From: Antedon mediterranea
Lineage: Eukaryota; Echinodermata; Crinoidea; Comatulida; Antedonidae
Assembly: GCF_964355755.1 (NCBI RefSeq)
Contig: NC_092671.1
Coordinates: 17,882,001-17,946,000, forward strand
Length of the DNA stretch: 64,000 nucleotides
Reading direction: 5' to 3'
Under the pieces are notes generated by a model that saw only the letters and a program-made list of their open reading frames with translations, ran no database searches and was not told where the DNA came from. A program made the position numbers and the translations under genes. Of the stretch, positions 1-64,000 are shown piece by piece; within the stretch, counting starts at the first letter, position 1, and each line of letters starts with the position of its first letter.

Positions 1-3000
1 AAGTGGAGATTAGCAAGAGTTACGGAACGGTAGAGTGGCATGAAGATTTGAAATCTATATTAAGAAAATCTACAAATGGAGATCAACATGGAGTGTTCCT
101 CTTCAGTGACACACAGGTACTGCACATTATGTTAAAAGTACATATTACCAGTAGTGAAAAAGTTAATTTGATACATTGTAGTGTAAAACAATATACAGTA
201 GAACGCCTTCTTTGGGACACCCCTATTCATTCATTCATCCAATCTTTTATTTTGGAAAAAGATAAAAAACATTAGTATTAAACTGTATTGACTAACTATT
301 AAGTTGACACTTCTCGATGAGATGAACATGGCAAAATATTTGCTTTAACACTACACCTAACCCCTATTCAGGGGACATCCATATTAAGGGACACTTTGTT
401 GGCTCTGAAGGTTTCCCCTTAATAGTATGTGTTCATGGGTAATAAGTTTAGAAATATTTTTTTACTTTCCTATTCAGAATATTTCTCCTTTACAACCATG
501 GTATTTGTTATTATAAATGTAAATTATAACTTTTTATCTTCCAGATTAAGCAAGAAAGTTTCTTGGAAGACATCAACAACCTTCTAAATGCTGGTGAAGT
601 TCCAAATCTCTTTCCAACAGATGAGAAGGCTGAAGTTTGTGAGAGGATGCGTGTCTTAGACAGGCAGCGTGAAAAGGCCAGACAAACGGATGGGTCTCCT
701 TTGGCACTCTTCAACATGTTTATTGACCGTGTTCGTGACCAGATGCATATTGTTCTTGCAATGAGCCCAATTGGTGATGCCTTTAGGAACAGACTGAGAA
801 AGTTTCCATCTCTTGTAAACTGCTGTACTATTGATTGGTTTCAGGTTAGTGCATCATGATTGCTTTTAATTTTTATGAGATTTTCTAATTATTTTTTAAT
901 TATTCATTCAAAAACATTACTGAAAAACAAGTGTTATGCTCTTCAAATTTTCAGTAAGAGTTAAAAACATGAAATAATGATAATAAAAAAAAATCTACCT
1001 TTAACAACGTATTTTTGTTAACAAATCATAATTATAGTTAAAATGATTCTTGGTTAGTGCATTAAGCCTGCAATTTATTACCTGTAATTAGTACCTTCAT
1101 AAATGTTATCAATTATGCTCAAATTTGTGATAAAATTAAACTGTTTAAAATTCATAGTCTTGGCCTGAGGATGCGTTGCAAGCTGTTGCTACACGTTTCC
1201 TTGATGACCTAGAGATGACTGACGAGTATCGATCTGGATGTATCAGTATGTGCAAACGATTCCACACCTCAACTCGTGATCTGTCTGAGAGATTCTTGAA
1301 TGAGCTTGACCGACATAACTATGTTACACCAACATCTTACTTGGAGTTGATTAGTACATTCAAGACGTTACTCAATAAAAAGAGAACGTATGTTACTGTT
1401 TCATAATTCTTTTTAATCCAAGCCTGTAGCTTTGCAAATGAATTCCCATTTTTTCTGAAGAAGCACATGTGATGCCTAACTATCCATGCTTATGATGTTT
1501 TTTTTGCCCATTTTGTGTTTGTATGTAAGGTTGTTTTTAGGCTACGTAAAACAAACTACTGTACATTCATTATAAATTTGCACAATGTCAATAGGGAGGT
1601 TATGAAGAACAAGAAACGTTATGAAGTTGGTCTTGAGAAATTGATGTCTGCTGCTTCACAAGTTGCTGGGATGCAGAAAGAACTAGAGGATCTGCAACCA
1701 CAGCTGAAAGTGGCCACAAAAGAAGTTGATGAGATCATGGTCATTATCGAAAGAGATTCTATTGAAGTTGCAAAAACAGAAAAGGTAGTTATCATCATAA
1801 TTACTATCATTGTCACCAGTTCTGTTTCTGTTATTCTTGTCAGCTGTATTGTCAATTTTAACTTTCTACTTTCAGTACCTATATTATATTTTGTTTTGAA
1901 TGATCACTTATTTCATTTTGAACTCAGATTGTAAAAGCAGATGAAGAGGTTGCCAACAAGCAAGCAGGAGCTGCTAAGGCAATCAAGGATGAGTGTGATG
2001 CTGATCTAGCTGAGGCTATGCCAATCTTAAACTCTGCCCTAGCTGCTCTTAACACACTTACACAGCAGGTATGAAATGATTTCTTACTTGTTTATTATTA
2101 ACAGTACTTTAATAATTTAAATGTTGTTAGCAACTAATAATGAAATTGCTTTCACATTCTAATTATTATTAAATTAACACCAGAAAACTGGAATTTTTTC
2201 CAAAAAGAGACTCTTCTTGAGGTATTAAAGGTCCCAAATATATTTTTACCCTTAGAAACGCATTCTGAATACTAAACTTTCTGGAAAACAAGATATTATT
2301 AGGCCAGCCCATTGGGAGAGTTGACTGTACAAAGTTTATTCTGGGTAACTTGATAAATAAGAAAAAGTTTAATTTTACTTTTTTAGGATATTGGTGTTGT
2401 GAAGACAATGAAGAGCCCACCAGCTGGTGTAAAACTGGTCATGGAAGCTCTGTGCATTCTAAAAGGTCTAAAGCCAGACAGGATTCCAGATCCATCAGGA
2501 TCTGGTAAAAAAATAGAGGACTACTGGGGACCATCTAAAAGACTACTGAATGACATGAAGTTCTTGCAGACTCTTGTTGAATTTGACAAAGTAAGAAGAA
2601 TTTATTCTATTATAAATATTCTCAACAGATTTACATTCCATTCTTTAATGTTGTGTATGTCTTTATTTTTACAAGAAAACATTAAAAATATTATGAAGAC
2701 ATTTGGAACACCTTTGCTCTATTTCTTTTTTAAGGATAACATTCCAGCAAACATTATTAAGATTATTCGTACCAAATATGTGACCAATCCTGACTTTGAT
2801 CCAGAAAAGATCAGAAATGCTTCTACTGCTTGTGAAGGTCTATGCAAGTGGATTGTTGCTATGGAGTCTTATGATAGGTATGTGGACTCTTTTAAAGTAG
2901 GGATCTATACCTCCTTAAAATTAGGAAATATGATATCCTTTATGACATGAAAATCTGTGTATTTGCGTTCAAAACAAATTTCCTTACAACCTTGAGTATT

Positions 3001-6000
3001 GACTTGCAGAGTTGCAAAGATTGTGGCTCCTAAGAAGTTATTACTTAAGAAAGCTGAAGGTGAACTGAAAATTGCCATGGAGAACTTGGAGAAGAAACGC
3101 ACAATGCTTCGAGAAGTACAAGACAAACTGCAGAAACTTCAAGATAAACTAGATGCTAACAAGAAAAAGAAAGTGGACTTGGAGAACCAGATTGATCTGT
3201 GTTCAAAGAAGCTTGACCGAGCTGAACAACTGATCAGTGGCCTAGGTGGTGAAAAAGAGAGGTATGCAAATCACCTATTGAATAAACACATTTGAAATGT
3301 ATTTTTGGAATTATAACAGTAATAAATATGGTTTACTTGACCTTTGACATTTTTCAGATGGAAGAAGACAGCAGCTGAACTTGGAGAGCTGTATGTGAAC
3401 CTGACTGGTGATGTGTTAATATCTTCTGGTCTTGTTGCTTACCTTGGCGCTTTCACATCAATATTTAGACAGGTATGAGTTTTACTCTAGACTTAGCACT
3501 AAACCTAGAATTCTTAAAACATATCTATTTCCTCCTAAACCGCACGGCTGATAAACATGCTGCTTTAGTTGTGAGATCTTTTAATCTTCTTTATCCATAG
3601 TCAATTTTTGTGAGATAAATATGTTTTTTAGATCAATTCCTTTGTGATGGCCGAATGCCTCATTTGGTAATTAATATTAATTTGGTAATTAATAACCAGA
3701 TTAGAAACATGATAATATTTCCATAATGTAGCAATATTCTGAGGAAAATGGATATATAAACATGTTTGGGCTTCTATTTTTGAAAGGGATTTGTTTTTAC
3801 CTACTAAACACAATATTCATGCTACAATATTTTATATCCATTTTTTTGTAATTGAAAAGCAAAAGAAACTGTTTAAAAAATATAATCAAATAATTTTTCA
3901 CAATAGGAACAAATACAAGAATGGTTCCAACAAACTAAGGACATGGGTATTCCATGCTCTCCAGAGTTTTCACTTACATCAACCCTTGGAGAACCTGTAC
4001 TTATAAGACAGTGGAACATTGCCGGTCTGCCAACAGATAGTTTCTCAGTAGAGAATGGAATCATTGTCAGGTATTAAACTATTATTTTCTTATTTTCAAT
4101 TCATTCACTCATCTTATCTCATCATCACATCTATCATCTTTGTACCCTGTCACCCATATTGCAGTTGACTCATTCCAAGATTTCAACCCAGCTCTTTAAT
4201 TTCCTTTTCCAAAATTCTCCTAGTGCTACTCAGGTCTTTCCTTTGCCCTTCAATTTTCAGTGTTGTACAATCACTGTCTTCTTTAACTCCTCAATCTATT
4301 GAATATTCTATTTTGTTTTTAATCTTTTCTTAGCAATGCTCGACGATGGCCTTTGATGATTGATCCACAAGGTCAAGCCAATAAGTGGGTGAAGAACATG
4401 GAGAAGGCAAACAACCTTCATGTTATTAAACTTACTTCAGGCGATTTCGTTCGAACTCTGGAAAATTGTATACAGTTTGGAACTCCTGTAAGTTTAAGAC
4501 TTTATTATGACACAAACATTGATTAAAATAATAGATTTTATATTCATAAAACTAATAATATCACTGAGAAAAAAATAGCCTTTTCAACAGCGCACTTTTG
4601 AATGTACTATACCAGGTATCGAATATGTGGAGTATGACCCATTTTAATGGAAATATCAGATCTGCTTTTCAATTTATGCAGTAACCCTGAATAATGGTTA
4701 AACATAGTGTTTAAACATATATAGCCCCTCGATCATTTCATGATAAAAAGGCCCCTTAACAAGGATGTCCCCAGAATAAATTGATATTGATACATTTATT
4801 GTGAGTATATTTTGTTCTGAATTAATTTATTTTACATTGTAGGTTTTACTGGAGAACATTGCTGAAGAATTAGACCCGATTCTCGAACCTCTACTCCTAA
4901 AACAAACCTTCAAACAAGGTGGAAGCATCTGTATTCGTCTTGGTGATAGCACTATAGAATACTCGCATGACTTCAGATTTTACATCACTACCAAACTGAG
5001 AAACCCTCATTATCTGCCTGAAACAGCTGTAAAGGTTAGCCTTTGAAATGTTTAACTTAATGCTTAGTTTTCCAAATCAGAATCAAGTAAATCACAAGTA
5101 AAGTAAAACACACAAAACAATTCATGCACATGATTGCTAAACTTATGGCACACCGACAGATGGATATACCATACCCAAGAATAATCTTCAAATTTACAGA
5201 AAACCAACATATGTTCCACTTTCACTTCAACAACTGTTGTAATTGTAAATTGTTTGTTTTATTTTGTTGTAGGTAACATTGTTGAATTTTATGATAACAC
5301 CAGAAGGATTAGAGGATCAGTTGCTGGGAATTGTTGTTGCTCGTGAACGGCCAGAATTAGAAGAAGAGAAGAATGCGCTTATTCTGCAAAGTGCCGATAA
5401 TAAAAGGTTTGATAATAAACAATTTACATTGTGTTACTTCAAAATATTTAAATACGCAGTAATATTAATACCCGAGTACATATTTTTAGTTGTCTAGACT
5501 GTCAAATTGTAAACACATTTCAACAGATTTCTTCTAATTTTGACATCCATGTTTTAGGTTACTCCGCCTCTTAATTCCACTTTTGTAATATTTACATTTG
5601 AATGTATTCTGAATATTAAATTGTGTAAATAATATTATTACACTTAGACAACTGAAGGAGATTGAAGATAAGATCCTAGAAGTTCTTTCAACATCCGAAG
5701 GAAATATCCTTGAAGATGAGACAGCCATAAAAGTGCTCTCCTCATCCAAAGTTCTTGCCAATGAGATTTCAGAAAAGCAGGCCATCTCAGAGGAGACGGA
5801 GAAAAAGATTGATACCACACGTATGGGTTACACCCCAATTGCTGTCCACTCCAGTATTCTGTTCTTCACCATTGCTGACTTGGCCAATATTGAACCCATG
5901 TACCAGTACTCTCTCATGTGGTTTGTAAACCTATTTGTCAATGGCATCGACAACTCAGAAAAGTCTGAAAACTTGGAAAAACGTTTGGAGAACCTCAGGG

Positions 6001-9000
6001 AGTATTTTACTTACTCTCTTTATTGCAATGTCTGCCGTTCCCTATTTGAGAAAGATAAGGTATTGATATCTGTATAATTATTTTCAATTCAGTCCATTAT
6101 TAACACACTCTAATACATACTTACCCTAACTTAAAAACTTAGAGGAAGTTGAGGATACATGTATTGTCAAAATTGTCAGTTTATGTTAAATGTAGTAGAA
6201 ATAAGCAACACCAATTAAAAGGCCTGTTTGCATTATGTTATACATCTAATAAAAAAGTCTAATTAGCTTAAATATAGCTTACAGTTCTGCTTCATTGGAT
6301 AGATTTTGACAGAGATAGATTTATATTATTATTTGTTGTAGTGGTGTTAAAATAATTGATTTACTTTTTGCAGTTGTTGTTTTCATTCTTACTCTGCACA
6401 AACCTACTGAAGCATGCTAAAGAGGTGGATGAAGATGAGTGGCGTTTCCTTCTGACTGGAGGCGTTGGTCTTGATAACCCTCACTCTAACCCTACATCGT
6501 GGCTGCCTATTAAGTCATGGGATGAGATTTGCAGACTGTCAGAATTGCCCAACTTCCCAGGTCTTCGAAAGAAGTTTCCAGCCCAGAAAGAAGGATGGAA
6601 AGTCATTTATGATGATACTGTAAGCTATTTCAAATAAATAACAATATATTCTATACACCAATTGATTGTTATTGTTTTTTCATCCTACCAAGTGTATTGT
6701 TGTACTAATACATTTGATATGTATCTTCTATAGGAACCTCAGCATCAGGCTCTACCAGGAGAATGGAATGAACAGCTTGGATTGTTCCAGAAAATACTCA
6801 TCCTTAGATGTCTGCGACCTGATAAAGTAAGTATATATCAGCTTGAAAAGATATTAGGATGGACCAATGAAACGATGAATGAACATTGTAGAACAAATTA
6901 TTGAACTGATGAAATCAGGATATAAGATGTAGATGCTAGATTGAATACAATTGATTGTACAAAAATAAAATATATTATTACAAATAAACAATGTGTGTCC
7001 TTTTTAGGTTGTTCCTGCTGTACAGGATTTTGTCACTGCTAAACTGCACAAGAAGTTTATTGAACCTCCGCCCTTTGACCTTGCTAAGGCATTTGGTGAC
7101 AGCCATTGCTGTGCTCCTCTTATTTTTGTGCTCTCCCCAGGAGCAGATCCTATGGCAGCACTTCTCAAATTTGCTGATGATCAGGTAAGACTAGCCTATA
7201 TAAAATAACAATATCCATATTATAATATGCTGATTTTGAGCTTTTAAACCAGTAATTGGCAGCCTACAGGTCAGCTACTGCAGTACTATTGTTCTTACTC
7301 AACAAACAAAAAAATGTTGAAAGAGGGATATCTATATATAAATTATGGTTAATTCTGACATAGGCGAGCACAATGCAAAAACTTCGGTACAAATCTCTGC
7401 CTTGGATACCTACCTTATCTATCTCAGATGTACCGCGAAACGTAGATTTGATAAAATTAGTTTTCAGTTTGACGCTATTGTTCCATATTTCTATCTTAGG
7501 AAGATATTATAAAGAGTTTTTTAACAACATTATGATTTCAACAGTAGATTTTCAACTCAATTTCAATTCTTAGCGGTCAAAGTAATTTCCGGGTTTACGA
7601 TGAGTTCACCTTACAGCAACATGGTTTCAACTATTTTCTCTCTTTTATACACAAGGGAGCAGTTAAAATAATAGATTTGACCCTAAAGGATAGTAGGACT
7701 GGAGCTTAAGTTGGCCATTAGTCATAGCCATTTCAGTTTTTTGTTTATTTTAGGAACGGACCGCGCGTGTGAAAGGTACAGCAGTTAAAAAATAAAAATT
7801 ATACTGCAAATTAATAAAGATCAAATTAAATATACGCCATAAAGAATCGGAATATATTGTGGGGAATAGTATTATAAAATTACATAGGGAGATTTGATGA
7901 TAAGACATTAATGGAGTGAAATCCCGATAGCTGAGTTTTATTGAGTAAGCTGGCAGGAATAACTGTAGGCTATCTGTGTCCCGTTAGGACCGAGATGTCT
8001 GCCCATGTTGCAAGCCGTAATATCTTCTTTCTTGTGCCGAAACGGCCAACTCTGTCACGGCAGTTACTTTCAAAAGATGTTTAAATTAAATAATGTATTA
8101 ATACTTATTAGGATGATATTTATTTGAATAAATGCCTCCAATAAAACATCATTTTGAATAATAATCACCAACTATCTAATAAACGTCCATCCCATCCACA
8201 TTTATAATAACACAATTATACTATTTGTAGTAGAATTCATCGCACTGTTATCTACAATTTACCAAGCATTTGTTATTCTTTTTTACCACTTTCATATCTA
8301 TTAGAGGATTTCATTTGATTATAAATGTTACCATATTATTAAAACTAAAAAATTTAACATATATCCCTCGAATAAGCACCTCCCTCAAATGAACTCTGCC
8401 TCCCCACCTCCGCCCTATAAGGGCCCTACCAAACAATAAAGACTATACTTTAAAATGTTATTAATCATCTAAGACACTATGAAACAGAGTAGTTTAGTTT
8501 TACGAATGTCAAGCATTTTCAATAATGGTAACCGCCAGAAAACGTACAAGGAGAACATTATCATTCCGAGAACCATCGTCTACACTTCCTAGTAAATAAT
8601 AACAAATATGCAACTGTTTCTCACACTTGATACTAATGGAGGTTTAAATAGAAGTTTTTCCTATTTATGCAATCTGAGATATTTCAGCCTTTTAATCATT
8701 AAAGAAGAAAGAAGAACATTTGAAAAAATGGTACTTTTACTTTTCACTCCTACCTTTGATTTAGTCTACCTAATCATGTTATTCTGTTCATAATACTTTA
8801 TTCTATTCTTATCAGTATCGCTTATTCAAAAAACATACCAATGTCAACATGAACGTGGTAAGATTATGCTGATAAATATGTGTCATATAAATAAATTGGA
8901 ATTTACTATGTTTTTAAAATTAAATTTGAGTACAGTTTTAGCTTTTGCTAATTTATAAAATGTTTGTAGTCGCATTAAATGTGTTAAAATCAAGTTCATA

Positions 9001-12000
9001 AGAATATGAATGTTTTTGTTTTATGAGTGTAATTCATTTTTTTGTGGTTTAAAAATCAAAGTAAAAGGAGCTAGTTTTCAACTATTGGTAACAAATGTGC
9101 AGTCAGTCAAATGTTTTTTAAGTACTATTTCAGCTTTTATTGATGTTTTAAAATAAACATTGATCCATCAAGGTACTGTATGGCTTGGGGAAGGTGGTAA
9201 TATGAGTGTCCTTCCTGGGAAAATATTAGGGGGTGGGGATGATGGATATCCTGTGTTCGCTAGAGCGTAAATTCCACTTTTAAGTTTTATTTTTAAATTT
9301 TAAGGTTACGGTATATGTACATTATTTCTTGCCAACTTTATTTTCCTCAAAAAGTTAAGATGGAATTTTATGCTAAGCGCCGCCCACTTGGTTAAAGCTC
9401 GCACATAAATTATTCATGAGCACCGTCCTGTGGCTTCCCGTCCTGTGCTGTAAATTCCCTATTGGCGAATGAACCAAACTCAATCCTATTCTAAATCATT
9501 TAATTTTACATTTCCACTATAGTATATCTGTAATAAACAATTATTTTTTGATGTTCATGTTAGAATAGAATCTGCTGGGTAATGCAGTATTTTAACTTTC
9601 TTTATGTATACATTACACTTACAGCAGGTGTTTGTATCATTTCAATGAATGTTTTTATACATTTTGTTGTACTTATTTTGATGAACAGTAATAATTTGTC
9701 TAGATTGATACATTTTAAGAATATGCGTATGTTGTACTAAGTATGCTCATTCAATCATAGTTTCATCAGTAAATAAGTTAAAGTGTTTCACTAAATGATG
9801 CATTTGTTCCTCATAATGTTATGTTATATCAGATTTATTACATGGATGTTCTTTTATCGTATTACTTAATTTTTCATGTTAATAGAGGACATGGTATTTA
9901 TTTTTATTAATGTTTTTAAAGGGATTCGGTGGAAGCAAGTTAAGCTCTCTGTCACTAGGTCAAGGTCAGGGTCCAGTTGCCATGCAGATGATTGAAAAAG
10001 GTCTGAAGGAAGGTACATGGGTTGTGCTACAAAACTGCCATCTGGCTGTGTCTTGGATGACAACGCTTGAAAAACTCTGTGAGGTAACTGATGATTTTTC
10101 ATGTGCAAATCTTAAGTTTAAAATTTTAAAGATGTATTGTCCCCCTAAAAAACTCATTTTTAAAACATTTTTTGTTGAATATTCCATTTTAATTTCACCT
10201 AATAGTTTTCCACCTTTACCAAAAATTGGTTCGAAAAAAGATGTATTTACCTAAAAAACTAAAGCAAACAATAGTCATAGTCAGGTTTTTGATTGAATTT
10301 AACCATTTGTTTGGTCATTTTATAAGTGAAAGCATGATTGACATGATTTAATCTTTATTTTTCATGTTTTTGTTTGACAATACATCTTTAAAGGTCTTTT
10401 CAAAATTATTTTATTAATTTTTATTAATATTTTGTTTCTTTGTTTTTCCACCAGGATCTCAATCCAGAGACCACACATCCTGATTTCCGACTCTGGTTAA
10501 CCAGTTATCCATCACCTCACTTTCCAGTTGCTGTTCTTCAAAACGGAGTGAAAATGACAAATGAACCCCCTGCTGGATTAAGAGCCAACATTGTTCGCTC
10601 TTATCTTAGTGATCCAATCTCAGATCCCGAGTTTTTTAACAGCTCCAAGAATATGGTACGGAAAAAGAAACATTTCAGACATATTAAGTTTCATGAATGT
10701 TTCCTAGGATGATAGTTGTGTAACTATTGTGGAATAACTTTGCACCAAGGAGCTAAACAATTGGTCAGATGTTTTGCCCTGTGTATTGTATAAATAGATT
10801 TAATAGAATTACTTGTTTTGCAGATATTCTCATTATGGCAAAACATCTAACCAATTGTCTCCTAGCTTAGATCATACCTTGCACACTCACTAAACAGTAT
10901 TTCTTTTCAAACACATTTACATACAATTAAGCTACGGCTGAATCATCTAATGTTCACACCTCCTTTTTGGGCTGCATGACAATAGTTCATTACTATTCTC
11001 GGCCTTTGGCAAGTAGCAGAGTTAGACTAAAGCTTGGTTCCCACTAGGAAGCAATGCAAGGATGTAAGCACAACGCAAGTGATTTGACCAATCAGTAGCG
11101 ATGGGTTATTCAAACTGTCACTTGTCATTGGCTAACTCAATCACTAGTGGGAACCACGCTTAAGACACCTTAGTACAAAATGTTATATATTTCATGTTGT
11201 GTCATTTCACCTTTCATTTTTCTTTTCACCTGTCATTTTCATGTGCTTTTTATCATCTCTATTACATTCTACATGGTTTGCTGTGAAATATCTTAACTCA
11301 CTTGGTTTGCTGTGTTACCTGATACACGCTACAGAAAAAAAGTGTAGGTTTCATAACAATTAGTTTTATTTTTAAAAAATATTCTTGGCAAATAACACCT
11401 TAAGCTCTACAGGTCTACACTATCAAACTTTATGTGACAAAAAAATGTGATGTGCCCATATATGGACATGATGATGTCATATCACTACCATATTTTGACA
11501 TATCACTACCATAGTTGGCCAGATCACACTTTTTTTGTCAACTAGTTTTATAGTGTAGACAGAGCTTTATAAACCTTTATCATCCATACAATGTCACGTT
11601 AATCAAATAAATTTTTATTGCAAAATCACATTAATTTAAAGCTGTCTCGCAACATAATTTTATGGATACTGACTATATGACTTTCTTCTATACTATGAAG
11701 TATCTCATAATCTCACCTACTAATTTAGACTCAATTCTAAACAAACAACATTGGTAAATCTATTGTTACTGTAATCTGAATATAATCCCACCACCTAATG
11801 TTACCAAATTCTGGCCTCTTGAGACTATACCGCATGGTGGTAATAACTAATATTTTTAACATAATATCCAAAATATGTCATCTATTCCTCCTGTCAACTG
11901 AGTCTGTTTATCTAAATTCTTTAGCATGCCTGGAAGAAGCTGTTATATGGATTGTGTTTCTTCCATGCACTCGTGCAAGAACGACGCAAGTTTGGACCAC

Positions 12001-15000
12001 TTGGTTGGAACATTCCATATGAGTTTAATGAGACAGATCTGCGCATCAGTGTTCGACAACTCTCTATGTTTCTGAATGAGTATGAGGTTAGTATGATGGT
12101 GCTTTCAATAAACCAAATTAAACATTAATTAACTACTTTGTCATTCTTATAATAATGTTACATACAAAATCTGATTCCATCTATTTTTACACTATTTTTT
12201 TACTGATGACTTTTTATTAAGAAACACCACAAATTTAGCATCACAGGTTAAAATAAATTATAAATAACACCCAATATTTTGACATTTATTAACAGGAGGT
12301 ACCCTTTGCAGCCATCAAATATTTAACAGGAGAGTGTAATTATGGTGGACGAGTAACTGATGATCGAGACAGGAGAACTCTTCTCTCAATTCTTGACAAG
12401 TTTTACTGTGAAGATGTCATAAAAAATGAAGATTATAAATACGATGTGTCTGGTGTTTATTTCTCTCCAAAAGATGGAGATGTAAGTTGTCCACATCAAT
12501 AGTTCTTTGTTCATAAAAAATATTGTCATAAAACAAAACAAAAACAAATGTGTTTTCAAATCTGTTGAATGAATCATGTTTATTACACTCTAAATTTACT
12601 GGTACCAATTGTGTTTAATCACTTTTGACAAAAGAAAGGAGTATAAATGGGACCTTTATTTTTTTTCTTATATTTTCTTGATGGGTAACTATTCAAGTAT
12701 TATATATATAGGCTTTTGGTTGAACAACAAAATGTGATCTCATACACTTTGGACCCAGGCCTCACAGAATTGGTTTCAGTATCTGAGATTTGGTTGCCCT
12801 CTCAATACTGTTGTATTCCACAACCGATGCAAAACATTGTGAGATTAAATGGTTTAAACAAGCTTACAGAACATTAAATTCAACATACCTGAATTTGAAT
12901 TTTCGACATGTAACAGTACAAGGATCCTATGCTGTTACGAATATTGGTGTACTGTACTTTATTGTGCTGTAAGCTTGTTTAAACCATTTAATCTAGTTAT
13001 ATACCAGCATGTATGAACTTTCATTCTAAAACATTGTTGTGTAATATACTTGATTGCCCATCAGGACTGACCCTTTTAATTTTTAGTTTAACCAACATAA
13101 ATTTGTCGTTACCCTAGGACTGAGGGTAACTGATTCAGGGACCACCTGTATTTTAATGTTATCTTTATATTTAATATTTGATTTTTTTTACAGTATGAAA
13201 GTTACATTGAGTACACCAAGAGCCTGCCTCTGAATCCGCACCCTGAGATCTTTGGTATGCACGCCAACGCAGACATCACCAAAGATCAAGCTCAGACTAG
13301 GCTTCTCTTTGATAATATTCTACTTACCCAGGTAAGAAATTCAATGAATGTATATTGTGTATATTATCATGCTCATTGCTATTCAGATCATTCTCCATAT
13401 TGGACCACTCTCATCCTTACAATTATTCAAATGTGTTGAGGCTCTAATTGATGTATTGTGTTTTATGAGTTCCAAATAAAAAATAGTAAATATATATCAC
13501 TAGCCAATCTACAAACCAAATTACTTTGTTGATTAATAATCCTGTGCTATTTTTACTTTAGTAGCAATAGAAAAACAATATTGGTTGCCATCTGTCACTC
13601 ATGCGATACACTTTATATTGTCAGGTCTATGTTAATAAAAATAAAATAATATTTTGTTTAGCTTCTGGTACAGTACTACCATTATTATCATAATTATACT
13701 ACTGTATTGTTGCCAGCTATGTTTAATACATGCTTGCCTCTTTGTTCATTATTACCATACGAATATGCATGATAGTTCTTAGTAGCTCATGATTCCTTAT
13801 GCTATGGTATATATATAAAACTTATAATAAATATATTATATTTCTTCATCTTCATATTCCCATCATATCCGCTTGTTGCTGTATTTCAATTTGTCATCCA
13901 TAGGCTCAGGTATTGTGAATGCAGAATATAGCTGCTATTATCAATGTTTATTGACTTTTTGATATACTGTATTTATTTTGATTAACAGTGCACTAACTTT
14001 GTTTTTTGTTTGCCTGTAAAATTTACTTCACTTTCAAATTATGATCAAACTAAATTAATATTTGTTTAATTTCATAACGAATTTATATAAATTGAAGTTG
14101 TGTTAAATGTAATAATTGTATTCCTTATCTAAAGATTACAGTTTTTTTATGTGTTTTTAAATTATTTTTATTTGTGTGTGTTGTATAATAATGTATCTAT
14201 GTAAAAACACTGTAATTTGTGTATTAAAATTTTTACACATTTTGAATTTTTTTTTCACCTTTTAATTATGTTTAATTTGAATGTAATGATTGTTGTTATG
14301 ATCTAAATTGGATTTTAAACTATAGGCATAAAATATATATTTAATAATGAATGTACAGAAATCTTTGAATCAAAATATAATGAAACTAATATATTCTATT
14401 TATTATCATTATTATAGTCCCGTAGTTCAAAAGGTGGAGCTAAAAGTAATGATGAAGTGATCAGTGATGTTGCAACAGACATCCTCGCTAAGTTACCCCT
14501 TGTGTTTGATACGGAAGCAGCTCTAAGGAAATACCCAACAACGTACACACAGAGTATGAACACCGTGTTGGTGCAGGAGATGGTGAGGTTTAATAACCTA
14601 CTAGTTACTGTACGTGCTAGTCTTATCAACATACAGAAGGCAATTAAGGTACGAATGTTAGATATATGCATGTTTTAAACCAAGATAAGTCCAACTTTAT
14701 AGGCCTTTAAGTTAATAAATAAAGAGTAAACATAATGGTTGCAATGTAGTTGAACTACCTATTTTGATTTAATTTGTATTAAATGTGAAGTGCGGTTGGT
14801 TTAGAAGCGGATCCAGAATTGTTTACAGACTATTAATATTGTATTTTAACGCTCTCCCCTGGTTAAAAATCCTAGAACCACCTCTATGGTCAGGGATGAG
14901 GTGATCTTTTTCTTTGCCAACATAGATCTGCCACAGTCAACAAAATAAACCATAGTATAATGCTTGTGATATAATTAAACCTCTACGTCCTATATGTTGT

Positions 15001-16766
15001 TTACAGGGTTTGGTAGTAATGTCATCAGAATTAGAGGAGGTAGCAAACAGTTTGTTGAAAGGACGTGTACCAGGCATGTGGATGAAGAAGTCATACCCAT
15101 CCCTGAAGCCACTTGGAAGCTACGTCAATGACTTCTTAGCAAGACTGAAATTTTTACAGGTATATTTTGTATCTAATATAAGTTTATCCTGGCACTTTCC
15201 TTGTAGATACAATAAATATACTTTAACTGCTTGTGTTTAAAGCAACTTAATATTTTATTGAGGATTAAACACATTTACAATTGGATCAAAGCCAGTGTGG
15301 TGGTCTATAATTAGAATCATTCAAAGACTATTTAGCAATTTTAAGGCCTGTTGCATTGCAATGTTTAAAAATAAATATTTAGGCATATTGCCATTAATGA
15401 TACTAATTGTCTATCTTAAAGACGTAGATTTTCTAAATAAAGAAAACCGTACAGTGATTAAGGGTTTTTCTGTCGTGAGAAAAAAATGTGGGCATAACAC
15501 AGGATTTGACCTTGAGCATTATAAATGTCAACCATAAACTCAGTAAAAATGATATAGAAATACCAAATACTGTAGTACTGTATATATCCTCTGGTATAAT
15601 CCCATTTCATGTCTAATCTAATCTACTTTATGTCTGATTTCACAAACAGGCATATCCCCAGGTATATTCCCAGTACTTCTCTCCAGCCAGTTCAGATGAG
15701 ACTTAATTTTTTTCCTTAACCAGGGTTTCCCTGTGTAAAGTTTTACCCCCCAAAGTCGGCCCTAGGAGGTTGGGATTGTACCAGAGGATATACAGTATTG
15801 TAATCGGTATTAACATCTTTTTATAGGACTGGTATGACACAGGACCTCCACCTGTCTTCTGGATATCTGGCTTCTATTTCACCCAAGCCTTCTTAACTGG
15901 AGCACAACAGAACTTTGCAAGGAAATACACAATTCCAATTGATTTACTTGGATTTGACTATCAAGTTTTAGATGACAAGAAATATGAACAACCACCAGAA
16001 GATGGTTAGTAACTTTTACAAAAACAAATTATATACAGCGAATTCAGTTCCCACAAGCTTGCTACAGGGAATGCCTCCTTTGAGACATTCTTATTCAGGA
16101 GATATTTCATATCAAATGAACGAGAGGAAACATATGTTTTAACATTATGACAAACCTTATTAATAATGAGACACCCCATTAAGGAGATTCTTTGTTGGGT
16201 CCCAAATGTGTTCCTGAGGCACAATCTTCGAAATTGAGTCCTTGAAAAAAATCATGTTGACCATTGGATTGAAGGGAATGTTATAATAATTGATTTCAAT
16301 TGTTTATAAAAAGCAATGATATAGTTTATTTGAAATCTTTGTAGGGGTATATGTAAATGGATTATTTGTTGAAGGTGCTCGATGGGACAGAAAGACAAAG
16401 CTTCTAGCAGAATCCCACCAGAAGATGTTGTATGACACAATACCGACAGTAAGTAATATTTTCTTACCTTTCCAAGAGTCTACCCATATGATTAAAACTT
16501 TGTGATCATTAGCTTAATTTTTAAAAATAATTCAATTTTTATGTTTTAACCCCTAACAGATGTGGTTTATCCCGATTAAGAAAGATGAAATCCCTAATAG
16601 ACCTTCCTACGTGGCACCCATCTACAAGACAAGTGAAAGACGTGGAACATTGTCCACAACAGGCCACTCCACTAACTTTGTCATCGCCATCAACGTTCCA
16701 TCGGACAAGCCACAAGGACACTGGATCGGTAGGGGTGTAGCCTTACTCTGTCAACTTGACAATTAA
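1..16766 (+). CDS. Axonemal dynein heavy chain, inner-arm single-headed type (DNAH3/7/12-like), 3' 27 exons
   Basis: ATP-driven motor subunit of an inner-arm ciliary dynein; the 5' part lies outside the window. Exons: 1-116, 545-844, 1158-1387, 1595-1784, 1928-2068, 2387-2590, 2735-2877, 3010-3261, 3358-3472, 3907-4070, 4334-4487, 4843-5034, 5273-5406, 5648-6059, 6374-6619, 6734-6826, 7008-7184, 9922-10083, 10455-10655, 11925-12086, 12296-12481, 13194-13331, 14418-14648, 15007-15159, 15827-16004, 16345-16448, 16560-16766. All introns are GT-AG, and the exons join in one frame to 1660 residues. Order seen: end of AAA4 ([19 protein letters not shown]), stalk coiled coil 1, microtubule-binding tip ([26 protein letters not shown]), coiled coil 2, AAA5 ([19 protein letters not shown]), AAA6 ([29 protein letters not shown]), C-terminal domain ([15 protein letters not shown]), ending QLDN and stop. 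The tail fits DNAH3, DNAH7 and DNAH12 about equally by eye, so no symbol is given. An AATAAA lies near 17000. Confidence 0.95.
7185..9921 (+). other. Large dynein intron (2.7 kb)
   Basis: This is the longest intron of the dynein gene, between the exon ending KFADDQ and the exon starting GFGGSK. It is AT-rich. I see no coding exon, RNA gene or clear terminal inverted repeat inside it; the short open frames at 7373-7573 and 8608-8793 have no recognisable content. Confidence 0.6.
10126..10392. mobile_element. MITE, TIR family TTAAAGATGTATTGTC, in dynein intron
   Basis: A 267-bp element bounded by inverted ends, ttaaagatgtattgtccccc on the left and gacaatacatctttaaa on the right. A second copy with the same ends lies at 20915-21272 and an internal fragment at about 32650-32752, so this is a dispersed family. 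No coding capacity is seen, so it is non-autonomous. Superfamily is unassigned because the target duplication is not clear in AT-rich flanks. Confidence 0.75.
10747..10870. mobile_element. Short foldback MITE in dynein intron
   Basis: About 124 bp. The left arm contains gagctaaacaattggtcag and continues through gatgttttgcc; the right arm is its imperfect reverse complement (ggcaaaacatc, caattgtctcctagctta). Part of the same arm (caaattggtcagatgtttgcc) recurs near 36592, so the sequence is repeated in the genome. Non-coding. Confidence 0.65.
11028..11162. mobile_element. MITE, TIR family TAAAGCTTGGTTCCCACTAG
   Basis: A 135-bp element. The left end taaagcttggttcccactag is mirrored by ctagtgggaaccacgctta at the right end. 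The interior contains the pair caacgcaagtgatttgacca and cttgtcattggctaact, which recurs in related sequences at 17880-17945 and 33758-33918. Non-coding, in the intron between the exons at 10455-10655 and 11925-12086. Confidence 0.75.
11401..11569. mobile_element. MITE, TIR family TAAAGCTCTGTCTACAC
   Basis: A 169-bp element. The right end reads tagtgtagacagagcttta and the left end taagctctacaggtctacac is its imperfect mirror. The interior carries gtgatgtgcccatat and a mirrored ggccagatcacac. A second copy with the same ends and interior lies at 57927-58035 in PRDM4. Non-coding. Confidence 0.7.
12842..12994. mobile_element. Foldback element with perfect 27-bp arms in dynein intron
   Basis: The 27 bases at 12842-12868 (containing ggtttaaacaagcttaca) recur as an exact reverse complement at 12968-12994, with 99 bp between. 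Perfect arms suggest a recent insertion or a conserved element end. No target duplication is obvious. It lies in the intron between the exons at 12296-12481 and 13194-13331. Confidence 0.65.
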
Positions 16767-17560
16767 GTTTATTGTAATTAGTTGTATATGCTTATTGATC
16801 AAAGTATGGATGCCTTTGGTTGAAGTAGACGTACAGGTAAATATTTGATACCACCTATCAAGTACCTTTGTATTTGTGTTGCTTTAATTATTCAAATTAA
16901 CTTTGAATTGAATTCTAAGTTGAATTCTATTGCATAATATATATATATATAGATGTATTCTTTATATTTCCTAAGGACAATTTATTTTGATCAGTATTTA
17001 ATAAATACTCCATTTATAGTTTAATATTAGTTTATTGTCTATTATTAATATCTCTTCCAAAAAATGTGTAAATATAAATTAAATTGAATGTACTGTATGT
17101 GTAAAATATTGTTATAAGAGATAATTATAATAAGATCAATTATGATTATTATGTCAAATTTATTTGACAACATACATTTGAAATACTTTAAAAATAATAA
17201 AATTCATACTAGGCTAGGTTCTAGACTGTACTTCGACTTAATATTTGTGAACACATGACGTTTCATACATATAAGACTTGAGCTTGAAAAACAGTTTCAT
17301 ATAACAATTCAGACAAAAATCGAAACACTGATTGATAGACTAACATAAAAAAAATGCCTACTTGGGGCAAATCTAATACATATATATTTTGTAAAATATG
17401 AATATTTCTGGCTGGAAAAAAAAAAATTGTGTTATTATCTTAGGTATACGGTATGATAGATTTCTTTACATAATTACAAGCTTATGTTCAGTCATATTTA
17501 TATTTGCATTGAAATGTATTATGCAAAGTAATCCAATGTTAATGCCGTCCAATGTTAATG

Positions 17561-17653
17561 CCGTCCATTTAGTACCGTCCATTTAGTACCGTCCATTTAG
17601 TACCGTCCATTTAGTACCGTCCATTTAGTACCGTCCATTTAGTACCGTCCATT
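17561..17653. repeat. Tandem repeat, 14-bp unit CCGTCCATTTAGTA, about 6.6 copies
   Basis: The unit ccgtccatttagta repeats without interruption from 17561, with starts every 14 bases and a final partial copy at 17645. A related pre-unit (aatgttaatgccgtcc) occurs twice just upstream. No coding role is seen. Confidence 0.9.
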
Positions 17654-17879
17654 GTATATACAAAGTTGTATTTAAAGAGTGATACACTAGTTGTAAATTG
17701 AAGCTTGGATTGATTTTTAAAGATGCGATATAATGACGATTTAATTTCTGATTTGCGTGATTTTTATGGGTAAATTTAATAATAATTATAATAAAATAGT
17801 CTATATGAATATATTTAACGAAATAAAGATCCATTTGTGTGGGACATGTAATCTTCTGTCTTTTTCTTTTGTTTAATGA

Positions 17880-17945
17880 GGCGATGAAACTGTTGCTTGT
17901 GATTGGTCAACTCACTTGCGTTGCGTCCAACACGCTTTCTACACC
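17880..17945. mobile_element. Fragment of the TAAAGCTTGGTT MITE family
   Basis: The stretch contains gcttgtgattggtcaact and cacttgcgttgcgtcc, which match the interior of the elements at 11028-11162 and 33758-33918. Ends are not preserved. Non-coding. Confidence 0.5.
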
Positions 17946-19510
17946 TTGGTGATGAAATATAGGATAAATACTCTGCTGTTTTGAAAATTCAATCAAATGA
18001 CATCATGATCAATAAGAACAATATATTTGTTGCATCGTCATGATCGTATTGATTCTAATAATCATTTTATTAGACTGCACAATGCAGCATAAATGTTTAT
18101 CCTATATTTATAGAATGAGAACGTTTCTAATTTCGTTTGTTTTATGTAAGAAAAATGCATCATTTATCTATCACCGATCATTATTGTCCTAGTATAAATG
18201 GTCAGTATTTATCCTCCTTTTTAAATTACGTGGTTTGTGGGTTTTACACCTTTTTTGGCCGTACTGTATATTTCTAAACCTTATTTTTTTTTGTCTTTTG
18301 TGAGATTCACTCACTTTTATTTCATTCTTTACATTTGTTACAATAATCTATATCAATTTTGTTTCAGTAGAAAACTATCTCTGCAGCTTAAAGTTTTTTT
18401 TGTTTTTCTTATTTTTAGTATTTTACATATATAAAAAGTTAAAGCATTTAAAAAATAGACAAAAGTTATATAAAAATATACATCACATAATACAGGTTCA
18501 CAATTGCCAATACAACATCACAAAATAAAATATACTGTAACTCATCCAGTAAATAAAACTAGTAAGGTAGAAACCATACTAGAATACTAAGTATTGTGTC
18601 GTAATAATATTTTCTCGTGTTTTTAGCCTGTTATTGTTTAACAATTATACATTTTTACATTGCTAAAATAATATTTTTTACTTTTTCCCATTTTTTTATG
18701 CTTTCCTCTCTTTTATACACTATATCACCAGTTTTACAACTCCCTGATATCACATTCCTTTCTGAATAGATTTCCTTGTTTAAAAGATTTCCATAAGTTA
18801 AAATAACTTTTATTTGTAACATCAGCCAGTATCTTTTGTTTATAAACCGTGAAAGCAGCAAATGTATATATAAAATCAGTAAGAATATTTCTTGTTCCAA
18901 TTACCAGATTTTGAAAAGACAATCTCTATTTTTGTCCAAAAACCTTGAATAAATTTACAAGTAAAAAACATATGCTCCTCATCTTGTACCGCTCCACTTT
19001 CTAAACCTTATGTTATTATGAATATTTATGTTAATTTCACAATTTACTATTACTTTTGAATTTGTCATTTTACTTAATCATCAGTAAAGACGGATCAGGT
19101 GCCGTTTTCGGCCACCTCGACTTATATGGACTATACCATTATTATGATAGGGGTGTGGTGTATTATGCTTTATGTATAGAAGGGTGTCTATTGAATGGGA
19201 AGACAATACAATTGTTCTGTTATGTCAGGGAAGAGTTAATTAACTCTTCCCTGGTTATGTAACCTACAGTACAAACTACAAGGAACAATGCAGAACATCA
19301 AAAACTAGCAAGCATGTACTTTTTATAAGCATGTTAATATTATTAGGTACTGTGTTACGGAATGCCAAGATTTTGTAACTAATTACTATAGGCCTATACA
19401 AGTATACTACTATATATAAGTATATATATATAAATCAAAGAGCTGCATAGGCAGGATATAGAAAAAATCAAGATCAAATAAGTTAAAACTGCCTCAATAT
19501 AGATTTATTT

Positions 19511-19543
19511 TAACGACATGTTTCGGGCATAGCCCATCATCAG
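19511..19543 (-). ncRNA. Hammerhead ribozyme-like core of the Penelope-like element
   Basis: Read on the minus strand: CUGAUGA (19543-19537), a GGGC/GCCC hairpin for helix II, GAAAC (19524-19520), then AUGUC and GUU. This is the conserved core order of a type I hammerhead, with A-C/G-U able to form the very short helix III seen in Penelope-like elements. I could not pair helix I convincingly, so self-cleavage activity is uncertain. Confidence 0.55.
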
Positions 19544-19771
19544 GTGAAAAGAATTGTAACAAAGGATAACATATATAAGTCACAAAATTACATAATAAAA
19601 CAAATCAGCCAATCAAAGATGTTAACAAACAAAAGGCATAGTTATAAAGGCACGCCTCCAAAAGCTATGATGTACAAAGCAGGAATGGTTGCTTATAAAG
19701 CAGGAAATTTAAAACAAAGACAAAAGCTTCAAGTGTAAATAATTGTTAATATGTGAATGTCTCTGGCAAAA

Positions 19772-20254
19772 TTAATGTTTAAAGGATCTAAATTGTACAT
19801 TTATGCCGGTAGGGGCAAGAGTGCCAAGCTTTACAATGATTCTTTCTTCTATAATTCTACGAGATGTCTCAGAACCATTACATACTTTAACACCAGAAAT
19901 AGTAATATCTGAAAGGGAATGCTCATTATTACAAAAATGGGTGGCTACAGGTAATCCGGGAGTCTTTAGTTTAATAGACCTTAAATGTTCTACAAACCTA
20001 TCACCTAACCTGCGTTTAGTTTCACCAATATAAAGCATATTACATTTAGTACACGAAATACAATAAACTAGATTTCTAGTGGTGCACGTAATACGATCTG
20101 TGATAACATAATTACCAGAAGGTCCTACTATTTGGTTTGAACATGAAACGTAATTACATGTCGAACATCTATTTCTATTACATTTGAATGTTCCAGTTGA
20201 TTCATTACCTTTGTTTTGTAATTTAGATTTAACATTAATTAATTTAGAAAACAT
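19772..20254 (-). pseudogene. GIY-YIG endonuclease domain of a Penelope-like element
   Basis: A 160-residue open frame. Cysteines at about residues 25, 30, 33 and 38 form a CX4CX2CX4C cluster. They precede a GIY-YIG core in which LVY (62-64) stands in place of GIY and LYIG (74-77) follows, then ETKRRLGDRFVEHL, which carries the conserved Arg and Glu/His positions of the family. A second Cys pair (65, 68) and Cys71 lie within the core, as in Penelope-like endonucleases. In intact elements this domain is fused to the C-terminus of a reverse transcriptase and nicks target DNA. Here only the C-terminal part survives, so the frame is open but the element is broken. A LINE origin is less likely because LINEs rarely carry this domain. 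Confidence 0.75.
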
Positions 20255-20260
20255 TAATAT

Positions 20261-20914
20261 ATATAAGTATATTTACTTACTATATATAAAACTAAACTAA
20301 ACACTACAGTATGATATACATCAGTCGGAATTAAAACATGTTAAACTACAAAACAACTAAACTAAATATCACAATCGGACGAGCATAATTGAAGATTTAT
20401 TGACATAATTATATGTTTTTTGTTTGTTTTACTGATCACCTGATACATTTACATTTAATGCTAAATGTAAAAAAAATTCAAGATACAGAAACAAAATGGT
20501 AACAGATTCATTGATGTAATTATATGTTTATTTGTTTTACTGATTACCTGATACATTTACATTAAATGTTAAGTGTAAATAAATGAAACGAATGTAGATA
20601 CAGAAACAAAATGGTAAAAGATTCATTGACGACATAATTATGTATTTTTGTTTTACGACCATTTATAGTTGGACTTATAACAACGATTATTCTCTGTACC
20701 TTTCTGAGATTATTCGATTTACCGATTATTGTGGCAACAATTTTCTTGAAGAAATAAGGATTAATTTTCGAAAACATTAATCTGTGACAGTATACATTAT
20801 TTAAAGGAAAGGAAGTAGAGATTGTATAAGTATCTTGGAGTACTAGTTTAAATGGGTGGACATGTTGACCATAGTTAAGAAGTTACAGTGAATACAAGGC
20901 TGTAGGCCTACTGC
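20261..20914. other. Intergenic, no gene seen
   Basis: AT-rich sequence with an imperfect internal duplication: atgtttgtttgttttactgatcacctgatac-like text near 20410-20590 occurs about twice with small changes. The minus-strand open frame at 20562-20777 has no recognisable domain. Confidence 0.4.
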
Positions 20915-21272
20915 TTAAAGATGTATTGTCCCCCAAAAACATTAAAAATGAAGATTAATTAAATCAGACTTTGAATATGTTATTTTGTAGTTTTAATAAA
21001 GTTAATCACTTCCATAGAAAAAAAAAAAACAAAAAAAAATTAGGTTTTCACTAGTAAAATGACAAAATACATGGTTAAATTCAACCAAAAATGCATTGGC
21101 TGGCAGCCAATTTGACCATTTTTTGCCTTCAATTAAATTTTTTCAGGTAAATACATATTTTTTCGATCCAATTTTTGGTCAAAGTGGATAACTATTATGT
21201 TGCATTAAAATGGAATATTCAACAAAAATTTTTTTAAGAATTATTTTTTCAGGGGGACAATACATGTTTAAG
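20915..21272. mobile_element. MITE, TIR family TTAAAGATGTATTGTCCCCC
   Basis: A 358-bp element. The left end ttaaagatgtattgtccccc is mirrored at the right end by gggggacaatacatgtttaa. Interior text (ccaatttttggtcaaagtg, taactattatgtt) is shared with 32650-32752. Non-coding; the same family as 10126-10392. Confidence 0.8.
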
Positions 21273-21858
21273 GAAACTCGGTTCGTTTGGGGTAAAGCAG
21301 GATATTTGTGTACTATATAATGTTTATGTGTTAGGCCTACTAATCAGTGATGTTTTATTTGGGGATATTGTATGTTGGGCTGGGAATATCAGTAAGGGCA
21401 TGTAAGGAGAATAAAGACCAAATTATTTATTTATTCTGTCTTTATACTGAATGACACTTTCAGTGCTAAAAAAAGGTAACTATCTACAAAACATACAGTA
21501 TAATATTGTGATATTATCAGCTCCGTCTTGCATTCGTTATTAGCGAGCTTTCGATGTAGTACGGTAGTACTGTAGTTCAGTACGGTAATTCGAACCGAAA
21601 TGTGATCCACGCATGCGCTGAAATTTGAGACTCACCGTAGCGCTAAATTTGAGAACGGTAGTCCTGTCTGAAACGTACATTCAGTTGTGTATTTTAATTA
21701 TGGAGGACACGATGGAAGTAGTATCGTCAAGAGTAAAGCAGTTTAATCAGTCGTTTATTTTAACTTATTGTAATCAAACATAGACTAGGCTATAGCATAT
21801 TAAATGAATGTTCATTAATGTAGTGCTCTAGATCAGTGATGCCAAATATAAAATTGGC

Positions 21859-22080
21859 TTAGAGATTTGGCCTAGCCTGAAATAGCCTGAAATAGCTGTT
21901 GCATTCATCATCGACATCGTTGAATTTATCTATGTTGAATTGATATTCATCACTTTTATACTGAAAATCAGGATTACTTGGAGAATTCATACTATACAAC
22001 ATAATGAATTCTTCCTCGTCTAGAACATCTGAAATATAGGCAGCAACAAGAGCATCTCGTACCCTATGTAGGTTCGCCAT
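21859..22080 (-). pseudogene. Remnant of a PIF/Harbinger-type transposase N-terminus
   Basis: About 74 codons from an ATG at 22080. The pattern (MANLHRVRDALVAAY, EEEFIMLY, NPDFQY, then DDEC before a stop) resembles the N-terminal leader of HARBI1-like transposases as I remember them: an acidic DEEF motif, an NPDFPYW-like motif and a DDEC motif. The catalytic domain is absent. It could instead be the first exon of a domesticated HARBI1-like gene, but nothing downstream on the minus strand supports that. Confidence 0.45.
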
Positions 22081-22132
22081 GTTGTGAGATGCTGAAAGTC
22101 GAGTCAACTCAGATGATGATACCTGATCGCAC

Positions 22133-22315
22133 GGTGTCTCGAAAACAGAGACCTCGAAAACAGAGACCAGAGACCCGAGACCCAGGGTCTCTGTTTTCGA
22201 GAAAATCTCGAAAACAGAGACCCCCACTAAAACGTCTTAATATTACGTAATATAGGGGGTCTCTGTTTTCGAGTTCTCGAAAACAGAGACCCCCACTAAA
22301 ACGTCTCGAAAGATG
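22133..22315. repeat. Cluster of mirrored 15-bp repeats (tcgaaaacagagacc)
   Basis: The motif tctcgaaaacagagacc and its reverse complement occur about six times in 180 bp: forward near 22137, 22153, 22207 and 22277, reverse near 22183 and 22257. A longer unit, acagagacccccactaaaa followed by cgtct, occurs twice. The left side starts GGTGTC followed by two direct 15-bp repeats, the same layout as the ends of the foldback element at 49709. It may be one decayed end of a related foldback transposon. Confidence 0.7.
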
Positions 22316-22339
22316 TACTAGGTTCTTTAAAGTGCACAC

Positions 22340-23884
22340 GAGCTAGATGTGTATTCTATTATCGGGTGTAGCACATTAAAATTGAGAGGACATAAGATGG
22401 ACACCATAATTTATTATTAAGGGGCGAAACAGCCAATCCTTACTGAAGGGACACTCCTATAAAGGGGACATAAAGGGGACGGGGAACATTTAAGCTCAGT
22501 GCCAATGTTCACTCAATATTTTTTCCATCACAAAATAACAAAAAAGACGAAATAATTATATCCATTTATCGTTATTAAATAAAAATGGATATCATAATAA
22601 TTATGATACTTTGTCTGTCTTGAAAGTTTTCATTGGTGAAACGTTGCCTGCTACATTTTAAATTTCCGAGTCCATCAGTATTGGTATTGGTTTTTATCTG
22701 CGAAACCTCTATGAAGAGGACAAGTTTTTTTAGGAAGTGTTCCAGGGGCAGTAGAACCCCTATTAAGGGGACACTTTAAAAAAAAAAAGGTTCTACTGTA
22801 TTTTTAACGGAGGATATCACAAATCAAGTAGGGCCTACGTGTTTCCAAGTACAGTACAGTGTTTAAAAAGAATGATTTCATTTCAATCTTTTTTAAAACA
22901 GAAATAGGTCTGTTTTGAATGGTTTTTGTTTTTATTTTTTTTCCCGTGTGTTACTTGGCAATACAGAGATATTATTAGAAGGACAATTTTGGCGGGCTGT
23001 TTGCATTGTCGCCCCTGAAACTTGTGACCTGAACTGAAGAATATGGTATGTTGTTAGTGCTGAATTCTGTAACTTTTGTGTCATATCAACTGAGAATTTG
23101 TATCATTTCTGTAGGCCCAATTCAGTAAACATCATCGTTTAGGGCCGCCATTATAATTAGCTATTTTTTCAATCACATTGTCAGAAAATGAATTCTTAAT
23201 GAAATATTACGTGTAAAACCAAATATAAATATATGTGATGTGAATATAACAATGGAGAAACTTTCATGGAGAAATAACTTACTTATTTATAACTAACTTA
23301 TTTTTCCGTGATATAACTGATGAAACAATGTTTAGAAAATGATATATCTGATAGATATCATCTAAGTGATGTTTTACATATAACGTTTAACTTTTTTTTT
23401 CATTCTCCATACATTCAATTCTTTTAATATAGTTCTTGTATAACACCATATCAAGTAGTAGTAGAAATTATTGTAGGGTTTTCTTATTATTCAGTCAAGT
23501 GTTTCTATACAAAAAAGAGTAGTCAGTGGCCTTAACATCAATTAATTGTATAATTTGTACCCAAGGTCGAATAGCAAGAAACTCAGGTCCAGTTGCATTG
23601 GTGTTCATTGGTCAATAGGAAATGAACAGCCAGGGCTCCTGCGCCTAATGGGTTACAAACTCAGTCAAGTGTGGACCAATGTGTTGACCTCGTCATCTAG
23701 AGGTCAACGGTGACATACGTGTCACTACACTTTGAGAAAACCAACTGATAGTTGACGAAACGTCAGGTAAATAAAATAATCGTTATTTACTACTACTACG
23801 GGTGAGATATAATTAACTATTATATTTTATTTTCTTTTCATTTTAATTTGTCGGACATTGTACTGTACATTAAACTTTATACTT
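22340..23884. other. Intergenic, repeats only
   Basis: No gene is seen. A small mirrored repeat with ends agtagaacc and ggttctact lies at 22750-22798; similar phrases (cccctattaaggggacac) occur in the first dynein intron near 355-415, so this is a dispersed family. Around 23735-23790 there is a sequence resembling a decayed ribozyme or retroelement end. Confidence 0.4.
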
Positions 23885-24076
23885 TCTCATGTTTCGCATC
23901 TAGTATCTGCCTCAGACCTCTGGTCAAGGTGGGCACTGGACGAGACAAGCCCTTGATCGGGTAACAATCAAGGTGCTTTAAACAGTCCTGGCTTTGTTTG
24001 TATCAAACTGTTAGTGGCGGTAATTATCGCTGTTGGTTTCGATTGACTAAAATAAATAAAATAAATAAATAAATAA
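23885..24076 (+). mobile_element. LINE 3' end fragment
   Basis: The stretch ending in cgctgttggtttcgattgac and an AAATAAATAAAT tail matches, nearly base for base over its last 60 bases, the 3' end of the LINE at 55375-56709 (minus strand). It is a 5'-truncated, non-coding insertion of the same family. Confidence 0.7.
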
Positions 24077-24437
24077 TCTGGAAAACCACGCATGTGACCC
24101 ACTATTATACAGATACGTTTCGTGACCTACTTGTGACAGCTTGCATTATTTTTTGATCAGTTAATCATCTCAGTCCAAGCAAGTTTCCGTATGAGATTAT
24201 TTTCAGAAAAAACACCTCAATTAACTCTTAGAATTTACTAAGCCAGATTTTAGACCTAAATTCCGTCACCGGACTTTTTTTCATGCCTAAATCGTCACAG
24301 TAGTTTTTTTTTTAGTAGTGGTTTTTACACATGTATAATTATTTCAGATTATATAATCATTAAATTATTTCTGCGGGTAGGCTTATAACAACACATATTA
24401 TTATCAATACAGTACTTGTTCTCAAACTATAGAAGTT

Positions 24438-26388
24438 ATGGACAATCCATCAATGTTGACACCGTTAATCAGTAATCACAAGAGGTATGCAGAGTCATAT
24501 CTTGTATATTGTAAGCTAAACAGAAGCGTTGAAATGATAGAACGTTGGATCAATTCATATTTTCCTGAGAAAATTATGAAAGATATAAAAGTAGACAAGG
24601 AAAAGGAGTTAATGGTACTCGGGATTGGCAGTGGGTCAGGTAAGGAGAATTGGAGGATAAACATTTTCCTAAATGAAATTTAGTAGAATAGGCCTAGACA
24701 TAAAATTGTATACTTGAATTGTATTATAGGTTATTACATCATCATCTATGTTATGACATTTGTCTTAAGTAATATGTGTTTCCATGATTCACTTTCTGAT
24801 CGATGGCCCGATGGTCAGTCATTATCACTAACCTTTGAATGTTTCCTATCTGTTAAGATTGTAGGATTGTGAGCCATATCGATAACAGTATTTGACGCAG
24901 ATACAAAATGTTCTATCTAGAACTATAATAACTTTATTGTAATAAACTATACAAAGTACACATCTACACAGTAGGAATAAATATGGAAGAGTGATTCACA
25001 TAGAAGAATGTTATCCTAATTTAAGGAGTGAGCAAAGCAATGATGGATTGCTTTGTGGTCTGGGGACAGTTCCGGTATATCATCTATTTCTTAGAACAGG
25101 AACTTTCACTTATCATCTATAGGTGAATGACCAGTAGGCTATTGGAAACATTCATTGTACAAGGAGAGCACATTTTAACACTATCCAGGTAGTTTTTGGT
25201 CTGTCAAAGCTAATTTCGTCGCCGAATATCCATCGAAAGTTTGATCATGTGTCTGCCCATTATACGTATTTTCTCTTCCTTTGATTTGATCGTCCATGTT
25301 AGTTCTTTCGTTCTGCTATAGATTACTAGTTCACGGATGAAAAAAAATGTCAAAAACATCAGAAATATGCCTAATATTGATTTTACCAAAATATTGATAG
25401 AATGTATTTTTTTGGTCTCGTTGTTTTAATATATAGGCCACTTCTTATTGAATAGAGTTTCCTCTCGGTACAATTTCCTCTTTTACTTTCATCAGGTCAA
25501 GTTGAATGTCAAGTTTTGAGGCAACTACTTAAACAGTGGCCTAAGATCACAGATACGGTAGTGGAACCGAATCGATCCCATATTAATGCATATCAAGATT
25601 TAGCTGCAAACGAATCAGAGAGTTTGAATGGAGTTTCCTTTGAATGGCGGCAACTAAATCTACAGAAGTTCAGACAGGAGAACCATGACCAACCATTAAA
25701 GAAGTACCATTTTATAATGTTGTTCCATGTGATGTATTACTTTGAAAATTTAGCAGAGGATTTAAAGTATTTGAAGAGTATTCTAGAAGATGGTGGCATG
25801 ATCCTAGCAATTATGGAGAGTGGTATGTTTTATACATTTATGTTAAGGGTAATCGTATAATGGATAATGGCAAAGTTTAAAAAAAGCAAACACAGTAGGC
25901 CTATGTACGAATTATTAGGTACCGGTACCGGTACGTAATAATTCCTCTCAATTTGTTAATGTCGAATATGTACAATTACACGTGTTTATAATGTCTAGCT
26001 GTATAGGCATACGTTTCTACTGAAAAGTTTTTTTTTTATAGATGACGGTTCTGTGACACGGAGTATTGAACAATTTCCTCAATTTAAGAAGAATGTATCG
26101 GCTGTATCTACAAAAGATGTTGAGAAAGCGTTGGCAAAAGTCAAAATACAGTTTGTCAAACATCGTATACAAATAAACCTGGATGCTTCCGGTTTTCTTG
26201 ATGGTGAATCAAAAGAAGGTGATCTTCTCGTGGATTTTATTACACAAACTGCTTTCTTTAGGGAAACTGCATCTGATTCGCTGTATAACGATATAATTGA
26301 GTATCTAAAAAGAATTGTTTTGCCTGAGTGTGACAATGGCAAAAGTCAACTAAGATGCGATTGTGAAGTGATTGTTATTACAAAGTAG
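24438..26388 (+). CDS. HNMT: Histamine N-methyltransferase-like protein, copy A
   Basis: SAM-dependent small-molecule methyltransferase; the vertebrate enzyme methylates histamine in the cytosol. Exons 24438-24639, 25496-25822 and 26042-26388 join in frame to 291 residues, against 292 for the human protein. The SAM-binding glycine loop LGIGSGSG is at residues 61-68, followed by the VVEPNRSHINAY segment that binds the SAM ribose in the family. FEWRQ and FIMLFHVMYY correspond to family motifs near the active site. An acceptor-like CTATAG stands just before the ATG, so a 5' UTR exon upstream is likely. An AATAAA is at 26447. The paralogue at 30211 has identical intron phases and an identical exon 2 length. 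Whether the substrate is histamine is not shown by the sequence; the C-terminal third is divergent. Confidence 0.88.
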
Positions 26389-26452
26389 GAATCAGGCCTC
26401 AACAATAGGCATAATTATTTTCAAAAGATATATTTCACAAATTATTAATAAA

Positions 26453-27477
26453 GAACCATTAAATTAACTCGGTTCACACTGATAATTAGTTCAGTAAGCT
26501 GTTGACAGTCATGGTATAATGTTGAGACAAATTGTTTTCTGTTTATTTTTTATGTACAATTTTTTTTTTCTTTTAATGACGTGTTACAATAATTGGAAGT
26601 CAAATTAATCATTTACTTATTATATGTGTTTTTGTATTCTGTAAGGTGGCAATCCCCCAATTTACCTAAAAATTGTTTTAATTGACAAAAATGAATTTTT
26701 TGATCCCATTTGGCCTGAAATGAACCGGAAATGACATTTTCGGGTCATTTCAGGTCATATGCTAATTAGCTAATTAACGATCCGGCTTAATTAGTAAATA
26801 TTTCTCGCAGCAATATCTTGGCTTAACAAGGTCCCACACCCTTGAGTTTGGTATCATTGGAAAGCTCTTCAGAAGCTGCATTTGATAAACTAAAAAGGAA
26901 ATACACTACTTGTAACAATCTAAAATAATATTTTAATTTGATCAAATGTAATTACATATATGCTAATTATCCATTCCATGTTAGAAGTGGTAATAGGTAA
27001 TCAGTCAATTGTTAGTTAATTGAATAGAACAATTGTTTGTGGATATCTGTTGCAAATTTCAGACAAACAGAATACAAAATGAAGGAACAGTAGTTGTTCA
27101 AACTTTGAAATGTGTGTGAAAGTATTTGTTTTAAAAGCATATAGAAAATTTACGGTACATATGTAAATTTGAGATGACGGACGATTTTTGTTCGATTACA
27201 ACAGATCGTAAATGAAGGTACAGTAACAGCAACATGTGCTGGGGATTCCCTTATGCTGAGATGGCTATTTCTGTAGAATTTTTAAATAATTTTTTTTTTT
27301 AATGATTAATAATGAAAGATTATGGATTTTAATACCATATTTTGGACATTTTCGCCGTTGCTATAAAGGGGACTCAAAGGTTCAAATAGCGGTTTTTACC
27401 CATTTTATCACAGAATTTATTCGATTTTTTTGTTTTATATTAACAGAAGAGATTGTATAGAAGTATTATATAGATAT
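26453..27477. other. Intergenic between HNMT copy A and a LINE fragment
   Basis: AT-rich. Around 26640-27270 the text reads like an old repeat (repeated aattagctaatta phrases), but I find no ends. No gene is seen. Confidence 0.4.
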
Positions 27478-28522
27478 AATAAGTTTTGCCGACGACACAA
27501 CTTGTATAACAAGGGGAGATTACCCTACAATGTTAAACAATGTTATGAATATTGAACTAGAAAAAATAAACGTATGGCTTAAAGCAAATAAGCTGTTATT
27601 GAATGTCAGCAAAACTAAACGTTGTTTTAGAACTACCCAAAAGTACTTTGACAAAAACCAGTTTGAAATAAAAATGAATAATGTTTTATTACCAGAAAAG
27701 AAAATGTGACCTTTCTAGGTGTAATTTTAAACGAAAATCTTAACTGGAAACATCACATACAGCTTATTAGGAAAAAATGTCTAGAGCAACTGGTATACTT
27801 TTAAAAGTAAGAGAATTCTTTCATCATAAAGTCCGTATTAGTCTGTATAACACCTTATTACCTCACCTTCAGTATGGTAACTTAATATGGAGAAATACAT
27901 ACAAGAGCACGTTAGAGGTAATACTAAAACTCCAAAAGAGAGCTGTAAAATGCATCACCTTCTCTAAACTCAGGCAAGCCTCAGAGCCACTTTTTAAGAA
28001 CTCAAAATATTAAACGTTTATGATATTCACAAAGTAAACGTCATAGGATTTATGGCAAAAGTAAAATTTAATGAATTACCACATCATATTTTAAATATGT
28101 TTAATTACTGTGACAGTATTAGGCCTACTCATAACCTCAGAACAGAAACTGAATTCGAAATTCCCTTTACAAGACTAACTTGCAGTCACAGTTTATACAC
28201 ATATAGGCCTATGGACCAAAATTGTAGAAAGAATTCACTTATAATGGTGATAATAAACCGGTTATTTTAAAGAAACATAATAAATGTATTAAAAAAACAG
28301 GTCAAAAAATACTTTTTATCACTATATGCTGATTAACACGTTGTTTATGGGAAATGGCTGTTAAGTTATACTTACTTATATTGTTCATATGTAAAAGGGT
28401 CCTACAAAAAAAACGAAGCTACAGCTCTGTAATGCAGGATCCTTGTTGTATTGCAATTATGATGTGATTGATGACTAAATAAATGTGGAATAAATGAAAT
28501 GAAATTATAAAAAAAAAAAAAA
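27478..28522 (+). mobile_element. LINE fragment with broken reverse transcriptase
   Basis: The RT catalytic motif FADD is at 27484, followed by a thumb-like region (ELEKINVWLKANKLLLNV) and, after frameshifts near 27707, by LYNTLLPHLQYGNLIWRNTY and further C-terminal pieces in other frames. It ends in an A-rich tail at about 28509-28522. Typical of a Jockey/CR1-type non-LTR element, truncated at the 5' end and inactivated. Confidence 0.8.
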
Positions 28523-28689
28523 TTAACATTTTGTATGTAGTAATATACGTATGAAACGCCTTATGTGCCAAAATATTTATCTTTCTACTAATATTAAGAA
28601 AAAAATCCGTCTGGAACCCCGGCTAGGTATATAGCTATATTCGCATGGTATATCCGATCGGTATAGTAAAGAAGACACCAGAGACTTTA

Positions 28690-29195
28690 TCTGCTAAAGA
28701 AGCTGAACCATTTTAATGTCGATAGGCCTAAAGTAATTCTTAGGATTTTTTATAATTCCTTTATTGAGAACGTTTTAACTTTTTCCTTTATATGCTGGTT
28801 TTTTAGTCTTAGGTCAAAGAGAGAAACTCACTACAAAGAAGTGTTAACTTAGGTTCTAAATTAATAGGTTGTCAACTTCGTAGCTTATCTTCTTTCTGTG
28901 ACATGCAAACTCTAGAAAAAAGTAAAGCTATCATAAAAAATGTTAACCATGCCTTGTTCAGTGATTTCGAGCTCATGCCTCATGGGCGTCGCTTTCGTTG
29001 CCCAGAATGTAGAACAAATCGGAAAATAAATTCGTTTTTGCCAGTGGCCATCCGACTCCTAAATTCTCGAACTTGTACTCTTGTTATACTGTACTGTGTA
29101 TTGTGATATTTGTATATTTTTTAAGATCATTTCAATCCAGACCTTTTTATTTGAATTGCCCTGTGTGGGATGATTAAAGAATTTTGAATTGAATT
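28690..29195 (+). mobile_element. Second LINE 3' fragment
   Basis: The open frame 28903-29106 contains FELMPHGRRFRCPECRTNR and then NSFLPVAIRLLN, the C-terminal signature of many CR1/Jockey-like ORF2 proteins. Upstream codons are interrupted by stops. It ends near a gaattgaatt tail. It is a different copy from the fragment at 27478, with no target duplication seen. Confidence 0.6.
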
Positions 29196-29222
29196 GGTAT
29201 GTTTGTATTACCGAGCGAGGCT

Positions 29223-29336
29223 TGAGATGTCTGTACCCATACAGACAGAGGAATTGTCATTGAGATGTCTGTACCCATACAGACAGAGGAATTGTCATTG
29301 AGATGTCTGTACCCATACAGACAGGGGAATTGTCAT
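29223..29336. repeat. Tandem repeat, three 38-bp units with an inner palindrome
   Basis: Units start at 29223, 29261 and 29299. Each contains tgtctgtacccatacagaca, a near-perfect palindrome, followed by gaggaattgtcat. The three units are almost identical. Confidence 0.9.
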
Positions 29337-29573
29337 CTGTATGCAAGTTTTGTTGATACAAAATTATAGATGATTTAAAGTAAAGTGAATGCAGGATAAT
29401 GCAATTTGAACCATACTTTTTTTCTTTCCCCAAAGCCACGTTCATATTAGTTTAATAATTTATTAAGAACACGTTAAATTTATATCAGCTAAGAATCTAT
29501 AAGTTAATTTCGTCTTCGGTTATACATTTTGATCATTCCTACTACTATGTAAAACAGTTTTGTAAAATGAAAA

Positions 29574-30047
29574 AAGAATTTGTCAAAATAAAATAAAATT
29601 AGAATTTTAGATTATTACATGGCCTATTTATTATAATGATGATAAAATTAAATGTTTTAATATGGACGGTAATAATAAATTTGTCAAAAAGCAATTACCT
29701 TTTTATTTGACTTCGGCCGCCATTGTCTTGTATAATTTATATGCAGTTCTGTTTGAAAAAGATTGTTTAATGATGAATTGATTATTAGTATCCCACTAAC
29801 ATCTGTCATAGAACATTTTTTTTGTAAAATTGAAAGCAAATTTGTCCAAAATAAAAGTAAATAATTAGAATTGTATTACAGGGTCTATTATTATAATGAT
29901 GATAACTTAACATGTTTTAATATGTATACGGTAATAATAATTTTGTCAAATTACCTTTTTATTGTCTTGTATAAATTGTTTAAAAAAAAGATTGTTTAAT
30001 GATGAATTGATTATTAATATCCCACTAACATCTGTCATAGAACAGTT
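29574..30047. repeat. Tandem duplication of about 240 bp upstream of HNMT copy B
   Basis: Two successive copies share the phrases ttataatgatgataa, atgttttaatatg, cggtaataataa, gattgtttaatgatgaattg and cccactaacatctgtcatag. Copy 1 runs to about 29817 and copy 2 to 30047. The duplication ends just before the probable 5' UTR exon of the gene at 30211, so it may contain promoter sequence. Confidence 0.75.
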
Positions 30048-30210
30048 TCGTCGTGATAACATATTGACAAGCCTAAGGTAAGTAATACCTGTCTATTATT
30101 TGTGCAATATATTTTTAAACTTTACTATGTAGGTCTAGTAGGCATGAATGCAAGTTAAGATTAATAGCCCTTACTAAAGTTTAAAACACGGACGATTTTT
30201 TCCCTTTAGA

Positions 30211-31520
30211 ATGGAAAAGTCACCGCTGAAACCATTGATCAGCTTTAACCAAAGGTATGAAGAGTGTTATGGTACATATTGCAAACTGACCAACAATGTT
30301 GTAGTGCAAGAAGAATGGATTAAATTATATTTTCCCGATAAAATTATTAAAGAGATAAAATTAGAAGACGATAAAGAGCTGGATGTACTTGGAATTGGCA
30401 GTGGAGCAGGTAAGGAAGTCTGAAATTGTAGAAAAATTAGAACAGTTTTCATCTTCCGTCGTCAAATTAAATCAATTTTTGTTTATTTCTATAAAAAATG
30501 AGTAAAAACGTATAGTTTCATCATTGCTTTTTAAACAAAAAAATGATTACTATATTTTGTTTAACAGGTAAGGATGAAATCAACGTGTTGAAGCAGCTGC
30601 TGAAGAGATGGCCTAGAGTCAAAGACACAGTCGTGGAACCACATCTTTCACATATTAATAAATATAAAGATTTAGTCGCAACGGAAGCAAAGAGTCTGGA
30701 TGGAGTTTCTTTTGAATGGCGACAACAAACAGTACAGCAGTTCATACGGGACACCAAAGATCAACCATTGAAGAAGTACCATTTTATTATGTTGTTCCAT
30801 GTAATGTATTTTATTGAAGATTTGGAAGATGTTCTAAGGAATCTGAAAGGTATTCTGGACGATGGCGGTATAATATTAGGAATGCTTGAGTGTGGTATGT
30901 TATTATTATAATATATACTTTGGAAAAAACAACATAATAGGCCGACCACTTGACAATATTAAATAAATGTGTAAATAGTAGGCCAAATGGGAAATCTGCT
31001 TGTCTAAAAATATTGAAGAGATTTTTTTTTTTGAAAAGGCTTTGCAATTAATTTTACGTTTAACTATCATTTTCAGTTTAATTAGTCCTACTGTAGAACA
31101 TTACTTTAAAGTAACTTTTTATGTGAAATGCTTTTTACGGTGTTTACGTGAAAATGTGTTTTGTTTATAGATGACAGTTGTATGGCAATGACTATCAGAA
31201 CATTCCCCCAACTCAAGAACAGCGTACAGGCAGCCTCAACGAAAGAAATTGAAAACGCATTCAAAAGCAACCAATTAAATTATGTCAAGCATCGTATACA
31301 TATCAACCTGGATGCTACTGGTTGTCTTGATGATGAGTCCAATGAAGGGGAACTTCTCATTGAGTCCCTAACACAAACTGCTTATCTTAAGAAAAATGTA
31401 CCAAAATCACTGTACAGTAAAATCATTGAATATCTAAAAAGTATTATTCTACCTAATAACAGTGGAGATGGTAAAACTTTGTTAAGAGGCGATTGTGATG
31501 CGATTATTATTACGAAGTGA
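30211..31520 (+). CDS. HNMT: Histamine N-methyltransferase-like protein, copy B
   Basis: Paralogue of the gene at 24438. Exons 30211-30409, 30568-30894 and 31171-31520 join in frame to 291 residues. The glycine loop GIGSGAG is at residues 61-67, then VVEPHLSHINKY, FEWRQ and FIMLFHVMYF. The two copies share intron positions and phases (both introns after the first base of a codon) and most motif residues, so they arose by duplication. A GTAAGT donor at 30078 and an acceptor ending at 30209 suggest a non-coding first exon, with the ATG one base into exon 2. Same methyltransferase role expected; the substrate is not proven. Confidence 0.88.
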
Positions 31521-33072
31521 AACACACTAAATTATTTACATGCATATCCATGCATCCGGTTAGGATAAAGTCAAGACAAATATCGTCGGGCCAGTAATAT
31601 GAAGCTGCCTACAAATATTGGCATCCATAAATTGTTTTCTATATTTAGGTGGTTTAGTTTCTTAATTTCTCTTTTAAATGTAGGTTATATAGGTTTTTAT
31701 TTCTTTTTTTGGTGTAATTTCCACTGCCTAGAATAAGCTCTTTAAAAGTGCTTTTACTCCCATTATTTTTTTTTTCAAAAATGTTATCTATATTTTAATT
31801 CTCCAAAATTTCTCGTTAACTAGACACGTTTTTCAACTTCTAAGTCGTCACAATTATTGTATTTGCTAGTAATATGCACCGTACATAATCGACTATTGGT
31901 AGGGATAATTCGATTTAACAATCTACAATTAAATTGTGCCTATACAGTATTTGTTTTTTTAACTAATACCCTGTCTCCAAATACACTCTCCAATTTACAT
32001 ATACTTTCAGGAGGAAAAAACATGCTTGACAAAGTGCAAATATGTATCTTTTGTAGTCATTTCTAAAACTCTACTTTTAAATGTGCTTAAATATCATCCT
32101 TTATTACAAGTCATAGTGTGTTGCTGTATAATTATAGTGTTTGGTTTCGTATTCCTTTCTTATCTGTATTGTTGTTCTGCATACCAATAAAGGTCTATTC
32201 CAATAGTTTTAGACAGATTGTTTTTATACAAATTTATGTTTCGTTGACAAAAAAGAATAGCGCGTCCCTGATTTTGTAAGTAATTAAAAAAAATAAAGTT
32301 AATGAAGGAAAATTGCAATCTAAAGAGATTTGCTTTAGTCTACGGAAAGAGTGATTTAATGAGGGAGAGAAAGACAGAATAACCAACATACAGTAGTCAT
32401 TGATGATTATCCTGAGGTAGGCCTATGCCATAATATTGCCGTAAATGCAAGATATTAACCATAACAACCATGGAATATACAAATCCTTAAAACTATTATG
32501 TATATTTTATTCACCATGTTAAATATAGTAACAAAACATATGATAAAATGCATTCAAATTCATTAAAAACCGATTTTCCACCAAACAAATAAAATCGGAC
32601 TTTGGTAATTTTGCAGTTATTCACAATCTGTAGTAAAATATGAATAAAAACAATTTAACCAAAAACACATTGTTTGACATTTTTTTCAATCCAATTTTTG
32701 GACAAAGTGTGAATAACTATTATGTTACATTAAAATGGCATATTCAACAACAACCATATATCATTTCAATACTGTTACTTTAGATCCCTGCATTAAAACT
32801 TTAAACTCTAGTAATATATTATATTATATTATATTAGCTATTTATTTGGGCCTATTTACTTTAATCCCATAATATTATACTGAATATTTATATTCAACAT
32901 TTCCACCATTTTATCAATTTTACTTCTTATTCAAAGAGATATATATAGTCTTGCTCATTATTGTATTTAAATACCATATTATATTTTGTATCCATTGACA
33001 ATGTATTTGTGCTCCAACTTTCTCTGTGTAATGATGATTTGTTTTAAGACCATGTGTGGAATCACAAAAGGA
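31521..33072. other. Intergenic between HNMT copy B and the dioxygenase gene
   Basis: AT-rich, with no gene seen. An AATAAA at 32186 could serve the HNMT copy B transcript. A MITE-family fragment lies at 32650-32752 and a short (tatta)n run near 32817-32835. Confidence 0.4.
32650..32752. mobile_element. Internal fragment of the TTAAAGATGTATTGTC MITE family
   Basis: The text around ccaatttttggacaaagtgt, then taactattatgttac and ggcatattcaacaa, matches the interior of the element at 20915-21272. The inverted ends are missing. Confidence 0.6.
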
Positions 33073-36000
33073 TCAATAAGTAAGGCTAAACCTATATTGA
33101 AGATATTCATTACTTCCGATTGGTGGATACTTATTACTGCCATCAATGCACACAATCTGCTCTTCGTCATCTGGGTGACCAAAAAATGCAATTGACTGTC
33201 GAACAAATTTGGTTCCTTCCTCACTAAATGGCATAAGAACTCGGTGTTTCTAATGAATAAAGAGAAAATATTGTAATTAACCACCTTAAAAACATAAAGT
33301 ACGGTTTGCAGTAATTTTTTCATATGGATTTTTACTGGATGGATATTTTTTAATTTATTGAGTCTCATTTGAGGCTTAGGGAGTGGAGTTGAGAGACACG
33401 TGAGTTACAACCCTGGCACTGTAAGTCAGGATTGAACTCTGGGGCCAAAAACTTGCCTACACTGTATATTGATAAATGCCAACCATGGACATTGTAATCG
33501 GAAGGCAAGTATGTTAAACACAAGTGGCTCTGAAGTCTACAAAATTAAGCATTACTTTTTAAAACTCACCGTAGACACCAATTTATCTGCAGTCCATCTT
33601 TGCATCAGGTCGCCAATATTCACAACCACAGCATCTTCTATAGGTTTAGCAGCAATATAATTTCCATTACGTTGTTTTACCTACATAAAAATGCCTTATT
33701 AAGTATGTTATAAACAATTATATTATTTTGGGATTTGAATTGTTTTGCACCTTTTTTGTCTTGGTTGCGATTGGGACACAATGCAAGGACTTAAGCGCAA
33801 CGCAAGTAATTTGACCAATCACAAGCGATGGATTCGAACTCAGTCGCTTGTCATTGGTCAACTCGCTTGAGTTTCGTCTATGTCTTTGTGTTGCGTCCCT
33901 ATCCGAAACCAAGCTTTACCTCTAATCCCCCATGCGAGTCTTGAAATAGCAATGTAATCCCTCCATAGTCAGAATGTTCCCCACATCGTACTTGGCCCTC
34001 TTTTGTAGGGTAATCGCTGGTTGGCGGATAGAAAAGTGAGCGTAAAGTAGACCCATTTCCTTGTCTGCCAATTAAGTTGTGGGCTTTGACAAACATCATG
34101 GGGTCCTTAGAAATAAAATAGCCTGGCACAGTGACTAATGACAATGTTATTCATTTTTTGGTGAACTTTACAATTGCATTAAACTTATAAAGTAACAATT
34201 GAATGAAGGCAATCTAACAACAAGATGCTGAGCTCGCCTTGCCAAGATAGGAACTCGTAACAGTCCTTTGATCTTATGTCTGGCTGCAACAAATACCAAC
34301 AGTACTGTACTATGCACATATTCTACATGGCGCTGTGTCTGATAACCAAACATTTGAGGAAGCCAATTGGCCATTCGGAAACTTCAGCCACAGAAAAACC
34401 CTTTGATCTCCGGAGCTCAGCATCCTGTTGTTAGAATGCCTAGATTGAATCATACAAAATAATAAGCCAAACCTTTATAATCAGGAAGGTTGCCATGGCC
34501 AAGTACCAATACCATTAGTACATAAGAAATAATTACCCATTCTGAGAACTTTCTCATATATAAATATTATTTTGAACTTGCATTTATGACTGCTATAAAA
34601 CTTTATGTATTGCATAATATATACAATTAAATGATATTGTATGAACTACCTGAAGATTTAAACCTCTTCCCATGACTTCTACTATACGTTGATGCAACCT
34701 TTCTGCTTGGGTAAATAACAAATGAAGCGAGTCCAAAAACTTTGGTGAAATGCCATGTTTTTTAGCCTGAAATTTGCATATTGTATGTTATAAGTATGAG
34801 GGTATTTTATATGCAGGTACAGTGCTCTATCAATAAATGAGTTGTATTTGCAACTGTAATTTGTCTAATTATAAGTTAACTTATTAACTATGTATAACTA
34901 TGTACAACAATTAACAATGACACCGAAATTTTACTACGACTTTTTAATGCACTATGTCGACCTGTTATTGAATATGGTGCTCCTGTGTGGGATCCACATC
35001 AAAAACAACATAATATAGCTATTAACAAGTCATTAAGACGGGTTACTAAATTGTGTGTTGAAGGCGATTTCACTGACAGGCTTAAGATACTAAATTTACC
35101 AGATATGGTTCAAAGAATGAAATTTCATAGTATAATTTTTGTAGTTAAGTGTTTGCATAATTTAATTGATTTTGATATATTTGAATACCTTACAATTAAT
35201 TCTCGGTATCCAGAGTCGCTCACCTTTAAACACATGTATGCTAGAACTAATGCATTTAAATACTCCCTGTTTGTTAATTTTCCTCGAATATGGGAATGTA
35301 TCCCGCATGAAGTTCGTAACAAAGTCCTGTTTAACTTTGGGGGGTTTAGAAGGGATTTGAAAAAATGTATTACTGATATCGAATTCATCTAGACTATCAC
35401 TGTGTTTTTATGTCTTTTGCGTTTTTCGTACTATTAGTTGGGAAAGCCACTCGACAGTGCAGTTCTTTTGAACTGATCCACTTTTGGTTACCCGCAGGTG
35501 CTGATAGTACTTTGTTCTGTTTTGTTGAATGATGCCGTGCCTTGTTTATGATTTGTGTATGTTACCTGGAAATTGAATAAAATAAAAAAAAATAAAATAA
35601 TAAACATAAAATGAGGTGCTATTTGAACCTACCTTTTCAATTGCACTTATGGTGGATGGAACATAATTAAATCCTTCTTTCAGATCCTTATGTGGTCGTT
35701 CTGGATTCAGTCTGTGAAATGAACAACAGTTCCAAACATTTATTTCAACTATTTTGTTATTATTTAGACTATTGTATAAGAAAACAAATAGACAAAAAAA
35801 TATATACCCTTCAAGCTCAATTGAAACAAAACCAAAGTTGTCTTTTTCTCTTGTAAAAGGTTTTTTTTGGTCTGCTGGTAATTTAAAAAAGTTTTCAGAT
35901 TTAGTAAATGCATCTTTGACCTTAAAAAGAAATTTAATAAAACCAATTAAGCAATTCAGAAAATTTTGTGAGAAAATTTTGGATATCGATCCAATTTTGG

Positions 36001-36271
36001 ATACTAGTGTCACAGCCGGAGCTAAGAATGTGTAGATTGCCTTGGTATTATACAGGTAGTAGGCCTACTAAAACAGATTGATCTGCTTCACGCAGAGACA
36101 ACTTACAACTTCACGAGATATCCCTGTGTTGACGAGGTAAACAAAACCAATAGTTGAAAATGCCTTAAAAACTTCTTGGATCAGTACTTGAAATGTTTCC
36201 TGGTCTGGTTGATCCCTATCGAGACTATAAGCTGAGAAATCTACCACGGGAATTAATTGCTCATTTTCCAT
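33073..36271 (-). CDS. 2-oxoglutarate/Fe(II) dioxygenase, isopenicillin N synthase-like
   Basis: Non-heme iron oxygenase of the IPNS/ACC-oxidase-like family; the substrate is unknown. Seven exons on the minus strand: 36107-36271, 35808-35920, 35633-35711, 34650-34766, 33920-34105, 33570-33680, 33073-33249. They join in frame to 315 residues, the usual length for the family. The N-terminal PVVDFSAY and GFVYLVNTGI match the DIOX_N region. The iron ligands are H202 and D204 (GEHSDYGGITLL) and H259 (KHRV). R274-x-S276 is the 2OG-binding Arg-x-Ser. C-terminal motifs are AFFGHPDD and YPPI followed by YLQYRFSLTY. The intron between exons 3 and 4 holds a LINE fragment, and the intron between exons 5 and 6 a MITE that abuts the splice donor. 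Bacterial contamination is excluded by the introns. Confidence 0.88.
33758..33918. mobile_element. MITE of the TAAAGCTTGGTT family at a splice donor of the dioxygenase gene
   Basis: The plus-strand right end reads gaaaccaagcttta and the left end gtcttggttgcg. The interior has the mirrored pair acgcaagtaatttgaccaat and cttgtcattggtcaactcg, shared with 11028-11162. On the gene strand the TIR starts TAAAGCTTGG, and the donor GTAAAG of the exon at 33920-34105 overlaps it. Confidence 0.7.
34915..35610 (+). mobile_element. LINE fragment in a dioxygenase intron (antisense)
   Basis: The open frame 34985-35392 continues upstream codons that read RPVIEYGAPVWDPHQ, the conserved post-RT motif of Jockey/CR1-like ORF2. 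It ends naturally at 35392, followed by about 180 bp of 3' UTR and an A-rich (aataaa)n tail near 35575-35606. It is 5'-truncated and oriented opposite to the host gene. Confidence 0.8.
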
Positions 36272-37426
36272 TTCTCGTGGCTAGGCCTAGACCTCATGTG
36301 TTTTATTGTTATGTGAACAAAAAGATCGATCTGACAGTATTATTCGCATCAAGGTAATCTAACAATAGTTAGTTAGATCAAGGCCTAAGTACGAGAAGAA
36401 AAGAGGGCGTAATGCAATTCGTGGGAACAGTATCGTATGGAACGCCACCTTTTTTGAATGGAGGAGAAATAGGGATAGTGCCCGGCCGGTTCGGAGTCCC
36501 TCGGTTCTGCTTAAAAGCATCCATAAATTGAATGATAGTATAAATAATGATATATAATGTGTATGAAGATGGTGAGAATATTTCATGATTCAAATTGGTC
36601 AGATGTTTGCCCTACTCATGACGTAATTTGTACTTTCCGAACGCGTGGAAACAATTCTTATTTTTTTTTATAGAAAGTCCCCATTAGATATCACTTTTTC
36701 GTTAGATAAGGCTAATTCCAAAGGAATTGACCAATCAAATTGCAAGAATAGAATTAGGTGTGTTATAATGGCCTATTCTCTGCAGCCTGCATAATTATTA
36801 AATTATTTATATTGACAATATAATGTAGGCCTATATTATATATAATTTACTATCGGTACGCTTTTATACGTAATACAGAGAAAGCAATTTACCGCTTTTT
36901 GTAATATTATGATAGCCTAATAAAGTTCTGAAATTGCACATCAGTAATTATGCCATTATAGCTACCTTTATTACATTCCCGTACAATTCGGCATTATAAA
37001 ATGGAAACGTTCGGACATACATTTCAAATTTAAATGTGATTCTTTTGGTAAAAAGTTAACGATTCTAATATCTAATATGATAATGTTTCATCTGGTCGGC
37101 ACACTTAGGCGATTGTATTATTTATACATTTTTTTGACTGTGAAACATTTTTGTTGCATCTGTCACCACCAGCTAGCACTTTCCTAGTTCTTGTGACTCT
37201 CCCGTCTAAACATTCACCAACATTAGACCATTTACTGTAGAAGCATTTTTCTAAAAAAAAAAGAATAAATTTCACAATGATTCATTCATAAAACACTGTA
37301 AGGTATAAGGTTTAGGCCTACACATAGCTATACATTGAGTATCAAAAACCCACGACCGGTGTGGCTACCCATAACGGTACATGTAACATCTTAAGTCACC
37401 CGCGACCAATGCATACTCACAATAAT
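36272..37426. other. Upstream region of the dioxygenase gene
   Basis: It should contain the minus-strand promoter of the dioxygenase gene just above 36271; I see no clear TATA box. A repeat piece shared with the MITE at 10747 lies near 36592. No gene is seen. Confidence 0.4.
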
Positions 37427-37884
37427 GGGGAACCTAATGCAATTCCGTGAGATTTTAATGCTCAAGTTGGGTTCTTGGCAGTTTTGGAATCCTCAGGACT
37501 AGTAGAATTCATTGCAATTGGGGGCCAATTTTTCCCGACCCTATTTTAGTTGCATCTTGGATTTCAAAATGTCCACCATTTGTTACTCAAAACTGATAGT
37601 AGCTCCTACCATGTACGAACGTAAATTTGTGTGACAAATCTTACAATATTGAGATAAATCAGTCCAATGGTACAATTTATAATACAGTAATAGCATATGG
37701 CAACCATATTGGATTCCAAGATAGCCATTAAAAACGTATATAATATAATGTATGAATTTATGTATTTAATCATCAACAATTATGGGTGCCATATGCTAAT
37801 CCTAAGGATTCCAAAACTGCCAAGAACTCAACTTGAGCATTAAAATCTCATCACGGAATTGATATTTGGAACATTAGGTTCCCC
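37427..37884. mobile_element. MITE with about 75-bp terminal inverted repeats (GGGGAACCTAATG)
   Basis: The left end ggggaacctaatgcaattcc, with the following text through gcagttttggaatcctcagga, is mirrored at 37797-37884 (ending cattaggttcccc). The right arm carries a small extra insertion (gatatttggaa). The 458-bp element is non-coding and abuts the decayed exon copy at 37899. Confidence 0.8.
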
Positions 37885-37898
37885 ACTACAATTTTTCA

Positions 37899-38090
37899 TA
37901 CAACTCTACAGCCCTTGTTTCGGGTTTAACAGCGTTTGAGCGAGTTGTTTGACTTGCTCTCTCCACCAAATCATTGATGACTGTCTGTAACACGAGACGA
38001 GCCATTAATGTTTCTAAGTGTTTTTCGTTTAAAAAAAACTCAACAGCATACCCTTTCCCTTTGCGGATGTACATTTTTTTGTTTTTACGT
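37899..38090 (-). pseudogene. Decayed copy of a midkine/pleiotrophin-like exon
   Basis: On the minus strand CAACTCGCTCAAACGCTGTT is nearly identical to CAACTCACTCAAGCGCTGTT in the exon at 38680-38820, with further similarity on both sides (for example GGGCTGTAG). The cysteines and the reading frame are not kept, so this is a duplicated exon that has decayed. Confidence 0.5.
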
Positions 38091-38297
38091 CAGTTTTTGG
38101 ACAGTCGGCAGGACTTCCTTCGATAAGAGTTAGCTGTCTTGATCTCTTATTGATCTCCCCGTCGCATTCACTCCATTCACCATGTATATATCTACAAGCT
38201 ATTTAAATAACAGTACATTAGCCTGGTTACGTTTGATTATTTGACACTAACATGAAGGAATACCAGGACGTGACCCGCAGCGAACCTTGACTTGCCA

Positions 38298-38645
38298 CGG
38301 TCAGTTAAGATGTGTTTAATGACAAGATACAGATCGGGTGGTGTTGGTAGTCCCGATAGAAGAGAAGATTGATATAGAAAATAAAAACAAATATCTACCA
38401 ATTAAAAAAATTAAAATGATCTATATAAAGTTATAATAAACAATGAGTGTATGGAGAATCCAACACATCAAAGGAATAGTCAGTTAAGGTGTGTCTAGTT
38501 ACAACATGCAGAATCGGGTGGTACCGCCGATACAAGAGAAGATTGATATAGAGAAACTAAGAAAATATCTACCAATTAAACAAATGAAAACTATCTATAT
38601 AAAGTTAAAATAAACAATGAGTGAAGAATCCAAAACATAAAAGCA
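38298..38645. repeat. Imperfect tandem duplication of about 180 bp
   Basis: Two copies, about 38300-38460 and 38480-38640, share cagttaaggtgtgt-like text, atcgggtggt, agagaagattgatatag, atatctaccaatt and taaacaatgagtg. It lies downstream of the last recognised midkine-like exon and probably covers 3' UTR or intron. Together with the decayed exon at 37899 it suggests a larger duplicated block. Confidence 0.7.
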
Positions 38646-38679
38646 AAAATAAATGCTCTCTTTATAAAAGTATATTCAC

Positions 38680-39523
38680 CGATTTTGCATGGTTTCACAA
38701 TAACTCTCTGAGGCCTACAGCCCTCCTCTAACTTGTCTCGATTTAACAGCGCTTGAGTGAGTTGTCGACGGTTGCTTGTTACATTGCAGACTCCCCATAC
38801 ACCCTTTGAATACTTGCATCCTTGTATTAAATTAAGAATAGAGAAAAATAATAGTTTAAAAGTATGTTACAAAAAACACACAAAACCGTTAGTTTCTGTT
38901 GACAAATAAAAAAAATATATAGGCCTATTGTTACTGTCATCATAACGTGGAAAACAACAAAAATTATTCTTACCCAACTTCCTGTCTTCTTTTTTCATTT
39001 GTGCCAAGATCTGAGCGTCAGAACATTGTTTAGTTATCACCTTATTTGGACATCGTTGACCTGATCTTTTTCCTTTTTTACTAGTTAAAGTAATCGTTCG
39101 CATTCCAGAATCGTCACATTTTGATATTTGTTTTTGCTTGTACTTGCAAACTAAAAAAAAAGGACAACATTAGTATTACTGTAGTGATACGCCTAACTGT
39201 ATCGTTGCAGTCACAATGTTTAATCATAGATAACTGCTTTAGGCCTAGTTAATATTTCAAAGATCTATCGTTCAAAATACAGTCAGAGTAAATGCAGGCC
39301 TATGTTCTAGTTTATAATCAACAACACTAACTTTTTGGAAACAATATGATAAAAACAGCTATAATAAGACTGATCAAATCATTGACTATATATTATACTA
39401 GTATAAGGTAACGTAACATTTCAAACCTCTTTTGTTGCCAGCAGAAGATTTTCCTGCTTTGTGACATGTTCCCACTGAGATGAGTACAACCAGAAAGAGA
39501 AATAGTAAAGTCTTGTTCGCCAT
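38680..39523 (-). CDS. Secreted midkine/pleiotrophin-like heparin-binding protein (3' end not found)
   Basis: Predicted extracellular heparin-binding growth factor. Exon 1 (39427-39523) starts MANKTLLFLFLVVLISVGTC, a classic signal peptide. Exon 2 (38974-39150) encodes CKYKQKQISKCDDSGMRT and later RCPNKVITKQC. Exon 3 (38680-38820) encodes GCKYSKGVWGVCN, then RRQLTQALLN and CRPQRVIVKPC. Each of exons 2 and 3 has the four-plus-cysteine, CKY-start pattern of one PTN/MK domain (compare CKYQF...W..CD in vertebrates, with a KPC end). All junctions are phase 1 and in frame, giving about 138 residues before the last donor at 38679. The expected short basic C-terminal exon was not found. Reading on without splicing gives about 30 non-basic residues to a stop, which is less likely. 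Confidence 0.72.
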
Positions 39524-41127
39524 TGTGATTGAACTGCAGTCTAAACAGTGATTATGACAATGAAAAGTATTATGCTATTATATGCCACTTCGTCTCTTCC
39601 GTTTCCGAATACAGATTTAAATGATTGAACGTTTCCTTTACGCATAATTTCTGTTTCATTGATCATCAGTAGGCCTAAACTTGATTTAGTGAAACTTTTA
39701 ACTTTATACAACAATTGAATTTAGGGCCGGTTTTAAAAACTAGAGAAATGAAGTCATGACCGTACATCAAGCTTTTAACATGCTCTTTTAAAAGTAGGCT
39801 ATTGCTCTTCTCCTGTTTTGAGGGATTTATTTTTTGAAACAAAAACTAATTACAAAACAATGGTACATAATTATGGTTTCCTTCAGTGAGTAGTGAGGTG
39901 TATCCCATCACTGCAGTTTAGGACGTCCAATGAAAAAACTCAAATCAAGTAGATTTTAGTTTGTGGTATTATTATATTAATGTAAGCTCTATTTTATCGT
40001 ACTCAGGGAGTTGCTGTTATTATTTAATAACAACTCCCTGGTACATTCTAGTAATGGAATTATAAAAATGCCATTTACCGAGGTTAAATCAATAGTGAAC
40101 TTTGCCATAAATAAGATTTTATTGACCATGTGATCAATCCGGAAATAGTTCATACGTTATAAAAATGTCACGCGAACTGCATGCACTGTTATTGAAAATA
40201 TTGAATTTGAAATCCATGCATGTGACACAATCGGCGCTCTATGAATACTGCGCACTTCCTTTCTGTGTAAGGGCGGCACTAATGTGCTTTCGTAGGTTAA
40301 AAAAAATATCAACATGTTCTCTGCTTCTTCCCTCGGTCACACACCGGCGTAGTCTGGGGCTCCAGACGGAGTTTTGTCTTAATATTAGTAAAAATATAAA
40401 TATTTTTGCACATATGGCGTGTCATACGTCTATTACTTTAGTTTGGATACTCCGTCTGCCTGCTGGGGAAACACGCAAAAGTCACGTGGTTTGACACCGA
40501 GAATTCTTGGTGCATAGATTATCCGGTTGACTAGTTTCAGCTGCATGCGATTGGCTACTCACTCGTTCACTCATTTTAATATTCATATTTCAGAATTTCA
40601 AAGACTCAACAACTAAGATGGTGCGCATGCGCTATGTTACGTTTAGACAATGTGTACTTGTTTGGGTACATTGATGAAAGTTTCTGAAGGCTAGAAATGA
40701 TTTTATATGCCTATAGTAGTCTGGTAAACATTGATGGGATTTTCCCCAAGAACATGAAAACTCGTCTTGATATGATAGGCTAGCTTCTCCGCAAATCAAA
40801 CATTGAATGGATCATTTATTAGGCGGAGATAATTTGATTTAATTTCCACCCTGTCCTGTTCTGTGTAGTGGCATGGTGTAGCCCTGTTGTGTGTGAATCC
40901 AGTTGTGTGCCGGTGGTGGTGGTATGTAGGCCTACCTTATTGGCGTTTTATTTGGCAGGTCATACGTGCGAGTTGAGTAGGACCTACAAAGGAGGTAAAC
41001 AAAACAACTTGGCAACACGATTTTATATTTCAACAGTCTCGATCGTACATTCAGCACTGTACGTACTCGATCTTTTTCATTTTAAAACAAAATGATCATT
41101 GGTTGATTCGAAATCCATATTTACATA
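39524..41127. other. Upstream of the midkine-like gene; no gene seen
   Basis: It should hold the minus-strand promoter of the midkine-like gene. An imperfect palindrome cagggagttg...caactccctg lies at 40004-40040. The plus-strand open frames at 40165-40494 and 40868-41095 have no recognisable domains and no coding character by eye. Confidence 0.4.
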
Positions 41128-41138
41128 CCGCCCGCCCG

Positions 41139-42038
41139 CGATTTTTTTTTCGTACATAAGTTGGGGACCCCCTCATGAAACGTCACAAAATAAACATGAA
41201 TAATTCATCAGTTAAATTTTCTTGTTCCGTGTGCACCCAAGCGTATAGCAAGAAGAAGTGATTACACAACTGCGATACGATACTTTTACAGTCGGCCTAG
41301 GATTCTAAGTCAATTCACGTGATTGCCTTCGCGCACTCTTCTTCACACACACACACACACCACTATGCAAAATGTGTCGAGTCGAGGCTAATCGACAGCA
41401 AGGCAAGACATTACACCAAGTAGTAATTCATTGGACATAGCCCAAAGAAAGCTTAGACCCACAAGAATAAAGAATGTGTATAATTTGTGTACTGTATTTT
41501 TTTAATTCTGCTATTTTATTATCAAACAATATGCATGTAATCAAAGGAACTGCGCGTATATGAACACATGAGATGGGAAGGTTAGACCCACGAGAATAAA
41601 AAATGTATTTTTGTGTAATGTTTATTGTTTAATTTTGCTGACTCTAACACACACGTCACACACACCAATACAGCTATTACTACTAGAATAGACATGGGTT
41701 TAGAGAATAGTAATTAGGCCTAATAGTATCAATAGCAAACTATAATTTTAACACGTAATTCTTTAGTAATAAATTATATTAAACACACCATAAACTAAAG
41801 GCTGATTATTTCGACAATCCACACAAAACGCCGCTATTCTATTATGAAATCGCACGCGGCAACCGCAGCGGAGATAGGCCTAGAATCGTACCGCACTTGT
41901 GTAAACTACTGTAATCACTTCTTGTTGCTATACGCTTGGGTGCACACGGAACAAGAAAATTTAACTGATGAATTATTCATGTTTATTTTGTGACGTTTCA
42001 TGAGGGGGTCCCCAACTTATGTACGAAAAAAAAAATCG
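41139..42038. mobile_element. Foldback (Mutator-like) element, 900 bp, with 11-bp target duplication
   Basis: The inverted ends are about 130-140 bp long. The left arm starts CGATTTTTTTTTCGTACATA at 41139 and includes ggggaccccctcatgaaacg and gtgcacccaagcgtatagca. The right arm (41911-42038) is its near-perfect reverse complement. The flanks carry the same 11 bases, CCGCCCGCCCG, at 41128-41138 and 42039-42049. Long TIRs plus a target duplication of this length fit Mutator-like elements. The interior has two related phrases (tagacccacaagaataaa and tagacccacgagaataaa) and no ORF, so it is non-autonomous. Confidence 0.85.
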
Positions 42039-42049
42039 CCGCCCGCCCG

Positions 42050-44521
42050 ATATAGCCAAATACGGTATGATAACCTACGTCATTCTTATCGGACGTTTGC
42101 GGTCTGCAAATCGATGTCTATACGTGTTTCACAAGTCTGTATTTTCAGACAAAAATCGCGGTCGAAATAAAAACAAATAAATTAAAAAAAAGACAATACA
42201 GACTTGGGGCAAGTCTAGTACAAGCTATGCATTTATAATCTAAACGCATAGAAAAGCTAAACATGTATCGAGCTAAACGTGTGGAAAAAGTGGGTACAAG
42301 CTATATGCGTTTAGAATCTAAACGCCGTTTTTAGTGTATTATGCAGGTCATGTTAGTCTAGATTTAACTAAATAGTTCAAACAGTTATTTTGGGTAAATA
42401 GGCCGTTTTGATAGATATGAAATTTATAGACAGTCAGCAAAATTGCTTGATTTCAATTGAGATACCATTTTAAACAAAACGCAAATAAAAACGATAAAAT
42501 AATTATGTCAAGGTTTATATACAGTATATTAATTGTAATAATATAATCATTTTATGATATTTAAATTCATGGCTTTTTGCAAAAATCATTAGGCTTGAAA
42601 TGGACAGGTAACAACAAAAAGCTATTGTTTCATTCAAATAACATCATATATCAAGGCGAGTGGGTACAAAGACAAAGCAAAGCAAAATATGTTACTTAAG
42701 ATGCCGCTTGTTATTCTAACAGACATATCACACGTCATACGTTAGAATATTGCGCATAGATAAGACGATATTAATATTATGACTTGAAAGGCCTAATGTT
42801 TTCAGTACCGAATTTTGTATATTTTGTGTCAAATGGGTATACAGAGGCCTCACAATGTACTGTTACCGGTACTACATAATACATAGATTAAATTGCGCCT
42901 AAAAAGGTACGCGCTTATAAAATATCACGAATCGCGTAGAAAATTGATCAGAAATTAATTTTCTCTAAAACACGTCATTCTTAATCCACAGAAAGTTTGT
43001 TCTTGATATTTTGTGTCCATAACAAATGACATTTAGTTTTTAATCTATGAAATTTGTAAAATCACGCGTATGCTACGTTGTGTAACTCCGACGCCATTTA
43101 AAAGGTGACGGTGCAGAGCAAGTTAATCGACATTTGACTTGGCAGATATCAATTAAATTGACTACACAAAGCTTCAGGTCAAGGGAAAATATATAAACAT
43201 AAACAATTGTTCGTGTACGCATGCATTTTTACGCGAAATTGCCCTTCAAAATGATCTAAATCAATATCTAATCAAATTACAGCGTTCAAAAATATCCACG
43301 CATCTTGTTTAGCGCACAGCACGTAAGTAACGCAAAAGTCCGTTTTTACAGTTAATGTTCTTCATACCCTCACGGGAATGATAAAATTGCTTTTATTTTT
43401 ATGAACTATAAGAACGTGCGTTCTCCATCCAATAGGACATTTAATGCCAAATTTGTATAAAAACCCTATTTTGAATTGCTTATATTATTTTTAAAGAATA
43501 AGCGGTTGCTGCAATTTTTTAATTGGACAGTAGATGTGACTGACAAAATGTTATGATATATGGAAATTCTGATTTTGTTCTCTTTCGTTATAAATCAACG
43601 CATTCAACAGAGCGCATCTCGCTTACCTGAGCCCGATTTTCTAAAATGTAATATGTGCTTTCTCAACCTATTACATTTATCATGAATTGTCACAAATTTC
43701 ATTTTAATGACGTCATCAATAAAAAAATGTTATAACCTTGGTCGCGTAATTTCATCTACTTTGTATATTCTTACAGCTCTTTAAGGTGACCTTGACGTTT
43801 TAAATTATTATGAAAGTTGATAAATGATATGTATTCCGAGAAAAATTGTGCCTACCAGATGTTGCGATTGTTATCTTATGGCCAGCTGAATTAAAAAAGT
43901 TGCTTTTTCATCTCTTCCGTCAAAGTTATACACATTTAAAAGAGCACACACCCCGCTTCTACTGTCCAATTTTCTTTGAAATCACAAATCCTATATTGCT
44001 CAAATCATTATTGTAATCTTCAGGTTTAAATTTGATAACATCCTCATACCAAAAAAACTAAAATATATATGGGTCTCGCAATTTCACATATTCTTCACTG
44101 TATAGATAAACATAATAGGCACAACTGAGTAATAATGTAAGCGTCAAATTTATGCTGCGTTTGCGCGGATTTAAAAAATTAATAAAATTATGTGAAATGA
44201 CCTTATATCACCAAGATCATATATAAGTCGTCACGAATTAAATTCTAGTTGACACTTATTTCTGTGAAATTCAATCAAAATGCTGATTATCTAGCTAATG
44301 TAAATTCAAAATTTCTTAAACATTTAAAAAGCATAAATTAAAATCTTCAGGCGCAAAATTGTTATGAGAATGTTGGGAATATGGAACAATATTTTCTATT
44401 ATATAAGTTGCTATACATTTCATGATCTGCCAACGACGAAATGTGTTTTGTGCAAGATTAATACAGATGGCCCTTAATAACTGACTTCACATTATTACTT
44501 TATTAATTCACAGACATTAGG
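42050..44521. other. Non-coding stretch between two mobile elements
   Basis: AT-rich, 2.5 kb, with no open frame of note. A short repeat of the phrase aatctaaacgc occurs three times at 42237-42325. It may include the 5' non-coding part of the transposon at 44522, but I could not find a terminal repeat. Confidence 0.4.
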
Positions 44522-44728
44522 ATGAAGAGTAAAAATACAAACATGGAAGCCGTGGTCGACGCTTTCGCTTCAATAAAAAATATAAAACTGTTTGATGTTG
44601 AAGGATACAGACAAAAAGATAGTGTATGGGGAAAGGTTGCTATTCACTCAAACAGAAAAATAGCATATATAACAGAAAATGTTTATATAATCAATGGAAA
44701 CGACATGATACCATACGGATTGATGTGA
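44522..44728 (+). CDS. Small ORF1 of the transposon, unknown function
   Basis: 68 codons with no recognised domain. It reads as a compact folded domain (hydrophobic and charged alternation, with SVWGKVAIHSNRKIAYI in the middle). Its TGA stop overlaps the ATG of the next ORF by one base (TGATG at 44726-44730). That is either a termination-reinitiation coupling or the trace of a frameshift that split one protein. Confidence 0.4.
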   Translation: MKSKNTNMEAVVDAFASIKNIKLFDVEGYRQKDSVWGKVAIHSNRKIAYITENVYIINGNDMIPYGLM

Positions 44729-45291
44729 TGAAAAGGAAAAAAAAAAGTTCGTCTAAGCGAGTGAAAATAAACCCACCGCTGTTTTGCATCTGTCAACGTC
44801 CCAATGACAGGCGACCTTATGTCCAGTGTGATAACTGTCTCAATTGGTTTCATTTCGATTGTGTGGGCTATGAAGACAGTCCTGACAATGAATTCATTTG
44901 TTCAGATTGTACATTTCAAAGAGAAATAAGCAGTACAATAGAAACAAAAACTGAATCGAAAAAGAAGACGACAACAAAAAAGAAAAGAAATGAAAAGAAA
45001 CAGGAATCAAAAACAAATGATACAGACCAATCCCCAATTGCAAGTAGGCCTACTACAAGCGGTAAAACACAACTGAAAAGAAGCAATCAAAATATTGTAA
45101 AGAGAATAGTAAAGATGATTGTGGAGCGAAAAGGACAAATATTCCATGAAAGCAAAAAAGGTGAAAAGAGACACATCAAGAGAGAGCGTAGACGACAAGT
45201 AGGAAGAGAAATGGAGAAAACAGGAGTACCCATGTGGTATTTCAAAACTGTTGGAGAAATGACCAAACAGAGAAAGAATCTGGAAATTTGA
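44728..45291 (+). CDS. PHD-finger protein of the transposon
   Basis: 187 codons from the ATG at 44728. A PHD-type zinc finger lies at about residues 17-56: CICQRP, then CDNCLNWFH, then C, and FICSDC at the end, giving the Cys4-His-Cys3 order with the aromatic before His. It is followed by a long Lys-rich low-complexity region (KKKTTTKKKRNEKKQESK) that looks like a nuclear-localisation or DNA-binding tail. PHD fingers read histone H3 tails, so a role in chromatin targeting of the transposon is possible but inferred. The frame shifts near 45234-45291 into the next segment. Confidence 0.7.
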   Translation: MKRKKKSSSKRVKINPPLFCICQRPNDRRPYVQCDNCLNWFHFDCVGYEDSPDNEFICSDCTFQREISSTIETKTESKKKTTTKKKRNEKKQESKTNDTDQSPIASRPTTSGKTQLKRSNQNIVKRIVKMIVERKGQIFHESKKGEKRHIKRERRRQVGREMEKTGVPMWYFKTVGEMTKQRKNLEI

Positions 45292-46803
45292 CAGCCTGCT
45301 CCACCCAGGGCGTGTTGCGAAAAATAATATCAGAAAGGAAAATCCTTCAAAATTTTCATGATGCATTCTGTCACGAGGTGGACATTGTCAGGCAAGTATA
45401 CGCTGATGTACACCCTTTATCAAAGTATACTAATGGTGGATATATACAGTAGGCCTACTTCACTATATTTCCTTTCAAAGTCCACCTCATGATTGACGAA
45501 CAAGCGCAGCTGTATTTGGACCAACTAAAGAATGAACCTGTAACATTACACCTCGACGCCACTGGATCGATCATGAAAAAAGTATCTGGACAGAACAAAC
45601 AAATTTTGTAGGCCTCTTATGCACTGGTCATGCCAAATCCCAAAAAAGTCGCGCTGGTATTCCGGTTTGCGAGATGATAAGCACAGACCAGCATGCCTCG
45701 GAAATACAACATTTTCTGGAGCGTTTTCTGAATACCGTAAGCGGAACCAGGCCTGTGGCGTCAGTGGTACCAAGACGAGTTGAGATCGACTATTCATGGG
45801 CCCTTATCAAAGCAGTCTTGCGAAGCTTCAATTCAGAAGATTGCAAAGGATATTTGCAACGAACGTGGCGCATTGCCCACGGGAGCGTTCATGAAATTAA
45901 AGGCTATACCTATCCGCACATTTGTGCTGCACACATGATTCATGATGTTTCGCGCAGATTAAAACGTCTTTCAACTGACATTAAGAAGAGACAGTTCGTA
46001 TTATACTGTTTCGCCGCACTACAAACTCAGTATAAACTGGAAGATGCATCAACAATTTTCAGGCATTTGTGTGTTATACTCAACACCAAAACAGCGTCGA
46101 CATCGGTTGATGCATCAGTTAAGTACATGAACAATCTCATTAGCAAGACACCTACAGCATCGCATGTGGCGAAGCAGAAGACGCATGTCAAGAAGCAGGA
46201 AGAAATGAAGATGAAGATGTAGAGCGATCTGCAACAATCAGGAAATCATCGCCTTTGTATGTGACATTTAATGACGTTTACGAAGGTGTCAACGATGACC
46301 ATACACCGGTTGATTCTGAACAGAATCCATACTACACCGAAGGACTAGCAAAGATTATACTCGACCAATTCTTGCATATATTCCCGCTATGGAGCGCAAT
46401 GTTCCTCGGAGACCTAAACAGAATATATGGGAAGGAAACTGCAAGCCACAAACCAGTATGTGTAATTAATAGAGCAACAAATTCTGTTATTGAAAATTGG
46501 TTTGGGAACGTCAAAAAAGATTATCTCGGGGGAAACCGTCAACGTTTACGACCAGCACACTTCATACGCAAATCATACCTTAATATTACCGGAAGAGTAG
46601 CTGAAGTACATCTCAAAGAAAGCAAAAAACGAAAAGCTAAGGGGAAAACACAGGAACAGGTTCGAAGAACTAAGCCGGGAAAGTACTTCTCAAAACCAAA
46701 GAACGGGCTCCCACAACCAAAGAAAAGACGTGCAAATAATAAAAATCGGATGGCACAGGAAAATGTTCCACTAAATACAGAAAATGTAAATTATGTAATG
46801 TAA
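45234..46803 (+). pseudogene. DDE-like transposase, interrupted
   Basis: Segments: 45234-45452, then the same frame after a TAG to about 45600 (first Asp in VTLHLDATGSIMKK), a second in-frame TAG near 45610, a frameshift in an A-run near 45640, then 45674-46222 (CEMISTDQHASEI, second Asp in VEIDYSWALIKAVLRSFN, CxxH in HICAAHM), a stop, then 46255-46803 (FPLWSAMFLGDLNRIYG, with the putative third acidic residue in NSVIENWFGNVK). It ends in a Lys-rich tail. The spacing and motifs fit a catalytic core with two stops and at least one frameshift, so this copy is not functional. Both early stops fall in TAGGCCT sequences, the abundant local motif. A superfamily search is needed to name it. Confidence 0.6.
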
Positions 46804-47389
46804 ATAAAATGTAAGTAAATTAGGAAGCGCATCACAATCCGAATGTAAAACTAACCGAAAAAATGGAAAATCCAATGAACCAGATACCAAATCCGCTTCA
46901 GTAACCACACCCACTACCAGGAACAAAACCAAGTCTAAAAAAAGTCCAGTAAAGAAGCCTCGAAAAGAAGACATAGAGAATCCGGAAGAAATTTGGAAAC
47001 GACGGAGTAAAAGCCAAGGAAATGCATTCTGCAGCAATGACTCTCATATGTCAAATAATATTCCAATATGGGGTGGGCAAGTTGTCTATCGTGGTGTTCA
47101 TTGCTTTATACAAAACACATGCACTATAGACAATTTGCTACTTATACTGTCTAGGCTTATCCTAAATGTTCCTATGCTGTACAAAACCATAGAAGATCAT
47201 GGAGGTGACATGTGCAATTTGTTGCTAAATATTGTGAACAATTGCAACGAAGGTAAATGGTCGTTGGCGAAAGTCAGATGGCTTTGTGAAGTTCACAACA
47301 TACAACTAACACAACGGAAACGGCAGAACATTGATGCTTTTGGATCGGAGTACAACTTCTTTGTGCGACATATGTCCATCTTTCAATAA
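46804..47389 (+). CDS. C-terminal Cys-box domain of the transposon
   Basis: The frame is open from about 46820, with a Lys/Pro-rich leader (KTKSKKSPVKKPRKEDIENP), then from 47048 IPIWGGQVVYRGVHCFIQN followed by TCTIDNLLLILSRL. The WGG and N-T-C-x-I-D-N pattern recalls the Cys box of papain-fold deubiquitinase-like proteases carried by some Mutator-type transposons, but a matching His/Asp pair is not evident, so protease function is only a guess. It may be a separate protein or the C-terminus of the transposase. Confidence 0.45.
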
Positions 47390-47870
47390 AATATCCAACA
47401 GTCTGAATGTTCAAATCCTCTGTGTGTCAAGAGGATAAGGAATATCCGTAGCCCGTCCGTTGAGTTAGGGTAAGTTCAGAAAAGTGATTTGATATTCAAA
47501 CAATACACAGTTACAATTATACAATAACTACACCACCTACACGTAAACAACATTCCTACTACTAACAAGGCAATATACAGCAGTCGCGTGCTCAAATTTT
47601 AGTTAGTGTTTACCGACCGACCATCCGATCAACCGACCGATAGAGTGATCTGTAGAGTCGCGTTGAACACACGCGACTAAAACATACTGACAGAATTGCT
47701 TAATTATCAATATTTATTGAAACAGTGCGCTCTTAGGCGTTTACAAAGTGGTCGGTCCGAATGTAAATAAATTGTTATTAATGGTTTTGCGCAGTTTTAG
47801 GGTGTAAACACACTGCAAACAATGTCAAATGTTTTCAACATTTTATAATTGTGTTCTTTTCCCTTATAGA

Positions 47871-47990
47871 ATGCCAGAAGACAGAAGAATAGCGACTGTT
47901 CAAGAGGCTCTGGATCATTGGATACACCCTTCCGTTATATCATCGTGTGGTTTTGCTCATATACTTTGGTTGGGGCAAGTTAAGCCAAGT
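47871..47990 (+). other. Possible exon of unknown function next to the satellite
   Basis: After an acceptor-like tttcccttatag, an ATG opens a frame beginning MPEDRRIATVQEALDHWIHP. It runs into the first satellite unit at about 47960. It has coding-like composition at its start but no recognised domain and no clear donor. It may belong to the transposon upstream. Confidence 0.25.
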
Positions 47991-49530
47991 ATCGTTATCT
48001 CAGTTCATGACGTTTATGTGTATAACGTTTTTTACTCATGTTATATAACTAAACAATTTAGTACCTATTTGATATTGCTCAAAGTAGCAGTTATATGGCA
48101 TGGACCGGGGACATTACTTGCCCCAACCCAAGTATCGTTATCTCAGTTCTAGACGTTTATGTGTATAACGTTTTAAATCATGTTATGTAAACAATTGAGT
48201 AGGCCTACCTACTGTATTTGATATTGCTTAAAGTAGCAGTTATATGGCATGGACCGGGGACATTGCTTGCCTCAACCCAAGTATCGTTGTCTCAGTTCTA
48301 GACGTATTGTTTTTTTTTGCTTTTAACAATAAATGTTTTTTTTCCTCAAATCTGTTTTGTCTCTTTCATTTTCATTATGTTTTATTGTTTCTTCCACACG
48401 CAAGTAATTGCATTTGCTAAAAATGGCAGTTAGACGGCATGGACCGGGGCAAGTGGTATTTTTCTGAAATGACTGGAGCCTACTTGCCCAAACCCATATA
48501 TCGTCATCCCGGTCCATGCCGTTTATAACGTAATTATAGCCCTATAAATCATGCGTTTATATTGCATTTTTTTATTAAAAAAAACGTTAAATTGTACGTA
48601 TTAACGTTTTAAAATGGCAGCTAGACGGCATGGACCAGGGCAAGTGGTATTTTTCTGAAACGACTGGACCCTACTAGCCCCAACCCATGTATCGTCATCC
48701 CGGTCCATGCCGTTTATAACGTAATTATTGCCCTATACATCATGCGGTTATATTGCATTTTTTTTATTAAAAAAACGTTAAATTGTAGTAACGTTTTAAA
48801 ATGGCGTAAAATGACAGCTAGACGGCATGGACCGGGGCAAGAGGTATTTTTCTGAAATGACTAGACCCTACTCGCCCCAACCCATGTATCGTCATCCCGG
48901 TCCATGCCGTTTATAACGTAATTATAGCCCTATATATCATCCGGTTATATTGCATTTTTATAAAAACGTTAAATTGTAGTAACGTTTTAAAATGGCTTAA
49001 CATGGCAGCTCTAGAAGGCATGGACAGGGGCAAGTGTTTTTTTTCTGAAATGACTGGACCCTACTCGCCCCAACCCATGTATCGTCATCCCGGTCCATGC
49101 CGTTTACAACGTAATTATAGCCCTATAAATCATGTGGTTAAATTACATTTTTTATAAAAAAAAAAATTAAATTGCAGTAACGTTTTAAAATGGCGTAAAA
49201 TGACAGCTAGACGGTATCGACCGAGGCAAGTGGTATTTTTCTGTAATGACTGGACCCTACTCGCCCCAACCAACGTATCATCATCCCGGTCCATGCCGTT
49301 TATAACGTAATTATAGCCCTATATATCATCCGGTTATATTGCATATTTTATAAAAACTTTAAATTGTAGTAACGTTTTAAAATGGCGTAAAATGGCAGCT
49401 AGACGGCATGGACCGGGGCAAGTGGTATTTTTCGGAAATGACTGGACCCTACTCGCTCCAACCCATGTATCGTCATCCCGGTCCATGCCGTTTATAACGA
49501 AGTTATAGCCCTATAAATCATAGCCCTAGT
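47955..49530. repeat. Satellite array, eight units of 150-197 bp, each with an inverted repeat
   Basis: The motif ggcatggaccgggg (with variants) starts near 48097, 48246, 48436, 48627, 48824, 49017, 49213 and 49404, giving spacings of 149, 190, 191, 197, 193, 196 and 191. In later units acggcatggaccggg is mirrored about 75 bases downstream by cccggtccatgccgt, so each unit can form a hairpin or cruciform. Between the arms lie caagtggtatttttctgaaa and cgccccaacccatgtatcgt. The first two units are shorter and more divergent. Confidence 0.9.
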
Positions 49531-50200
49531 TAGTCTAAGCCGTAAGTATAAAATCATTTAATTAAAATATAACACATATTGCGCCCCATACATTTGATTG
49601 GATCCAACTTCACAACAAAAATTGAATATCGAATAAGGAATAAGTAAACCAACTTCACACGCCGGTCGTCTACCACCACCGATCACAACACAACACCGTT
49701 CGTAGCAGGGGTGTCACGAAAGCTCAGACCACGAAAGCTCAGACCCCCTAAGACCTAAGATCACGAAAGCTAAGACCCAACACCTAAGATTACAAATACT
49801 AAGATATACTACAGATTAAAAACAATACTTGTTTATCCATAAATAATTTTAAACACAGTAGGTTTCATTTATTACCATAAATATAATTTAATACTACCGC
49901 AAAACATAGATAAACTCACATTATTTTCGCCCGTTGAGTAAATGTATATTTTTTCTTTACAACAAACAAACTTGACGGGTTGTTTGTTGGTATATATTTA
50001 CTCCATTGTGTTGGTTCAGAGGATGTTTTTCTTACGCACCTGCCTTTCTTGTATTTTGACTCCAAATTTGTTGACTAACTTTATCCTGAACACCACACTT
50101 TAAAATTAGGACTTATAAGTACTTTCAGAAAGAGAAACACATAATAACAAATAAATAAATCCTTTAAATTGATGATTTTACATATGTGTTTCTTTGTATA

Positions 50201-50998
50201 TGTTATGCGCGATTTGAACGATTTGCGCAATTTGAAATTGCGCAAAAAAATCCTTGCGCAATTTGAAATTGCGCAAAGAATTCTTGCGCAATTTAAAATT
50301 GCGCAAGGATTTTTTTGCGCAATTTGAAATTGCGCAATCAACTTGCGCAATTTCAAATTGCGCAAGAAAATCTTTGCGCAATTTTAAATTGCGCTGCACA
50401 ATTTGTAAATTGCGCAAGATAGTTCTTGCGCAATATGACACCTTTGCGCAATTTGAAAACGAACTGTAAATTTTCCCATACATGGCTAGGCTAGGCCTAG
50501 GCAGAGGAGTTTAAAATTTAGTATTTTATTATATAAATAAGACCATTTCAATGAAGATAATGTTTAATACTCACTTTTTAAGTTTTTAATATTAGTTTAA
50601 GCTAGGCCATGTAACCTAGTCAGTATCAGTAGTCCAGACCCTAGCTAGGCTAGAGTAGTATAGCCGGCCGCCCGCGCCGCGCCCGCCTGGTGGAACACCA
50701 CCGCTTCGTTTTCCTTCGTCGGTTCTTCGACGGTATGCTAACTTATAACAATATTTGCACTACTAAAATAAGGAAATGCGATATTTATGTTTAATTTTGA
50801 ATCATTCTTAGAAATTACTATAAAATATGGGTGTGCATGATTTCACAATCTGTCGAAAAACCTTGCGCAATTTGCAGATTACTTGCGCAATTTAATACGT
50901 TGCTTGCGCAATTTGAAACACATGTTTCAATTCAAATTGCGCAAGGATTTTTTTTGCGCAATTTCAAATTGCGCAAATCGTTCAAATCGCGCATAACA
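50201..50998. mobile_element. Nested foldback element made of TTGCGCAATTT palindromes
   Basis: The ends TGTTATGCGCGATTTGAACG and their mirror at 50979-50998 are followed inward by tandem palindromes of the type ttgcgcaatttgaaattgcg. About a dozen GCGCAATTT/AAATTGCGC arms lie in 50215-50460 and about eight in 50860-50975. The inverted match extends about 70 bp. The flanks are TATA on both sides. A GCGCAATTTGC copy outside, near 52021, shows the motif also exists elsewhere. Confidence 0.8.
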
Positions 50999-51020
50999 TA
51001 TACTGTAATGTAACTCCTCG

Positions 51021-51320
51021 AGCTCCCACCATGCTCAATGTTTTTGTTTCCATGGAGCGCCAAAAGAGCAACAATAATAGTACAAGCATAAAAACAGAAA
51101 GAAAACGAAACAAAAAAACTTATCATGATTTTTAAATTAAAATTTATTTGCCAGTATTTATTTCTTCGTACTTGCATGATTATACTATTATCATTACAAT
51201 TTTCATTTTACATTGTTCCATCCACACTGTAGATGGACTCCACAGAGTTTTCAGCCCTCTATATAATTTTTGCTCTTTTGACGTTCCATAGAAACAAAAA
51301 CATTGAACATGGGGTAGGCC
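51021..51320. repeat. Inverted repeat pair inside the 49709 foldback
   Basis: The left arm (51021-51070) contains caatgtttttgtttccatgg and ccaaaagagca. The right arm (51271-51320) is its imperfect mirror (tgctcttttgacgttccata, gaaacaaaaacattg). About 200 bp lie between. It probably is a third, older nested element. Confidence 0.7.
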
Positions 51321-51714
51321 TACTGTAGTACTGTAGGCTAGTCATTTTGTGTGCGAGAAAAACGTCTGTAAAATCATCAATTTAAAAATGTATTTGTTAC
51401 TTTTTATGTGATTCTTTTTCATGAAAGTGCCAATTCTAAGGTGTGGTATTCAGAATAAATGTTGGGAGTTAAAATACAAGGCAGGTGCGAAAGATAAATA
51501 TTTGTAATCTTAGGTGTTGGGTCTTAGCTTTCGTGATCTTAGGTCTTAGGGGGTCTGAGCTTTCGTGGTCTGAGCTTTCGTGACACCCTTCGTAGCAGCT
51601 TGCCTACTCTAGGGCCTGCCTCTAGTAGGGTAGGAAATTGAATCTTATTTATTTTTGACTAAAAACGTCAACGCGGTTCGTTATGATGAGGCGGTATGAT
51701 GAGGCGGTATAAAT

Positions 51715-51985
51715 AGCAGTAGGCCTAGGAAATCCTAAAATAAAGTCTAGCCTAGCTAGCTAGGCCTAGCCTAACTAGGCCTAGGCCCCCTAGGCCTGTA
51801 GGCCTAGTAGGCTAGGCCCGGGCCTAGGCTAGCCTTTTATCATTCTTACTTGGCATCTAGGCCTAGTCTAACTAGGTAGAGCCTAGACCTAGCTATCTAG
51901 GGGTAGCGGGACGATTCGGCCCTGAGACGATTCGGCCCGGGATTAGACCGGGATGATTCGGCCCTGACTGAGACGATTCGTACTA
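51715..51985. repeat. TAGGCCTA-rich low-complexity DNA and GATTCGGCC repeats
   Basis: At 51715-51900 the sequence is built almost entirely from tagg, ccta and ctag words (ctaggcctaggccccctagg). At 51911-51985 the phrase acgattcggccctgagacg is repeated about four times with small changes. No gene is seen. Confidence 0.7.
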
Positions 51986-52156
51986 ACCTATTTGATTCAA
52001 ATTGTGCAGGGAAATCCTTGCGCAATTTGCATATGGATAATCGTTTAAATTGCGCACAACTACTACTCTACAGTCAATGTATTTAAAGATGTTACATGGT
52101 CTGACTCAACAGCATTTGTTAAATTTTGTATTTAGTAACAGTATTTTTGTTTATAG

Positions 52157-55100
52157 GTATACCTAGAACAAAAATGTCGGCAATTAACGATACATTATCT
52201 ATTCTAAACGTGGAGCAGTTGAACAATGCAGTAAACCTGGCGCATGTATTACCCTTACAACCAGATGGAAACCAAACTAATCACATGACACTACCAATTC
52301 AAAATGTAAGAATTTATAGCAAACAAAGTTCAACCAATTCTGTTTGTTGGTGTCTTGTCATAGAATGACATTCTGACATCTTATTGGTCAGTTGTGGCTA
52401 CCACCTGAAGTGAAATTTCCTCTGTGGTGAATGGTAAACTAAATTTCAGTTTTCAGCTGAATAAATTACTAAAAAATGTTTCTGTATTATTAACTATGAT
52501 ATCCTTCATTTGTATTATATAATGAAAATTATTTAAAATTGGCAAAACTATGAATACACCATAGGCTACTACTTGTAAGTTTTACTCCAGTCAGAGGGAG
52601 TAAGTATGCCATATTCCACCAACAGAATAGAAACACATAAATAATAAATGAAAATATATATAGCGGCATATATATCAGCTAATAATGTTTTCAAATGATT
52701 TTTAAAACTTTTCACATTATGAACATTTCTGTATAAGAACTACTACAGGTACAGTACAGTAATAGTCTAGTTTGATTGGGTCTCCACATAAATATTTTAA
52801 ATTGTTACAGGTACTTGGATACTTGATCCTTTATCCCTTTACAGGGTCCAGGACATCATCTTGTAGGTGGCAGTTGTAAAGGGTCTTTCACACCTGTTCC
52901 GGCACGGTTCCGGTCCGGCGCCGGAAAATCCAATCGAACGTCAATGTTTCGTTTTCACGCGGCTACGCGCATATCGATTGGTGCATAGCCGCGTGAAAAC
53001 GAAACATTGATGTTCGATTCGCCGGACCGGAACCGTGCCGGAACAGGTGTGAAAGACCCTTAAGGCAATCACAAAGTATTATGAACATTAACATTTTGTA
53101 TGTTTTGTTCTATACTTGTTTAGACCAACCATGCTATGTCAGTGTCTTCTTCGATGCCAAGGATCACGGTGTCCACTACCATACCCACCAACATCACCAG
53201 TAGATCTCTTCCGATTCTGATGTTAAACACAGCCTCTCAAGGAGATCAAACGCTAAGCCATACAAATAGTAGCCTCAGACAAATAAGTAATGCATGAAAT
53301 ACTATACCTTCATAAATGAGTCAACAATGAGTAATCCTCCCTCGTTTTGGCTTTCCGTAGTTGTATTACTTCTTCTAATATTGTAATATCTGTATATGGT
53401 TAAGACACTATCATACAGAAAGACACAGGTTCAAATACCAAGAACTCTCACTCATAAAGGAATACCTGGTGTGGAAAGTATATATCTAGCCACCTAACAA
53501 CACTTAGCCAACAATAAGCTCCTTAAACATAACATTAGAAGCTTCAGAAGAAGTTTTCATGTTTAGGCTGAGAACTTCTATAAGAGAGGTTGTTTTGTTT
53601 ACCCCTTTTTTTAAAAACATAAATACCAGATTTTTATTTTTTTATATTATCTAGCAATTCCCGTTCTACAGGAGCAGAATTCACACGTCGTACTACCGAT
53701 ACAAAATGTAAGCCCTGCCAGTTTTGGAACATGCCTGCCTGTTGACCACAGTACAGATATAAGTCTTCAGACATTACTATCATCACCAAACCAGCTCAAT
53801 ACTCTAAATCTGAACCAAGTTGTCAATCATAGGATAAATGTTGACGATGGAATTCAAAGACAGAATATTAATAATAACTTGCAGGTTATATCATCAGTAC
53901 CAATCTCACAACCAGTAGCTACAGTCAATAAACATTTGCAAAGGTTAGTAAGGTCTACTAGTAGTACTGTCGTCGTCGTTGTAATCGTCGTAGTAATAGT
54001 AGTACAGTATACACAAGTTAACATCTACAAGTTTGAATTTTTTTTCTTTGCAGTTCAAAGTTGCATCAAAATGAAACCTTTTTAGTAAACTTAAAACTAC
54101 CAATTACTATTCAAAACAACCAGCCAATAAAGATCAACTCAATGCCTCAAGCCCAGCCAACCGCTGATATTTCAACTAATCCTATTGGCCAGCATCTTCA
54201 ATTATCGCTGCCGGAATTGCAAAATCAACCAATCGGAAAGAATAATATATCATTGCTAACTACAAGCAATCTGAACCATCTTGTGACTCAAGCCAGTGAT
54301 GATGAGACGTGCCAGAATGGAAACCAGATGATAGGGACACAAGACCCTGTGGCTGCTGCCAGCTTGTTTGCTGGGGTCACAGATGAATTAGATGGAAATT
54401 CTTTGATTCCAAGTGAATCGCAAACAAATGATTTTGACACTAGTTTATGTAAGTGTTATTACAAGATTCACCATGCTGATATCGAGTTTGCTGTAGATCA
54501 ATTATACATAGCCATAACTAACATTAAAATTTACACGCTTCAACCAAGATTCTTTGTTTTTTTACAGGGTGTGTAGAATGCAATACAAGTCACCCTCTAC
54601 TATGTCCGGTCAAAGGTGAACTTCAGTGTATTCAAGATTCTCCAATACTCAGCCATGCACGTCAAACCTTACCAAGTATTTTAAAGATAAAGTCTTCAAC
54701 TGTGACACCAAATGGAGACGGTAAGTCAACTGTTGGCGTATCAGAATGTGTATGAACATTCTTGGAACAAGTATAGCCAGCTATTATAGATAGTAATGCT
54801 GATTTATTTCTTACAGGTGTGTTTGCTAAAGTAACTATTGAAGCAAGGTGTCAATTTGGACCGTTAAAGGGAAGCATTTTAAAGAATGACCTTAGCACTG
54901 AATTAGATTGTCCAACACAGTGGAAGGTATATTACACCATTTATTTATGTATTGTCTGTAACAGCAAAGTCATCACAACAGAAATATTATCAAACCTAAC
55001 AAAAAGCTCATCATAACAGAAATCTCTTCACATATAACAGCAAACTCTAACAAACAACTTGTCACATCTAACAAAAAACTCATCACATCTAACAGAAAAC

Positions 55101-58100
55101 TAATCACATCATCTAACAGAAAACTCATCAAATCTAACAGAAAACTCATTAAATCTAACAGAAAAATCATCACATCTAACAAAAAACTCATCAAATCTAA
55201 CAGAAAACTCATCATATCTACACAAAACTCATCACATCTAAAAGAAAACTCATCACATCTAACACAAATCTCATCACATCTATAACACAAATCTCATCAC
55301 ATCTAACACAAATCTCATCACATCTATAACACAAATCTCATCATATCTAACAGAAAACTCATCACATCTAACAGAATTTTTATTTTATTCAATCAAAACC
55401 AACAGCGATAAATACCGCCACTAACAGGTTTGAAACATAAAACAATACAACATCAAAAACGGTTAACAATAAAATACAGATAAAATATATATATATATAT
55501 AAAAAACATAGATTGGCATGCCATAAAAAATTTCAATTAAAACAGGTTATGCAGACTGTTCAAGAAGTGAACACATCATCGTCCTCTTAAAATAACCAAG
55601 TCTATCATTAAAAATATCGATATGATTGCTATTTAGATTATTAAATGTATAAGGTAGTCTATGAAAAAGTCCCCTCTTAGTACAGTCGACACGGCTAAAA
55701 GGAATATGCAATAAATGTCTATTTCGTGTACGACCAGGAACATTTAAACTAAATAGTGAAATTAATGAACAGTCATATTTAGAATTTAAAATATTATATA
55801 AAAAAACCATATCAGATATCGTTCGACGATTGCTGACAGAATCAATGGAAAAGGCAAAATTAACACAGTTATAAGACAGGAATCGAACAAACTTCCGTTG
55901 AACAGTGTCGATTCGACGGGCCTGACATGGAGAAATTGAATTGAAAATTGCGGAACAATATTCAAGGTGAGGACGTATAATAGATTTGTATAAAGATAAA
56001 AGTGCCCTGCCGTCGTTCATAAACCTACAATTTCTCCATATTAAGCCCATCATTCTATTAGCTTTTGACAACACATGATTAATATGTGAACAAAAATTTA
56101 ATTTACTATCAATAAAAATACCTAAATCTTTCCATACATAAACCATCTCAAGATCATGTCCACTCAGATTATAATTGAAGAGCACAGGCTTTTTTTTAAG
56201 TGTTATAGATAAATATTTGCATTTATTAGCATTAAGTTTTATCCCCCACTTCTCCGTCCATTCCACGAGACCATCCAGATCCTCCTGAAGTGAAAAAGCA
56301 TCCTGTGGAGTGGTAATCACTTTAAACAATTTCAGATCGTCAGCAAATAAAAGAGACTCGGAATGATTAAATTTTAAAGGAAGATCGTTGATAAATAAAT
56401 TAAACAAAAGCTGGCCCAGGATCGAGCCCTGCGGAACGCCCGATAACACAGGGAGCCAATCAGATGTCTCTCCCCCAATGACAACACGCTGTTGTCTATT
56501 AGTTAAATAGCTTTTAAACCAACTTAACAGTGAACCGGATAAACCAAATTTTGAAAGTTTAAAAATAAGCAAATCATGGGAAACGGAATCAAAAGCCTTA
56601 GAGAAATCAGTGTAAATCACATCGCACTGCTTCTTGCTGTTAATTGCATCGTATGATGTAGCAAGAAGCAGTGCGAGGTTGGTTTGACATGATCTCCCAG
56701 AGACAAATACTCATCATATCTAAAGAAAACTGATCACATCTAACACAAATCTCATCACATCTAACACAAATCTCATCAGATCTAACAGAAAACTCATCAC
56801 ATCTAAGAAAACCATCACATCTAACAGGAACTCATCAATCACATGTAACAGAAAGCTCATCATATCTAACAGAAAAATCACATCTAACAGAAAACTTATC
56901 ACATCTAACAAAAAGCTCATCATTATGTTATGTTTTAAAAAGATATAGTATCTATTTTAACCATATTATAGTACATACATTTTTTTAAAAATCTTTGTGT
57001 ATCTTTGTCATGGATGAAATAATGAATAAAAGTAGGCTACACTCACGAAAGAGAGAAAAAAAGCTCATCATATCTAACAGTAAAATCTTACATCAAACAG
57101 AAAACTCATTACATATGTATATACTTTATCTTCTAGATATTTCAAGGTAACGATCTTCATCATTGTGTTGATACCAGAAATGAGAATATCTGTAACTGGA
57201 TGATGTTTGTACGCAATGCTAGAATGTCCGTAGAACAAAATATAGTTGCTTATCAATGGGGGCAGTATATATTTTTCACTACTATTCGTGCAATACAACC
57301 TGGGGAGGAACTCTTGTACTGGTATTCTGGGAATTATGCAAAGAAAAAAGGTATGTTTGTGTTCATGCTTTTGTGCAATTAAATTTTATTTTGGGAATCT
57401 TTAACCCATCCTCTGAACTGTTTTTGAGGTTTTACGTTGCTGGTTAATCATCTCTTGTACAAATTCAGTTCCTATCCAGCTTCTATTTTAAAATATGAAG
57501 TTTTATAAATATTGTTCAAAATTGTCTAGGTTTGAAGAACAAGCCAGAACAGTGCTTTTTAGAACTGAACAAAAACTGCTTTGTTGACTAAGATTATTGT
57601 ACTTTGCAAGTTGAAATTTTATTTATATTATTATTTCCAAATTGTCTAGGTCTGAAAGACAAGCCAGAACAGTGCTTTTGGTGTTCAAAGTGCAATCGTC
57701 AATTTCTGTCTGTGTTGAAGCTCAACAGTCATATGAAATACAGCCATCCAGACACAAGTGAACGTAAATTCAAATGCACACATTGCTCACGTGCCTTTCT
57801 GTGTCTTACCAAACTCAATGTTCATGAGATGACTCATTCAAATGTGAAGCCTCATAAGTGTAACCTCTGTGAAAAGACCTTTACAGACCCTAGCAATCTG
57901 CGAATGCATCAGCTTATTCATACAGGTAAAGCTCTGTCTACATTAACAAACTAGTTTGACAAAAAAAGTGATGTGCCCATATGGTTATATCACTACCATT
58001 TGGGCACATCACACTTGTAGTGTAGATAGATCTTAAGAATAGTAGTGAAACTGGTTGGCATGCTTGCATTATCAATCCCGGAATCTTTGGTTCAAATCCT

Positions 58101-59607
58101 GTTGAAATCCATAGTTTTTTATGACCAATACTGAAAACATGTTTCACATGCTGTAATAGGCGAGTTAAATGCTTGAAAAAATACACTAGGTACTGTATGT
58201 TATTAGCATTCTTTTTTTCAATACACCACCAGTGCTCATAACACCTTTTCATGCATATGAAAAGGTAGTACTGTACATTAAATTAAATTAATAGATATAT
58301 TATTAAAAGACAGATTTCTAGGCTGCAAAATACTGTAAAAAGGTTTTTAAAATAGTATTCACAAATAACTGGACCAAAGTTTCTCATACTTTATTTTGTA
58401 GGTGTAAAGAAGTTTAAGTGCCCACAATGTAGTAAAGCATTTCGACAGAAAGCGCACTTAGTGACACACATGGTGACACACACAGGGGAGAAGAAACTTA
58501 AATGTCCACAGTGTGACAAACTATTCAGCCGTCAATCAGATGTAAAAACACACATGTATTTTCATACCAAAGAGAAACAGGTAAAAAAGGGCAGCAGTAA
58601 TGATAATTTACTCTCCAGAGGAAAACTGTTTTAAACACTGTTAAAGACACATTCTTCTTGATCTAATTTAAGGTCATAAACAGCATTTTAATACTATGGG
58701 CCTATTGCAATAATTTTCATCTTTAAAAATAAAATATATGTTGATTCTAATAATGTAAGCGGCCAGAAATACCAGCATGCATTGATATTTTCATTTGTTT
58801 TTGTGATTCTCCCAACTTTCGATCGATTGTGAAGGCCTAAACAAACGGAAGAATCGTACCTTTGCATAACTATAACTAGCGCACGGTATTCGTACATTAC
58901 TGCTGTTTACCAGCTAGGCTTACAATAGTGGGCTGTGGGCTAGGCCTAAAGATTGTCCACGAGAGACATTCGACGAGAGCTACTTAGGTAGTTCATTTTT
59001 TCTTTTTATCATAATTTACCATAAAACGTACATTTAAGACAAGGAATGACCTTGTTTAATGTTTTTAAAGTAATATACTGTATATATATTATTTTTACAA
59101 AACATCATTGTATGATAGTGTCTTTAATTAATAATTGTATGTTATTTATTATAGGAAAAATGTTCATTATGTTTCAAGGAATTCTGGAACCCTCAGCAAT
59201 ATCGAAAACACATGAAAAGTCACGCACAAGAACGAGAGTACACTTGTGATTACTGTAAGCGAGGTTTCAACACATTGTCCCATTTTAAACGTCATCAGGA
59301 GTCAGCTGTGTGCCGAAGAAAAGACATTTCTTTACCTGAAGGAAAGTCTGGCAGGGGTAGACCAAAGACTAAGAAAAGAAATGGTTACAATATAACACAT
59401 AAACTCATTGCTCCTGCAATTGATCTTTCACAAGCATCACCCCTTATGGAGACAGACTGTGAAGAGAATCCTAGGACGACGGAGGCGACGTCTGCTATTG
59501 ATATTGAGAAATCGCATACTTCATCCACATGGAAAAAAAGATCGACAAGGATTTCACAGAGAAGGAAGCAAGGGAAAGTAATGAATTTTACTGACAACGG
59601 AAGTTGA
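52157..59607 (+). CDS. PRDM4: PR domain zinc finger protein 4 orthologue
   Basis: Nuclear transcriptional regulator of the PRDM family. Exons (the first with 17 bases of 5' UTR): 52157-52305, 53124-53286, 53655-53943, 54054-54448, 54568-54720, 54817-54926, 57137-57350, 57650-57925, 58402-58580, 59155-59607. The ATG at 52174 gives a 787-residue in-frame product, against 801 in human PRDM4. A divergent Gln/Asn/Ser-rich N-terminus is followed by a zinc knuckle (WCVECNTSHPLLCP, from about 327), then the PR/SET-like domain (about 378-486: CNWMMFVRNARMSVEQNIVA, GEELLYWYSGNYA) and seven C2H2-type fingers (487-700). The last finger ends in Cys (C2HC). The knuckle before the PR domain and the DPSNLRMH finger identify PRDM4. 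The intron 54927-57136 carries tandem repeats and a LINE. The basic tail RGRPKTKKR resembles an AT-hook. A polyA signal is at 60214. Confidence 0.93.
52879..53061. mobile_element. Near-perfect foldback MITE in PRDM4 intron 1
   Basis: The 183-bp element is almost one single hairpin: the left half (aagggtctttcacacctgtt, ccggcacggttccggtccgg) is mirrored through the right half to aacaggtgtgaaagaccctt. A GC-rich island in an AT-rich intron. Ends of the type AAGGGTCTTTCACACC are common in hAT-like MITEs, but no target duplication is clear. Confidence 0.85.
54990..55374. repeat. Tandem array of about 20-bp units (aaaactcatcacatctaaca), left part
   Basis: Roughly 19 imperfect copies of aactcatcacatctaacaga in the PRDM4 intron. 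The array continues at 56710-56930 and again at 57062-57115, so a LINE split it. Its reverse strand gives a meaningless open frame of repeated LLDLMSF. Confidence 0.9.
55375..56709 (-). mobile_element. LINE (CR1/Jockey-like), 5'-truncated, inserted in the tandem array
   Basis: On the minus strand an open frame runs from the truncation point (FVSGRSCQTNL at about 56706) to the stop at 55547. RT motifs: TDFSKAFDSV (palm A), LSGVPQGSILG, then LLFADDLKLF (catalytic FADD) and WEKWGIKLNANKCK-like thumb. RPHLEYCSAIFN and FVRFLSYN mark the C-terminal domain. The RT part is intact with no stop, so the insertion is fairly young. The 3' end (gattgaataaaataaaa) matches the fragment at 23885-24076. Only the 3' part of ORF2 is present; no endonuclease domain. 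Confidence 0.9.
56710..56930. repeat. Tandem array of about 20-bp units, right part
   Basis: Continuation of the aactcatcacatctaacaga array on the far side of the LINE, with further copies at 57062-57115. Non-coding intron sequence. Confidence 0.9.
57520..57562 (+). repeat. Duplicated intron/exon boundary in PRDM4 (non-functional copy)
   Basis: The text attgtctaggtttgaagaac, continuing aagccagaacagtgctttt, repeats the true boundary at 57641-57681 (attgtctaggtctgaaagac). It runs on into stop codons, so it looks like a decayed partial duplicate of the start of exon 57650-57925. Confidence 0.75.
57927..58035. mobile_element. MITE of the TAAAGCTCTGTCTAC family at a PRDM4 splice donor
   Basis: It starts taaagctctgtctacattaa and ends tgtagatagatctta. 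The interior gtgatgtgcccatatgg is mirrored by gggcacatcac. Same family as 11401-11569. The donor of the exon ending at 57925 (GTAAAG at 57926) overlaps the first bases of the element. Confidence 0.75.
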
Positions 59608-60421
59608 TATTTTTATTAGACCTTTTGTTTCCTCCAACAAAGCTCTCAAAGCGAATCATGAAAAATGCTATTGCCCCCCCCCCTCCAGAATTTAAAACCC
59701 TGTTTGGTTGTAAATAATGTTGGATCATGAAATTTAAGGGAATAACCTGTATTGCAGCTTATGGGCTGAATTGCACACAGGTGTGGACAACCAGTATAAT
59801 TCATTACTTTCATCTGCCCAAGAGTAATTTCATTCATTTATCTATCCAAAATGACAGGGAATAAAGCAGTACACCATTGCAATTCCAATACATACACTAT
59901 GATAGAGGAATCTGTTTTATGTCTCTCCGGCTTCATCTCATCTTGGCTTTTTTCTTTTAATAGAAAATACACATGTTGCCTTTTGCTTAAATCCAATCTG
60001 CAAAAGTTGTACCGTTTAGTTTATGGTTTTTATTCAGCCTTTTCAGGAATACCCATTGCAGTCAGCTGGTTGAAAACTGTCTCAGATTTTAATACTGTGC
60101 ACTTCATAACAAAACGACTACTTTGTAAAGATTTTTAATTTTAATGAACTCCTTTCTATTTATTTACAATAGTGCATCCACAGCAGAAACTTGTAATTGT
60201 TTTAAATCAACACAATAAAACAGTTTCTATCTATAATGTTCTGTCATTCTCTGAAGTTTTTATTATTACAGTAGTTTCAAAAAATCATCTGAAAAAAAAC
60301 AACACAAACATTTATCAGTGGTTTTTATAAAGGAAACAAATGATAGATGAATTTATCAATAAGACCCTAATTAGCTCATTTACAATGTTTTCCAATAAGA
60401 TACTCACTCACTGTGAAATCT
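59608..60421. other. 3' region of PRDM4 and tail-to-tail boundary with NDUFB2
   Basis: Non-coding. Plus-strand AATAAA at 60214-60219 for PRDM4 and, 40 bases further, a minus-strand AATAAA (TTTATT at 60259-60264) for NDUFB2, so the two transcripts converge and may overlap slightly. A run of C lies near 59674. The open frame 59851-60138 has no recognised domain. Confidence 0.55.
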
Positions 60422-62087
60422 TCAGTCCTCATCATCTGGTGGTATACCAAGTTCTTCATTAGTCCATTCAGAGGGATCGGGATAAGGAAAGTGACCCTGG
60501 AAAGTTTTAAAAAAAAGCAAAACATTCAGTACAATATACACAACAGTACTATATTTCATGAATTATTGTTGTGGCATTAAGTTTAACCATTAAAGCACAT
60601 TCAGTTATTAAATCACTTTCTTGCTCTAAACTGAGAAAATAATTTAAAAAAAGTTTAGAGCAAAGGAGGAGGATTGGAGAAATGTTCTTGACTTCCAAAA
60701 TTGCAATCTATGTTGTCAGCCAGATTGCTGTGAATACAAGGATGTTCCAAAGATACTAGGCCCCTATTTTGCAAATGTTGAATGTTACTTTTTTCATTTT
60801 GTTAAAACATAAGTAGATAACTTGCCAAAACATCTTCCGGTTCATGATAGAAACGCCACATTATCCAGAACCACATTGACCCTGCTAAGAATTCACCTAT
60901 AAAATACTCTCTCCGTCCTGGATGATTTGCACCTCTGTATACAGGACTACCACTCATACTTGAAAAAGAAGATCAAAATATCATTTATTAAACTAACTAA
61001 TTAATTGTAAATAGATAAGTCTACAATAATGTTTATGAGCTGTAAATGACTTCAGTTTCTTAACTATTAAAAATACAATGAAGTTGATTCATTTAGACAC
61101 AGAAGTGTTATTTGGTGGTAACAGTTATTGTTTAACCAGAGACAGAGGGTCCCCCTACTTTTAAACTTTTAACTTAGCTTTTGATTTCGCCTTAGTACAG
61201 ACAAAGATTGTAGTTTGTACTGTATATCAAATGAATTTTTGGTCAACAACCAAGTTTCTATCCAAGTATGTCAATACAATTACAATTTGTTGAAACACAA
61301 AATAAAATTAATCATGAAACGTAGTAGGCGTAGGTAGGCATACTGTACAACAAGGGGAAGCCCTGTATTTATTCATCGGCACTCCTGCCTAGTTAGTTAG
61401 TACTGTTAACTGTAGTTAGTACAGTACTACTACTCTGTACAGTAGTGAAAGGGGATCCGTACAAGGCTAGGCCTCGACTACAACAGTTACAATACCAGCC
61501 AGGAGTTACAAACTTACTTATTACAGGGTATTCGTTCATCAAAATAAAAAGGCCAGAATAATAATAATAGGCTACAGTGAGTGCGCAGTAGTATAGCTAG
61601 GCCTGACAACAACAACAAGCAATAAAATAAGTTATAATAATATTTAATAATATGATACAGAAAACCTAGGCCAGGGCCTGTAGGCTGTACTAGTCTAGAG
61701 TGACGCATTCGTCGTCACGATGCAATAATGCTTTATTATGTGCCTTTTCAAAATCATATACTAAATAGTGCTAGGCCTAGAGGCTCTCTTGGTAGGTAGG
61801 CCTAGGACCCCTAGCTAGCTAGGCAGAGGTAACCCCGGGCACTGCTCTGCTGGGTGGGCCTCTATCTATAATCTAGGTTAGGCCTGGCCCTCTAGAGTCT
61901 AGGCTAGTAGGCTAGGCCTACTACTCTAGCTAGTAGTATGCTAGCCTAGAGAGAGGTATACTAGCCTACTAAGCTAGGCCTAGCCCCTAGCTAGGCCCTA
62001 GGCTTAAATTAAAACTTACTTTCGAACATTTTTTGAATATCTACTTGCTATCCGTAATGATTGGCGTATCCTTGAAATGCCAAACAT
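60422..62087 (-). CDS. NDUFB2: NADH dehydrogenase 1 beta subcomplex subunit 2
   Basis: Accessory subunit of mitochondrial complex I, inner membrane. Three exons on the minus strand: 62020-62087, 60826-60958, 60422-60496, in frame to 91 residues. The N-terminus MFGISRIRQSLRIASRYSKN is Arg-rich and lacks acidic residues, a mitochondrial presequence. The middle holds the single membrane segment (GEFLAGSMWFWIMWRFYHEP), and the C-terminus ends PDPSEWTNEELGIPPDDED, nearly the human ending. The second intron starts with GC rather than GT (60825-60824); the alternative GT donor nearby would break the frame. NDUFB2 is tail-to-tail with PRDM4 and head-to-head with the gene at 62964. Confidence 0.93.
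61770..61995. repeat. TAGGCCTA-rich low-complexity DNA in NDUFB2 intron 1
   Basis: Dense ctag, tagg and ccta words (for example gctaggcctagcccctagct), similar to 51715-51900. It stops just before the splice donor of NDUFB2 exon 1. Confidence 0.75.
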
Positions 62088-62963
62088 TTTAAATTAAATG
62101 AGATTATTCGTAGCGAAAAAAAAACACCAAAAAAACCGGTATCTGTTGCTGACCTTTGACACATCACCGGTTTGATCCATCCCAGCAAGCTTTTGAAACA
62201 ATTTCCGCTGACCTCGTGTTTTCCAGGTCAACAGTTTCACACACTGATAATTGGTAAATAAACAAACAATACACATGGAAACCAACCAAACAATCCAACC
62301 GATCAGAGAAGAACGGTAGGCTGATAAAACAGTGAACACTCTCGGTTATCAAGAACATGTGGATGTATGACAGGACTATTAGTAATATTATGACGATATA
62401 GGATATGGTAAGTTTCAGAAGGCACAGTGACAATAATTAAGTCTCCAATTTAATTAGACTAGCCTATAAATGTATGTAGGTCGGCAATATTAATAAAATA
62501 GTCTACTTAAATTGTCTAGTTAGTAATAGATAGGATAGACAATGTCAATATGGTAGCCTAATACTGGTAGTACATAGATAGTCATAGAGTTATAGGTGGT
62601 GATAACTAAGGCTAATCCTCCTATCCTGCCACCTCCAGGTTCTAAAGTTAGGCCTACTAACTGCTAGTACTACTACTAGACCAACATTATAAATCTTTTT
62701 TCAACTATGAATTGTAAGTCATTCCTTCCTAACGAAAGGTGCATGTGTGCCATGTAGTTTTGGGTATGCCAAGACTGAAGAGGCTAGGATAGGACCTGGT
62801 ACTAGTAAACTGTAAGTATATCCCCAAAATATTTACTGTATTATTAATTAACCAAAATTATACTCATAATATAATATCTAAAATGTTTCCTTGAATTTAA
62901 AATTGTTCTAAATGTTTGTTTAATTTTATAGATAGCCTAAATTGAACAGAAAACATTAATAAA
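62088..62963. promoter_or_regulatory. Shared upstream region between NDUFB2 and the VWA gene
   Basis: The two ATGs point away from each other, 876 bp apart. A GTAAGT donor at about 62812 and an acceptor ending at 62931 suggest a non-coding first exon for the plus-strand gene, which brings the two start regions to within several hundred bases. No TATA box is obvious. A bidirectional promoter is inferred, not shown. Confidence 0.4.
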
Positions 62964-64000
62964 ATGTCATCTTTTTCTATAATGAAACCACGTGGTATAA
63001 CCACAATATTTGGAGAACTGGAGGAAAAAAATGTTACTTTCCTTATCAACACAGCAGAGAGCATGTTTACTTATCTTAACATTGTAAAGGAAGAATTAAT
63101 AGAAGTGTTACTGGCAAGAGCATACAAGCAGAAAGATACAAGCTTTAACATAATGGAGTATTCGACTGAGGTTACTCCTTGGGCGGATAAACTAGTACGC
63201 TGTACACCACAGACTGTTACACTGGCTGCAGATTGGGTGAGGAAACTAACATGTAAAAAATGTTCAAATTTAAAAGATGCGTTAATAGCGACATACTCCG
63301 ATTCATCGTGTGATTCAGTCTATATTATTACAGATAGACTCCCGGATCAACGAACTGCAGATATTTTGCGTCAGGTACAATTATCCAGCGATGGCAGATC
63401 GATTCATGGGATCCTTTTTACCAGTTGTGAAGCAGATCCAGCCGCTTTAAAATTTTTCAAACAACTCTCAATTCAGACAGATGGTTCATTTCATGTTATC
63501 AGTGTTTCTCGCAACGGGCGTGTTGACGGTATAAGGCCTGTAGTAACAGTGGAAGACATACATGCACACACAATAGAATCTTTCGAGTCAGAACCTCTAG
63601 AAAAAACCGTACCAACCTCTATAATCCATCCCCCAGTAAGAACTGTTCAAGCATATTCTAACGATGATGTCGTTCCAAACACTAGTATTGTTACAATGAT
63701 AGACAATCCCCCAGAACTAACAACAACCACATATATGTCCGATGTTACCGAGACTGAAACTCGGAAATACTGCAGCGTGTCAACATCACTTGATCAAACC
63801 CCTGTGGAGGTTGTGTATGTAAGAGAGCCAACGACTATCGTTCACACTAGAGATCGTTACGTAGTACCTAATGTAGTATGGGAACCATGTCCACCGCATA
63901 TTGTTCACCCAGTTGTGCAAGACCTTGATGGAAATCTGTGTACAACAGCTGGGACATTAGTAACTGGTATGCGGGTTCTGGCTCGTAGAGATAATGACGG
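62964..64000 (+). CDS. VWA-domain protein with DUF4537-like segment (C11orf16/VWA3B-like), 5' part
   Basis: The frame is open from the ATG at 62964 to the end of the window, 345 codons and two bases. Residues about 20-180 read as a von Willebrand factor A-like fold: a strand NVTFLINTAESMFTYL where the metal site would be, then SVYIITDRLPDQ and IHGILFTSCEADP. The MIDAS consensus DxSxS appears as NxAxS, so metal binding is doubtful. Near residue 330 TLVTGMRVLARRDNDG matches the start of a DUF4537 (Tudor-like) domain found in C11orf16 and VWA3B. The function of these proteins is poorly known. The exon is preceded by an acceptor at 62931. The gene continues past 64000. Confidence 0.7.
   Translation, partial: MSSFSIMKPRGITTIFGELEEKNVTFLINTAESMFTYLNIVKEELIEVLLARAYKQKDTSFNIMEYSTEVTPWADKLVRCTPQTVTLAADWVRKLTCKKCSNLKDALIATYSDSSCDSVYIITDRLPDQRTADILRQVQLSSDGRSIHGILFTSCEADPAALKFFKQLSIQTDGSFHVISVSRNGRVDGIRPVVTVEDIHAHTIESFESEPLEKTVPTSIIHPPVRTVQAYSNDDVVPNTSIVTMIDNPPELTTTTYMSDVTETETRKYCSVSTSLDQTPVEVVYVREPTTIVHTRDRYVVPNVVWEPCPPHIVHPVVQDLDGNLCTTAGTLVTGMRVLARRDND

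Follow-up and report, generated by a model that had tools for sequence, protein, structure and literature searches.

A decayed transposon copy with a PHD finger, a DDE core and a C-terminal cysteine-box domain in Antedon mediterranea, probably allied to Mutator/MULE elements

The region between positions 44522 and 47389 of the 64,000-nt stretch of DNA analyzed here (C2:17882001-17946000, in a genome of 354 Mb and 18 contigs; hereafter the window) is probably what is left of a DNA transposon of the cut-and-paste kind, now dead and allied to Mutator/MULE, with Rehavkus as its most likely type. Reading of its + strand revealed, in this order, a PHD finger and the motifs DATGS, DYSWAL, CxxH, SVIENWF and NTCTIDN [Table 1]. 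All of these motifs had been named, in the same order, in a preliminary description of this DNA; they are spread over several open frames (44507-44728, 44623-45291, 45192-45611 with an internal TAG, 45536-46222, 46144-46803 and 46808-47389), indicative of a broken gene rather than a single ORF, and the lesions of the window copy include frameshifts, stops and a deletion. The proposal of a transposon remnant in which a PHD finger precedes a DDE-like core and, at the C-terminus, a Cys domain was borne out by the motifs themselves, by the match of the PHD finger to PF00628 and by the presence of related copies in the genome. Coordinates 44522-47389 are too short, with coding running on via an apparent intron to an exon at 47870-47980 that is followed by minisatellite DNA to position 49521. 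An open stretch at the N-terminus is possibly part of the same protein. The joined frames served for searches only and no repaired gene is proposed.

Table 1. Positions, in window coordinates, of the parts of the remnant, of the adjoining satellites and of the flanking foldbacks
Feature	Coordinates	Strand	Evidence and remarks
N-terminal open stretch (MKSKNTNMEAVV...)	44522..44725	+	Open frame 44507-44728; weakly like the N-terminus of L014
PHD finger, all eight zinc ligands	44785..44910	+	Pfam PF00628 3.8e-8; BPTF 7.2e-9, PHF2 1.9e-8
Conserved linker preceding the DDE core, kept in the C5 and C10 copies	45104..45547	+	DNA identity 73-79%; protein matches 54-83%
DDE core	45555..46494	+	Alignment with L014 (C3): five signature positions common to both
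Cys-box domain (NTCTIDN, DAFGSEYNFF, CSNPLC)	47054..47469	+	Cys codon of NTCTIDN at 47120-47122
Apparent intron (GTAAGT ... ttttcccttatag)	47470..47869	+	Sequence; C4 copy retains both boundaries; splicing predicted
Next exon (MPEDRRIATVQEALDHWIHP...SSCGF)	47870..47980	+	Sequence; C4 comparison
Minisatellite, 149-bp unit x 2.2	47982..48305	+	TRF; homologous array beside the C4 copy
Related satellite, 191-bp unit x 5.7	48420..49521	+	Also in arrays on C6 and C10
Foldback 1, separate element	41138..42039	.	129-bp TIRs; 9-bp TSD CGCCCGCCC; dozens of copies
Foldback 2, separate element	49709..51588	.	90-bp perfect TIRs; 10-bp TSD TTCGTAGCAG

DNA searches of the same genome identified a close copy on C4 (93% over positions 1169-2868 of the query) and short fragments on C5 and C10, and a protein search identified a distant relative of about 31% identity within a long open frame on C3; no relatives were found in viral contigs. 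The C3 locus, L014 (C3:8295500-8305499), has two open frames of 1108 and 774 codons, and its sequence suggests an intron between them. In the first frame, a PHD finger (3.5e-5) occurs together with a 117-bp coding repeat and the beginning of the DDE core; the second encodes the remainder of this core, which thus lies between the PHD finger and the UCH domain, followed by full-length UCH (1.7e-20) and Ulp1/C48 (9.8e-19) domains whose PDB matches are USP46/USP12 and SENP1/SENP2, respectively. The frames with PHD, DDE, UCH/USP and Ulp1 domains span positions 3309-9213 of this locus (C3:8298808-8304712), and elsewhere only degenerate copies were seen (C4:12430k). L014 may be either a transposon of recent origin or a gene that has been domesticated.

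Where an in-frame comparison is possible, the window and C4 copies differ at 13, 8 and 32 first, second and third codon positions, respectively, an excess at third positions which indicates that much of their divergence arose under selection on the protein, before decay. Neither copy is intact any longer and not all of their lesions are shared, the in-frame TAA at 47387-47389 of the window, for instance, being a sense codon in the C4 copy. The same test on L014 and its decayed C4 relative revealed no clear bias.

Within the DDE core, the Asp of DATGS (codon 45555-45557) and that of DYSWAL (45788-45790) are followed by CAAH (45923-45934), the Trp of PLWS (46390-46392) and the Glu of SVIENWF (46492-46494), a layout of D-78-D-45-CxxH-W-E that is now interrupted by a TAG (45609-45611) and by frameshifts near 45640 and 46200. 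Read-through alignment with L014 pairs DATGS with DATGN, DYSWAL with MDRAMAF, CAAH with CTSH, PLWS with PLWS and SVIENWF with SVQEGRF, at similar spacings (78 vs 76 for D-D, 45 vs 47 for D-C and 222 vs 247 for D-E), such that all positions of the MULE-type signature, as defined in PMC5225508, are present in both. In MULE and hAT transposases, the CxxH and W follow the second D and precede the E, and transposition by Muta1 is strongly reduced when its His or Trp is mutated (PMC5225508). The window motifs are not due to chance, since the C3 relative, at 29-31% identity, has D, D, CxxH, W and E at similar spacing, and since most differences from the C4 copy are at third codon positions. DATGSV, CAAH, PLWS and NTCTVDN are also retained in L046, a locus of a third lineage on C10.

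The link to MULEs is one of signature only, as the window DDE segment matched no Pfam transposase model, MULE PF10551 included, at E values up to 10. The L014 core likewise matched no transposase model of Pfam, that for MULE included, and the window locus is not among 36 genome hits to the MULE domain. A PDB profile search found no solved structure convincingly like the DDE core; its only hit, a weak one to Rifin (0.0049), falls outside the catalytic motifs and was judged to be due to chance. Single-sequence AlphaFold2 models of 193 and 228 aa were poor (pLDDT 49 and 39). At another locus, L012 (positions 1045-4004; C10:24686044-24689003), a 67-bp coding stretch located just 5' of the DDE core (IDEQAQLYLD...) has been tandemly amplified to dozens of copies.

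The PF00628 match of the PHD finger is better than the Pfam cut-off. Its closest solved relatives include the PHD fingers of BPTF, the best match, DIDO1 (1.5e-8) and PHF2 [Table 1], which are known readers of methylated H3K4. The four positions that form the histone cage of BPTF are F, N, Y and W in the window, making a methyl-lysine cage possible but incomplete; by this comparison, the window PHD finger may bind H3K4me.

The idea of a deubiquitinase-like Cys box put forward in the preliminary description is strengthened as a proposal. Profile tests on the domain itself were not significant: hmmscan yielded no match to Pfam UCH, hhalign against UCH returned a probability of 0.4%, and the score against a three-sequence, home-made USP profile fell inside the shuffle range. 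On the other hand, the C3 relative, alone in giving a significant UCH/USP profile match, carries its UCH domain in the same place, and the C4 copy provides His and Asp boxes. The window copy, which has the Cys box, ends at the satellite after the exon at 47870-47980 and lacks the later exons with the USP-like His/Asp box that are present in the C4 copy. The apparent intron that precedes this exon has both of its boundaries (47470 and 47869) in the C4 copy, and CSNxxC and the donor end are conserved in L073, which represents a third lineage. Two further open stretches of the C4 copy, FRVPPILFINP and YTLQAFTIHTTSHFKCRLREGDTWVTYDD...GYLVYLLES, continue the domain, such that its exons display P-x-ILFINP, YTLQAFTIHTTSHF and WVTYDD in the order of USP boxes, with the pattern Y-x-L-x-A-F-x2-H...SHF...W-x3-DD; the phase at the joints between these stretches is not fully consistent, which fits a decayed copy. 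The last USP-like box recurs in a third lineage, at a further locus on C4 (47% over 49 residues). A His-box pattern, a relaxed form of that of PROSITE, matched the C4 exon and 0 of 400,000 shuffles, the pattern having been chosen in part after the exon had been seen. From the order of the boxes and from the UCH domain that the C3 relative certainly has at this position, we consider with moderate confidence that the Cys-box domain of the window is USP-like. A 586-codon frame on C11 (L052, positions 484-2244) with a UCH domain (1.3e-9) and the Cys box DNCCHN is possibly another transposon-borne deubiquitinase.

Beyond the last exon, two blocks of the satellite unit are similar to the end of the coding sequence and to the 3' flank of the C4 gene (73-80%, E values to 1.4e-6; 38.3 bits vs 28.3 for the best shuffle), so that the satellite is very probably part of the 3' end of the element. 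The array has the orientation of the gene in the window and is inverted beside the C4 copy, and larger arrays of the same satellite family are found on C6 and C10. On C6 (10665725-10677452), two inverted 191-bp satellite arrays are located about 7 kb apart; these were considered as element termini and rejected, the flanks examined having no homology to the gene.

It had been stated that this architecture matches no transposon family that can be named. This is incorrect or too strong, in that Rehavkus, the sister of Mutator/MULE that bears a PHD finger, has been described with just this combination of PHD finger, MULE-type DDE core and terminal minisatellite (PMC6446971, PMC10218199). Rehavkus elements are reported to have a PHD finger, long TIRs, a 9-bp TSD and a minisatellite that precedes the 3' TIR (PMC6446971), and Rehavkus-1_TC harbors a 164-bp satellite within its inverted termini (PMC10218199). 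Common to these elements and ours are the PHD finger of the transposase (3.8e-8 in the window, 3.5e-5 in the C3 relative), the MULE-type catalytic signature and a minisatellite near the 3' end or C-terminus, here the 149- and 191-bp arrays at 47982-49521; the satellite units are also of similar size (142-191 bp here). In contrast, Rehavkus has so far been reported only from arthropods and annelids, the published descriptions compared do not mention USP or Ulp1 domains, and the TIR and TSD known from Rehavkus (26-400 bp being the criterion for its TIR) were not found for the window element. The element thus resembles Rehavkus in its workings and is probably allied to it, rather than to be filed as a member, given that the likeness is one to a published description and not to a sequence and that TIR and TSD were not found.

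The lack of any match to the Pfam MULE model or to another transposase, and the USP and Ulp1 fusion of the C3 relative, which is not mentioned in the Rehavkus descriptions compared, are features one might expect of a distinct, undescribed PHD-DDE-USP lineage with a MULE/hAT-type signature, neither Rehavkus nor MULE. We consider this unlikely, as the PHD finger, the terminal satellite and the signature all agree with published Rehavkus and many divergent MULEs escape profiles. Compared to MULEs such as Muta1 of Aedes (PMC5225508), the window core is set apart by the absence of a PF10551 match, by a PHD finger in the place of a FLYWCH, SWIM or C2H2 finger, and by a long D-E distance (222 here and 247 in L014). 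A chromatin reader and proteases of the ubiquitin or SUMO type are also fused to the transposase in Ginger1 and Mutator elements, in the form of PHD, Ulp1 or OTU domains, USP (C19) being noted in the same study only for a Trichomonas Transposase_11 protein (PMC2836005). That the window element is itself of the Ginger type, with its DDE core joined to PHD and Ulp1 or OTU proteases, would agree with the C-terminal Ulp1 and PHD domains that Ginger1 transposases can bear (PMC2836005), but is extremely improbable: Ginger has a core of the Gypsy-integrase type, the window element has no rve Pfam match, its D-D distance of 78 and D-E distance above 220 with CxxH and W in between differ from a compact integrase core, and its PHD finger is N-terminal. 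The Ginger identity was rejected on core type. Deubiquitinases also occur in the proteins of VTD- and OTU-carrying Helitrons, which differ in their rolling-circle Rep/helicase and in the class of deubiquitinase (PMC9741609).

Neither the window element nor the C3 gene yielded TIRs or a TSD when their surroundings were searched for inverted pairs. In the window this says little since the copy has been shortened by truncation and rearranged; it nonetheless means that we infer mobility from dispersal rather than from ends. The same finding, together with the very small number of copies and the existence on C3 of a single long, apparently spliced gene, would be compatible with a decayed host gene or domesticated transposase that was duplicated in the genome and is not a mobile copy. 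The DDE signature, PHD finger and proteases are nevertheless the architecture of a transposase, several independent dead copies or fragments are located on C4, C5 and C10, and the terminal satellite fits a Rehavkus element, making a host-gene origin distinctly improbable next to a dead transposon of the Rehavkus type.

The two foldbacks that flank the remnant [Table 1] were correctly recognized as Mutator-like, their TIRs and 9- and 10-bp TSDs fitting non-autonomous elements of the Mutator type. The suggestion that the PHD element or an intact relative might mobilize them found no support: no termini common to them and the PHD element were found, and at least 36 genome loci match the MULE domain, several of them in frames of 586-707 codons and some of them multi-copy. 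These ordinary MULE loci are the likelier, natural candidates for mobilizing the foldbacks. Elsewhere in the window, open frames at 1473-6077 resemble, by eye, exons of an axonemal dynein heavy chain, and a 387-codon frame on the - strand (55547-56710), flanked by tandem repeats at 54959-55376 and 56703-56923, resembles, also by eye, a non-LTR reverse transcriptase fragment.

The transposase of a working relative of this element would bind the element ends and excise it via its RNase H-like D-D-(CxxH)-(W)-E core, while its PHD finger would bind the tail of histone H3, plausibly methylated at K4, and thereby bias insertion to open chromatin. Ubiquitin on the transposase, on histones or on repair factors at the break would be taken off by the USP-like cysteine protease at the C-terminus, and the C-terminal Ulp1 of the C3 branch would, in addition, remove SUMO locally. 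End cleavage by the DDE core is suggested by the conserved signature, and removal of ubiquitin and SUMO by the identity of the domains; we infer the catalysis, the histone target and both the activity and the purpose of the proteases from sequence. PHD and Ulp1 fusions to transposases have already been noted, and Bao and colleagues proposed that the ubiquitin- and SUMO-type proteases of Ginger and Mutator transposases act in transposition (PMC2836005). A lineage that unites a PHD finger and a MULE-like core with both USP and Ulp1 appears to be new within the part of the literature that our search covered.

A tentative possibility is that the element represents an undescribed animal lineage in which one protein links a reader of histone marks to a MULE-like DDE core and a ubiquitin-specific protease, with a SUMO protease added in one branch; were this true, such an element could choose its chromatin and strip ubiquitin and SUMO at the site of insertion or repair. 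The satellite, with its relation to the 3' end of the gene itself, illustrates how a transposon seeds satellite DNA. What is known of Rehavkus-type elements comes mainly from a few entries in Repbase; several related lineages occur in this genome, one of them with long open PHD, DDE, USP and Ulp1 frames, and the genome thus provides a concrete system in which to ask whether ubiquitin and SUMO removal helps transposition (PMC2836005) and whether a PHD finger steers insertion.
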